From positions 5,419,229 to 5,483,228 of the forward strand of contig JAJEKV010000040.1 of NCBI GenBank assembly GCA_021234155.1: DNA of 64,000 bases, in the 5' to 3' direction. How positions within the stretch are numbered: the stretch's first letter is position 1; every line of letters starts with the position of its first letter. The notes under the pieces are model-generated. The model did no database searches. It had not been told where the DNA came from and saw only the letters and a program-made list of their open reading frames with translations. The DNA comes from Isoetes taiwanensis (taxonomy: Eukaryota > Streptophyta > Lycopodiopsida > Isoetales > Isoetaceae). This document shows, piece by piece, positions 1 to 64,000 of the stretch. Made by a program: the position numbers and the translations under genes.

Positions 1-57
1 TATAGAGGGGCTAAGGATGTGGTCTAACTTACAAACAAATTGTGGGAAGAAGGAAAG
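1..57 (+). promoter_or_regulatory. Core promoter and 5' leader of hevein-like copy 1
   Basis: The window opens with a TATA-like start (TATAGAGGGG) and a leader that closely matches the leader of the second hevein-like gene, read on the minus strand at 3606-3661 (TATAAAGGGGCTAAGGATG, then a GAAGAAGGAAAG block just before the ATG). The shared leader shows that the two genes are duplicates including their promoters. The upstream part lies outside the window. Confidence 0.55.
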
Positions 58-326
58 ATGGTGCCCAAGCTTGTTGCAGCAGCATTGTTGATAACTTTGT
101 TTTTAGTGATATTTATCGTGAATTTGCCAATGGTTCTCAATGCCCATGGCGACTGTGCAGCTGGACCTTGCTGCGGCTGGCAGTACAATGATGAAACTTG
201 CGATGGGAGCCCTTTGGGAACTATTTTAGTGGTTATGGCTATTGTGGCACATCTGTTACCAATTGTTGTAGTACTCAAGGTTGCCAATCCGGTTGCTGGA
301 CAGATGTCTTGCAATGTCTCTTTTAA
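58..326 (+). pseudogene. Hevein-like chitin-binding peptide, frameshifted copy
   Basis: The ATG at 58 opens a signal peptide (MVPKLVAAALLIT..., about 30 residues) followed by a Cys-rich start (GDCAAGPCCGWQYNDETC). Near 213-220 the frame is lost: the following hevein core (GYGYCGTSVTNCC, then GCQSGCW) is read only in another frame and ends at a TAA at 324-326. In the starting frame the product runs to 396 and loses the cysteines. Hevein domains bind chitin and act in defence in the secretory pathway or vacuole. The single indel could be a real lesion or an assembly error. The minus-strand paralogue at 3375-3605 is intact across the same point. The 'CCxxxGYCG' pattern and the GCQSG tail support the family call. 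Confidence 0.7.
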
Positions 327-565
327 ACTAATAATATTAGCCCAATGTGGCTATCAAGGTTGCAAAATAATATTAGCCCAGTTGCAGAAGTATTAACCCC
401 AGATGATGCACTAAAAAAAAAAAACCTGTAGAAAACACGTGAGTGTACGGAGGGTTTCTTGGGTTAAAATCGTACGTATAAGTATAGGGAGGGTTTTGCT
501 TGAATTTTATATCACTAATATATTCTTAGATATATCATGCGTCCCATGATATAATGTCCCTTTAA
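327..565. other. Spacer after hevein copy 1
   Basis: The likely 3' untranslated region of the first hevein-like copy, including an A-run at 413-423. No coding signal was seen. Confidence 0.4.
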
Positions 566-1030
566 TTTTTTTTTTTTGAAGGACGAAAGCCAAAAAGTTT
601 ATTATTAGAAATAAGAAGTACAAATTTACATGTCTCATCTAACTGTGTAAGCATAAAAAGATGCCATAGGAGCACGAGCCTGGAGCACAATGTACTTACT
701 CCAGAATAGGAGACTAACAATAAGAATCAATTTGAAGATACTAAATCCAAATACGTTTCGTCATTTCTGACTCAAGGAGGAACACTCGTAAGCCGTCAGT
801 AACATTTTTTGAACACTGTGTGCAGATGAATAAATGCCCTAAAAAACGTGGCGTTTGCGATGCTCCCATGTCGACCACAGGATCCAACCAGAACCAAGAT
901 GGAATGCCATCTGTTTAGCTTGGGGCCATGCATTGGGATAGGACGCCAAGAGGATGCATCAGCAGTCCAACGCACTATTAAACAAATCTTGTAGCCAGTA
1001 CCACGTCGGCTAAACACCTCCACAACAAGC
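566..1030 (-). mobile_element. 3' remnant of an L1-type LINE
   Basis: On the minus strand this ends in a poly-A tail (the T-run at 566-577) preceded by GTCCTTC and AATAAACTTTTTGGC. The same 3' end, in the same order, closes the plus-strand LINE at 35.9-37.4 kb. Upstream the two copies also align at the protein level: GYKICLIVRWTADAS here, and GYKVCLTRHWTADAS near 36.94 kb. Only the last ~450 bases are present, as in a strongly 5'-truncated insertion. Frames are broken. Confidence 0.75.
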
Positions 1031-1385
1031 CATTAGGAAATGATTTTAGATTTTGGCTGGATTTTCACGCGAATGGTGGTACATTATAGATTTGAGTCTC
1101 CAACTACTTTGAGCTCATGGCCCGGACAAATTCTCCCTCCAATTCACTTATTCTCTCTCTATCAAGAAATTCATGGCAGTCCATGATACTGGCTTGGAGG
1201 CAATCATATGTTTAACATTGGATTTTCAGCTAGATGAATTCCAATGCACTGATCCAGGGATCTCACTGAAACTCAGGAGATATCACGTGATGATCCAGAT
1301 TCCTCTACAATTACAAGTATTTGGATGCACAGAGACTCTAGATTGAAGAATAAAATGAAAAAAGCAGGGGTTGAACAAGAAGATC

Positions 1386-1510
1386 TTTTTTTTTTGAAGG
1401 ACAACAAGCTTTATTTGCCAATCAAAATTATAACAATATAAAATGCAAGACAGAATTATAACCCCAGATAAACTGATCCAACTGAGCACAACTATCTGTC
1501 TATGCATAAG
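1386..1510 (-). mobile_element. Short LINE-like 3' end remnant
   Basis: A T-run at 1386-1395 is followed by GAAGGAC and a CAAGCTTTATTTG stretch. On the minus strand this gives AATAAAGCTTG, GTCCTTC and poly-A, which resembles the terminus of the LINE at 566-1030. The body cannot be aligned by eye, so the left limit is approximate and the call rests only on the terminal motif. Confidence 0.4.
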
Positions 1511-1619
1511 AATGAATCTGAAGGTAAGTATGCCAAATTAGTACTTTCTTCTCTTGATCAAGAGAAGAACAATTATAAGCCATAACAATTTTATTCTGTG
1601 TCCACTGAAGAAGAATCCC

Positions 1620-3317
1620 ATCTGCAGTATCCGTGCCCTTAAAGATAAATAGTCCCCTTCTCTTTCAGATCGACCAAGAAGATCTTAGCAGCAAATGCAG
1701 GGAAGAAATAGCCAAGCTTACAGTTGATTAATTCAACAAGCTTACCAAGAAGCATTCAACTGAAATCAAGGCGAATGTGATGAAGAGGGTCATTCATCAC
1801 CACAATATGGAAATATCAGAACCTGTATTTTTGTCAAATCTAGAAGAATGCAAGGCAAAGCAGGTGTGTGCTATTCAACAATTTAAAAAAAGACAATGGT
1901 AGCCACAAAAAGCCAAACAAACCATGGTATTTGGCGAGCAAGAACCTCGACACTGATGATGGCTTCGTCCATAAAATTGAGATCCAATTCAACTATGGCA
2001 GAGCTCTTAGGTTCTTCTCTATCTTAATTGCATGCCTATTCTTTTCTATGCTTTTAAGCGCTTGAATCTACCAATGATCTTTGGAAGAGATTCATTGAAT
2101 AATGTGCAATCTTTCTTATGATAGGTTCCACAAGGGCAACAATTGCAACTGCTGCATTAAGGAAGTCGGAAGCTCTCCTTGGAAATGGTCCATGGTTTAA
2201 CTTTTAAAGGAAGTTGAGGTGTGATTCTCTCACCCCTGCTTGCAAGCAAAGAATTACAAAATTCTGGAAAGAGAATAGCAGAGTCTCTCCTTGCTGGGGG
2301 TTTTTTAATCCAAGTAGTAATCCGCTTGCTGCGCTTTTGTATTGGGTCCCATAGACCGATTGGTCTCCGTGGACATACCTTCCTTCCTTCCTTTCTTCCT
2401 TCCTTGCGAGAAGGATGTTGTGAACTCTGTTGGAGACTTAGACTTTCGAATTTCTTATCCCTTGCGCCTTATGGAGGTCACATAGATATTTAGTTTCCAT
2501 ACAAAAACTCCTTGCCTTCCTTACATAAATATTTTCAACCACAAAACCACTATTGAGCTGCAGCTTTTTCAACAATAGAAAAAGGCACACCCTGAATATC
2601 GTGTTTGCTTAAAGTCATTTAAAAAGTTGAAGCCTCTTTTTGTCAAGAAAGTATCCGAAACGGAAACCTATTATTGCATATACCTAATGAAGTTGGAGTA
2701 TTCCAGAGTAGTTCTAAATACTTCAAGATCCGTGAGAACTAGATAATATGGTGATGATTGCAAGTGCTCTTGTGAGGTTTGTGGATCTGCTGATAAGTGC
2801 ATGGTCAGCCAACACACATAGGACTCAAGCAACCAACTCTAGAGGGTTGTGGTTTGCAACAAGAGCGAGGGTGAAGAATGGTATAAACACGACTGTTTGA
2901 TGTAAAAATGTCAAAGCTGTGGCATATAGAGTCTTCATATATGTCCAAGAGAAAGAGAAAACCTTGAGTTCTTGCTGGAATGGAAAATGTTTGAAAAGGT
3001 AAAACTCTCTTTAATGCATGCCGTAGAGTGCTAAGATGTATGTTATCACCTGCTGATGTATGCTTTCTGCTTTCAACTTGTACTAATCTTATGTTTTACC
3101 TGCTGCAGACCTTGCTCTAGATTCCAGTAGGGACAGGTGATGCTAGTAGAGTTGCAGACTGTGTTATTAAGAAAGTACCAGGTGATAGTAGAAAGAAAAG
3201 AGCTAATGCCACCAAGAAGGAAAACAAAAGGAAGAAAGCTAAGGCAGCTAGTGGAACACGGTCTAAAAGTATAGTAGGAGAAGAGATCTCGACTGGCAAG
3301 GGTAAAAAAAAGAATTA
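1620..3317 (+). pseudogene. Decayed transposase-like gene (family copy 3)
   Basis: Exon-like blocks separated by GT-AG introns carry the same order of motifs as the transposase-like genes at 9.5-16.4 kb and 17-21 kb. One exon near 1670-1862 reads EEIAKLTVD...EISEPVFLSNLEECKAKQ and stops at a GTGTGT donor. The block at 2560-3000 reads HPEYRVCLKSFKKLKPLFV, then YYCIY, then a Cys cluster (CKCSCEVCGSADKC...EWYKHDCL...CQSCG). A last basic exon (KKRANATKKENKRKKAKA) ends at a stop at 3315-3317. The second half of the family protein (the SDD...HGKG motifs) is absent. Several in-frame stops show decay. Between 2065 and 2560 the reading is unclear and includes a TTCC run at 2379-2404. Confidence 0.6.
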
Positions 3318-3374
3318 AAGGGAGTTCTTAGATTGTCTTACAAGAAAACAATAGTGACGAATTTTATTTCCTAC

Positions 3375-3605
3375 CTATGTTCCAAATTGAAGATGATTTA
3401 CACAACAATGCGCATAAGATGAGCCACAGTAGCCCCACATGCTCCAACACTCCCCCCAAGGGCTTGCACCACAATTCTCATCGTTGTACTCCGAGCCGCA
3501 ACAAGGTCCATTGTCACAATTGCCATAGGCATTGACAGCCACTAGCGAATTCATAATAAACACCACTGCAAGAAAAGTTATCACTGCAACAACCTTGGGC
3601 ACCAT
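3375..3605 (-). CDS. Hevein-like chitin-binding peptide
   Basis: The 76-residue product has an N-terminal signal peptide (about 1-26, hydrophobic VVAVITFLAVVFIMNSLVAV, likely cleaved after NA) and a mature part with eight cysteines (C30, C35, C36, C45, C53, C60, C67, C68). The core CWSMWGYCGSSYAHC matches the hevein/CBM18 consensus around its aromatic chitin-contact residues. Such secreted peptides bind fungal chitin. Compared with the frameshifted paralogue at 58, the tail is different: it ends VNHLQFGT and lacks the GCQSGCW segment. The start is fixed by the conserved GGAAAGATGGT leader and an upstream TATAAA at 3656-3661. No intron is visible. The two copies face each other (convergent) across 3 kb of mobile-element remnants. 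Confidence 0.8.
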   Translation of the reverse strand: MVPKVVAVITFLAVVFIMNSLVAVNAYGNCDNGPCCGSEYNDENCGASPWGECWSMWGYCGSSYAHCCVNHLQFGT

Positions 3606-3661
3606 CTTTCCTTCTTCCTACAATTCGTTTCTAAGTTAGACCCATCCTTAGCCCCTTTATA
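3606..3661 (-). promoter_or_regulatory. Core promoter and leader of hevein-like copy 2
   Basis: TATAAA on the minus strand at 3661-3656 lies about 50 bases upstream of the ATG and is followed by GGGGCTAAGGATG and a GAAGAAGGAAAG block. Both are shared with the first copy at the left window edge. Confidence 0.6.
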
Positions 3662-4558
3662 TTCACAAAAGAGTAGAAAGCCTAAAATGTTAGACAACTA
3701 GCCTATAATGCATGGTCATCTTTCCAACAATCTCGCATGTGTATTATGTGCTATGTTTGTTTCCAATTTAAAAAATGAGTGTGTGGGCCACAAACGCCAA
3801 AAGCACATGGCAAGTTAAATAGTTAAATTCTCTCAATGCATAACACATGGGACGTCAACCCTTGTCACATCTTCAGGCAATTTCCACATGGGATGATCAC
3901 ATCTCTAACACTCTTAGTCATGGTCTAATCTGCTTTGATTCTGTTGCTTTACTATATTAATATTTAGAAATAGAGTACTATTTTCACCAAATAATCAATG
4001 CCTATTACGTAGCTACAAAATTCATTTTTTATTTCAACTTGAAAGGATGGAACTGTGGTTGGTCTCAACTCAACCAAATATTTTAATTGTGGTTGATGCA
4101 CATGGAATTTTGTTGGTCTAGAGTAAGATTAATAGAACGACTTTTCAGTAACAAAATAAGTGGCATAGCCAACAATATCCTTCAATGGTAGAATTCTTTA
4201 CCTATACAAGAAACTTATCGCGGCGGCCAAGGCCGCCGCGAACGTTTCTCTTCCCCAACTCGCCTATACATCTACAGTTCTTGGCATTTCCTCGCAGAAA
4301 CCACATTCTCATATAAATCCATCTATTAATATCCTTCAAATGTTTTCGCTCTCAAATTCTTTACAGGATGTTGATTCATAGGGGTTCTAGCTCCATTTTG
4401 AAGAAATAAAAGCATGCTCACATTCTTAATTCATCCTTATGCCCAAATGAAATTGTTCTGATTAGGTTTTCAAAATGAGTTATTGCAGTATAGATGGCCT
4501 CCAACCTGTAAACATTTTGAATTGAAAGAAGTCTATGCAATTCATCATAAAGATTACT
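3662..4558. other. Intergenic, left flank of the giant transposon
   Basis: AT-rich sequence with no convincing coding frame. The only structural feature seen is a GC-only hairpin at 4218-4241. Confidence 0.5.
4218..4241. repeat. GC-rich perfect hairpin
   Basis: Arms TCGCGGCGGCC and GGCCGCCGCGA are perfectly complementary over 11 bp with a 2-base AA loop, in otherwise AT-rich DNA. A related GCGGCG/CGCCGC hairpin sits at 28329-28369. It may be the tip of a small foldback element; its function is unknown. Confidence 0.6.
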
Positions 4559-4562
4559 TCAA

Positions 4563-4582
4563 GGGTAAAAGCACGCTGTGGT
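4563..4582 (+). repeat. Left terminal inverted repeat
   Basis: The sequence GGGTAAAAGCACGCTGTGGT is preceded by the target-site duplicate TCAA at 4559-4562. It is the exact reverse complement of 16652-16671. Confidence 0.88.
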
Positions 4583-5580
4583 GTATCAAAAATGTGCATT
4601 TTGACGCCACATTTTGGCACCACCTTTGTGGTAGAATCGGGTGGTGCATACCGAAGCGGAGATTGCGGGAGTGCGAATTAATGAGCGTCGGTTATTTTGA
4701 ATTTTATGCCACGTCATTGTCCACCTTTTTGAATTAAGAAAGAATCACCTCTTCCTCTGTTTTTTTGCCGCTTCTTCTTGGATTGAACCCTAATGGAGTC
4801 AGAATTGAACGCCACTGGTTACACGATGAAATCTCTCCTCAAACAAGAGATTGTGCCCCACGAAGATCTAAAGAAGCTTTGGGGTGACAGAGTTCCAAAT
4901 AAATCTGCTCTGGTATTTTCCCCAAATGTTTTGTTCAAAACCGAAAAATTAAGGCATATGTTTTTCTTTACAGGGTTGAAGAATCGAGCAATGAACAATA
5001 CAAAGAGTTCATGCAAATTTACAAAAGAATTACAGGGAAGCCACATACATGGGGTGGAATGGCTCCTGGAACCTGGGCAGTGGCTTATTATCTGCATATA
5101 AAGGGGGAGGCTGTTAATTGGAAGAGCTTCTCGGATTATTATAAAACTCCCGATGAGAAAGCAGAGGCCAGTTCTTCTAGACCCAAGAGAAAGCATAGGC
5201 AAATCCAACCTGACGAGGAGGAAAATAGTAAAAGTGACAGGGATGATGAAGATGATAGGGAAAAAACCAAATCAGGTTCCTCTAGACCACACATTCAATC
5301 CGAACTCACAATCAAAACAGAAAAGCAGAGCAATGTTCTGAGACCAAAACATGCCATTGCAGGTATGTTCAATTATTAGTTGTGTTACAACAGAAAAAAA
5401 TCTCAAGCTTGATCTAGATTGTTTCTATCAACACAGAAAAGGTAACATCAAATCCACTTCAAGAATCAGGTATGTCTACTACCATTTTGCATCATGTTGG
5501 CTGTATTGTCATGTTGTGTCTCTATGATGCCATCTGTGGGGCATTTCGTGCAATGGATGCCAGAATGATAGATGAGGTAT

Positions 5581-6140
5581 GTGTGGTGGTGGTGAGTTGT
5601 TGGCATCCACCATGTCCCACACCACACCCCACGATCTCCCACCACTACACTCTACCATCTCCCACCGCCACACTCCCACACCACACACCACCACCACACT
5701 CCACCACCACCACCACACACACCACCACCATCACCACACTCCTCCACCACACTCCACCACCACCACACACACACCACCGGACTCCACCATGTCCCACACC
5801 ACAATCCACCACCACCACACTCCACCACAACCACACCACACCCCACCACCACCACACCACACCCCACCACCACACCCCATCAAGACACTCCACCATGTCC
5901 CACACCACACTCCACCACCACCACACTCCACCACCACCACACACCCCACCACCACCACCACCAAACCCCACCACCACACACACCACCACCACCACCACAC
6001 ACACACACCACCACCACCACCACCACCACACACACCACCACCACCACCACAGCGTGTTGTGTGGTGTGTACTGTGCAGCGTATGTTGTGTGGTGTGTGGT
6101 ATGTGGTGGTGTGTAGAGACTACCTTGTGTTGTGTGGTGT
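5581..6140. repeat. CCA/CA-type microsatellite switching to GT-rich DNA
   Basis: About 470 bases (5590-6052) are almost pure imperfect (CCACCA/CACACC) on the plus strand. They are followed at 6055-6150 by a GTGTGGTGTG-rich stretch and preceded by a short GTGGTGGTG. It lies in an intron of the accessory gene. The long His/Pro/Thr or Gly/Val/Trp reading frames here are translations of the repeat and not genes. The strand switch would let the transcript fold back on itself. Confidence 0.85.
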
Positions 6141-6448
6141 GTGATTGTGGTTTTCCATCGATCACGCGGGCTTACTATGTTAGGAGGTCGACATATACGT
6201 AGTGTTTTGTTTTCTGCACTATGGCAGACTTGTGAAGGAATGGTTGGCTGCAACATCAGCTAGGTTTGATAGATGCAAGCAATGATTGCAAGCAAACGAG
6301 GATAGGAAAAATGATATCAAAAGAAGCATAAAGCATCAGAAATTAGAGCTGATTTGCACAGATGGCAATCAATCATGACAAAGAAATCAAGCGTGAGAGA
6401 GGGTGTTCGGGTTGTGTTTAACTAAAGGATGAAGAGCTAAATGGTACG

Positions 6449-6945
6449 GTGTTGCACGGGCTGAAACAATTAAATAAGGAATTAACAGAAACTGAAATTG
6501 AGCTAAAGGCATGTGAAGACTTACTGCTGGAGCTGCTACCTCGAATGCAAAGATTTGAGATTTTTTCTGAGCGTAGTGGTCATGACACTCCTTTAGATCC
6601 TGCACTTCCAATGCTTCCTGAGGCAGAAGAAGAGGGTGATGAAGGTTGTCCATTTTGTGGACGTTGTCTGAAATGGGAGGGTAAAATGTTGCCAGTTGTG
6701 ATAGCAGAATGCAGTCACCAGTATCACATTCCATGTCTATCACACCATTTGAGGTAAATATTATCATCTCTAACCCTCGTCTAAAGACTCTATTGATTTT
6801 GAATTTGTTTTGCAGACACTCTAGAACCCTTTGCCGCAGCCCCCAGTTGTGCCCACATTATGACCGAGACATGGCTTTTGGCTTTTGGTGTTCGAAAGTG
6901 GTACCACAAGAACCAATAGACACAAGTAAGTCCAAAGAGGGGTGA
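6449..6945 (+). pseudogene. RING-like zinc-finger exons of the accessory gene
   Basis: A coiled-coil-like stretch (LKQLNKELTETEIELKACED) is followed by acidic residues and a zinc-finger pattern: CPFC, 17 residues, CSHQYHIPC (C-x-H-x2-H-x2-C), an intron at 6754-6815 (GTAAAT...TTGCAG), then LCRSPQLCP. Spacing is close to RING-H2, though the last pair is C-x5-C. The same finger with the same C-x-H-x2-H-x2-C core is found at about 22.65 kb (CEACG...CGHKYHVFC), also behind a coiled coil. RING fingers commonly act as ubiquitin ligases; here only the zinc-ligand pattern is seen. The exon ends at a GTAAGT donor near 6926. Upstream at 6220-6440 a matching coiled-coil segment carries stops. Confidence 0.6.
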
Positions 6946-6969
6946 AAGCAAGGTTTGTCCGCGAGGTCT

Positions 6970-7327
6970 CTTGACTTAGTGTTTGCGTAATTGCGTAAAT
7001 TTGAGACCAAGGATATCCAACAGCTTATCCACGCCTCGTTCGATTATGAGGCGCAAGATACCTCCCGGTTGTACCTAGAATTCACCCCATTTGATACTCC
7101 TAAGTCAATCCCAGCTGCTGACGGCGTGGAGACTCCAAAACGAAATTTGGATAGTCAACTGAATGCAGTCGTATCAAGTAAGTACCGATGCCACATACAT
7201 GATTTATTTTTTGTATTTTCTCGTGGTCTTCCTCATTTCAATTATGTTGCGAGAGATAAATGCTCTTTGCCGGAAGCCATCGCGAAGAGATTCCTAGTGC
7301 ATCTGATTTAGGGGAAAATTAATTCCC
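6970..7327 (+). other. Coding-like block between RING and phosphatase parts
   Basis: The frame at 6991-7178 (DIQQLIHASFDYEAQDTSRL...FTPFDTPKSIPAADG) looks like a genuine exon ending at a GTAAGT donor near 7179. I do not recognise it. The rest reads as a short intron or decayed exon leading into the phosphatase-like region. Confidence 0.35.
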
Positions 7328-8137
7328 TTGAGATTCATTCTCAATGCGGGTCCTTCACCGAAAAAAAGTTTTGGTGCTGAATATGAGCCAAATGCGGATG
7401 CAGGTGATGAAATTGACAAAGAAACCCCGGATCCTGGACAAGATGCAGACTGCTCAACGAGTCTAATACAACCTCAACCAAGAAAAACCAAGAGGTTAAC
7501 TGAAATTCTCCTTGTTCTGGATTTTAATGGGGTTTTAGGCAAGTTTTATGACTTGAAAGAGAGGATCCCTGCATCGGCCGAGCCAGAAATGACCATCCAG
7601 AAATTGAACCATCAAAAGTTTGCAGTTTCCAGGCCTGGATTACGGAGTTCTTAGAATGGTGTTTTTTCAAAATTTGAGATTGCATTGTGGTCCAAAGATG
7701 GCTAACATAGAATGTTGAATTGTTGATGAGAAAGTTGCTCGAGGAATATAAGGGCAGATTTCTTTTTATTTGGAATCGGGATGATTTGCACAAACACAAA
7801 ATTAAAGGTGGTTAATAAGCCAATTTTCCTTAAGGATCTGGCCAAAGTGTACCAGAAATTTTGGAGATACCAGTGACAAACACATTGTTGATAGATGACA
7901 AAGATATAAAGGGTTACGCCAACCAGTAGAACACAATGATATGTCCAAATAGTTTTGCTCCCGACCGGGTTGGATTCCAATTTCCTTTTGGAGCAACTCA
8001 AACCATGGTCGGAGGGACTTCGGGCTCGCGAAAGTGTGCCGGCTTATGTGAAGGAACATCAAATGTGGAACATGTGGGATTCTCAAGAGTCACAAGAATC
8101 GCATGAAAATGCTCGACAAGTATTTTCATAAATGAAT
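7328..8137 (+). pseudogene. FCP1/NIF-like phosphatase domain, broken
   Basis: After a Pro/Asp-rich linker and a basic QPRKTKRLTE the frame reads ILLVLDFNGVLGKF, the motif-I region of the FCP1/NIF (HAD-type) family; the second Asp is replaced by Asn, as in some plant relatives. After one frame change come RPGL, SKFEIALWSK, NKPIFLKDLAKVYQK and, in another frame, NTLLIDDKDIKGYANQ. The last resembles the late-domain LLIDDS-x-KA region. Order and spacing fit a whole domain of about 200 residues. FCP1-type enzymes dephosphorylate the RNA polymerase II tail. Stops near 7651, 7708 and 7719 and several frame changes mean it is not functional as it stands. The closing KEHQMWNMWDSQESQ resembles the tail of such plant proteins. 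Confidence 0.6.
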
Positions 8138-8252
8138 CTTGTAAAACTCTTTGAAAGTCAATATAAGTAAAAAAAAATTCTATGATATGTGTTGTACTTT
8201 TTCAATTTAAAATATTTAAATGGATTGTGAGCAAATGTTCTCGTGTGTGTTT
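8138..8252 (+). other. Short AT-rich spacer
   Basis: AT-rich spacer with AATAAG- and AAAAAATT-type runs, between the phosphatase-like and protease-like regions. It may be a 3' end or an intron. Confidence 0.3.
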
Positions 8253-9063
8253 AGAACTAGAGATGATAGAGCTTCAAGCAGATCCCCGACTATCTAAAGC
8301 CAAATACATATCCGAAGTGGTCTTTGAGTGGAACTGAACCGCCGTGATTAGCTCCACCGACATCAAAATTTTGGAAGCTGATACGCAGTGGTTCAATGAT
8401 CAATTGATCCTCCTCTTCTCAAGGTGATACTTTCATCTGATTTGTGATCATCAGGATTGTGCCAGATGATATGCATATGTTTGCAGATACATGGAATACT
8501 ACTTGATTCTCCAAGGAATGAGCCATCCCTTTCATTTCTTTGACCCTCTTTTTCACTCGACATTGTCCAAGGACACAAATAGTTACAAAACAATAAGGAA
8601 ATATGTGAATCTGGATAAGTGCCGTTACATGTTTTTGCCCGCTTGTGATGGATATCAATGACCTGTTTTCTCGATTGTAAACCCGCTGTCTCGCCTGAGA
8701 TATAAACCGGGGATATATCACTTTGATAGCTCGGGCTTGCATGGCGTAAGCACATATTGAGAGGTTAGTGCTTGCTCATTGCATTTTGCTGTTGTGGCAC
8801 AATGACAACAAACTTTGAGTGCAGGTTCCTGGAATTGCTTGGACACAATAATTTCAGCTTTACAACCTCAGATGTTGTGAAAATTTCCAGAACGCCTCTT
8901 CAAACCGATGGTCATTCATGTGTCCTTGCCGGTATGTTCGTTTATGCACAAATTTGTGAGGGGGTACTTAAAAGGAGTGAATATATTGTTGCCTTTGATC
9001 TAGTAAGTCAACTTAAATGTAGCATACAAACCAAACTCTCATTATTGACAAAGTGTGGTTAAC
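8253..9063 (+). pseudogene. Ulp1-like (C48) cysteine protease domain, broken
   Basis: The block reads TDIKILEADTQWFNDQLI, an intron (8422-8486), then MEYYLILQGMSHPFHFFDPL, YMFLPACDGYQ-stop-PVFSIVNP, GIYHFDSSGLHG, an intron (8746-8824), and LQTDGHSCVLAGMFV. The order matches Ulp1/SENP proteases: W-x-ND start, then the [HW]VxxxI strand with the catalytic His, D in the HFDSSG turn, and Q...C in QTDGHSC. Where the family has H-W (GYHW) the sequence has Q followed by TGA, so the catalytic His is lost. Ulp1 proteases remove SUMO-like modifiers, and Ulp1-like proteases are known in several eukaryotic mobile elements. The exon closes at a donor near 9002. Confidence 0.7.
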
Positions 9064-9475
9064 TGCGGGTTAATGGACATTTCGCACCGGGATCTAGTTG
9101 ATGTTAGAGTGTTCATGCTTGAAGTTTTAAGATTAGAAGCAACAAAAGTTGGAACTGAGAGGAACATATGTATTGGGAAGTATGTAGGTGCATGAGTCAC
9201 CTCGTACTTAAATCACTGTATATCTTTCTTATGTACATAATTGTTATTGTAACCTCGATTCATTTCAATGAAAATTCATATTCAATTCATCTCACAAACA
9301 AAGGAATCAAGTGTTTCAGAAGAATTCAAATCTTCAAAAGAAATCAAGACAAACTCATTTTCACAAATTTGAAGCACAAAACTTCACATGAGTTCCAAAA
9401 ACTACGAGAATGGTTTTTACATTTCATCATCATCGAAAAGAACTTGGGGTAAAATTCAGAAAATTTTCTCCTCAT
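9064..9475. other. Spacer between the two convergent transposon genes
   Basis: About 410 AT-rich bases lie between the last protease-like exon (plus strand) and the transposase-like stop codon (minus strand). This probably holds the 3' untranslated regions of both. No further coding signal was seen. Confidence 0.4.
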
Positions 9476-11316
9476 CTAAAGGATCCGGCCTATATACTGA
9501 TCCTGTTTTGACGCTTTAGTTGGTGGCATGTGAAGTCCTCCCGATTGCACGATCCGTGTTGTGAATACTATGCCTAAGGCGTCTTTCTTGCAAAGATCAT
9601 AGGCGACCCGGTTGATCTTAAGCCCTTCTTGTAATACATACCTTCTATGACACTATCACCGGCATGAGGTACCATCTTCCATTGAGTTGGAAGTCTTTCT
9701 CCACTATCCATTTTGGTTTTGTGCACATCGTAATCCAAAATTCAGAACCCTCATCATTCCCTTTGAGCAACGACGGCAAAATTATCACCAACTCTAAGTG
9801 CCTCTGCGCTAACATCGTGGGATTGGAGAGAACAAGGACTGCTGGATTTCACGGTCCTCAATGTCGGCATGCACATTGGAGGATGGTACAATAACTTGAA
9901 GTTTCCAATCATCAACGTGGTGCTTGTTCACACAACCGCCCCACATGCCATCCAAGCGATGGGCTGCGAAGCATGAAAGTTCCCTCGTGCAACCGCAATG
10001 GAGATTCGTGGATTGAATGCATGTACACAATGGATCTGCCTTAGTGTCCAAAATCCTTTACGCACCCCATGCTTTCTTTCTATCTATATCCTCCACCTTG
10101 ACTTCCCAAAAGAACCTTTTTATATTCTTCCTCTTCTTGGTTTTCGGATGTGTTCATCCACTTGGATGTTCCACAAGTAAACATCTCTTCGGCAACTTCT
10201 ACCACTTCATGAGCATTACCCAATTTTATGTTTCGTATTTTAATTGCGGTTGTCTTAACCATCTCTTCAACTCATCGGCTTTGCCATCGTGTTCACCTTT
10301 CCCGTGGTTAGAACAAAAAATTCCACATCATATAGACATCGATTAATGGTTTGTGTACCTAGCCACAAAGTAAAATGGTCTAGAAGCCTTGAATTGAGAT
10401 CTTTTGCACCATCCGAAAACACATAATGTCTCTTTGGAACCCTTCCTTTCGCTCCAGATATTTGTGGTGCTTCATGAAGCGGTGTTGCCCGCGAACAAAG
10501 TATCGTGGTTCCCTATCATCCGATACATAGTAATGTGTTTCCTTGATAATCTCATCCGCCCTTCGAGTCATCTTGATATGTTATTTGAACCAAAATGGTA
10601 ATCGGTTATTGACCCAAAGATCGACCGCCTCTCCTCTTGTTCCTTGAATGTATAGTTCTCTGCAAAATCCACTACCGAGACATGCATCTGGCGGGAGATT
10701 CTCCAAGCTCCTTAAAACTGCTTTTACTGCCATTGGCACCGAAATTATCAAATGGAAAGATTTTTAGACGCTCTTCGGTTTATCCGAAGCTCCTTGGGTT
10801 ACTCATCTCATTGTCTTGATGAGTCGGGTCTCCTACGAGAACTTCGAGGCGTTGTCTTTTTCATAGCCAATGTACTCCCATTTCACTTTCCTAATGCCAC
10901 TTCCTTCCATGGGACAGTCCGAAACTTCTTGATTCCACACGACTCCACAATTTCCAAGGATGCACGCCTTCTTGTGAAACTCATCTAATTCACTCTTTGG
11001 ACACAATATAGATCTCCACAAGCTTCTCAGTACTTGCAATTTTATCTTTGGTGTGCCCCTGCATTGACCAAGTTCATGTGATCTACAAACATCGCGAGTG
11101 CAAGTGCAATTCTTCTGATGTTTGGTTCTCATCCCATTCACCCATCCACTAGCATTTGCATCCTCCGCGTCTTTGAATGCAACAAAGAAACTATTGAAGT
11201 CCTTCAATTTCACAACAAACCAGGGTTTTAGCTTCTCAAAAGCTCGAAGACGAATCTTAATTTCTGGATGTTGGTCCAGAAACCTCTTGAACAATAGCAT
11301 CTGCATGAATATGTAG
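9476..11316 (-). pseudogene. Transposase-like protein, C-terminal exons
   Basis: After an acceptor (CATGCAG, ending at 11317) the frame reads LFKRFLDQHPEIKIRLRAFE, KLKPWFVVKLKDF, then a Cys cluster (CTCTRDVCRSHELGQC...CPKSELDEFHKKAC). Further on come THYYVSDDREPRYFVRGQH (about 10.53 kb), FCSNHGKGEHDGKADELKR (about 10.28 kb) and ADPLCTCIQ. The C-terminus is TRIVQSGGLHMPPTKASK up to a TAG at 9476-9478. The same ordered motifs occur in the plus-strand copy at 19-20.7 kb, and they resemble a widespread family of uncharacterised eukaryotic transposon proteins with SDD, DGC and HGKG blocks. Acidic residues there could form a DDE-type active site, but I cannot prove which. Many stops and frame changes are present. 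Confidence 0.65.
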
Positions 11317-12119
11317 CATAATAACAGGGGTTTTTTTTTGTGTTTTTGTACGCTTTTCACAAAGGTTTTCCTAAGATTTCATGGCGTATATGAATGGATG
11401 TACTAATGCGTACATCTAGAGTGCACCATTTCTTAGTCGTTGATTTAGCTTTTTTTTTTCAATGGTCCAACATCCAAGGGTTCACAACAAAAGCCCTCTT
11501 TTTATTTTAGGGGCTAAACATGCAAGCCTCGTGGATAGCATTTTAGGGCATTTTAGGGCTTTTGATTCCAGACACATATTTGTAGCTTTAGCTTTTGATT
11601 CCAGACTGTTCAAGGATTTTTGCAAAGATTGCGCTTTGAAAGAGGCCAATATCTAAAAAGGATCGATCTGGCCGATTCTAAGTCATTTTTGAGTAAAAGT
11701 TAAGTTCTTTCAAGGATTTCAAGCTTTTCGGCGATTTAGGGCAAATCCGTGACGAATGAGTCCAAAGCCCGCAATTGTGTCTCGGTTGCATGGGGATTAC
11801 TATAATAGCGAGGGGCATGGATATTAAAATCGGCGGTGGATTTACTGGCCCGATGGCGGGGGATTTCCGCGGCCCAAGGTGCAACGGAAGTGGAAGAACC
11901 CCCCGCTTACGTATAAAGTGGTCCGACAAAGATATTGGATGTGGAACCCGTGGAGGATCTGGTAGAATGGCATGCGGCGGTGTGGAGGGTACCGAACCGG
12001 CGCCTATTCCTTCTGTTCAAATCCGGGCAATCCCTAGTTGCTTTGGTACCGCAACTGTGCATCTTGGCCCAGAAGATTTATCGGCAGTATACCCCAACCC
12101 ATTTGTTTGATCCGAAGAT

Positions 12120-12414
12120 AGTGTTGTGCCTGGTGGAAAGGATGGGAGGGGCGAGGTTGCCCCTCGCATGATTTCTCTGGCCGACTAGGGGATCTGGAAC
12201 TCGAATATCTTGATGCGTCACTACCATGGCTTCCGTCTGTACTAGGTGAGTCCAAGCTTGTCCTAGAACGGCCTGAAGAACCAAACATTTCGTCCTCTTC
12301 TGAAAATCTGTTAGGCTTTTTTCCATACAGCCTTGGGAGAATGCCCTCAAGTATATTTTCCTTGCTGCCTTGCTTCTTGACATCCCTAGAAGATGATTTG
12401 TTCCAGAAGGGCAT
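12120..12414 (-). pseudogene. MAPKKK (YODA-type) first-exon fragment
   Basis: The minus-strand frame opens MPFWNKSSSRDVKKQGSKEN, then a basic stretch and a Ser-rich low-complexity segment (SRYSSSRSPSRPEKS). Plant YODA/MEKK3-like MAPKKKs begin with a nearly identical MP-x-W-x-KSSS-x-x-VKK motif followed by a Ser/Arg/Pro-rich tail. No kinase domain follows, and the frame decays near 12120. Its position inside the intron of a transposon gene suggests a captured host-gene fragment. MAPKKKs of this type act in stomatal and embryo signalling; this piece could not signal. Recognition rests on the N-terminal motif only. Confidence 0.55.
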
Positions 12415-13475
12415 CTTCATAAAGACCAATTCGACAAAGAAATGCCTGCTGTTAGACCTATTTAGCTCCAATTTAGCGACCTGAAAGGCTTGAATTCTTC
12501 ATAAATGTAGAAGATCCTCTGTTTTCAGGAATCTGTAAAGGCGGCTTTTGCAAAATCACGAGCTTCTGGGTTACAATTTGCGCGCCCAAAGTGTTTGATT
12601 TGACAGGCATTTATGGAATTTACAAGCCAATTGAGATTGGTTTGTGAAAATTTGATTGCCCATCTAACCGGCTGCAGCAAGAAAATGCAACCTTACAAAG
12701 TACGTCTTCAAAGTATGGCAAAGCATACAGTGGAGTATTTCGGCCAGAAATTAGGTTTTTTTTCCAAATGCTTCCACATTGAGTAGGCATCACAACAACC
12801 TCTTTGCTTCTTGCAATCAATATCTGCAGAAGGCTTCAAAGTCTTATTACAGGTGGCCTTAACCAAGCATCCTTGGAGGTACGGTTGCCTAAGACATCAC
12901 AAACATGAGGTATTTTAATGTTGATGACTTTGATTAGGCCGAGATAGGTTCTTAGAAAACTAGATTGCTCAGATATATGGTAAATCTGGAGCTCTCCAGA
13001 TCATTCCATATTTGTTGGAGATCTTGCACCAGATGTTACAGATTATGTGCTTGCATTGATACCAGCACATGTTATCATATGCACTAGCATATGCACGATA
13101 ATGTGCAGTTTACAATATTAGGGGGTATTTTAAACTATTTTGACAGTTGATTCTCTTGAACTAGTGGTACTGGCTTTATATATTGGGCGCCATGGCCCCT
13201 TTCAGTAAACCTTATGATATTATTGTTTTTGTCCATTTTATAACAGTGTGTTTGCGTATATTTGGGCAGCTCTTGGTATGCAATGGAAATAATTTGTTTG
13301 TCTTGTAATTAATGGTTAGACCCATAAAGTTTACCTATGTTTGTTTTAGTTAGGGCCCGAAGGGCCCAAAATTTTTTTTTTAATATAATAATCCACACAC
13401 AACTACCATTAACATTATTAACATAAACTATTGCATTTAACATATTTAAATTAAAATCCCCCTTAAACCCCCTTT

Positions 13476-13753
13476 GGTTTGGGTGCATATTCACACGGGG
13501 GGTTACGTAGGGCAGCGAGAGCCCCAAAAATATATTTACAATACATGTACAAAATTAACACCATTAAGTACATTCTCTCAAATCTTATAGTATTTTACAA
13601 ACTTTAATATACAGTATACAAAAACTTGTACTTGCATACCCCACAAACGAGGATCGCTATGTACGGTCCAGATCTTGGAATAAAAGGCAAATATGCCCAT
13701 CCGACAGCTCTCGTTGCCCGGAGTAACCCCCCGTGTGAATATGCACCCAAACC
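13476..13753. repeat. Inverted repeat with 47-bp arms
   Basis: Arms 13476-13522 and 13707-13753 are reverse complements with 43 of 47 positions matching; the first 31 are identical (GGTTTGGGTGCATATTCACA...). The 184-base loop has no coding signal. It could be a small foldback element, or two copies of one terminal motif in inverse orientation. Confidence 0.75.
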
Positions 13754-13779
13754 CGTGTGAAATGAACACTAAACTGTTA

Positions 13780-14580
13780 GGATGTGTATACCACACCAAA
13801 CCATGCACCATACCATGCCCCACACTCATCATATTCACCAGAACGAGCACCTTAGTGCTGCGTACATTACCACACACCACACCACACCCCACCACACACC
13901 ACACCATTCACCACACACCATACACCAAATGGTGGAGTGTGGAGTGTGGTGGTGGGGGGTGGTGGTGATGGATTGTGGTGGTGGGGGGGTGGAGTGGTGT
14001 GTGGGTGGTGGTGGGGGTGTGGTGGTGGGGGGTGGTGGTAGAGTGTGGTGGAGTGGTGTGTGTGGCGTGGTGGTGGGGGTGGTGGGTGGTGTGGTGGTGG
14101 GGCGTGGTGGTGGGGGTGGTGGTGGTGGTGTGTGTAGTGGTGTGTGGTGCTATGATGTGGTGTGGTGGGGTGTGGGTGGTGGTGGTGGTGTGTGGTGGAG
14201 TGTAGTGGTGGTGGAGTGTGGGTGGGGGGTGTAGTGGTGGTGGTGTGGTGTGGATTGTGGTGTGATGTGGTGGTGGTGGTGGTGGAGGGGTGTGGCGTGG
14301 GATGTGGTGGGATGTGTGTGCATGTGGTGGTAATGTGGTGGTCGCAAAGATGTGGTGGTAGTCTATGGTGGTGGGATAGATGGGGTGTGGTGGGGTGAGG
14401 TGGGAGAATAAATAAAATTGAATCCACACATATCATACATTAACATGCACACACCCACATGACACCATGGACATAACGCAACCCACACCACACCACACCA
14501 CACCACACCACACCACACCACACCATCACGACACCACACATCACATCACATCACATCACTTTTATCCTATTTCGTCTGAC
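13780..14580. repeat. Large GGT/GTG repeat flanked by CA-rich DNA
   Basis: 13780-13925 is CCACAC/CCATGC-rich, 13930-14400 is almost pure GGTGG/GTGTGG, and 14480-14575 is (CCACA)n ending in (CACAT)n. On the coding (minus) strand of the surrounding gene the core reads CCACCAC, the same sense-strand motif as the repeat at 5590-6052 in the other gene. Runs of GGGGGG and GGTGG make G-quadruplex formation plausible on the plus strand, and the flanks could pair with the core. Confidence 0.85.
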
Positions 14581-14739
14581 ATAAAAAAATCGCCTAGCCC
14601 GCTCTCATAAACACTTCGAAATTGTGACACCACGATAATAATTACATTCCTCTTCTAATCATTAGAAAAGGATCTGGGTCCTAAATCCTCGTTCCTACGC
14701 CCCATTTTTGGCGTTTCATTCCCAATTCAAGGCCAAATA

Positions 14740-14970
14740 GAAACAGTTCATTCCGGAACATGGTAGGATCCATGTTCGAGAGATCCTCGGCTATTGTAGG
14801 GTGACCAGGAGGGCATTCTACATGTTAAACAGGGCTCGTGATCAATCTCCGAAGGTGGATATGCCTAAATCCACCTTCTTTGCTGATTTTGAATCCAACC
14901 TAAAGGCATACAAATGTGATCGGATGCCGGGCCTTCAATGGCTATGCTTGGAGTCGATTGACGAAGAGAG
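14740..14970 (+). other. Unidentified coding-like block in the intron
   Basis: One frame is open with plausible composition (VREILGYCRVTRRAFYMLNR, then PKSTFFADFESNLKAYKCDR). I do not recognise it. It may be a remnant of a captured gene or another element. Downstream to 15.66 kb nothing clear is visible. Confidence 0.25.
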
Positions 14971-15659
14971 CTCTTAGACAAGGTCCATCGCCTTATGTTA
15001 TATCTTTCTTGCCGCAAGGGCACCGTATATTTGTTCTCTGTCACTTGTCCGCCTCGACTCGCAACAAATGGTTTTCTTGGCGAAGTGCGTTACCACCACC
15101 GGGGGATCACGAAAGCACCGGCAAACCTCATCCCGTTAAGTTCGGGATGACCTGCAGAAAGTTTAGATGCTTTAGTGCGAAAAACAATAATTTTGGATGC
15201 ACCAGTTCGAAGTCGGTCATACCAAAGATTTCGTTGCTTAGGAAATCATGCATGTAAATTTAGTTCTGCACAGAGCTTTCAATGGAAAGCCAAATTTTGT
15301 AAAGCCAAATTTTGTAAGATCCCTTTTTTTAATATATCATACTTTCCAACAGAGTCAGTGCTTGAATCGACAAAAATTGTCTTTATTCAACAAAAATTTA
15401 TATCTCGGGATCGGTTAGTTATAGCTCAAATATTTTTAGACTGTACACACACCCGAAAGGAGTACTCAATTACATCATGTTCTAATAATATTCCAAACAT
15501 TAAATATTGCATTTCGGACTAGAGTCAACTACACACAATTCACATCTTTGCATACAAGTGATACCACAATCACCATCATACAACACAATAACCACCACAT
15601 GCACCACCACACTAAGCACCATAACTAAGAAAACATGAATAATGTAAATAAACTAACCT

Positions 15660-16410
15660 TTGTGATTCCTCCGGATAGTGGGCAGATGTTCTTCTCTTAC
15701 ATTTCTCTCCAATCTTCTAGTTCTAACATCCTTTGTGTTAGGAGACACTCACTGGTGTTCTCAATCCAAAATTTTTGAATCTTTTCTATATGTTCATCCG
15801 AAATTGCATCGAATCTTTTAGCCCTCTTGTAAGAAACCCATTTCCCACCATTGTAATCGATCTCTTCCCTTTTTCTTTGCCTTTTGCGTGTTTCTTGGGT
15901 GAACACCTAATACCTTTCCAAGATCTCGCTGGCTGATTTTGTCACTTGTTTCCCGTAATCTGCACGCTGTAGGTCGTGACATTGCAAGGCAACTATTCTT
16001 GGCTGCTAGGCAGTCATTGCTGGTAGAGAGTTTGACAGTCTGCATGGAGTCCCAGAGGCTCCTTATAACGATGCTCTTGGCTTCCAAATCCTTTAATTCT
16101 TCACCTATGAATTTTTCCAATGTTTTATCCCTCAAAAAATCAAGTAAAATTTCTTTCTTCGTGCTATCCTCCATTCTTTTGGTCTGTTTATGGAAAGACG
16201 TTAGCAAATTAAGGACAATACGACGTTTATTGCTTGCACTTCTTGATGAACCTGATCCTTCGCCAATTCAAAGAAGCTCCAATTTTCTTCTCTTATTCTT
16301 TTCCTCTGGCGCCTTTTTTCTTCAACATTTCTTGTTCCTTGGTTCTTCTTCGTTTTCTCCTGCCGGTTTGTGTACAGATTACCTCATTGACATCCATATC
16401 CACAATGGAT
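15660..16410 (-). pseudogene. Transposase-like protein, N-terminal exon
   Basis: The likely start near 16410 (MDVNEVICTQTGRRKRRRTK) leads to a basic, nuclear-localisation-like segment. After frame changes come EILLDFLRDKTLEKFIGEEL, SQRDLGKVLGVHPRNTQKA (helix-turn-helix-like), then GGKWVSYKRAKRFDAISDEH and IEKIQKFWIENT. The exon ends REEHLPTIRRNHK at a GTTAGT donor. The layout of a basic or HTH-like start, an R-x-D-x-[IL] stretch and an FW motif fits the N-terminus of this transposon protein family. At least two frame changes (around 15.87 and 15.69 kb) and one before 16.2 kb break the frame. The start lies about 260 bases inside the right TIR. Confidence 0.55.
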
Positions 16411-16651
16411 TGGAGCTCGCAGCAGGGAGGGAGCCAAAGAACAGGACGTAGGCAAAGAACAGGAAGGGGCCAAAGAATAGGAATTTGAATTTGAATTTTA
16501 GTTTTTGAAATTAGAATTTCCCCCACAGCTGAGCGGGACTCTATTCTTAAATACCGGCAGCTGAGCGATGCCATAATTATACTTTCATACCACAAAAGTG
16601 GTGGATGCAACGCCACATTTTGGGGGGACAGGGGGACAGCCGAATTGGAAT

Positions 16652-16671
16652 ACCACAGCGTGCTTTTACCC
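16652..16671 (-). repeat. Right terminal inverted repeat
   Basis: ACCACAGCGTGCTTTTACCC is the exact reverse complement of 4563-4582 and is followed by the target-site duplicate TCAA at 16672-16675. Confidence 0.88.
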
Positions 16672-16675
16672 TCAA

Positions 16676-17050
16676 GGTAAATTCTAAAATATTATAGTGG
16701 TGTTCATGCCGATGCAATAAGAATTGGCATTCTACTTAGATGCTAATGGGAATGCAGATGATTGGATATGTCATTTTAAATGGAAATGCAAGATTAACAA
16801 CAATTAAAAGCAAGATCAGAAAACTAATACTTCCACTCCATAAGGAGCAAGCACGAACAAATCTATAGATTATTGAATTATATTTGGCCGAAAAGCCAAA
16901 GACAGATTAATAAAAAATGATCTTGTGAGTATTTGGAAACTGGTCTGCTTTTGCAAAATGTGATATTCGGCAGCAAAAAAGCCCCATGAGGACGAACACC
17001 TACTGGCTTTCACTGGACCCACGAGGACGAACACCTGCTGGCTTTCACTG
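16676..17050. repeat. Spacer with a two-copy 35-bp tandem repeat
   Basis: Two near-identical units (GAGGACGAACACCTACTGGC.. and GAGGACGAACACCTGCTGGC..) lie at about 16982-17050. The remainder is AT-rich without genes. Confidence 0.5.
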
Positions 17051-20000
17051 TTGGCAGAAGAATTTCCTATGACTGGGGATCTACATTCTGGAGTTTATGA
17101 ATCTGAACAGAAGTGTCACTCCTTAACAAACATACACCTCATGCGCTACTGCAAGAAATCCTGTATAATGTGGATCCTGTATTTTCATTTGACATGTTCA
17201 AAAAAACATGTCGCGACACTAGTGCTGGTGAAGTGCTGTTTGGCCTTCTTCAACCCTTCACCAAAAAACGTCACCCTTCTCGCGCGTCACCCGCCATAGC
17301 TATTCCGGGGAGCGGGAGAATTCGTTGGCCTTCAAGATCAATCAAGGACCTTGATTGAAGCCAACTCAGTGATCCTGGAAGGGTAGGTTGCTTTCGAAAT
17401 GGAAATTGGCGGAATTAACATTTCTTTGATGCGAATTGTGTTTCTTGCTTGGAGCAGAAAGCTATGGTTTCCCGATTTGGAAAAAAGCTTTCCTAGCTTC
17501 ATTAGCAAAAGAATTCATGCAATTTTGATCTGGAGACTCTATTCCGTCCCTTGCAAATTTGTAGAGCAATCAAAGCACTTTTCCAATTGTTGTTCAACAT
17601 TCTCAAAGAATTTTTCTCGAGAACAAAGCACCACAAACCAAGGCAAATACTTCCCTTACCGCGGTATAAACAATCCTCAAATTTAGTGAGGGAATCCGAA
17701 CCCAATTCAAAGACATGGAAAGGACTCGCGTTTGTTGTGGTCTTGAAAGATGAGATTTAACTTTCAATTTATTTGATGCAGAATACATTTATTTGGAAGA
17801 TCATGTTGATAATTACAGATCTTCGTATGATTTTGGGGAGCTGCCAAATGCTTCTTGTCCAGATTTCATGCCTTCAAATGTTTTTGATGGAGATATTCTT
17901 GAGCCTACCATGGATTAGCTTTTGTTTAGAACAAGAAGGTTTGTTTCCTCTAATATGCTTTGACTTTTACATATGTATTCTATCTTGGTTGACAACATTT
18001 AAGAATATTTCCACTTTCAGACTTTTTGCATCGGATCTTGGAAGACCAGATGCTTCAAACAATTCAGGTAACACCTATGCTGACTTATTTTTCTACACAC
18101 AACTATCTATGTGACTTATTTTTCATGCACATAACTATCTTTGCCTTATTTTTCTACACACTTGGTAATTAAGATTAAATTGGTTGAATCTTGATTCTGC
18201 TTGAATGAAGGTTGTGAGAACATGTCCCGCCAACATTCATTGGAAGTTATGCTAAAAAAAAAGTCACGAGATAAGAAGGATTCAAAGGCGTAAAAAAAAG
18301 AAAAAGAAGTCGGTGCGGATGATGCGACTCGAAAAAGGTTTACTTACCTCAAGGAAAAAAAGAAACCGGCCCAAAGAAGTAGGGAAAGTATTGAATCAAA
18401 TTTTTGAAAAAGCTAAACCTGGCGGCGACGAAAAAGAAATCCTAAGTGGTGTTTGCCAAGTGGGTGCGAACTTGGTGTTCCATGCACAAAAGAAGTGAAA
18501 ACAATGGAAATGATTGTTAAAAATCGAGGGATTCTTTTGAAGCACATAAGTACTTTCGAAAACCAATCGATACTTGGAGAGCCGAAGTCTTTAATGTCTT
18601 TTTCGCGATTAGTCTTGATACTAACAAATGTGCTTTTGCCAAACAAATGAATCTAAACAGAAAAATTGTTCAGATTCGCGAGTTAATAGAAGGTTAGTCT
18701 GGCGAACATGGTGATGGCCCATGGTCCATGTTCAAGAAAAGCACAAGAATTGACAAACTTTCTTATGATGAAAGAAAATTCATAGTTGACTTCGAGGAAC
18801 AACACTAGAGTGTCTCCTTCCAAGAAACATGTTTTAAAGATCGACATCTAAAGGGAAGAAAATTATGCATCCACTACACTTCTTAGAAGAGACTAAGGTT
18901 AGAATATTTATTGGTTGTATTTTATTTATTGGTTGTATTTTATTCTTTATTGCTGGACTGTCTTCAAAATGTGTAATGCTAATTGTTGGTTGCATGTCTT
19001 GCAGGTCACTTTCTACCAACGTTTCAGAAGTGAATATCCAAAGTTTGAGGTCTCTTTTTCACTATTCCATGCATTGAAACCTCCCTATGTTAGGAAGGTT
19101 AAGGATAGAGAGACGTGCTGCTGTGTGTATCATATGAAAGCAGACTTTGTAAGAGTTGCAATTAACAAAGTCGATTATGATGAAAAAAAATACATGGTGT
19201 TGGTTGCAAGTGCACTTGTGAGGTCTGTGGGCCTGGACCAACATGCATGTCAAGAAAGTGCACCTATGCTTCAACTAGTGAGCTTTGGAGGTCACTAGTA
19301 TGTGCACGAGATGAATCTGATGAATGGCATGCACATGATTGTTTGACTTTAAAATGCAAAAAGTGTGGGCCAAGCAAGTTACCAATATGTCCAAAGGAAA
19401 AGACATCTCTGAAAAGGGTATCAAGTTGATTTGGAAGACATATGACAAGGTGAGGATTGTCTATTTAGGTTGTCTAGTGCTGGTTGTAATTTGCTGTTGT
19501 TTACTGTTGTAGGTCTATGAGCATGTGGAAGAGCCTGATAATAAGGGAGGTTATAAGGTTTCTAAAAAACTAGTAACCAAATTGGTTTACAAATCAACAA
19601 GTGTTGCTGAGATATTTGAGAATGCAAAGACAGTCTTGAATCAGTTCATTCCACACAACTATGAGGGGAGGTGGCAGGCCAAACAATTTAGGGATTGTTT
19701 GGCAACGCTTTCCAAAGGATTCAATTGTTTCATGGAATTGACTTTGCCGAAATTATACCTTCAAGATCCAACAAGAAATCCAAAGTCTTCATTGGAATGA
19801 TCAGTGCACAATTTTGGTACACATTACATACAGACATGCAGCAAAATTAGATGATCCTCATTTAGATGAGAATGAAAGAAGAATTATCAAAGAGACACAT
19901 TTCTACATCTCGGATGATAGGGAACATGACACCTTATTTGTGCAACACCGCTTGCTCAAACATGCAAATTTTTTTAGCGCATTTAGGTATCAAATATAAG

Positions 20001-21230
20001 CAAAGATATTATGTGGTCGATGGATGCTCTCATCGGTTTAAAGGTGCAAGGCCATTTTATTTCCTTGGTAGGTACTACCAAAACTCCCAAACATTCCAAT
20101 AAATTGAATTATTTTGCTTCATACCATGGAAAAGGTATTCTCGAAATGTTTTGTTCTTTTATTGTTGTATTCCTATGCATGGTCACTCATTTTTCTTGAG
20201 ACAGGTGAACATGATGGTGCTGGAGCTGTCATTAAGAGGGCACTAACTCATGAAATGTTAGAGGAATTCAACACCATTGAGAAATGCACATGATGTAGTT
20301 GTTTTTGTAATGCGAGACATTTCAAAGAACATTCCACAATTGAAGGGAAGGATGATTTAGGTATTTTCTCAAAACCCTTTTATATCATTTCATATTTTGT
20401 TTGAATGTTCTATGTTTGTGAAACTACAGGTTTTTTTGGAAATAGGAATTGATGAAGTTGGATGTGAGTGAGAGTTATGATTGTGCAACTCTAGTTGGAT
20501 CAAGTCATTTCCATGCTATAAGGCCTATTCAAAGTGCAGACCCTACTCAAGTTGCACACATGAATTATTCTTGTTTCTGCCACAATTGCTGGCTTGGTAA
20601 GTATGGCAAGTGTCCTAACAGGGAGAGAATAGGCACATGGATTTTTTCCGAGCTAAGACCAAAATAATATAAAGATGAAGCCGCCGATGGTCCTGTTTAT
20701 GAGGGAGATCCCGAATGGAAGTCGATATAATTGCAATTGGAGATAACTTTGCAAAATAATGCCGAGCCTAACAACAAAGAAAAGGTAGATTTTTATATTC
20801 AAATGCAATGCAATAGTTAAACATGTCATTGAGAAAGCATACAAGGATCCTTGGGGCGTAAGTTTGGTAGGAATGAAGTTGTTGTAACAGAAAGTACTAC
20901 AAGTTCAAGGTTGCGTATAATGAAGTTCTTTGGAGCATGATCCTCAATGTAGTGTTTACAACATTTAGTTACCAAGTAGATGAACTTTGTCATGCATCAC
21001 ATGGGAAATAACCAAGATGAGCTTGATGAAGATGTGCATGATCACATCATGGATGAATTTTGCCACAAAACACTACCATCTTGGCACAAGATGCAGTTGA
21101 CTCAAAATCACAAACTGAAAGCAGTGCAAAGGTTGCAAAGAAAAGAAGAAGAAAGAATGGAGACAATGAAATATAAACCATTCCAACCATTACAGAAATT
21201 ACAACCATTGAATTCTAAACATTGACATTG
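17051..21230 (+). pseudogene. Second transposase-like gene of the same family
   Basis: Exon-like blocks run left to right: 17776-17940 (DFGELPNASCPDFMPSNVFD), 18021-18066 (LFASDLGRPDASNNSG), 18200-18900 (KKKPAQRSRES; CAFAKQMNLNRKIVQIRELI; KGKKIMHPLHFLEETK). Then an intron (18899-19005) and VTFYQRFRSEYPKFEVSFSL, FHALKPPYVRKVKDRETCCC, CKCTCEVCGPGPTC...CKKCG. Further on are THFYISDDREHDTLFVQHRL (19.9 kb), YYVVDGCSHRFKGARPFYF, FASYHGK (split by an intron at 20136-20203) then GEHDGAGAVIKR. The C-terminal part has SADPTQVAHMNYSCFCHNCW and a basic tail to 21.2 kb. Motif order equals that of the minus-strand gene at 9.5-16.4 kb and the fragment at 1.6-3.3 kb. Stops and frame changes show decay. The first 700 bases are not recognisable, and I found no TIR. 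Confidence 0.6.
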
Positions 21231-21632
21231 ACATTGTAAAATGTAACCATTGAATTTACAGAAATTACAACCATTGAATTCTAAACATTGACATTGACAT
21301 TGACATTGACATTGTAAAAATGTAACCATTATCCAATTGCAAGTAAACACAATCCAATTGCAAGTTAAAACAGTAGATCATATATTGCAAGTTATCCAAT
21401 TGCAAGTGAACTCACACAATCCAATTGCAAGTAAACACAATCCAATTGCAAGTTAAAACAGTAGATCATATATTGCAAGTTATCCAATTGCAAGTTAAAA
21501 TAGTAGATCATATATTGCAAGTTATCCAATTGCAAGTTAAAATAGTAGATCATATATTGCAAGTTATCCAATTGCAAGTTAAAATGGTAGATCATATATT
21601 GCAAGTTAAAACAGTAGATCATATATTAAATG
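21207..21632. repeat. Short-unit and 42-bp tandem repeats
   Basis: 21220-21330 has CATTGA-type repeats (ACATTG)n with an imperfect 50-70 base duplication (TTACAGAAATTACAACCATT). 21335-21630 is a tandem array of a 42-bp unit (ATCCAATTGCAAGTTAAAAT + AGTAGATCATATATTGCAAG + TT), with about five recognisable units and some truncated ones. Because 42 is a multiple of three, the array stays open on both strands as a 14-residue repeat; this is a by-product and not evidence for a protein. Confidence 0.85.
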
Positions 21633-21799
21633 GTGTTTGAAGGGTTTACAAAAATAATCAAATGTATGTACTCCATTTCACAGAAATGAGCATGTCATAG
21701 CAGCACTGTTAAGTAGTTATAACTTAAAGTTTGAAAACCATAGAAAACCACCTACATTTGAAAATTGGTGGTTTTCTTTCATAAAACCATTCACTTCTT

Positions 21800-23980
21800 T
21801 TCCACCATTTTGTCCTGGCAATACTTTGCCAAGGTAATATCAGGGTTCACCTCTTCGAATCGCTACTTCCCTACAATCATACCGCTTTCAGCCAAATCTC
21901 CAAGTCTTTGGTGACTTCAAACTTCCTCAATATCTGCTTTCTCCGAGGTTCAAAGACTGATGTTCAAAGACCACGAGGTTCAAGAAGAAGATTATTCACA
22001 TTTTCTGCATTGCATTGTAGCAGAAATCAGTAAGGAATGAAACAAATAAGTTAAGCATACAAACATTTCATAAATAAATAAGTTATGTTACCTGTTGAAC
22101 CTATTTTCTTCTTCTCAGGAGTGGTAACATCACCTTTCAGCAGGTTGTCATTCAACCTTGGTGATTTCCTTGTGCTTTTGAGAGGGCTGACATGAGCAAA
22201 TTTCACTGGACTTAACTTGTCCACATCAATAAAACCTGCAAAATATTTCTACAAGCTAAAGTGCATGAAAACTTTTAAAACAAATAAAAAATAGAGTCAA
22301 AGTCATTACCTTTTTCAAGTTTGAGCTTCTTCACAGATCTGGTCTTCTTCTTTGCAACTCTTTCTGCAATGAAGTCAGGAGCAGCAGGTAGCGTGTACAG
22401 AGAAGTGCTGCTATCATCTTCTTCTTTACCTCTTTTTTGGTCCTCGGACCTTGTTTTTTTCTTGTCTTCCTTGTTACTTTCGAAGCCACTATCATTCTCA
22501 CTTTTTCGTGTCACTTTCAACAGATGGTATTCTTTATATACCAATTCTTGCAATATGTCACTGAACCTCTTCATGATGTAGGTACGATTAAATGCATACT
22601 GATCCAAAACAAAGAAAAGCAAAAAACATGGTATTTGTGACCACATGTTAATTTGACATGCAATTCATAATCTTTGCAGAACAAAAGGCCACATGCTTCA
22701 CATGCATCCTTATTATCCAAGAAAGGCATGTCATAGGAACCCATACCTAGGTGCATCCGATTTCATTTGATTTCAGATCGCTAAAAGCAACATGTTTGCA
22801 TTTGGCATGCCAAATCTTCATATGCTTTTCAATAGCATCAACTTCTTCTTTGAGTTCGATGATGTCGGCCTTCAAATTCTTCAATCCATTTTTATCCAAC
22901 TTATTTATGGTGCTGCCAACAAACGTCTCGCCCACATTTCCTCTTGTGCTTTAAGCCTTTGAATAGCTTCTTGTTCGTCTGGCGCAGCTGTTTCTAAAGC
23001 CTCTCTGTCCTTCACTTTTTCAGATATCTGCTCTTCTATTGCAGAGATCTGAAAGTCAGCTTGAGTGAGAGCACCCTCCTTCCTCAAATAATCTTCTTCT
23101 TTCATCGAAATATCGTTTTTTTTTTTTTCATAGCAGCAAGCCTCCTAAGCTGATTGAGTATGGCATTGTTTGTTGTTGCTGTAGCTACTACCCTCTTGCT
23201 TAACCGACAACCGCCGCCGAAGTCCTAAAAGCATCGCCAGCTAAAAAGGATGCCCGTTGATAGCATATTCCTCGTGGATTTGCGGTACCGCCGAGGGGAA
23301 TTAGCCCGTGCAAAAGCTCTAGCAAAGGTGACTCTAACTTCATTGTTAGTGGGCTTGGATTTTTGGTAAATCCTTCCAAGAAGGTCGCTCACCGGGTTTC
23401 ATAGGCAAGTCAATAAATTTCAGGTTAATCTTCCCTTTCCCCGAAAGTGGCATCTTCCAAACTCAAGAAAATCGGCCTCAGAACATCTTTTTGCCTTAAT
23501 TTCTTTGGGCTTTTTCCCTTTGTTAGAAAGAGCCCTGTTAACATGGAATTCATATTCCGTTCTCGCCATCGAAAGATGTCCCCGCAAGCAAAAAAAGGTC
23601 GAACTTCATAGGCCAAAGGGAAATTTGAGAGCTCCACAAAAGAAAAGGACAAAGAACCTCGCCGGAATTGAGCGCCATCACAAATCTGTTTCTTGCTTGA
23701 TGAATTCGGAAAACGAGAATAGGAGAAGCTTGATCGATCAATAGATTTGAAGCGAGGATGGCAATGATGCATTCAAATTATGAAAAAAGCAGGATGGCTC
23801 AAGAAAATTCGGGCCAAAAATCAATGATTTAATGATGAAGGGTGTACCCTTCACCATAATGACGGACGAACGCCTTTTCGCCGACAAATAAGCGATTAAA
23901 AGTGCCGACGGGTGTCGATCGCACTCAAAAATGGGTATGTCAAGCATAAACACCCTTATGTTTGGGTGAATATAGATCTC
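21800..23980 (-). pseudogene. Coiled-coil / RING-like accessory gene of the second element
   Basis: Read from 23980 down, frames with plausible exons include LIFGPNFLEPSCFFHN, ALNSGEVLCPFLLW, INLKFIDLPMKPGERPSWKD, a coiled coil (ALTQADFQISAIEEQISEKV; LKNLKADIIELKEEVDAIEK) and a zinc finger (CEACG, 15-16 residues, CGHKYHVFCF). A Lys/Glu-rich exon to 22313 (KSENDSGFESNKEDKKKTRS) and a clean exon at 22235-22092 (VDKLSPVKFAHVSPLKSTRK...PEKKKIGSTG) with AG/GT borders follow. The last block (RRKQILRKFEVTKDLEIWLK; NPDITLAKYCQDKMVEKK) ends near 21800. The coiled coil plus finger match 6.2-6.9 kb in the giant transposon. Neither the phosphatase-like nor the protease-like region is found here. Frame changes at 22.9 and 23.4 kb argue for decay. 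Confidence 0.5.
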
Positions 23981-23989
23981 TACATATGA

Positions 23990-24399
23990 ATGCCTTATGA
24001 CAAAGCTCTCTGCTCTCTTGCTCTTTATCTCTTTCGAATTTTACTTGCTCAACAAAACCACTTCGCCTCCTCTTGGTCTTGAAACATGTTTGAGTTATGC
24101 TTAGCACGAGAGACGCAGATCCGGGCCCATTTCTAAAGTTGAGCTTAGCCTTGGTACCCCTTATCTGCTTGCCTCCATATCATAGGCTATGGCTGCTTCT
24201 TCAGCTGTATTGAACGATCCAAGCCATAACCTAGCCTCTTATGTTTATCTCTGGTCTCTGCTACCCACTTGCCCGATTTCCTCTGTCTCACCCCAACAAA
24301 ATGCCCTCTTTTTTCTTTGCACCTCTGCTGAACCTTTGCAATGGTGTATATATCGCCACATCTGAAAACATCAGAATAGACCGCATTCTTGGCATACAT
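23990..24399 (-). pseudogene. AP2/ERF DNA-binding domain fragment, frameshifted
   Basis: The minus-strand frame reads IAKVQQRCKEKRGHFVGVRQ, RKSGKWVAETRDKHKRL; after a frame change near 24228, WLGSFNTAEEAAIAYDMEAS, and after another, GTKAKLNFRNGPGS. This is a complete ~60-residue AP2/ERF domain (GVRQR, WVAE, WLG-x-F-x-TAEEAA-x-AYD, and the RG/NF end), broken twice. A TTTTCAG acceptor lies at the front of the CGDIYTIAKV exon. AP2/ERF proteins are plant transcription factors. The tail (KTKRRRSGFVEQVKFERDKE) is basic. Adjacency to the second element suggests capture or interruption of a host gene; a sequencing error is less likely with two breaks. Confidence 0.7.
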
Positions 24400-25809
24400 C
24401 TTTATTTCAGAAATTTAGAAGAAAGAAACGAACCATTTTACACGCCATGGGTCAGATGAATGAACCGTCCGAAGCCATGGTACTGGAGCTTGAGAAGGAA
24501 AATTATGTTTTTAGCAACGTGGTCTTCTTTTCCTCGAAAGTAGACTTGCCAATCTAGAAGCCTAATGCCATAGACGCGGCTCTCTGGAGTTTCCTCGATT
24601 GGTCTTGGGCAACACATTCTGGTCAGTTATTACCTTATAAATCTATGGTTCCACTCCTCTGTTTTTTAGGGACGAGCTTTGCAGCTATGGCAGTGTCCGT
24701 GGGATGGATGAAGCAATCCTTCCTGTTTCGAGTTTTTTCTTTAGCATATTGAATTGGGTTTTACTTGAACATAAGAAATCCGGTAGCATTTTGGATAAAT
24801 CCATGATTTTTGCCATGGCTATGGATTTTCAGCTCTGGTGGGGTCTCTTCTATAGCCCAGTACTTGAAGAAAAGACGTGAATCTACTATTCTGCCATCTC
24901 GATCCCCAATGCCATGCATACCCAAATGACAAATTTGGCTCCGATCAAGGAATTGAAGCCGTGATTTGGCATCAAATCTGGTGCCGAATGCTCTATCTTG
25001 AACCTCAAAATCTGTGATCTTGTAAGGCTAGTTTTGCATTTGGGCATATCACGTGCAGTATCCGGTCTCGAATCTTACATTGCACATGTGTTGGAATTAT
25101 GGCCATGCATGCTTTTCAATATAAGCGAGTGGACAGAGTTGGACACGTGTTGAAAAGAAGGAAAAAAAGAGGAGACTGGCATGTGAAAACGAGAGAAGAG
25201 ACAGTAGAAGATTAAAAACGGAGTGCATAGAGGAAAGGAGATGGGGAAATTGGTGGAAGATCAACCGATCAGGGGTGCAGGGCCAGAGGCGTGGAGAAAT
25301 CCGCCTTGTGAAATCCATCTGGGTTGACGGCAGGTTGGCGGCAGGGTGCTGTGGTCAGATCCGACAGGGCTGCTCATAAATTGAAGGTTCGGTTTCTCTG
25401 ATTGCCGGATTGAGGTTCTTTGATGCTAGATTCGAGTTGCAGAAGACCCAAACAAATAGTTTTGGTGAGCAAGAGAGTAACTGAGGCAGCAGGAAAACCG
25501 TGCTCTATAGCTTGGAGATTGGGCTTATTGTGTGTTGATTGAATCTAAGAGATTGGGTTCAAATCCCAGGCTCTAATTTCTATCAACATGAAACCGGATT
25601 GGCATTGAAAAATCTGCTACGTGTTTGCCCGTTTGTGATCTATCCCACTATTTGCCCTTGTGGATTGGACTGTTTCTCATTTTTTTCTCCAAAATTTACC
25701 CATTTCATTGGATTTTGTTCTTCTGGGTCAGATTGGCCGTCTTCAAATTCAGTTCGACATACCCATTTGCTTTGTTGTGTCCTTGAAGGCTAGATTCGTT
25801 CCCGTTTCT
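24400..25809. other. No gene recognised
   Basis: Reading frames are short and no splice-consistent coding block or known domain was seen on either strand. It may hold the upstream region of the AP2/ERF fragment. Confidence 0.4.
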
Positions 25810-25905
25810 GTTTTTATGCCTTCTGTTTTGTTTTGGCCATGTGGGTCTAGGATTTATATAAATCCTAGACCCACATGGCCAAAACAAAACAGAAGGCATA
25901 AAAAC
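25810..25905. repeat. Perfect 96-bp palindrome
   Basis: Every base from 25810 to 25905 pairs with its mirror position; the centre is GGATTTATATAAATCC at 25850-25865. There is no loop. Open frames running through it on both strands are mirror translations and not genes. Confidence 0.92.
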
Positions 25906-25967
25906 TAATTCTTATTCTCATTGTGGTTCGATAAATTTATCGAACCACAATGAGAATAAGAATTAGT
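25904..25967. repeat. Perfect 64-bp palindrome abutting the first
   Basis: Centred on ATAAATTTAT at 25931-25940, with perfect arms out to 25904 and 25967. It overlaps the end of the previous palindrome by two bases. Confidence 0.92.
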
Positions 25968-26570
25968 CTTGAAGCTTAGTAGGCTCGGAAATCCGGCATT
26001 CAAAGCCATGAACATGGTACGGAAGCTTCAAGACCGCCGCACTTCTGGCCAAGCTATGTCGATAACTCCACCATCGCAGATAATTGAAGAGGATTCTAGG
26101 ACCAAAGATTGCAAAGAATTGTTGCCATTGTGATTGCCTCTCTTTGCATTAATTGCTTTGCATCTTCGAGATGCTATCTCCCTATCTCCGGCATCAAAGA
26201 AAAACGAGCTCTTCTGGAAGTCGTAAGTCCAATCTGGAGAGAGCTGGCTCCACTCCTCTGGTGCAACAGACTACATTTCTAAAACTCTTTAATTTGGTAG
26301 AAGGCCATGATGGATCTTTCGAGGATGAAGAAATATTGATTGGTCAAGAAATTCTGGCCAGATTGTTGCAACCCAAATCCTTCAAGCAAGGAGTAGAGCC
26401 TGCAGATCCAGAGTCGAGCAGAGTCGGGAGTGCTTATAAATGCACCATAACTGCATCAGAAATACCTGTAGTACAGCCGCCATAAATGCACCATAAGTGC
26501 AAAAAAAAAAACGATATCAGAAATGCCACAATAAGTGCAGATGGAGTTAAAAAATTCAAAGCATCCTTCC
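25968..26570 (+). other. Coding-like fragments of unknown identity
   Basis: Two stretches read like exons: 25975-26090 (KAMNMVRKLQDRRTSGQAMS) and 26240-26440 (FNLVEGHDGSFEDEEILIGQ). Neither is recognised and no gene structure can be built. Confidence 0.25.
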
Positions 26571-26690
26571 CACGTGTCACCACCATAATGCCTCAAACAA
26601 AATAACATCGTCTTCATCAAGGTTCCAAGATTGTTTATTGTTTGCATATACGTGTCACCACCATAATGCCTCAAACAAAATAGCCTCAAA
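26571..26690. repeat. Direct repeat, 33 bp, two copies
   Basis: ACGTGTCACCACCATAATGC plus CTCAAACAAAATA occurs at about 26572-26604 and again at about 26650-26682. Both copies contain an ACGTG core. Confidence 0.7.
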
Positions 26691-28328
26691 CAGAAAACCA
26701 AACTGAATTATATATGAGTTGATACAATAGGTACTAGATTTTCGCTCTCTTTAATTTTGAAAGAGTATTAAATTTCTCTACGAATTGAAATAGGGAGGTG
26801 GGATCGACGCAATTCACACGAGAGACGAGATTGTGTGCATTTGGGCAAAAGTATACTGGTGGGTTGCAAAAGCATGCATCCGGACGTATGCTTTTAGCGG
26901 GATCTTAGTCCGCCTGAAGCACCCCTGCTTTTGCTTATCTTGGGTGCTAGTGGGCATTACCGCCCCTCATTTTTTCATGCCCTTCATGTACTCACATGTC
27001 AGAAACGACATGCACTCCGGAAGAATTAGATAAGGACGAAAACAGAAAATAATCCAAAACAGGGCTTACTACATGCGGGCTCCTCTGTGTAGCATCGGAT
27101 AAGATTGGAAATCAAGGGGAAAAAAAGAATCATAGGAGAAATTTCTACTATTTTTGGAAACCGGAAAAGCTTAAAATCATAGGAAATTGATTAAAAAAAA
27201 ATTCCAAAATATTTTTAGTCAAACCGGAAACTTCCAAATTAACAAGATTGATGCCACTAAACCCAGTGGTATTTTGGGAAAATTGGCAATAACATTTTTT
27301 CAATGATCTGAATGCAAATGTGCCTTTCAGACAAATTGTAGATTAAGCTGAGATCTTTTCAACAAGCATAAAATTATTCAATTCTAAGGCCACAATCTCA
27401 AGTTATGAGATTTTTCAGTTCTCAAATTCTGAAGAACTCAAGAGCTTATAACTTGAAATTTTCAAACTCCAATCAAGATGATCTTATACTTGTTTGAAAG
27501 ATCTTAGCATTCAGGGTTATGGTTTTTAAATTGATTGTCAAAACATGACTTTGAACTATGATTTAAGCCCCTTCACCCTCCGGCCATGGAGGGCAACCCT
27601 CCGTGCGCATCGCCTTGTTTAACTTTGGGGATAATTAGCATCAACAGCTCTACTTTGCTTCAGGCATGTTTTCCTTGAGACCCTTGCAGTAGCTTGGAAG
27701 CTCGAAGGTCCTTATCAGCTTATTATTTATCTTTCTACTTAGCCAATGAAAGGCTTTTTTCTCAATCTTCAATTCTTGTTTCGCTGGAGGCGCGATTCTA
27801 CTACAGCTTTTGCGGCCCAGCTTGCTGCATAATCCCGACAAAGAATGACCTATTTTTCTATTCAATTTTGCTCTACATTCATCAATGTTGAAAAAATAGA
27901 CCTATTTAAGGCATCAATCCGTATTCGTTTCGACTCTTTTTGCACTGTTTCCTAGGCTTAAGTAATCTGAAGTTGGCATCTAGATATCTTGCTTAGAACA
28001 ATAAGAATGAGTTTCAGAATAGATCAGAAGTTCTTGAAGTTTGCCCCCTTTTACTCTGCTACAAACAGGGCTGATCTATCTCCTTTTTATCTCTTACAGC
28101 CACAGTCCATCATTGCAGGTACAGTCCACCATCATCTTCTATTTGTCTCTACCTAGACTGGATCTCCAGAAAAATGCAAAATGCAAGGTAAAGAGCACAA
28201 AGAATTATGCAGGTTACAATGGCAGGAGCATTTTTGCAAACCTTGCATTTCTTCTAATAGTTTGTATACGTTTTGTAACAGTTTGATAATAAAAGTGTTC
28301 AAAGTTAATCAGTGTTTTAACAGTGTTG
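26691..28328. other. No gene recognised
   Basis: AT-rich sequence with short frames only. A minus-strand stretch near 27650-27865 is open but without recognisable domain. Confidence 0.4.
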
Positions 28329-28369
28329 TGGCGGCGATCTAAGCGGCGCCGCCAGAAAGATCGCCGCCA
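28329..28369. repeat. GC-rich inverted repeat
   Basis: TGGCGGCGATCT (28329-28340) and AGATCGCCGCCA (28358-28369) are perfect 12-bp arms around a GC-rich 17-base loop containing GGCGCC. It resembles the hairpin at 4218-4241 in composition and GCGGCG core. Confidence 0.7.
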
Positions 28370-28762
28370 GAACAGGCTCAAAAATTATCTATTTTAAACA
28401 ATTAGCAAAAAATCAGGGAATTTCCACCTGGTGGTTTACGAATTGTAGACTCTATGAAGTCGTGCACCCGCCCTTCATGTGCACTTTGTAGAAAGGATTA
28501 ACTATTATTAAGTTCAAAGCTGCTGCAAGATAAATAGCTTGGACGCATTCTTGTTGGACAAAACTGTGCCAATAATAATTAAATTATGAGCGCCAGATTT
28601 TACATGGGTATATAAATCATCATGGAAAAAATCAGCAGAAATTTAACAATCCTTTTTTAGTATTAAATCTGGACAGGTAGACATATAGCTTACTCTGAAT
28701 CGTTGGACTGGGCAAAAAACTACAAAATATAACAGCAAAATTATGTACAGAAGGTGCCTTGC

Positions 28763-29770
28763 CTAATCAAGATCAGCAATTCCAAGGTTTGAAAGTATAA
28801 TCTTTAGTTGCTCCACAAAGTCGGCACCGGTGGCGTATTCGGTGAGCAGCCCAACAGCAAATCCAAACATGGCCCATCTGCAAGGCAATCCAATGTTTAG
28901 GATTCCTAATCAAAATACTCGTGAACCTTAAATTGGATGCATACTTGATCTCTTATAAGATGAGCATTTCAACTATTAAATGTACTCCTCTGAATTAAAA
29001 TGTAACTAGAACTTAGGATGCTAAGAAGTCATAATTTTTTCCAATGTGTTGCACAGCAACAAGCAATTTATAGGTTAAACCAGAACAACAAGTCTTAGGC
29101 TTAATGCATCCAGCTAAAGTCGATATAAAATTCCCTGCATTACTTGGGAGTGGCATCTATCTTTCAGGAACCCTAGGTTGCAAACAAGCATACATATTAA
29201 ACCATAGTTCAAGTGTCTCATCATAGTCAGGAACCGACAAAGAACACATCAGGATCTGTCTGCCGAGAATTTTCTTTCCTTTTCTTTTTGATTTAGTGAC
29301 AAAGTTCACATCGATCATGTTTCTAAAACTGAAGCCGTATGAGTAAAGTCTCATCAAAAGAGTGGTAAAGAATCTAACAGTGCAAATTTTCATAAGAGAA
29401 AAAAGCAGACGAAGTACCTGCCATTGCCGATTTCATTGCTGCGAACCCAGCCAAAGATGCGGCCCTCTTGGGAGCGAGCTTCAAATTTCTTGTCTTGGAA
29501 ATACTGCTGCAATTCTTTGGCGCGCTGCCGCTGGAACTCCAAGGTAACCACGGAAGAAGAGGTGGGCTGGGGAGAAATTGGAGATGGAGATGGAGATGGG
29601 GAAATTGGAGATGGAGATGGAGAAATCGAAGAAGGAGAAGGAGGGGGGGTGAGGGAAGGGAGGGAGGGCCGCCGGAGTGGAACACCACCTTCTGCCTTGG
29701 ACGATCTGATGGTTAGAAGAGCAGCCGGAGCAGCAGAGGAGAGCATGCTAGTAGCCATAGCCATCGCCAT
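28763..29770 (-). CDS. One-helix LHC-like plastid protein, two exons
   Basis: Exon 1 is 29770-29418 and exon 2 is 28877-28763, with an intron of 540 bases (AG|GTACTT donor, TTGCAG| acceptor); together they give 155 residues. Residues 1-65 are Ala/Ser/Pro-rich with little acidic charge, as in a plastid transit peptide, and include repeats of SPSP. Then come VTLEFQRQRAKELQQYFQD and the chlorophyll-binding motif NEIGNGRWAMFGFAVG (about 112-127), whose Glu and Asn/Arg are the ligand residues of the LHC superfamily. A single membrane helix (to YATG) and a tail ending SNLGIADLD follow. One-helix LIL/HLIP-type proteins sit in thylakoids and act in pigment handling or photoprotection. The splice joins mid-codon at R118. 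The stop is TAG at 28765-28763. No disabling change was seen. A G-box-like CCACGTG lies at 30091-30097, about 320 bases upstream. Confidence 0.9.
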
Positions 29771-30362
29771 GGCCCTGCCCTTCTCATCTCTTTTGTGTGT
29801 GTTGGATTATGTGGGTCTACCCTAATTGTTGCTTGGATGTTGCATAGCCACGATTTTTCTTCCCCTTCCCTCCCTCCTTGTAGCTATCTAGCTTTATCTC
29901 ATTACCTCATATCCCTCCCTCTCACATGGGTCTCACATGGGTGTGCATGCACGCATTGCTGAGCTACAAACTCTACATCTAAAAATGTATATTTCCTACG
30001 TCATTTAAGCTATCAGAACGCATTATAAGAAAACCTAGTTCGCACATTTGCACAAACACAAGTTCACACTTTCAAGCAATGTGAGGCCATCCACGTGCAG
30101 ACAGATAGGATTTTTGTCCAGGTGTAAACCTTACAATCGTCGGATTTGATCTACGAGCATGAAAATTTCTGAAAATTCCAGCGGTGCTTGGGAAGTTATG
30201 CCCGCGTTGGAGAGAATGCTTGCTCGTGTTCCGGACACTCTCTCTTGGCTGTAAAAAAAACTCAGCACTATCCAAGCGCACAAGGGTGAAATAAGCTCCC
30301 ATGATCTTAGAAAAAAGAACCTAGCTTTGTTTGATCTTCTGGTAGTGTAAGAAGCCGAGAGT
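29771..30362. other. Bidirectional spacer
   Basis: The upstream region of the one-helix gene (minus strand) and of the LRX-like fragment (plus strand). It contains CCACGTG at 30091. No other gene was seen. Confidence 0.4.
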
Positions 30363-32220
30363 ATGGGGAATCATTCAGCTCAGAACTGGTTATTGTTTGG
30401 AGTTATTTCTTGCATTATGCTGGCTGCTTCAGGTCCTAATTCCACTTGCTATCTCTTAGACTTCTTCGTATGATCGAATCATAAAGATATAAAGTAGAAG
30501 AGGTTGCATTTTCAAAAGGATTATTGCTGAAGAAACATGTTAATATTTTACAGGAGACATCCACGCTAAGAACCAAGAGGTTTATTCTTCTGGTATAGAG
30601 GATGGGTATTATCTTACTAAAGGAACAGGACAAGACATCCCATTAATTCAAAATGGTCCTGGGTTCGGCCACCATCCACCTGGTGTTGGACACCATGGCC
30701 ACCATCCACCTGTTATTGGGCACCATAGTTGGGATCGTAAGTCACTTGTAGTGCCATATATTTTAGATTGTTTCTGAAGTCCAACATTGCATAACACTGC
30801 CTTCATTTTTTAAAATAGGCACCAGACTACAGAGCGCTCACAGCTTGGAAACTTGCAATTACAAAGGATCCCCAACACATCTTGTCAACCTGGGTTGGCA
30901 GGGACGTTTGCAGCTATACTGGAGTATTCTGTAGTAGTGCACTTGATAATCCGAGCACTCAAGTCGTTAGTGGCATGTAGGTATACTAAAATATCGAGAT
31001 CGAGGAGATTATACATTATACAAAAGATATTTCCACAACATTAAGACATACTTCAAATATCCTTTCAGTCAAGCAAAACAGCAGTTTGATTCAGAATTTC
31101 TAATATGCTGTTGGTGTTGTTAGTGATTTGAACCATGCACGATTAGCAGGACAAATACCTGAGGAACTAGGACTGCTAACAGATTTGGGTATATTGTAAG
31201 TAATCTGCATCTTGAACGATCATGTAACTTGTACATATTGGCTAATTTACAGCTTATAAAGGTTATGGAAAGATCAAGCTATTTGTTTAAGGATGCAGGA
31301 TTAGCGGTTTATGCAGTTGTTTTCTACACTTTCGACTTACAAGGGTAATGCTTCTTTTGTGTCATGTTACAGGCACTTGAACAGTAACCAGTTCACTGGA
31401 AGTCTCCCATCAAGCTTGAAAAACTTGAAACTGCTGGCTGAACTGTAAGCTCAGATGCTTTTATAGCTCGAGCAACTATTTCCGGTTGTGTAGATGTACT
31501 ATGTGAAAATTCTATTGGTATAATGTCACTTTAATCTCATAAAGTAACTCTAACCTCCATCATCCATAAACATTCAGACAACTAAGGTTACTTTACTTTT
31601 CCCTAAGGATCAGACATAAAGGACACATTCTCATTCTCATTCTTATACAATTGCTTAGGTTATATAGATTGTGTGTTCTCTTACATAGATTGCATGCTTA
31701 CAGAGATGTCAACAACAATCACTTGGAAGGAGAATTTCCTCTAGTTGCATTGCAACTTCCAAATCTAATCTATTTGTAAGTCTTCACATATTTAAGTGTG
31801 CAATTGATCCATGAAACCGCATGAAAATATTACATTAATTTGAGCACGTTCATATTTACATGCAGAGATGGAACTCTTCCTGCTGAACTTTTCATTAAGC
31901 CCCTTGATGCGCTGTGAGTGCTCTTAATTATTAAACTGTTGAGTACTATATAAACAGCTGCGTTTCTTTAGGAAATTGTTTTCTGCTTTGCCACCTTTCT
32001 CTTTCCAGTTTGTTTTTTCCAATCAGTTCGACAAGGCAAATAACATTTGCCATTCTGCGGTCTATTCCGTGGTTGTCATATGTAGCAACTAAAACTGAAA
32101 GCGTAGGGAAAGTTAGGCCCTGGCTAATTCATCAGGATATAAACTTTGCAGGTTTTTGAACAATAATAAATTTGTTGACCCAATTCCAGAGACACTTGGG
32201 CACTCTACAGTCTCCGTTAT
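30363..32220 (+). pseudogene. LRR-extensin (LRX)-like gene fragment, eight exons
   Basis: Exons: 30363-30432 (signal peptide, MGNHSAQNWLLFGVISCIML), 30554-30736 (His/Pro/Gly-rich: HHPPGVGHHGHHPP), 30819-30976 (RALTAWKLAITKDP, WVGRDVCSYTGVFC), 31124-31195 (DLNHARLAGQIPEELGLLTD), 31373-31444 (LNSNQFTGSLPSSLKNLKLL), 31704-31775 (VNNNHLEGEFPLVALQLPNL), 31866-31913 (GTLPAELFIKPLDA), 32152-32220 (FLNNNKFVDPIPETLG). All borders are GT-AG and phase-consistent from exon 3 on. The DVCSYTGVFC cap and LRR order are typical of LRX proteins, which link cell wall and membrane. Defects: exon 2 does not join exon 3 in frame, exon 7 lacks about eight codons of its repeat, and no later LRR or extensin part follows. 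Confidence 0.75.
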
Positions 32221-32359
32221 GTACGTCCTATAATACCCTATAACAATGTCCTGTAAAGTTGAATAACAATGTTCGCTGAGAGGAATGATTGAACGGGGCA
32301 TCGTTGGTTGCATTCATATATACAAAGCAAGCCCGAACTCTTGCATTCATACACGAAGC

Positions 32360-32442
32360 ATTAGTGAGGAGTTATTTGCTCCAGTGGAAGAGTCGTGGAG
32401 CTTCGTCTTTCAGCTCTCGGCCTCAAAGGACCCATCACAGGT
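32360..32442 (+). pseudogene. LRR receptor-kinase N-terminal fragment
   Basis: The stretch GVICSSGRVVELRLSALGLK + GPIT ends at a GTAAC donor (32443). It is the classic join of an N-terminal LRR cap (GV-x-C) to the first repeat of receptor-like kinases. Nothing before or after continues it. It sits between the LRX-like and deacetylase fragments in the same orientation. Confidence 0.55.
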
Positions 32443-32555
32443 AACTTTTTGTAAATCCTTATTTTTCTTTAGAGACCATGCTACATTCCCGTTTCGAAGG
32501 ATTAACAGGGGTACCAATCTGGCTGGCCTTCGAAAACTTTTGCTGTTTTTCTCAG

Positions 32556-35082
32556 GTTTTTGATCCCTTTGCATTAACAATTGAAGGCGACGAACTGCGA
32601 GGTAACTGATCTTATGTGCCAGCTTGGGGAAACGAAGCCCAACCTTAAACAAACAGTCGTAGCAGTGTTTATTGCAAATAAAGAGAATTCCTCTGTGACA
32701 GATATTGGTGTCGATGCCCTTGTTAAAAGAGGCCATCTAGATAAGCTGAAAGCGGGTCCAGTGTGAGTATTGCAAATAGTAATGGAAGGATAAAACAATG
32801 AAATTTCCCGATGGAGATCTTTAATAATTTAAATAAATTTTAAGCATGTTTTACTTGAAGCACCCTTTAGCATGACGTGCAGATTTTGGATAGATGTTGC
32901 TGATAAGTAGGCCTTGTATAGGCACAGCTGGAATGGCTGTATGGAAGTTGCATGTGACGGGAAAGCTCTTCCACAGTAGGTTGCCAAACCAGGTAGGCTT
33001 TCCTCATGTTAGGTCATACTTTTTGAACTGTATGATAAAAATGCATGAGACATTATGCAACAGATGTTCTCCTTCAGACCTGACTCTAGGTACTTGTTGA
33101 TGGCTTTCTTCTACTCCATGTACCATGTTGGGCTTTATTTACAGTTTCATCATCCACCTGTTTTTTGCGATTTTCACCTGCAAGAATGTGTGAATTTTAT
33201 GTTCACGCCCTATACTGCAACAAGCAATGAATTCAGTTAAAAATAATGGCTGTAAATATCTTGGGGACTAACAAGCAAGTTTATTCTGCTTTCATTACAT
33301 GAGGCTAGATCAATAGCAGTAGGTCCCTAAAAAGGTGTAAAAGGAGATGTAAATTGTGCTGTAAATACAGAAACACACTATATATGTTAACAATGTCAAT
33401 AGGAAATGCTGTTGGTCCAATTTCACAGTTTTCGCATTGTTTCCATAGACTGAATGATACGAAGCATGCCCATCTGGCTTCCTAATGGCACCCTTCCCGC
33501 GGGCCCTGCTTTTGTTCTTCCATTTAAGCATTTCTGAATCATGCTATGAAGATATCATAAAAATCATTTGTGCTCCTATTTCAGGCAATCAATGCACTTG
33601 AACTTGGCATGGAAGCTTTGAAGGTTATTCAAACTCGTTTCCATGAAGACTTCCCTGCACTCCCAAAGGAATCTCTCTACAATTTTGCCACTCCTACAAT
33701 GAAGCCTACACAGCGGAGTTGTATCATATATCACAGCAAGGCTTTTTCTGCTATCGTCCTTAATGCATTTTATTGTTGGTCTACTATTACTCTCCTTTAC
33801 ATGTTCTTTTAGACCCAGGTGGTGGTATCAACCAAATTCCTGGAAAATGCACAATATCTGGAGATTACCGGTCAGTTCTTGATTTCTGAATTGAATTCTT
33901 ATACATTATTTCTAACCATAGCTGCCGATTTTTCAGGATAACACCCTTTTATGAGTATGTTCTGTAGCCGGCATTTGCATTCAATATTTGTCTTACTTTC
34001 CGATGTCATAGGAAGTTATTTCAAAACAAATGTCGGTCATTTTATCCTTCATAAAAAGCAACATAATTTGAATGCTCAGCTTAGTCCCTGTTTTCTGCTG
34101 GCAAATTTCCTGCTGTGCTGGTAGTGTTGCGGAGGTGATCAAGAAAATCAATTTATATGTCGATGAGATAAATAAGAATCCTGTTTCAAAATATGTCCTC
34201 CCAGGTAAAGGCATGAAGACCTGAAGGGAAGGCAATGATTCAATTTCTTTTATTCAACAAACCTTTAGGTTGTAATAATTGTGTAATGGAGTAAATGGAT
34301 GATAGGATTGATATAGAATTTGAGGAGTCTTACAAGTCGGGAATAGCTTGCTCCCTAGATTCTGATGGATATCATGCCCTCCTTGGGTTTGTGGAACCCT
34401 ATTCACTTACAGGATCTTTACCACTTGTTCATGAGCTTCAGGTATCTCCTTTTTTCCATTTCTAAAATAAATGTCTCTTGCTGTATTGGCTAATGACTCT
34501 GGTCAGTGAGTGATGATATTTTAAATGTACAACATTTATCCTTTATATACAATGTCATCTGATCCATTGCAAAGTATCAAAGTATTGTGTGAAGATAAGG
34601 GAGAATAATAGTTTGTTTGGCCATAGGCAGTCTATTATGTATGCCCCTTTATCAAAATTGACAAAAGGAAAAGGTATCGCTAGTCTATCCCGAGTTTTGC
34701 CATTTGAATTTAGTTGTCAATATCCATATATATACATCAGTGCAAAAGTATGAGAAATATCAGGCATGTAGATCAATATGGGCAATTGGATTTTGTTCTA
34801 TGCCATTGCAATCATTGGGTGCTAATTCCAAGTCTGTACTCTTTACCAATGGCCTGTTTAGCATTATATACAGAAATAGGCTGACAAAAAAGCTTTTCAC
34901 ATGAGAAAAAGAGTCAAGGAATTTATGGAGCTGTATGGGATATTAAATGGGAATAACGTTTGCTTCCATCTATTAATATTTTAGTTGCTATGATAGGCAT
35001 TATGGCTCCATTTGTGATCTCTAATTTTTAATGTTCAAACCTTCGTAGGTAGAAGGTTTTGACGTTCAAGCTGCTGGTTACG
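32556..35082 (+). pseudogene. Acetylornithine deacetylase-like (M20) gene, decayed
   Basis: Exons in order: 32556-32762 (FDPFALTIEGDELRG, TVVAVFIANKENSSV), 32883-32992 (FWIDVADK-stop-PCIGTAGM), 33585-33720 (INALELGMEALKVIQTRFHE), 33813-33870 (GGGINQIPGKCTISGDYR), 33937-33954, 34125-34204 (VAEVIKKINLYVDEINKNPV), about 34290-34441 (GIACSLDSDGYHALL, SLTGSLPLVHELQ), 35049-35082 (GFDVQAAGYG). Phases fit across most joins. The order matches the plant M20-family deacetylase that releases ornithine from N-acetylornithine in arginine synthesis. Disabling features: a deletion after DELRG removes the metal-binding GRG-x-x-D-x-x-GH region, a TAG follows VADK, another deletion lies after YHALL, and the C-terminus and N-terminus are missing. 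It is probably a non-functional copy; the working gene would be elsewhere. Confidence 0.8.
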
Positions 35083-35904
35083 GTAAGGTTACTTTTGTAT
35101 TTCTTGTTGAAGAATGGATTCCCTCCATGCCAACAAAGTTTGTGTTTATTTAAAGTAGGTAGTGGAGAATTGCAAGATTGCCGTAACTTTATTTGGTATA
35201 GTAAAGCTGAAAATCCCTTTCTATTTTGTGTTCTAAATTTTTTTGAATTCATCATTATTTACTTCATCTTAGGTCCAATGTTGTTAAATACTTTGCATAC
35301 CGTATGGGTACCATACGTTTTTTAAGTTTTTTTTAAGTTTTTTATTTTTGGTTTTTAAAATCTTAGAATACGTTTTTATAATTAGATTGAGATCCAAGTG
35401 GCCAACAAACATGTTCATGTCGTTGTCATGTGCCTAGCTATTTTTGCAAATGTGATTCCAACTTTAATCAATGTTCACATTTTCTACAAAGTTAGCAAAT
35501 AATCATGTCATGAGTATGGAAACTTATACCTCGCTCTGATGTCAAGTATGACATTCAAAAACATAGTCAATTTAACATAATCATCATATAATATTGCGAC
35601 GGATAATATATTATTGCAGCATAATCATGCTTTCTCATAGGATGGGAATTTCAGGTGATCTATTGCAAAGTGTTGTTGGGTTGTACTAGAGAGTCCATGT
35701 TTCAGGAGATTCCAATGTCTTTGCCAAGCATTTGGAAGATGGAAACTACATTTTTTATGGTGTAGCTAGAAATTAGCGTTGTTTTTTTATGACATTGATA
35801 TAGGGAACTTCATATTACAAATTATAGAGGCAAAAGAACGTTATCAAAACATGTAATTTCTGTAAAAAGTAATCAAACGTGCTTTTGACTAGTTTTTTTT
35901 ATAA
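35083..35904. other. No gene recognised
   Basis: AT-rich sequence between the deacetylase-like fragment and the LINE, with T-runs at 35322-35345. No coding block was seen. Confidence 0.45.
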
Positions 35905-37371
35905 TGGCATCCTTACTGCTAGCACCACAGATCAAAGTGTGTGAGCTCGTTGCAATAGTTCGGAACTTTATTTGGGCAGGTACTGAGGAAGGTGCTATGG
36001 TTAAGGTGGCTAGGTCGAAGTGCATCCTTCCAAAATGTGCAGGTGGTCTGGGTATGATGGACTTCTTACTGCAGAGCAAAGTGCTTATTTCAAAGTTCAT
36101 TTGGAGACTCCTGAATGGTGAGGATGACTCTCCCAGTTCATGCCTTATCGAGACAAGCTCTTGGTCATCAGTATCCCTCTAGACAAGAAGGTCATCCAAA
36201 CCAGTCCTACCTTGGGCTTTATTTCTCTGCAGCCTTTTCCAAAGCGCTTCTCCATTTTATGTGGCTTGTTGGCGGCATGGGAGGCGTCGACATCTTTTTC
36301 CGCCCATGCCCCTCTATCCACACCCTATTGGAGACTCCATGGTGGTGGGCACCATTTGCCTCCGCACCCCTCGGCACCTCCATTGGCGCCTTAGTTCATC
36401 CCCTTACCACGTAGAGGCGATGGGTTCTTGCGGTGTTGTCTCTATTCAAGCATGGTATGAGGAGGGTCGCCATCGCCTTGGCTTTGAATTTCGGGCAAAG
36501 TTCCTCGCTCTCTCGTTGGGATGTATCTCTATGGGAGAAGGTCGCGAGAAAATTTGCCTCTCATAGTGCAAGTTGGTGTTCTTTGAAATGGGGCCATGGA
36601 CTGCCATGAAAATATTCACAAAGGCAAGCAATTTGTCGACGCGATATCGCCTTCTTTTAGCACCACAACCCTCCGGTTGCCGATGGGTGGCACCTACATG
36701 TTCCACGTACCCCATTTTGTGTCGCATACATGGCGATGGCTTTGGGATAGGTTGCGCCACCCTAAAGTCTCTATCTTGGGTGGCGGGGTTATCCACAGTG
36801 CTGCAAGAAGTTAATGCCTTTTCGACATCGCTATGATCCTCGCAAATCTGCAGATGCCCGCCTGCCTCTCGGACGTTAAGACTCTTGAGCATTGTCTCTT
36901 TGATTGTCCCGAGGTTCAACCAAATGTGGGTCCCGGCTACAAGGTTTGTTTAACAAGACATTGGACTGCCGATGCATCCTTTTAAGGCCCTATCCCAACG
37001 CTGGGGCCTCCAAATTAAACAAAGGGCATTTCATCTTGGTCGATGGTCGATATGGGAGCCGCCGCATACACACATCTTTTCGGGCATTTATTCATCGCAC
37101 CTGACATGTTATTACAAAGGGGCCCGTAAAAAGATATTGATGACCTCTACGAGTGTTCTTCCCTTGACTCAGGCGGTGGAACGATGCGATTCAAGATCTT
37201 CGAATTGATTCTTATCATTAGTCTTCTATTCGAGTAAGTACATTTTGCTCCGTGGCTCGTGGTTCTGGGCATCTCCATATGTGCTTACACGCTTAGGTGA
37301 GACATGTAAATTTTGTACTTTTTCTCTGATTAATAAACTTTTTGGCTTTCGTCCTTCAAAAAAAAAAAAAA
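35905..37371 (+). mobile_element. 5'-truncated L1-type LINE
   Basis: The first frame reads VCELVAIVRNFIWAGTEEGA, CILPKCAGGLGMMDF, LISKFIWRLLNGED. This is the region C-terminal to the reverse transcriptase in plant L1-type LINEs (F-[IL]-W-x-G ... GGLG ... W-[RL]-L). Near 36.87 kb a zf-RVT-like zinc finger follows (ACLSDVKTLEHCLFDCPEV). The element ends with GTCCTTC and a poly-A run at 37358-37371. The reverse transcriptase and endonuclease are missing. Several frame changes show age. It shares its 3' end with the remnant at 566-1030. Confidence 0.8.
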
Positions 37372-40066
37372 CCTTTTTACAATCTGTTTCCAGACTCTCA
37401 ACCTTAATATTTCTTTCAGAAATACCAAGCTTGCAATTAGCAGCCCTAGAAACCTTACAAGATTCGATTTCTAAGCCAGAGACAAAGTTAAGTTTACACA
37501 TATCATTATACAAATGCCATATAGCAGAATAAATTGTAATTCCATCAAATACCTATTACATATATCCAATATTTGGTCATAAATGTTATCTTTCCCACTT
37601 CATATAAATATTTGAGAGTAACTGTTTAACATTAAACTATTCTTCCCACAGGATTTACAGAAATGAAGAATTCTCAATGGAACGTGCTTACTTGACATTA
37701 TCGAAACATAGCTTAAAAACATCAAAGCATGGAGCAAGAAAACCTGGTTACCTGCAGTCAAACAGCCAAATATTAGCCAGGGTAGGGTAATTAAGGCAGG
37801 ACTGACAGGTAAGCTATAGGTTTTCTTGGGTTTATCCCCTTCACCAAGCTTTAATGAAGACATAAATGTACATGTTAAATTACAGGATCTGGTCTGTTCA
37901 TCCTGTCTTCCTTAACTAGGTTTAATTTGGGTCAATTACCTAGATCCCTACATATCTAAGATGAACTCCCTTACTGTGAAGTCATCATGCTTTCAATTTT
38001 TATAATTCCAACCATATGCTGTGAACCCAGCCAGTACCTTGGCTTTTAATCAAATTCAGTTGTTCACTACTGGTAATGAATAGATATATCTGCATAAACC
38101 TCGTAATCTATCTATTATTCTGCCTTGGGGTGAAAAGATCCAGAGAATCTCACTTCATGCATATGTAATTTAAACATTTTCACACATCCTATCATTCCTT
38201 TACTCCTGCATCAGATCAGTGAACCACCATTCATTTTTCTTAGATTTTTTCCGGTGATTTGGATCACGAATTTTCATGCTTAATCATGCCCACTAACTGG
38301 TGTACAACAAGGCCTTCCATAAGATTTGTAGATCTCATGAAATGCCCTTTTTATGGATAAGTTATTCATGCAGTAAAGCTGAGGCTCTCATTCCAAGTGG
38401 GATTTTCGCTGTCCATTATTTATGCAGTGGTTTGGTATGTCCTTAAACAGTTCTGTTCCAATTTGGCCGTGTCCTTAGACATCCGACACCCTGGATATAC
38501 CTAATCTTGAAAAAAAGGACAAGTACCCTATCCAGGTTGTAGACAGAGTGCTTGCCCACGCTGATCTGCCACCGTCCCTTGCCAAACGGCCATGGTCGAT
38601 GACGGCTCACTTCTGTTAGAAACCCTAAAGCGTATATTGCAAGTAAACAAAGTAGAAAATAAGAAGTAGCAATATTTCCTCATTTCGATATCCCCAATGT
38701 TATTTAAGATGTATCATAATCTCTCCATAGCACATGTCCATTTGTGCTTGTCCCTGCTTCCCTATATTCTAAGATAAGAACAATTCAAAAAAAAAAAAAA
38801 AAAACCCTAGTTTTTAGCCAAAAAGTATGAAGCATCCCTTAGTTTTTGTGCCCTAGACCGGTGGGCGAGAATGGTTTCGGCCATAGACCGGCACAAAAAT
38901 GCGGCCGTGGCCGGCGAAGGCTGACTGCCGCCTGTCGATTTCTGACCGGAAACCACAATAGACGACTGGCTACCAAACGTAAGCTGCCGTCTGGTGCAAA
39001 TTCTATGCTTGCCTGCCATCACTGATTCTGGCGAGAGAGGTTCTTTCAGGATAGATCCAGCTTGTCTTTAAGAATTGGATTGAGTTGAATTGATTTTTAT
39101 CAATAGATATGCTGAGAGACTGTACAATGATACACTATGATGCATTTTAATCTTTAGTGTTGTGTTTGAGGACATAACTGAGTGCATGCATCCATGATGT
39201 CTTGGAGAAAAGAGTCGAACTACTGAAGTCGTGTCCAGCAGCGCATGAAGTAGTCAAATAGGTAGAATCAACTCAGCATAGCGGGCTCGGATGTAGATAT
39301 TGCTGCAATATGTGACATTCGTCCTCAATGGCGCCCTTCTAGCAATACTAATAGAGTCTATCCTCGAGCGGATCTCGAGCCCATCTTCCTGTCTCAGTTT
39401 GGAGGCGATGTGCACTTGTGCAAATTGATGTTATCAATCTACGCTTTTTCAGTGATAAATGTGTATGTAGATAGTGCTGTGGACCTCATGTAAGCATGGG
39501 GTTGACTTGGAGCTGGTAGTGTGATGTCTTAGCCTGAGTTGGTAGTGTGACGTATTTAGGAAAATTTACTTATTCAAGTCTAACTAGGTTAAATATGGTG
39601 ACATTTCAGGGTCAAAGTTTAGTCTTGCAGAATAGTTCCATAATAATGGATTCAGCATATATACGCAGTTCAAAGGAAACACAATAAGCATTGGATCTAA
39701 TAATTTGAACCATATTAAACTATATAAGAGCACAAATAAGATTAATGCTATATAACACATAATATCATAGATCATCAAAACATTGGATCAACACAAAGAA
39801 AAATACTCATTTCATCAATAAAGAGTAATTCTTGCCCTAGTTAACAAGTTCACCATGTTTAAATGATCATGCAAAGGGCCACAAAGAGAATATTTGAACT
39901 ATAAAATAATGAGATGCTATAAGTAATGAAAACTATATATTCATGTATTTGATAATGATCAATCTTAAATAGGAGTTTGCATCCTAGATTCAAGTACAAG
40001 TAAATTAAATGTAGTGATATTATGTAGTTAAAGTTTAGTCCTTTACTATTCAATACCACAAATAAG
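37372..40066. other. Mostly featureless; one coiled-coil-like remnant
   Basis: On the minus strand 37520-37380 is open with a heptad-like pattern (LEIESCKVSRAANCKLGISE), directly abutting the LINE poly-A; it may be an exon into which the LINE inserted. An A-run lies at 38788-38805. No other gene was recognised to 40.07 kb. Confidence 0.35.
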
Positions 40067-40193
40067 AAGGAAGGAAGGAAGTATATTTTAACGTCCGCGG
40101 AGGCCAAACTTGACCTATGAGACGGTACATGCAGTACACAAAGCAGATAAAACCACACCAAAAAGACAAATGCTACTATACAATATGTCCCTA

Positions 40194-41464
40194 CTACTGG
40201 GATGAAAAAACCCCCACATGGGAGGAAAAACCCTGGTAGTAGGCTCTCAGATCCCTTGTCCTGTAAGGGATTCTCTGACGGTAGAGACTTGCAAAATGTA
40301 GGATGCGAGACGTGCAACCATTGGCGATGCCGACAATTGATGCGCGGCGCCGCAGAGAGCATCTAAGATCAGCATGTGTTGCTTTCGGATATGCGTATAT
40401 GCGGACACTCTTGCGAGCATGGTGCTCATCCTCTCTTGTCCGCATGTGGCAACACCGGCATATTCTCTCATCTTGGGGATTCTCTCGCCCCTCCATCCGT
40501 AGTCCAACGACTGTTTCAATTACTCGCGATGATGGGACCCGTCCTCCGCGGAGGCAATAGCTCTTCGTTTCTTCATAGATATATGCACTTTCAAAATGCT
40601 TGGTGTGGGCCATGTTCCGGTGTTGGATTAACTTGCGTGTGGTAGTGCTCTATTTTAGGCTTTGCACGAAAGTGGTCGCATCCCACGAGTGATGGCAAAG
40701 CGCTCATTCAGTGTGCAACAACGTCCACGGCATCGAGCATAGCCACAATCTGGCCGGTAGTCTATAGACCACGTTATAACCACCCCCGACAAGATTGCTC
40801 GCCCATACCCTCTTCGGTCGTTGTGGCTCTTGTGCCAATAACAAAGCCCTCGGGAAGACGCGTTGTGCATCCATGCCGGTGACCTTGTGGAAATATGCAA
40901 GATGTCTCACAAGATAGCTAATGTTGCGCGAGGCGAACCCAGCCTCATATAGCAAAATCTGATAAGGCACCGTGTCCTTGATACCTAGGTTGTATGTTAA
41001 GAAGGCCTTTTGCACCCTCTCTAGCTTATCCCATGTGTTCTTGCTAATTGCTGGACCCCAGACCTCTACCCCATACAACAATACCGGGTTCAACGAGTGC
41101 TCACGAGCAGTGTTCTCTATGTGCCCAATCACATAGGTCTATTCTCAGAGCGACTATTCTCGCATAGCATACTGAGGCTTTCCATCCCGCTGCTGACCCG
41201 TCTTTCCACACACAAATCATCCCATAACATGCTAGCGCAAAAGTCGATTCCCAGATACTTGAAGGTCCTTACAACATCCACCTTCTGTCCTCTGTAATAG
41301 AGATCTGGGATATCATGCTGCGAGGAGAGGACTGCCAGGAGCTTAGTTTTCTGCAGGTTCACCGTCATTCCTGTTGTGTCACAGAACCCACTAAGAGCGT
41401 CCAAATGCTGCTGCATACTCCTGGCTGTATGGGATAGCAAGTCTACATCGTCTGCATAGAGCAA
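40194..41464 (-). pseudogene. LINE A: YADD box, thumb and C-terminal zinc-knuckle part
   Basis: YADDVDLLSHTARSMQQHLD (YADD codons at about 41458-41447) is the catalytic palm motif. FKYLGIDF and, in a second frame, VLLYGVEVWGPAISKNTWDK and RVQKAFLTYNLG continue the thumb/connection. A third frame gives a Cys/His cluster (RICRCCHMRTREDEHHARKS) near 40.48 kb like the C-terminal zinc knuckle of non-LTR elements. At least two frame changes are present. Confidence 0.75.
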
Positions 41465-41660
41465 TTGCCTTATATGATATGATATGATATGAATTTATCA
41501 AGCCAATTAGGCCCTCAGGCCTCTATGGCAAACCATTACAAAAGTTTGAGTAAAATCTAAGCGCACTAATCCAAGGCGCTATTTATATCAAAGTTAAGCA
41601 TTAAATTATACAGATCAATTATGTCTATTCTCTCCTTCCAAACATCTCGAATGTATGTGC

Positions 41661-44547
41661 TTAAAGTACTCTTAAAGTGTTTACCTCTATACCATGTTTT
41701 TCCCTTATATGTTCATAGGAGGAACATTCCATAAATGTATGACATTCTGATTCTGGCACCGGTTCAAAGCATCCAACACAATACCTTTCGTGCAAAGGCG
41801 TTCCATACCACCTACCTGTCTCAATGTGCAAATGGTGAGAAGAAAGCCTCAGTTGAGAGATATACATCCGGTTCCTGCGGCTAATATATGACATCAAATA
41901 ATTTTGTTCCTTGTAATCCTGTAGAGAATTAATCTCAGCTAGGTAGAATTGTTTCTTTGTATTACCTGTATCCCCAATCTTCCATAGCTTGCTCAGTGCT
42001 CTTTCTGTCACAAAAGCTCTTATCTCTGAATATTTTTCCGAATCTGGCCAAGTATTCAAGCCAAGCCATTTTTCTGCCCATTTCAAGGCATCGACATACC
42101 AGCCTTTATTTTTAGATTGCTGCAATGCCATATAGAGGAGCCTATCCTGCTCCGTTGCCAAAACTCTGTTTATATAAGTGATCGTTCTAATCAAAGCTTC
42201 AACTTCTAGAGGTAATAGACCTGTCTCGGCAAGCAGCATGCAATATGGACTCTGAGGCTTAACTCCAAGTTCAAGGAGCAAAAATCTTTTCTGGACCTGT
42301 TCTATTTTATTCCAACCTCTGAGAGAAAGCCCAGGGCCCCAAATTGGGCAACCATAAAGAACAACAGACCTTACCTGAATTCCAAAAAGCAGTCTTCGGA
42401 TTTGCCAATGCTCAAAATTGTTTGAGTTGCATGTGTGAATCAGACCATAGAGAGCTCTCATCCCTCCAGATGCACGCTTAAGAGCGGATGTGAGCCATCT
42501 GTAATTACATGTCAATTCCTAGATATTTCTAAACATGTACCTTTTCAAGCGCCATCCCGCCAACCTCAAAGATTGTATCATCTTTACCCCCCAATGACCA
42601 TTATTTTTTATTTTTTCAAATTGATTTGCATTTTTTTCTGCTCACAAAAAGCGCTTAGTACATTCAAGTGATGTTGCAGCCCACTTCCAGTTTTTGAGAT
42701 TAGCACAATATCATCTGCAAACAAAAGTAATTGGATTGAATACTTACCAAGTTTGGCTCCGACACCCCCTCCACCCTTCTAGCTCATCAATATAAAGACC
42801 AAAAAGGTCGGTGAACAAGGGCATCCTTGTTTTACACCTATTGTATTCTCTATTTGGTCTGGACCATTGTAAGGAAAAGAGAGCTCAATCATAACACGCT
42901 TGTATAAACAAAGTACCGCATATTGGAGCTCTTTTGGAACCTGCAGCTCATTTAATCTGGATACTAGATCTTTGCGTCTACCCGATCGAAAGCTTTTGTT
43001 AAATCAATGAAAGCAATAAATCTTTTATTACCTGGACCTTTCGCTCCCTCTGCTACAACTCTCAGCGTCACTAAATGGTCCAGTGTAGAGTAATCATGCC
43101 TGAAACCTGCTTGCCCATATGCACGATTTCCACTTTCCTCCGCCCAAACTGTTAGTTTGCTTTCTACCATGGATGCATAGAGTTACGCAAAAACATTGCT
43201 AATCAATATTGTGCGGTAATTGTGTACATCATCTTTACTGCCTGCTTTGTGAATAGGGATCACTCTATTCAAACACCATTTATCTGGAAAACCTTTTTGC
43301 AACACTTCATTACATAAATCCGCCAGGAGACTACAAAGAAAATCCCCTCCCCAGATAAGCCATCTGAATCACATGCTTTGCCATTCGACATGTGTTGCAA
43401 TGCAGATTTGACATCATCAACAGAAAATAATGACATCAACTCACCAGAGGAGACCATTAAGCCTTTATCTGAGTCGTGATCTTGGTATAGTTCTCTGATC
43501 AAGTCTAGGAGACTATCTTTGGAGATGTCACCAGTTGTGGTATGTTTCTTTGTCCGACTCCAAAACTTTTTTGGTTCCAACTCCATTTCATCCATGAGAA
43601 TTTTATGGTGCATCCTCAGCCAATCCCTCTTTTTGTGCTTCACCAGATTCTTATAATACTTTACAGCATCTTGTGTATCTCTTGCAGTCTTACAAGCGCG
43701 TTTAGCATCTAAACATGCAGTATCAAACCATTTTCTGTCTTTATATTTTACACTTTTAGTACTGACATATCCAAAAGTGTCTCTTGCTGCTCTCATAATA
43801 ATATTTTGCAATGTATGGCTTTTCTCTTCTATCAAGGCTGGCCATTCCACATCTGTTAACATCTGTGTTAAACTCTTTTCATATTGCGAAGCAAGCTTAT
43901 AGCGGATTTTCAGCCTCAAAAGAGGATTCAGATCTTTTGTAACCTCCTGTACTTGTACATCTAGAAGTATCATAAGTGGAGCATGGTCTGAGTCGGGGCT
44001 TTTGTCCAAGATCCTAAAATCTTTTAAGCATGACATATAGTCTGGATCTCCTAAAAGCAAATCCACTGAGCTTTTACCATTCGGCTGAAAGCAAGTAAAG
44101 CCTTTGGAATGTGGAAAGCTAGCTATGCCATTGCAGATTACCATGTTAAAAGACTCGCATAAAGAAATAACATGCTCACCCATTTTGTTTCGCACATAAT
44201 CCGTTGTTTGCCTTGGCCACGCTGCATGCCCATCCTGTTCCTGAAGCCAAAGAGCATTCTTTCCCCTGACAGTAAAGTTGCTTGTTTGTTGGAAAGCCGT
44301 GCATTAAAATCCCCTGTCACATATACAAGCCCTTTGTGCCTATAAAGGGATATATCATTAGCAAGATTCTCCAACGGGTCATCAGGATTCAAGTCTGGGT
44401 GATTATATATGGATGCAAGAGGATCTAGCGGAGCAAAATATACCACAGCCATGTTTCTGTGAAAGCCACTATATCATAATCATGGAAAAGAGTTAAACTG
44501 CTTAAAATTTTGTCTTCATTTAGTCCATGTATGTTCCAGACGAGAAG
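41661..44547 (-). pseudogene. LINE B ORF2: endonuclease and reverse transcriptase
   Basis: Starts LRLLVWNIHGLNEDKILSSL, AFTETW (endonuclease N-terminus), then a gap and VVYFAPLDPLASIY, VYVTGDFNARL, and in a second frame SVDLLLGD and SDHAPLMI, the APE-type catalytic SDH. Reverse transcriptase motifs follow: GQAGFRHDYSTLDHL, IDLTKAFDRVDAK, GVKQGCP, LFADDIVL (about 42710). A long clean frame (42515-41661, 284 residues) carries VVLYGCPIWGP and ends with the zinc knuckle CVGCFEPVPESECHTFMEC. There are breaks at about 44.46, 44.17, 43.27, 42.95 and 42.6 kb, so it cannot make a full protein as it stands. It copies its RNA at a nicked target site. Confidence 0.82.
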
Positions 44548-44565
44548 CCTGAGGACCTGAGATCC

Positions 44566-45360
44566 CTATGCCTTGTTTCGGATCACCAGTTTATTGTTTA
44601 CTATGTATACGATCTTGCCTTCATCCCTTAATCGTTTCATCTCATTGAGCATTTGCTTTCTTTCCTTTTGCTGTACAATTGTCAGATCATCATTCAACCA
44701 GATCTTTTGGCCTTTCAAGTGGCTTCTATGCTGAATAACTCTATTTCGTGCATCTACATCTGTGAATCTGATTAAGATCGGCCGTATTTTACCTTCATTC
44801 TTCTTGCCAATGCGGCGACAATGCAATACTCCTGGATCTGATAAGAACATGGTGTCCTTGAAGAAGACATCCACCACTTCAGATATTTTTTCTTCGTCCT
44901 TTTCTTCTATGCCTGCTAATATCAGATTCTTTGCTCTGGCTGTCCGCTCTTCATGTTCTGCAATTCTTTCTTGCTCCTGTGCAAATAAGTTCTGTACATG
45001 CGCTTCAATATTGGAAGTGATCTTAGTCACCATTTGTTCCTGGCTCATTTCTTCTGAACCTACATCCTCTTCATTTTCCTCTTGATTCTCTTGGATATCT
45101 TCCACAATACCCTTTACTTCATGTACACCCTGTTTCAGACACTTCATTTCCTCTCTTACTGCCTGCATTTCCTCTCTCAGCAGTCTAATTTCTTCTCTGG
45201 CTGCCTGGAGCTCTGAGGTCAGGATTCGAAGCATATCTTCCTCCTCCGGATCTCCTTTTTTTGCTGAAGATCGCTTACTCATCTTCCGATCTGTTTGCCG
45301 TTCTGTCTGTTCAGAGGTTGCAGTTTCCGACCTGTTCCTGCTGTCACAGTATGATTCCAA
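44566..45360 (-). CDS. LINE B ORF1 protein
   Basis: An intact 264-residue frame. Residues about 25-40 are basic (MSKRSSAKKG). A long coiled coil follows (ILTSELQAAREEIRLLREEM, then VREEMKCLKQGVHEVKGIVE) with an acidic Glu stretch, then a folded C-terminal part: RAKNLILAGIEEKDEEK, CRRIGKKNEGKIRPILIRF, HLKGQKIWLNDDLTIVQQKE. This layout is that of LINE ORF1 RNA-binding chaperones. The alternative start at about 45282 (MSKRSS) is possible. That it is unbroken while ORF2 is damaged suggests a fairly recent insertion. A decayed homologue is in LINE A at 47.76-48.35 kb. Confidence 0.78.
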   Translation of the reverse strand: MESYCDSRNRSETATSEQTERQTDRKMSKRSSAKKGDPEEEDMLRILTSELQAAREEIRLLREEMQAVREEMKCLKQGVHEVKGIVEDIQENQEENEEDVGSEEMSQEQMVTKITSNIEAHVQNLFAQEQERIAEHEERTARAKNLILAGIEEKDEEKISEVVDVFFKDTMFLSDPGVLHCRRIGKKNEGKIRPILIRFTDVDARNRVIQHRSHLKGQKIWLNDDLTIVQQKERKQMLNEMKRLRDEGKIVYIVNNKLVIRNKA

Positions 45361-45484
45361 CCTGTTCCGGCTGTCACAGTATGATTCTGACCTGTTCTCG
45401 ATGTCAACGAATTGCTTGCTCAGATGTCACTGTATGTAAATTCGACCTGGTCTTACCTTTCACGATAGCACCTAGGTTTAGCGC

Positions 45485-46511
45485 CTAGGTTTTAGCGCCC
45501 AAAGGTATTATGTATGCCTCTGGTAGCTGCGGGCCACCGCCCCCATGTTCTTGCATCCAGGTCTCCAACTTGTCAATGTAGAGACCAAGGAGCGTTGGAG
45601 ATAACGGACATCCCTGTTTAACCCCTATGGTGCTAGCAACTCGCTGATCTGATGCAGGAAATGCAGCATATATCCCATCATAGAGTCTATAGATGACATT
45701 TTGTAAGTCCTGTGGGGCATGCAGCGCCTGCAAATGCTGCCACAACAGGTCTCGAGGGACTGTATCATATGCCGTCTTGAAATCTACGAAACAGCAGTAC
45801 AGGTCACGTCGCGTATTGCGAGTAGCTTCCATAAGGATTATGAGAGTGAATATATGGTCGATTGTGGAGTGGGCAGGGCGAAACCCCGCCTGGCCAACTT
45901 CACGCACTCCAGCTTCCTCAGCCCACTGAATTAACTTCTTCTCCACCACACCTGCTAAAAGCTTTGCGACTACCATAATCATGCGGTAGTTCGCCGAATC
46001 ATCCCTATTACCTGTCTTATGAATTGGGGTGACCTTGCTAACCATCCACTCCCCCGGGAGGCCCTCCCTTATGGCCTGGTTAATGATCGCTGTCAGAGGC
46101 CCTAGCAAAGCTACCCCATTTCAATAACTCGGCTTGAAGTCCCTGCAAGTCCTTTGCTTTGCCATTAGCCAGGTGTCTAAGGCCCTGTTGGATGTCTTCC
46201 TCCGTGAGCTGCAGCATTTCTCCTACCTAATCTAGAACCCCAGCAGCTGCTCCTGGGGGATCATACAACTCCTCCAAGCGATGCATCCACTGGTCTATGG
46301 TAATATTGTCGGGTGGTTGATGCCTCTTGTACAACACCCTACGCCAGAAGGCTTTCGGCTCGGTCATCAACAAATCAAACATGCGCTGTTGATGGTCTGC
46401 AATGTACGCATGCTTTTTGGATTTCAAGAATGCTCTATAGTCACGAATGGCTTCTGCCGCAAAAATTTGTGGATCCGAGGCGGCGCCAGTTGGGTCTTTA
46501 GAGCCTTGCAC
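45485..46511 (-). pseudogene. LINE A: linker and reverse-transcriptase fingers/palm
   Basis: 46511-46227 reads AIRDYRAFLKSKKHAYIADH, FDLLMTEPKAFWRRVLY. 46108-45485 is one clean frame of 207 residues with GEWMVSKVTPIHKTGNRDD, NYRMIMVV, GQAGFRPAHSTIDHIF, FVDFKTAYDTVPRDLLW, GVKQGCPLSPTL. It ends where LINE B begins, before its YADD motif. These are the ordered motifs of non-LTR reverse transcriptases. A gap with frame changes lies at 46110-46226. Confidence 0.8.
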
Positions 46512-47757
46512 TCGTGGTCAAACCGGGGATTACGAGGGAACTGCAAGGGATGTCCATTCAAGCGATCCCTCGGCCGCAAAGCATGCACTAGTTGCCGCGT
46601 GAGTAAAGGCGTTTACAAGCCACTCCCACCTATCATGTAACGTGCAAAGGGCATCAATCCCCCGCAGTTCACGTTCCAACACGCACTCATATTCCCGCTT
46701 GCTTTTCACGTGGGTCGGGGTGTATCTCAACCCCGATGGTTTCTACTCGTGATTGCGCTTACCGAGTGCTCCCAATCCAAAGTGACATAAAGTGGATAGT
46801 GGTCCCACAAAGCCTCCTCATCTCCCCGTTCGTGTGCCAATTGAGAGCTCGCTGATCATGTCAAGTCCTACCACCGGAGCAAGGAGATAGTCTACCACGC
46901 TTAGCCGCACCATCATGTCTATCGCTCTTGCAAGTAAAACCCCCGATTGCGCCATCCGATCATACCATTGCACACTACCATATCAAAGACCGACAGAGTT
47001 GAACCAACTCCCTTCCAAAGGCGTTGGTGATTGTATCTTGAGATGTTCGCATGTTGGGGATGCAAACTGTTTCAAGCCGAGTGGGTTAGAATCAGCCTCT
47101 CCCTCGGAAGGTAACCGACCGCACCGCAGCGGTCGCGGGCATTGAAATCTCTAACAAGAGCACATGCCCTTGCCGGGCGATATTGCTCTATGTCATCGTA
47201 TGCATCTCTATAAGGCATTTGTACATCCGGTAATCCGCCTCCGGACTGGTAGAACTTAGAGGTCATGGGGTATATAACAACATGCAATAAATAATGGGCG
47301 ATCTTTGAGGCTCCGATACTCTCACCCACGTGGCGGTTAAGTCCATTCGACCTTGTGGAGCGAGACCGGGTCGCTATAGCATCTTTGAAGTAGCATGCCA
47401 CCCCTCCATATCCTCGCTTGCCATGGCGCCGCATTAGCGGCGAAGCACTAGTATCCCTAAGATGTCCGGCGGTGATGCCCACGATATTCCCACGTCTCTT
47501 GCAAGAAGATGATGTCCATACCAGAAGCGATCCCAACAAGGCCACTGCCCTTCTTCTAAAGGAATCCCCTACGGTTCCATGATACAAGTCCGAGATACGT
47601 CCCTATGCTTTTGTGGCGGTTGTTCCCACTCACCGGCTCAGGAGGTTGCGGGGGCCGTTCGGTGGTGCCCGAAAGCACCGGGTCCCGGTACGTTGCATCC
47701 GGTTTGCCGCCCTCGGAGGTGAAAGGTCTAGATGTCCCTGCCCCATCACCACGCCTC
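46512..47757 (-). pseudogene. LINE A: endonuclease region
   Basis: 47757-47560 opens GLVSWNRRGFL (the N-terminal strand of APE-like endonucleases, usually W-N-x-[NR]-G). 47587-47072 reads ITAGHLRDTSASPLMRRHGK, RGYGGVACYFKDAIATRS, YPMTSKFYQ, ALVRDFNAR (the GDFNAR strand with G to R). The remainder to 46530 reads HVKSKREYECVLERELRGID. The catalytic SDH part is not clear. Confidence 0.65.
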
Positions 47758-48347
47758 TCAAGCATCATTGGCGGGAGGTACAAACACCTTCATCTTGCCA
47801 TTAACCAAGCCTCGCGAATCCCCACCTTTCATTTGTCCGATTTTTGTGAACTCCTCTCGTCTCTCCTTTTGTTGCACCGAGTAAGATCTCGTGTCCAAGT
47901 ATATTGATGTCCCCTTCAACCCGGCTAGCGTGTTGCGATAATAGAGTCTTCGATGCCCGGTCCAACATCGTGGAATTTGACCAGTCGGGGTCTCATGTTT
48001 GGCCCCCGACTGGGTCGGGTTTCTCACCCCAAATCACGCCGGTTGTAGTCCGTCCAAAGACGGGGCATTAAGCTTAGCTGGCAGATATTCCCCACGCTCT
48101 TCAGGCAAGCCCCGGACAATGAGGTTCAGCCGACGAGATTGGCAATCTTGCTCCTCGCGAAGGACCTGCCCCGATTCCACTGGCCATCTCGCCTCGGCAT
48201 TAGGCGACTTGTTGATGCCGCCTCCCGGCAAGACTGCGCTCGTTTCATCTCCGAGCGGAGATCATACATCTCTCGGTGAAACTCGGCCATCCTCTTCTCT
48301 AGGGCCGAGAGCCTGGGTGCTGCTTCCTGTAATACAATAAAACACAC
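47758..48347 (-). pseudogene. LINE A: ORF1 remnant
   Basis: Coiled-coil start (APRLSALEKRMAEFHREMYD), then in other frames DCQSRRLNLIVRGLPEERGE and LKGTSIYLDTRSYSVQQKER, FTKIGQMKGGDSRGLVNGKM. The last pieces align with the C-terminal third of the intact LINE B ORF1 (LILAGIEEKDEE; HLKGQKIWLNDD...QQKE). Frame changes occur at about 48.2 and 48.03 kb. Confidence 0.65.
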
Positions 48348-48350
48348 AAC

Positions 48351-48608
48351 GTCATTTAGGAAACTATCATAATAAACTAGAGTAAGTTCATTTTGTGAGA
48401 CATTTTTGGTTGAAGATGGTCAAATTTAGACATATATGAACACAATAAAGGCTTGCAGATATTATGTGAGATATTCTTAAAACAGCCATGCCATATATAT
48501 ATATACCATGTAATAATTTATGTGAAAATTAAATCATAAAATAAGGAAGTATGAATCTGTCATCCATATTTTGTTTGCTGCATTTTCTTAGAAATTGACT
48601 CTCTTGCT
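48351..48608. other. LINE/gene junction spacer
   Basis: AT-rich sequence between the LINE A 5' part and the promoter of the 97-codon gene. No coding signal was seen. Confidence 0.4.
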
Positions 48609-48929
48609 GACACGTGTCGTGTTTCAGCCTTTTATTTGCACCTCCTTCGACTTGAATAGGGATTACCCTTGAATAAGCACATGTGTGGATAAACAATAAC
48701 TATGACGTCATCAGCTTTACTATTTATTAAACAATATTCCCTCAGCTTTGGTACTTATTAAACAATATTCCCTTCCTCGTCCTGCTGGCGATTGGCCCAA
48801 TCTTCTCTAGATTGGTTGCTGTACTTCAAATTAAGGTCTAGGATATCTGAAGTATCTTTGGGTTCAATTCAATCGTGTCACTCGGCTATATAAAAAGGCT
48901 CCTGGTAATGGCTGCGTTCTTCAGGAGAC
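48609..48929 (+). promoter_or_regulatory. Promoter with G-box, TGACGTCA and TATA box
   Basis: GACACGTGTC (48609-48618) is a palindromic G-box/ABRE-type site. TGACGTCA (48703-48710) is a perfect bZIP/CRE-type palindrome. A near-duplicate of about 28 bases (TTATTAAACAATATTCCC core) occurs at about 48722 and 48753. TATATAAAAA (48887-48896) is 34 bases before the start codon. Such palindromes are typical of bZIP-controlled, stress- or ABA-responsive plant promoters; regulation is inferred only from these sites. Confidence 0.6.
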
Positions 48930-49223
48930 ATGGCTCCAAACAAGAGGAAGTTTGAGGATGATCATCTTCCATATCCAAAACGCCATAGAATCGATCTCTT
49001 GGTGGTCATGGATCGTTGGATGGCTTTTGGTGATGGAGGCCATAAAATGGGAGATAATGTGGCGGATGTTTCTGGCAGCTTAAACTTGGGGGACAAAGTG
49101 TCTGATGCCTTGAATCTGCCTGATCTTGACTTCGAGTTGCATGAGCAGATCGGTTCATTTGAATTGGTTGGCAATTTAGAAGAATGCCCTGAGATTGGTG
49201 TCTTACCATATCTATTTGGATAG
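48930..49223 (+). CDS. Small protein of unknown function, 97 residues
   Basis: A single open frame from ATG at 48930 to TAG, placed well behind a strong TATA box. The start MAPNKRKFEDDHLPYPKRHR looks like a bipartite nuclear signal. The rest is acidic and Leu/Asp-rich (DALNLPDLDFELHEQIGSFE), which may be an activation- or interaction-type segment. I do not recognise a family. A stretch suggestive of a polyadenylation region (TATTTATGAAATAG) lies near 49445. No intron was seen. An ATG at 48908 in another frame lies about at the expected start of transcription and probably is not in the message. Promoter quality makes this one of the best candidates for a live host gene, but conservation is unknown. 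Confidence 0.55.
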   Translation: MAPNKRKFEDDHLPYPKRHRIDLLVVMDRWMAFGDGGHKMGDNVADVSGSLNLGDKVSDALNLPDLDFELHEQIGSFELVGNLEECPEIGVLPYLFG

Positions 49224-52200
49224 AGGACGACTTCGTCTGTACTAGCTGCCTTTGTTTTGTCAGCGACGAAGAAATTGATGAATCCGGCCATTATAAGACC
49301 TGTACTAAGGAGTGTGTAGTGAAATGCTTTGAAAAAATGCAGTCCTAGCTTCTTTCATTGCATGTAACCTGCCTTTATATGAGTCTGTAACCTATTATGC
49401 ACTGCAGCAGTTTTGGACGATGTATACTACTGGTGCATTTTGTATATTTATGAAATAGAAATGACTTTCTAGCAGCAATGCGCATCACTTAAATTGGTTG
49501 GTAAGCCTGCTGTCACCTTTCTCAAAACTAGTCTCATAAGTTTAATTATGAAATCAGTTGAACAGGATACTTATATTAAACTTTGTTTTGGAGCTTCAGA
49601 CTTTGCACGGTTGATTTCTTTAAGCCACAAAAACCTTGTATGTGTGCTAGATGCTAATCTCACTCTTGATACAAATTTACCATTAGCAGTTGCCACTTGA
49701 AATAGAAGCTGGAAGCGACGTTGTGCCGCACTCTGTTTGTAGATGTTGTTTTATATGTCCTTGCAGACAAGCCGTATACGGAGTTTTCTACAGCATGCTT
49801 GCATAGGAGTCCTTTTTATAGAAAGCACATCACTCATTTTATCGCTGATTTCTGCGTTCTTCTCGATTCTGGCTTCTAATGTGCATTCTTTTTTGTTCTG
49901 CTAAACTTTTTAGCATTTGGGTCTTCAAGTTTTTGCCTGATAGAAAGTAGAGTCCATTATTTTGTCATTTTGTTTTCACATTCTTGCTGGGTGTGTTTCT
50001 TAGCGCAAGCATTGCTCCAAAATGACAATGTTATCAAATAGACAACTTATTTTTGTCTCTGTTACAGATATAAGTCTCTTGTGGGGACAATTCATTTGAC
50101 CAAGATGGCTTCTCGGCAATGGAAAGGGTTCCATGGCATTCAAATTCTGGGTCCCTCTTCACGTGGTGTTTTGCTTGAACTGAAGTTGGCAATCTAGCAA
50201 AGACTCTATTCAGACAGATATATTGGCGGCATGTTTTATATAGGCAATATTTATGGCCACTACTGCAATGATGCACTAGAGATATGCACCCAACTGAGTT
50301 TCTTTTTCAGAAATTGCAGCAGAAGATGTTATACCTGTGGTGTAAAGTGAGACCAAGACGTTGAAATTCTATTCCCTAAGTTTAACCAAGTTGCCAAGTG
50401 ACTCTAGAATTACTTCTCCAAGAGCACTACTAAGAAAAAAGTTGCATTGCAGATTGAGTAAGAAGTTGCAATAATAACTACAGATGACTGATTGCAATAG
50501 AGATGATTCCTATTGCATCTATTGAAAAAGTTGCAATAATAGTTACAGAAGTTGCAATAAACCTGCTTGAGTTAGCATTCCTCTGGTTTCCCTCATGCTT
50601 GAGCCAAATATTAGCAATTTAGTTCGTAGTTCAATTATGCTGATTCTCGTGAATTATGCATCCTGAGTACCCAAATTATTGAACAGAGATACTAGAAATA
50701 CTACAGAGTTCTGCTTCAAATACAGAGAAAGTACAAAAGCAGAGTTCTGCTTTAAATACTACATGACATTGGTTCAAGGAGTAATGCGGTTTCCTTTCTG
50801 AGGGTTTTGCACATGTTCTTAGAGAAATACCAGAGCAAATTTTAGCAGTCATTTCAACCAACAAAAACTCATTATATACTTCCATTCTAAACAATAGAAC
50901 CAATCAATAGCATCCAATGTGTGAACAAATGGACCTGCCGTGTTTTTGCATCAAGCAAATAGGAATCCTAATCCGAATGGAACTTCGCTGAAAATAGAGA
51001 GAAGAAGCATTAAGAGTACAAACAAGTTACTTTGTGAAGCAATTTTATGCAAGAACCAAAGCCTGGCACACTAAGGACTTAATGCCTAGCCAATCTCTTA
51101 GATACAAAAAATAGCGCAATATAGAACGAAGCATAGATTGAACCTGTGAGCATCCATAGGTTTAGTTACTAGTTAGACATCATTCTTAAACTCGGGCTTC
51201 TTGGATTGGCACTCTAGATGTCATCTGTATTACAAAATCAAGCTTGGGCTTACCTCTCAACCCTCTGCATTATCTTGGCAACCTTAAGTACCTGCATAGA
51301 GAGAGGTAATTCTGTCGAATAGGTAGAAAACTATCTTGGCCTCCTCTCTCAATCTAAGGCAGCAACAACTTCATGGATCAAAGGCCTTATGTCATGTACG
51401 CGCTGCTCTGATGCCCTATATTCTTCTTCCCAATTCCGCTATGCTGTATACTTTAAGCCCTCATTCCAGTGCCATGCAACAAAGAGAACATATAGTCTGG
51501 AGTATATTAGGCAATTTGGATCATAACCAGTCATCAGTCATGTTCATCCCTGCAGTTTCTACGGCCCATTTAGATGAGATGTGATCCAGAGGAATTAAGT
51601 TACATAGTTTCATATCCTATGGTACTTTATTAGGCAATTCCAAAGAAACCCATCACCGTGATTTCCAGACAAGATGAAAAAAGGGATGAAATATATACTG
51701 ACCTATCAAAAGGGCTTCAGACCGCTGGCCGCAGCTCTGCCAACTGCTTGGGAAGTTTTCTGGGCAGTAGGCAGTTTCTATTTTGAGAATTGTCTATCAG
51801 TTCCACGATTCCATGACAACTATCAATTGATATTGACAATTACCGATTGATATAACATTTCCTAAGAATTTAATATAACGTTTAAGGAAGCCCCATTTGT
51901 AGGGATATTGTGTGGTTTCTATACGGGCTTTATAGAACTAACTGTATCATAATGATGATTATAAGGTGTATCTAAATGATTGCATTAATGATTGCATCCG
52001 TGATTATCCCTATCATCATATATACCATCTAGATTGGAGTTCTTTGGCATGTGCTCAAATGTTGATTTGGACTTACAAAACATGCACACAATATGGGCAT
52101 ATAAATAGAGGGCACCCTCACAATTCCAACTGCTTCTATGGATAAGACCTGCAAGCTTCCCCTTACTCCTTGCATTATATATTTCCTATACATTTTTGTC

Positions 52201-52300
52201 CCTTCTTGCATTGCTAGGGTTACCAATGTATTGCTTTTAAGTTCCATATTCCATATCGCATTGCTATAGTCCCTACACTATTGCTTGATATGCCCTATTA
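49224..52300. other. No gene recognised
   Basis: The 3' region of the small gene, then AT-rich sequence. 50440-50570 has loosely repeated AGTTGCAATAATA words. Open frames are short and without domains. Confidence 0.4.
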
Positions 52301-52319
52301 TGTCCTATTTCAATTAATC

Positions 52320-52540
52320 GATCAAAATTCAAGTTATTTGAATGCTCTTTGCTTTGTGAGTTGACAGTGTCCACTAATTCCAAATGGGCATTCCATTGCC
52401 GAAGACCGCCTGAGATTAAGAAATTTCTATATATAACAGTTAAAGAAAAAGGAGATGATTTATACCACGTGGAATGTGGTTGGATCAAGGGAACTTCACA
52501 ACTTTTGTTTGATACATTAGTTGTGGACCCAAGCTAGAAG
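52320..52540 (+). other. Exon-like fragment of unknown identity
   Basis: After a TTGACAG acceptor (52369) the frame reads WAFHCRRPPEIKKFLYITVK, EKGDDLYHVECGWIKGTSQL and stops at 52537. Composition and an uninterrupted frame suggest a true exon or a remnant. The family is not recognised. Confidence 0.3.
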
Positions 52541-52819
52541 TGATGGAAACAAATTACCCATCAGGTGTAATAAGTTATTATCTTGAGAAATACATGGATT
52601 GTGGCTCCCTTGGTACATCGGGTGTCTTCAAAGTGGAGTCTGAAATGGTGGATGGTAGGATCGATATTGGGTTATTCAATGACACGTAAATCTATGGTTA
52701 ATAGTTGATCAGCTTTGGAACATCGAATGTACCTATTGTTTATTTCAATACTGAAGTTAACATCTATGTAATATCGAATTGAGTTATGAAGTTGGTCATA
52801 CGTGTGTTGGATCTATTTT

Positions 52820-53442
52820 AATTTAAGTTTTTGTCTCCTCCATTGTAGTATGGCAGAATTGGTAGAAAAGACCTCTTAATATATAGCTGAAGTAGATAAC
52901 GGGATTACGGAGTCCTCGATTATTCATAATATGGATGCGCATTTGAAGCGTAATAGTTGTAGTGTGCCTCGGATGACTGTTAAGAAGGGAATGTGCATGC
53001 TTGAATCTAATTTAATTTTGGTTTCTGTATCTTGCATTGTAGTAAATGGCGAAATTGGTTGAAGAGACCCTTGGGGCTACAATTGACCTAGACAAGGGGA
53101 TTGATGAGTCCCTGGTTGTACATGATATGAACACGCATTTGACCAATAAACAGAATAGTCACAATGTATCTGTGATGACTGTAAGAAAGGAAACCTTCAT
53201 AAGTACAGACGAAACCAAATTGCGTTGCATACGACATCACATAGGAAACGCCCTCCTCCAGCGATGACAAGCAGTCACAAGTGGAAAGGCTCTCTGAAGA
53301 GTTAGATAAGATATCTAAGGAGTCTACCACACTTTCGATCAGTACTAAAAGGCTCGCCGCACAATTAACGCGTCTCCATCGATTACTGCAGATTGTTGAG
53401 GCCAATGATGCTGTCATGGCAGCAATATTAGGAGACCTCTAG
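52820..53442 (+). pseudogene. Tandemly duplicated exon plus coiled-coil exon, unknown gene
   Basis: Two adjacent related blocks begin after similar TTGTAG acceptors: 52853 (MAELVEKT...) and 53046 (MAKLVEETLGATIDLDKGID). Both continue with an H-N/D-M-[ND]-[AT]-H-L motif and an [RV]MTV-[KR]-K ending. The first copy has a stop after the first ten codons. Downstream, after an ATAG acceptor (about 53248), comes a coiled coil (SQVERLSEELDKISKESTTL, ISTKRLAAQLTRLHRLLQIV) ending AAILGDL-stop at 53440-53442. The gene is not recognised; it could be a small coiled-coil protein or the end of a mobile-element gene. Confidence 0.35.
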
Positions 53443-53835
53443 ATGGCTTGATCATGTTATGTGTTTACGATAATTAGATGATCGTGCCATCACTGAAAAC
53501 ATATTATAAGATACTTCTTTTTATGCGAGACATAATATGCTCTCAGTATAATTTCATTGTAGATGATCATGCCATTGCCAAAGTACAATTCATTTTCTTC
53601 GAAATGGTTCTTTCTCAACAATATTCATTGTATGGCATAATTATGACGTAATGGATGATCAAGCACTCAATGTTTCAAATCATTATAAATATAAAAAAGT
53701 CTAAAAACCTTGATTAAGTTTAAATTTTTCTAAATGCATCTTCTAGGGCTCTACTATCCCAAAGCTTGTTGAGGAAGCAAGTATTAAGGTACCGTCACAA
53801 GTGATGGTGATCCTCTTCAGTTTTCACCTGTATTG
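53443..53835. other. Left flank of the LTR array
   Basis: AT-rich DNA with no gene. The five bases before the LTR (TATTG, 53831-53835) would be the target-site duplicate, but the matching copy lies beyond the window. Confidence 0.4.
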
Positions 53836-55820
53836 TGACGGGCCTGGCCAGTTAAACTCTCGATAACTGGAGATCCCATCAATCTCTACTGTTGGATCTA
53901 TTTAACCCTTGGAACTCAAGAAGTTAACACACGCATGCTTAGGTAAAGAATTTAATCTTTGTATATACTCTAAGGTCCCAAAGATATACTTGCCATTACT
54001 TAGCAATAACCCCGCACAACAATGCATGTTCTTAATAATTATAGCTTCAAGCCAATATATAATGTTAATAGTAAACAAGTTATTTAACTGGCAATCCAAA
54101 CTTCTACTCTCGCCTTCCCAAAGCTTGACTACTTTTCGGACCACCTCGCACCTCTGCTTACACCATCAACCACGGGGTTAGTCACATGGACTAAGTGGGG
54201 ATCGGGGATCTAGGATGTCTAGCATCAACAATACAAAGCATTAACCTAGAACAACAACCTAGCCTTCCTCAGAGCCTCCCCGCAATCCAAGTTACTAGTC
54301 CAACAAACATACCCACAATGCATAATTGTACCATGAATATCCATTATAAGCATGACCATTGCAACTTAATTCCAACATTCAAGACCACATATATAATAAC
54401 CAAGCAATCATAGCATCAATATTGCAACCAATATTCCTCTGGGTCCGAGCAAGGTCAACTCTACCGACGGGCCCATTGACATAGAGGCGGGTAACCACGT
54501 GTGTACACACACCCATCCATGCCGCATCCAAAGATTGGAGGACCACTTAATCGTGCATGACGCTGTACCATACGGTACCAACGCCCGATGTTCAGATAAT
54601 ACCATTTACATAGCACTGTGCAATAACCGCTCTAGACCATCGCACCTAGACTCGGCCCCGGTTCTATATCAAAGAATTATACTACACATAGATCACAATA
54701 CTATGAATTCCACCCAATATCAACTAGGCACATTTCCATATCAAATTTACCTTAGAAATTCCATAATTTACACCTCATGCAACAAAGGAAATCCAGTTAT
54801 ACGCTCGTATAAACATTACTATCTCTACCATGCAACATGCAATGCCCGGTGCTTAAGCAAAATACAAACTTCACTAATATCTTAATACTTTTAACTAGAT
54901 CAACTTCCTTCAAATTATTACCTATAACCTTAATGACGGTGGCTTCCATAACCCTGCTAACTAGTTTATTAACTCCTACACCCATTCCCAGCTAGTAATA
55001 CCCCTAGCATATATTTTCCCTTTGCTAATTTAGTTATTTCCAAAGGGTTTAGACATACAACTAGCTACCTTGTTAAACTACACATCCCGTAATCATAAAT
55101 GCTTATCCAGTAGCATACCCTCCTTAACTTAGCCTTTAATCCTAAATAAATCACTAGCCCAATTCCTTGATCCACTCTTCAAAAAGTTCTAGCTATTCTA
55201 AGCTGCCTAGCTTCTTCTATCATGGATTCTATCAGGGGTCTAGGTGATCAGCTTGCTAGAGTTTATTCAATCTGTGGTAACTCATACAAGATTCACATAT
55301 GCAATCCTACAATAATCTCCATATACAATCATGCATGCCTGCTTATGTCCTGTGTCGATCCAGAACAACTCAATTCTAAATCCATGCTAAGTTCCAGAAG
55401 CAATCCTACTACATCAACACAATTTTACTACACTAGAAAAACCCCAGGTGTAAGGCTTGATCCCCACCTGGAATCCCGCTTGCTTCCTCTGCACTCCAAC
55501 ACGCTCCCAGAGTATTGCTCACACCCTGCTCCTTCAGCAATCCAGCTACAATCTATCGCCTTCCAAAATGTTCCACCATCACAAAAAAGACTTCTTTCCC
55601 ATGGAAAACTCCTTCCCAAGAAATCATGAATAATATTGTTGCGCTTATATAACCTAGCAATGCCCTTGCATGCATGCATGCACACATTGCATGCATGGAC
55701 ACATTGCATGCATGTATTCCTAGCACATAATCATTTATCTTACCATTGAAAATGCACTCTTATATAATGGCAACGTTACTTACATCTTAATGTTGGTGCT
55801 AGGTTGCTAGGTCCGTTACA
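53836..55820 (-). repeat. LTR 1 (3' LTR of the array)
   Basis: 1985 bases. It has no PBS on its left side, so it is the downstream end of the element on the minus strand. A TGCATGCATG/GCATGCATG cluster lies at 55667-55710. Recurrent short open frames on both strands occur in all LTR copies only because the LTR is repeated. Confidence 0.88.
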
Positions 55821-55831
55821 GTCTCTCCTCC
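55821..55831 (-). promoter_or_regulatory. Polypurine tract 1
   Basis: On the minus strand GGAGGAGAGAC directly precedes the LTR start TGTAAC. It would prime plus-strand DNA synthesis. Confidence 0.7.
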
Positions 55832-57998
55832 AAAAATTCAACCCATGTCCTCATGGGTGCATCTTAGAGCACTCATGAAAAATCTAGTTTGTATCTCCCT
55901 TTGTGACATCTTCCTTGGAATAAACCCAACCATTGATCTAATTTTTTTTTTTTTAAATAGTCTGCCTCCTTAATTCCTCGGGTCTCTTCCCTTTATGCCT
56001 TCACATCTTAATCCTCAATTCAACATACTCCCAAATGAAAACAATTTTGTCCCTTAGAACTGACCCATCCTTGTCAAACACAATTGCTTAGCCTTCCAAT
56101 CCAAGATGATGCCTCTCCAAACTTGAAAGTTCAAAGCTAGCTTCATACAAGTAATTTAAGCTAAAGGAAAGATACATATTAGATAGCTCCAATGCACCCT
56201 TCCCTTCTAACATTCAATTTAACATACCGCCGAGTCTAGAACTAACTCAAATATTATGAGTATACTCTATGCATCAGAAAGAGGAACATACATATCCAAT
56301 TCAATATAATAAACGTAATGCAATTAATGCAACTATTCATAAAGAAGGTACGTGCCATAGAAAAAAAACCCACCATTCCAAAGAGATACTTTCGGTCGAA
56401 CTAGATATGTAATCTCTCGAGACTTCTTGGGTGGCCAAATCCAAAAAGTAACAAGCAAAATGCATAATCAAGTCCCCCAGTCTGGGTATCTTATAGCTAG
56501 GTAACATACTTAAGTTGATACAAGGGATCCCATAAGAATTATAACCCATGGTACAGATAATTCCTCTACGAGTTCATCCAATGACATTGAAGTATCCTAG
56601 GCTATACACTTGACCTCTATATTTAGCCTACTTCTATACATATTACTCCATCATACTGGTTAGTCTTTCAACAAGATTTTATAGGCATCAATTGCCGTTA
56701 ATTTCAATGAAGCTCTTACTTCATGTATTTCGTTCACAACTTCAATCCTTTGACTATATCCTTAATCAACTAATGCAATCACCATCCCTCCTTTAATCTA
56801 CAATCACTTCTAGCATACCAAATAATTACGATACATGGAAGCACCATTACTAGATGTGCTTACAACTCTTCTATTACATTCTAAGTTTTTCAAAAATGGC
56901 ACTTCCCCATGTCTATACATTCCCCTCTGCCTTTATCTCATGTCTGGGCTTTATCTGACAACTCTTTCGTTCAACTTCATGGTTTACCTACTACCACGAT
57001 TAAATATGTTATTCCTCTATTCATCGTCTTCTTCTTCCTTATCCATAAGATGGATAACATTGTTCAATCTTGGCCAATCAATTATTCAATCTGCCATAAT
57101 TTAAGTGGACATCATTCTCTAAATATAAATGCGTAACCTGACCACTTTGTTCCATTAAGTGCTTTCTTATACTTCAAGAATTTTTTCAAGGCCAAGAACT
57201 TTTTCAAGGCTATCACTGACTATTCTAGCCATAACCCTAAGGCCAACAACTTTATAGACCTCAAGTAGGACCATGATGTAATCATGACATTTCCTTCTAT
57301 GTCACACATCTGCTATTTACACATGAGCTTCAATCCAACTATCATATCAATCTTATTTTATAACCATATCTAAGCATTCTCAAAATTTGTCTTACAACCA
57401 CCATGTTGTAACCTTATCCAACCATAGCCTGAATGCTATCAACTTAGAAACTTATTGTTATTTTACCACTAGATATCAATATATGGATGCTGCCTGGTTT
57501 TCTCAATTTTAGCTTCAAAAGGATGCACCTAACATCACATCAAGAATCTTATTCATCCGATATGGTGAGATGAACCTTCCCTGAATATCATAGGCATTAT
57601 ATATCATACACTGCTTATTCTAAATTTTCTTGCCACCAGTATACTACTCACGAGATCACATCTACACTATAAGGAGTGGTTACCAAAGTGAAACGCAATG
57701 CCTGTAACTTAATCTCCCTCAAGCATCACTTCCATGCTATGCACACATTGGCAACCCTAAATCAAAGTTAGCCCCTTGATGACGTACATTTCCTAGCTTA
57801 TCTGCTTTGCATGATAGAAAATCAACCAAGATTATAGAAATACCATGTAATCAATTTCATATACCTTCATAAAACAATTTGTCACACCTCCTCTAAGGCC
57901 ATCATCTCCACATCTATTCAATTGAATACCATTAGCATAATCCAACAACCTCAACTTGAATCTAGACTTCGCTATCATACATCCAAGGATCCAACTAT

Positions 57999-58010
57999 GC
58001 TCTGATACCA
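57999..58010 (-). promoter_or_regulatory. Primer binding site 1 (initiator Met tRNA type)
   Basis: On the minus strand TGGTATCAGAGC, four bases after the LTR end. It is the common plant PBS matching the 3' end of initiator methionine tRNA. Confidence 0.88.
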
Positions 58011-58014
58011 ACTA

Positions 58015-60004
58015 TGACGGGCCTGGCCAGTTAACCTCTCGGTAACTGGAGATCCCATCAATCTCTACTGTTGGATCTACTTAACCCTTGGAACTCAAGA
58101 AGTTAACGCACGCATGCTTAGGTAAAGAATTTAATCTTTGTATATACTCTAAGGTCCCAAAGATATACTTGCCATTACTTAGCAATAACCCCTTTACAAC
58201 AATGCATGTTCTTAATAATTATAGCTTCAAGCCAATATATAATGTTAATAGTAAACAAGTTATTTAACGGCAATCCAAACTTCTACTCTCGCCTTCCCAA
58301 AGCTTGACTACTTTTTTGACCACCTCGCACCTCTGCTTACACCATCAACCACGGGGTTAGTCGGATGGACTAAGTGGGGATCGGGGGATCTAGGATGTCT
58401 AGCATCAACAATACAAAGCATTAACCTAGAACAACAACCTAGCCTTCCTGTAGCCTCGCCCCTGCAATCCAAGTTACTAGTCCAACAAACATACCCACAA
58501 TGCATAATTGTACCATGAATATCCATTATAAGCATGACCATTGCAACTTAATTCCAACATTCAAGACCACATATATAATAACCAAGCAATCATAGCATCA
58601 ATATTGCAACCAATATTCCTCTGGGTCTGAGCAAGGTCAACTCGGCTGATCAGGCCAGTGACATAGAGGCGGGGTAACCACGTGTGTACACACCCATCCA
58701 CGCCTGCGTCCGGCGTGGAGGACCACTTAATCGTGCATGGCGTTGTACCATACACGGTACCAACGCCCGATGTTCGGATAATACCATTTACATAGCACCG
58801 TGCAATAGCTGCGAAGTCTAGACCATCGCACCTAGACTCTGGCCCCAGAGGTCTATATCAAAGAATTATACTACACATAGATCACAATACTATGAATTCC
58901 ACCCAATATCAACTAGGCACATTTCCATATCAAATTTACCTTAGAAATTCCATAATTTACACCTCATGCAACAAAGGAAATCCAGTTATACGCTCGTATA
59001 AACATTACTATCTCTACCATGCAACATGCAATGCCCGGTGCTTAAGCAAAATACAAACTTCACTAATATCTTAATACTTTTAACTAGATCAACTTCCTTC
59101 AAATTATTATCTATAACCTTAATGACGGTGGCTTCCATAACCCTGCTAACTAGTTTATTAACTCCTGCACCCATTCCCAGCTAGTAATACCCCTAGCATA
59201 TATTTTCCCTTTGCTAATTTAGTTATTTCCAAAGGGTTTAGACATACAACTAGCTACCTTGTTAAACTACACATCCCGTAATCATAAATGCTTATCCAGT
59301 AGCATACCCCTCCTTAACTTAGCCTTTAATCCTAAATAAATCACTAGCCCAATTCCTTGATCCACTCTTCAAAAAGTTCTAGCTATTCTAAGCTGCCTAG
59401 CTTCTTCTATCATGGATTCTATCAGGGGTCTAGGTGATCAGCTTGATAGAGTTTATTCAATCTGTGGTAACTCATACAAGATTCACATATGCAATCCTAC
59501 AATAATCTCCATATACAATCATGCATGCCTGTCTATGTCTGTGCCGTAACAACTCAATTCTAAATCCATGCTAAGTTCCAGAAGCAATCCTACTACATCA
59601 ACACAATTTTACTACACTAGAAAAACCCCAGGTGTAAGGCTTGATCCCCACCTGGAATCCCGCTTGCTTCCTCTGCACTCCAACACGCTCCCAGAGTATT
59701 GCTCACACCCTGCTCCTTCAGCAATCCAGCTACAATCTATCGCCTTCCAAAATGTTCCACCATCACAAAAAAGACTTCTTTCCCATGGAAAACTCCTTCC
59801 CAAGAAATCATGAATAATATTGTTGCGCTTATATAACCTAGCAATGCCCTTGCATGCATGCATGCACACATTGCATGCATGGACACATTGCATGCATGTA
59901 TTCCTAGCACATAATCATTTATCTTACCATTGAAAATGCACTCTTATATAATGGCAACGTTACTTACATCTTAATGTTGGTGCTAGGTTGCTAGGTCCGT
60001 TACA
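58015..60004 (-). repeat. LTR 2 (shared middle LTR)
   Basis: 1990 bases, bordered by a polypurine tract on one side and a PBS on the other. It serves as 5' LTR of the left unit and 3' LTR of the right unit. Confidence 0.9.
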
Positions 60005-60015
60005 GTCTCTCCTCC
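60005..60015 (-). promoter_or_regulatory. Polypurine tract 2
   Basis: GGAGGAGAGAC on the minus strand, directly before the LTR start, identical to tract 1. Confidence 0.7.
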
Positions 60016-62181
60016 AAAAATTCAACCCATGTCCTCATGGGTGCATCTTAGAGCACTCATGAAAAATCTAGTTTGTATCTCCCTTTGTGACATCTTCCTT
60101 GGAATAAACCCAACCATTGATCTAATTTTGTTTTTTTTTAAATAGTCTGCCTCCTTAATTCCTCGGGTCTCTTCCCTTTATGCCTTCACATCTTAATCCT
60201 CAATTCAACATACTCCCAAATGAAAACAATTTTGTCCCTTAGAACTGACCCATCCTTGTCAAACACAATTGCTTAGCCTTCCAATCCAAGATGATGCCTC
60301 TCCAAACTTGAAAGTTCAAAGCTAGCTTCATACAAGTAATTTAAGCTAAAGGAAAGATACATATTAGATAGCTCCAATGCACGACCCTTCTAACATTCAA
60401 TTTAACATACCGCCGAGTCTAGAACTAACTCAAATATTATGAGTATACTCTATGCATCAGAAAGAGGAACATACATATCCAATTCAATATAATAAACGTA
60501 ATGCAATTAATGCAACTATTCATAAAGAAGGTACGTGCCATAGAAAAAAAACCCACCATTCCAAAGAGATACTCAGGTCGAACTAGATATGTAATCTCTC
60601 GAGACTTCTTGGGTGGCCAAATCCAAAAAGTAACAAGCAAAATGCATAATCAAGTCCCCCAGTCTGGGTATCTTATAGCTAGGTAACATACTTAAGTTGA
60701 TACAAGGGATCCCATAAGAATTATAACCCATGGTACAGATAATTCCTCTACGAGTTCATCCAATGACATTGAAGTATCCTAGGCTATACACTTGACCTCT
60801 ATATTTAGCCTACTTCTATACATATTACTCCATCATACTGGTTAGTCTTTCAACAAGATTTTATAGGCATCAATTGCCGTTAATTTCAATGAAGCTCTTA
60901 CTTCATGTATTTCGTTCACAACTTCAATCCTTTGACTATATCCTTAATCAACTAATGCAATCACCATCCCTCCTTTAATCTACAATCACTTCTAGCATAC
61001 CAAATAATTACGATACATGGAAGCACCATTACTAGATGTGCTTACAACTCTTCTATTACATTCTAAGTTTTTCAAAAATGGCACTTCCCCATGTCTATAC
61101 ATTCCCCTCAGCCTTTATCTCATGTCTGGGCTTTATCTGACAACTCTTTCGTTCAACTTCATGGTTTACCTACTACCACGATTAAATATGTTATTCCTCT
61201 ATTCATCGTCTTCTTCTTCCTTATCCATAAGATGGATAACATTGTTCAATCTTGGCCAATCAATTATTCAATCTGCCATAATTTAAGTGGATATCATTCT
61301 CTAAATATAAATGCGTAACCTGACCACTTTGTTCCATTAAGTGCTTTCTTATACTTCAAGAATTTTTTCAAGGCCAAGAACTTTTTCAAGGCTATCACTG
61401 ACTATTCTAGCCATAACCCTAAGGCCAACAACTTTATAGACCTCAAGTAGGACCATGATGTAATCATGACATTTCCTTCTATGTCACACATCTGCTATTT
61501 ACACACGAGCTTCAATCCAACTATCATATCAATCTTATTTTATAACCATATCTAAGCATTCTCAAAATTTGTCTTACAACCACCATGTTGTAACCTTATC
61601 CAACCATAGCCTGAATGCTATCAACTTAGAAACTTATTGTTATTTTACCACTAGATATCAATATATGGATGCTGCTTGGTTTTCTCAATTTTAGCTTCAA
61701 AAGGATGCACCTAACATCACATCAAGAATCTTATTCATCCGATATGGTGAGATGAACCTTCCCTGAATATCATAGGCATTATATATCATACACTGCTTAT
61801 TCTAAATTTTCTTGCCACCAGAGTATACTACTACGAGATCACATCTACACTATAAGGAGTGGTTACCAAAGTGAAACGCAATGCCTGTAACTTAATCTCC
61901 CTCAAGCATCACTTCCATGCTATGCACACATTGGCAACCCTAAATCAAAGTTAGCCCCTTGATGACGTACATTTCCTAGCTTATCTGCTTTGCATGATAG
62001 AAAATCAACCAAGATTATAGAAATACCATGTAATCAATTTCATATACCTTCATAAAACAATTTGTCACACCTCCTCTAAGGCCATCATCTCCACATCTAT
62101 TCAATTGAATACCATTAGCATAATCCAACAACCTCAACTTGAATCTAGACTTCGCTATCATACATCCAAGGATCCAACTAT

Positions 62182-62193
62182 GCTCTGATACCA
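62182..62193 (-). promoter_or_regulatory. Primer binding site 2
   Basis: TGGTATCAGAGC on the minus strand, four bases after the third LTR, as in copy 1. Confidence 0.88.
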
Positions 62194-62197
62194 ACTA

Positions 62198-64000
62198 TGA
62201 CGGGCCTGGCCAGTTAACCTCTCGGTAACTGGAGATCCCATCAATCTCTACTGTTGGATCTACTTAACCCTTGGAACTCAAGAAGTTAACGCACGCATGC
62301 TTAGGTAAAGAATTTAATCTTTGTATATACTCTAAGGTCCCAAAGATATACTTGCCATTACTTAGCAATAACCCCGCACAACAATGCATGTTCTTAATAA
62401 TTATAGCTTCAAGCCAATATATAATGTTAATAGTAAACAAGTTATTTAACTGGCAATCCAAACTTCTACTCTCGCCTTCCCAAAGCTTGACTACTTTTCG
62501 GACCACCTCGCACCTCTGCTTACACCATCAACCACGGGGTTAGTCACATGGACTAAGTGGGGATCAGGGATCTAGGATGTCTAGCATCAACAATACAAAG
62601 CATTAACCTAGAACAACAACCTAGCCTTCCTGTAGCCTCGCCCCTGCAATCCAAGTTACTAGTCCAACAAACATACCCACAATGCATAATTGTACCATGA
62701 ATATCCATTATAAGCATGACCATTGCAACTTAATTCCAACATTCAAGACCACATATATAATAACCAAGCAATCATAGCATCAATATTGCAACCAATATTC
62801 CTCTGGGTCTGAGCAAGGTCAACTCGGCTGATCAGGCCAGTGACATAGAGGCGGGGTAACCACGTGTGTACACACCCATCCACGCTGCGTCCAGCATTGG
62901 AGGACCACTTAACTGTGCATGACGTTGTACCATACGGTACCAACGCCCGATGTTCAGATAATACCATTTACATAGCACTGTGCAATAACCGCGAGTCTAG
63001 ACCATCGCACCTAGACTCTGGCCCCAGAGGTCTATATCAAAGAATTATACTACACATAGATCACAATACTATGAATTCCACCCAATATCAACTAGGCACA
63101 TTTCCATATCAAATTTACCTTAGAAATTCCATAATTTACACCTCATGCAACAAAGGAAATCCAGTTATACGCTCGTATAAACATTACTATCTCTACCATG
63201 CAACATGCAATGCCCGGTGCTTAAGCAAAATACAAACTTCACTAATATCTTAATACTTTTAACTAGATCAACTTCCTTCAAATTATTACCTATAACCTTA
63301 ATGACGGTGGCTTCCATAACCCTGCTAACTAGTTTATTAACTCCTGCACCCATTCCCAGCTAGTAATACCCCTAGCATATATTTTCCCTTTGCTAATTTA
63401 GTTATTTCCAAAGGGTTTAGACATACAACTAGCTACCTTGTTAAACTACACATCCCGTAATCATAAATGCTTATCCAAAGAGCATACCCTCCTTAACTTA
63501 GCCTTTAATCCTAAATAAATCACTAGCCCAATTCCTTGATCAACTCTTCAAAAGTTCTAGCTATTCTAAGCTGCCTAGCTTCTTCTATCATGGATTCTAT
63601 CGGGGGTCTAGGTGATCAGCTTTGATAGAGTTTATTCAACTGTGGTAACTCATACAAGATTCACATATGCAATCCTACAATAATCTCCATATACAATCAT
63701 GCATGCCTGTGTCTATGTGCGTACAGGTAACAACTCAATTCTAAATCCATGCTAAGTTCCGTAAGCAATCCTACTACATCAACACAATTTTACTACACTA
63801 GAAAAACCCCGTGTGTAAGGCTTGATCCCCACTTGGAATCCCGCTTGCTTCCCCTGCACTCCAACACGCTCCCAGAGTATTGCTCACACCCTGCTCCTTC
63901 AGCAATCCAGCTGCAATCTATCACCTTCCAAAATGTTCCACCATCACAAAAAAGACTTCTTTCCCATGGAAAACTCCTTCCCAAGAAATCATGAATAATA
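62198..64000 (-). repeat. LTR 3, cut by the window edge
   Basis: The first 1803 bases (in plus coordinates) of a third LTR. It resembles LTR 2 at the variable patch (GGCTGATCAGGCCAGTGACA), not LTR 1. Its right end, and whether a further unit follows, cannot be seen. Confidence 0.88.

What the first reader, a model, noticed from the sequence alone, without database searches (positions are those of the whole stretch)
4563..16671. Giant TIR transposon carrying phosphatase-, RING- and Ulp1-like domains beside its transposase
Seen: 20-bp perfect TIRs (GGGTAAAAGCACG...) with a 4-bp TCAA duplication enclose 12.1 kb. Two convergent decayed genes fill it. One holds a RING-like finger, an FCP1/NIF-like phosphatase region (LLVLDFNGVL ... 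NTLLIDDK) and a Ulp1-like region (WFND ... HFDSSG ... QTDGHSC). The other holds an SDD/DGC/HGKGEHDG protein. Known: Ulp1-like proteases occur in several transposon types, and Sola elements are reported to make 4-bp duplications. Inference: this is an autonomous-type family whose accessory gene acts on host SUMO, ubiquitin or polymerase phosphorylation. I do not recall a described plant transposon combining these domains.
Basis: partly seen in the sequence, partly recalled or inferred. Interest (0 to 1): 0.88.

Follow-up and report, generated by a model that had tools for sequence, protein, structure and literature searches.

The report
Plant transposon with protein-editing helper gene
The window holds one worn copy of a repeated family of large jumping DNA elements, probably in a quillwort; beside its transposase the family carries a helper gene that joins a zinc-finger-like part, a plant phosphatase-like part and a SUMO-protease-like part.

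Summary
The window element (4563-16671) has 20-bp perfect TIRs and a TCAA duplication. It belongs to a repeated family in its genome, probably Isoetes taiwanensis (inferred from assembly size). The 13-bp TIR core occurs 823 times there, against 45 for the reversed control. Of 15 TIR pairs read, 14 have perfect 4-bp duplications, all different.

Two subfamilies (A = window, B) carry the same two convergent genes. Gene 1 is an integrase-fold transposase with three invariant Asp; open frames of 540-629 codons exist elsewhere in the genome. Gene 2 encodes an N-terminal domain, a RING-like finger (below Pfam cut-off), an NIF/FCP1-like domain (E 4e-17) and a Ulp1/C48 domain (E 2e-5). Of 97 listed B-like transposase loci, 39 have a listed NIF and 38 a listed C48 match within 20 kb, every one downstream and convergent (about 0.3 expected). 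So gene 2 belongs to the element. Its NIF domain resembles land-plant host proteins. NIF and C48 stand in opposite order in A and B.

Sola membership is plausible but was not testable. The helper's function is inference: most likely a trans-acting editor of SUMO/ubiquitin marks that counters silencing. Some frame breaks may be sequencing residue.

The parts
4559..4562 (.). left 4-bp target duplication TCAA
4563..4582 (+). left TIR, 20 bp
   Evidence: identical to reverse complement of 16652-16671
4793..5277 (+). accessory gene, N-terminal domain (two exon pieces 4793-4915 and 4975-5277)
   Evidence: frames; conserved in 12 of 12 A copies; homologous to B, E 3e-6
5600..6150 (.). CAC/GTG-rich stretch, probably within an intron of the accessory gene
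   Evidence: sequence and repeats; intron is inference
6422..6927 (+). accessory gene, coiled-coil and RING-like finger exons
   Evidence: best zf-rbx1, 17 bits against cut-off 31; present in 11 of 12 A copies; B homologue E 1e-4; called RING-like only
7403..8126 (+). accessory gene, NIF/FCP1-like domain (broken frame in this copy)
   Evidence: majority reading of 11 copies hits PF03031, E 4.1e-17; plant relatives
8371..9002 (+). accessory gene, Ulp1/C48-like domain (broken frame in this copy)
   Evidence: majority reading hits PF02902, E 1.6e-5; residues compared over 11 copies
9607..11300 (-). transposase, catalytic part (broken frame); DFAEN, SDG and HGKGEHDG blocks by eye near 10670, 10410 and 10290
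   Evidence: homologous to B transposase P0001; present in 11 of 12 A copies
11310..13757 (.). nested insertion, not part of the family element
   Evidence: absent from L014; possible TGAA duplication by eye
13860..14560 (.). CAC/GTG-rich stretch between transposase exons
   Evidence: sequence and repeats
15821..16174 (-). transposase, N-terminal exon
   Evidence: frame; present in 12 of 12 A copies
16652..16671 (-). right TIR, 20 bp
16672..16675 (.). right 4-bp target duplication TCAA

Best explanation
The window holds one inactivated member of a large family of two-gene DNA transposons. The transposase (integrase/RNase H fold, three invariant Asp) recognises the GGGTAAAAGCACG ends, cuts the element out and joins it to new sites with a 4-bp stagger (shown: fold, residues, ends, duplications; inferred: the chemistry and the excision step). 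The convergent second gene is an integral part of the family and not a one-off passenger (shown by co-location). It encodes a fusion of a RING-like finger, a plant-derived NIF/FCP1-like domain and a Ulp1/C48-like domain; that these are spliced into one protein is inferred from frames and exon edges. Most likely this protein acts in trans, editing SUMO/ubiquitin marks on host chromatin or silencing factors so that the family escapes repression (inferred; about 40% for this step alone). The NIF part may bind rather than cut, because its motif is D-x-N.
Against: No activity was measured. The accessory pieces that could be tested show weaker constraint than the transposase: NIF end dN/dS 0.31-0.71 where defined (one pair 0, one saturated), C-terminal extension 0.47-2.0 (two pairs undefined). 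Of 97 transposase loci, 58 had no listed NIF partner, though lists were capped. C48 in A and B match only at E 0.07. The finger is below Pfam's cut-off. One A-ended copy lacks the domains. The window copy itself is broken.
Confidence: 0.72

Rival explanations
1. The accessory protein helps transposition directly: it trims SUMO or ubiquitin from the transposase or from DNA-repair factors at the cut site, and does not act on silencing.
For: Ginger1 transposases carry Ulp1 or OTU at their C-terminus and a role in transposition or repair was proposed (PMC2836005, passages); one distant relative of this transposase, P0096, carries an OTU domain in the same chain (E 1.4e-5).
Against: Here the domains are on a separate, convergent gene; no direct test.
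Confidence: 0.3
2. The accessory domains are captured host pieces carried along without function.
For: The NIF domain is plant-like; weak constraint in the testable accessory pieces; capture of host genes by plant transposons is common (PMC13317346, passages).
Against: The same domains recur with the transposase in A, B and further lineages whose transposases are 54-71% identical to L034's, and many NIF and C48 matches have open frames.
Confidence: 0.15
3. The element is virus-like and self-replicating (Polinton or virophage type) and not a cut-and-paste transposon.
For: Size of about 10 kb, a protease-like gene and an integrase-fold enzyme.
Against: Only two genes were recognised; no polymerase, capsid or ATPase was noticed in the frames printed and no Pfam scan was made for them over the whole element. 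No relative was confirmed in one scan of IMG/VR viral contigs. Ends are short and duplications 4 bp.
Confidence: 0.02

Closest known systems
Sola DNA transposons (Sola2 in particular)
   Same: 4-bp duplications and short TIRs: Sola2-type elements with 12-21-bp TIRs and 4-bp duplications are described in PMC3627910 (passages); DDD transposase is recalled. Sola is listed for Physcomitrella and Capsicum (PMC9033089, passages).
   Different: No Sola protein could be compared here. Sola2 duplications in PMC3627910 are AT-rich; here 18 of 56 letters in 14 duplications are G or C. No accessory RING/NIF/C48 gene was seen in the Sola passages read.
Vandal MULEs with VANC/KIU (Kaonashi) genes of Arabidopsis
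   Same: A plant DNA transposon with a non-transposase gene that carries a Ulp1 domain; acts on methylation of related elements (PMC13317346, passages).
   Different: Those are non-TIR MULEs; the transposase here matches no Pfam family at its cut-off, has 20-bp TIRs and 4-bp duplications, and its accessory gene also has NIF and RING-like parts.
Ginger1 DNA transposons
   Same: Integrase-fold transposase, elements with Ulp1 or OTU domains (PMC2836005, passages).
   Different: In Ginger1 the protease is the C-terminus of the transposase; here it is on a second gene.
Land-plant FCP1-like/NIF host proteins (Magnolia, Populus, Morus and others)
   Same: Probable source of the NIF domain: the six named hits are 29-41% identical; LLIDD and D-x-N/A motifs shared.
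   Different: The 15 proteins found are 240-362 aa; 14 carry NIF as their only precomputed Pfam domain and one none.

Membership tests
DDE/D (RNase H-like) transposases | three conserved acidic residues | tested here: met
   D in DFxEN, SDG and HGKxxxD invariant in 26 of 26 and 45 of 45 aligned rows
DDE/D (RNase H-like) transposases | integrase/RNase H fold of the catalytic core | tested here: met
Sola superfamily | 4-bp target duplication | tested here: met
   14 of 15 pairs perfect
Sola superfamily | DDD transposase | tested here: met
   that Sola is DDD is recalled
Sola superfamily | sequence similarity to Sola1, Sola2 or Sola3 transposases | not testable with these tools
   reference proteins and the founding papers are not held
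Kolobok or piggyBac | TTAA-specific duplication (PMC9587614, passages) | tested here: not met
   1 of 14 perfect duplications is TTAA
Ginger1 | Ulp1 or OTU at the transposase C-terminus (PMC2836005, passages) | tested here: not met
   C48 lies on a second, convergent gene
MULE (VANC/KIU type) | MULE transposase | tested here: inconclusive
   no Pfam family reached its cut-off with two transposases of this genome and homologue P0002
NIF/FCP1-like domain (PF03031) | profile match above curated cut-off | tested here: met
   62.7 bits against 21.8, majority reading
NIF/FCP1-like phosphatases | D-x-D catalytic motif | tested here: not met
   VLDFNG in the copies with an open motif; plant relatives also N or A
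Ulp1/C48 peptidases (PF02902) | profile match above curated cut-off | tested here: met
   A reading 25.3 bits and B exon 32.8 bits against 20.7
Ulp1/C48 peptidases | His, Asp, Gln, Cys of the active site | tested here: met
   HHW, FDSSG, LQTDGHSCG in L014; lost in the window copy; residue roles recalled
RING fingers | profile match above curated cut-off | tested here: not met
   best 17 bits against 31, 16.1 against 31

The most novel reading that the evidence does not exclude
The family carries a purpose-built anti-silencing protein that joins ubiquitin-ligase-like, phosphatase-fold and SUMO-protease-like modules in one chain: a transposon that edits several kinds of host protein marks, with a phosphatase-fold domain captured from the plant host and with the order of modules swapped between its lineages.
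Probability: 0.33. Interest if true: 0.82.

Novelty: new variant of a known kind. Interest (0 to 1): 0.63.

Why it matters
Ulp1-like genes recur in unrelated transposons and the reason is still open. A family with open transposase frames, in a plant genome with long scaffolds, whose accessory gene adds a captured plant phosphatase-fold domain and a RING-like finger, makes the question testable: express the accessory protein and ask whether SUMO conjugates or DNA methylation of family members change. It also adds transposases that Pfam does not recognise at its cut-offs, and a case of module reordering inside a transposon gene.

Tried and rejected
Virus-like element: one IMG/VR scan with the transposase alignment gave 12 pattern hits and no confirmed relative.

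Homologues of the whole accessory protein: none at E 0.01 or better with an 838-aa reading in the 5.8-billion-protein search. The reading is a majority of broken copies and the tool needs shared 5-residue words, so this is weak evidence of absence.

Protein-level selection on the C48 exon: suggested at first by about 40 matches at 91-99% aa identity, nearly all without stops, beside decayed neighbours; not upheld, because the DNA of the 40 best-scoring copies is 97-100% identical too. Why the neighbouring exons differ more stays open: the NIF DNA query did not complete. One search used a hand-transcribed subset of the rows; one search repeats the order count with all 150 C48 rows and all 150 listed NIF rows (153 matches reported), merged to 148 and 136.

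Structural matches: other transposase families missing from the list are not excluded.

Pfam, NCBIfam: no family at its cut-off for the transposases of L011 (Pfam), L034 and P0002 (both libraries).

Literature: searches of the PMC library listed no paper whose title or abstract start describes an NIF/FCP1 domain, or this RING-NIF-C48 combination, in a transposon. That is not proof that nothing is in print.
Full report
OBSERVATION. The element at 4563-16671 is bounded by 20-bp perfect TIRs and a TCAA duplication. The whole genome behind the window is held (1,658,258,908 bases in 1110 contigs); the 13-bp core GGGTAAAAGCACG occurs 409 + 414 times there, against 17 + 28 for the reversed control. 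The host is very probably Isoetes taiwanensis: its published assembly is 1658.30 Mb in 204 scaffolds plus 909 contigs (PMC8566536, passages).

COPIES. The first 100 listed core places (of 823) hold 22 neighbouring +/- pairs within 40 kb and 1 -/+ pair. I fetched the 14 of these pairs that span 9.5-13.1 kb. With the window, 14 of 15 have perfect 4-bp duplications, all different; the other (L025L026) has one mismatch. Twelve have A-type ends and three B-type ends. Eleven A copies are 86-91% identical over most of their length; L025L026 shares little more than its ends. B copies show no DNA match to A but have the same two genes by protein comparison. The window copy is longer than most because of a nested insertion at 11310-13757.

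ACCESSORY GENE. An exon-wise majority reading of 11 A copies matches Pfam NIF (E 4e-17) and Peptidase_C48 (E 1.6e-5), both above cut-off; RING models stay below cut-off; the N-terminal part matches nothing. The raw window pieces alone gave no NIF or C48 hit. The B copy's C48 exon matches Pfam directly (E 8e-8), its NIF pieces do not. A and B readings are similar in the N domain (E 3e-6), finger (1e-4) and NIF (3e-11), weakly in C48 (0.07). Order: N-RING-NIF-C48 in 11 of 12 A copies, but C48 before NIF in B and its relatives: of 148 listed C48 loci, 104 have a listed NIF match within 6 kb, all 104 downstream on the same strand; 44 have none listed. Of 97 transposase loci, 39 have NIF and 38 have C48 within 20 kb, every one downstream and convergent; chance expectation is about 0.3 for each. 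NIF also lies convergent in L053, L055 and L056, whose transposases are 54-57% identical to L034's. So the gene is a standing part of the family.

AGAINST. Constraint on the accessory pieces that could be tested is weaker than on the transposase (NIF end 0.31-0.71 where defined, with one pair 0; C-terminal extension 0.47-2.0), and no complete accessory gene was read in an intact element.

ORIGIN. The NIF reading finds 15 proteins; the six named ones are land-plant proteins (Magnolia, two of Populus, Morus, Sarracenia, Dovyalis), 29-41% identical. The eight aligned have D-x-N or D-x-A at the motif, as the transposon does, so capture from a plant host gene is likely and catalysis uncertain. An 838-aa reading of the whole accessory protein finds no relative.

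CATALYTIC STATE. Of 11 A copies, L014 reads HHW, FDSSG and LQTDGHSCG, the full set expected of C48; five of 11 read HH at the His site (L010, L014, L016, L019L020, L027L028), four of them HHW. The window copy has Tyr and a stop there. So this copy is dead as a protease while less broken copies exist.

DECAY OR ERROR. Among ten A copies, substitutions are 6.1% of aligned columns and gap events 0.47 per substitution, 65% of them single-base. Five pairs of loci with open or nearly open frames give 0.04-0.27, but two pairs of the window's own tandem units also give 0.42. The assembly rests on Nanopore reads with polishing (PMC8566536, passage). Part of the frame breaks may therefore be sequencing residue; this is inference.

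MECHANISM. Cut-and-paste movement by the DDD transposase at the shared ends is the straightforward reading. For the accessory gene I favour a trans-acting editor of SUMO/ubiquitin marks that counters silencing, by analogy with VANC/KIU genes of Vandal MULEs (PMC13317346, passages). The main rival is direct help in transposition or repair, as proposed for Ginger1 (PMC2836005, passages). Nothing here measures activity.

KNOWN OR NEW. Sola is the best-fitting named superfamily (4-bp duplications, DDD), but no Sola protein could be compared, so it is not filed there. Ulp1 in transposons is known. A transposon gene joining a RING-like finger, a plant NIF domain and C48 appeared in none of the listings read. 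I rate it a new variant of a known kind.

Noticed in passing
window 4604-4616 and 16610-16622: A subterminal motif ACGCCACATTTTG lies 42 bp from the left end and 62 bp from the right end in the same orientation (direct, not inverted); both are present in 6 of 12 A copies. Possibly a transposase binding site.
   Followed up: partly
window 2558-2965 and 18700-20600: Two divergent, broken relatives of the transposase flank the element (26-29% identical to the window's piece; DFAEN-like and SDD blocks by eye in the second), so three related insertions lie within about 20 kb.
   Followed up: partly
G000 C106, C328, C348, C586, C767, C778 (one search places): Six of 22 TIR pairs span 20.9-23.3 kb, a second size class; in C767, C328 and C348 B-type NIF or transposase matches lie inside and the extra length is on the side of the transposase's 5' end. 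Content unread.
   Followed up: partly
L025-L026 (G000 C208:137450-149600): Element with A ends and the outermost exons but about 10 kb of different interior.
   Followed up: partly
window 11310-13757: Nested insertion of about 2.45 kb in the transposase gene; its end holds a 47-nt inverted repeat (13476-13522 / 13707-13753, 91%).
   Followed up: partly
window 53800-64000: Tandem units of about 4.18 kb, nearly identical over long stretches.
   Followed up: no
window 25810-25905 and 25896-25975: A perfect 48-nt inverted repeat with no spacer, followed by an overlapping 40-nt one at 93%.
   Followed up: no
P0096: A distant relative of the transposase from a metagenome has an OTU protease domain in the same chain (E 1.4e-5).
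   Followed up: partly
G000, e.g. C1056:16106273, C919:11298767, C1049:7045876: B-type C48 exons at 97-98% aa (98-99% DNA) beside NIF exons at 53-72% with stops in the same copies; unexplained mosaic, perhaps error clusters or gene conversion.
   Followed up: partly
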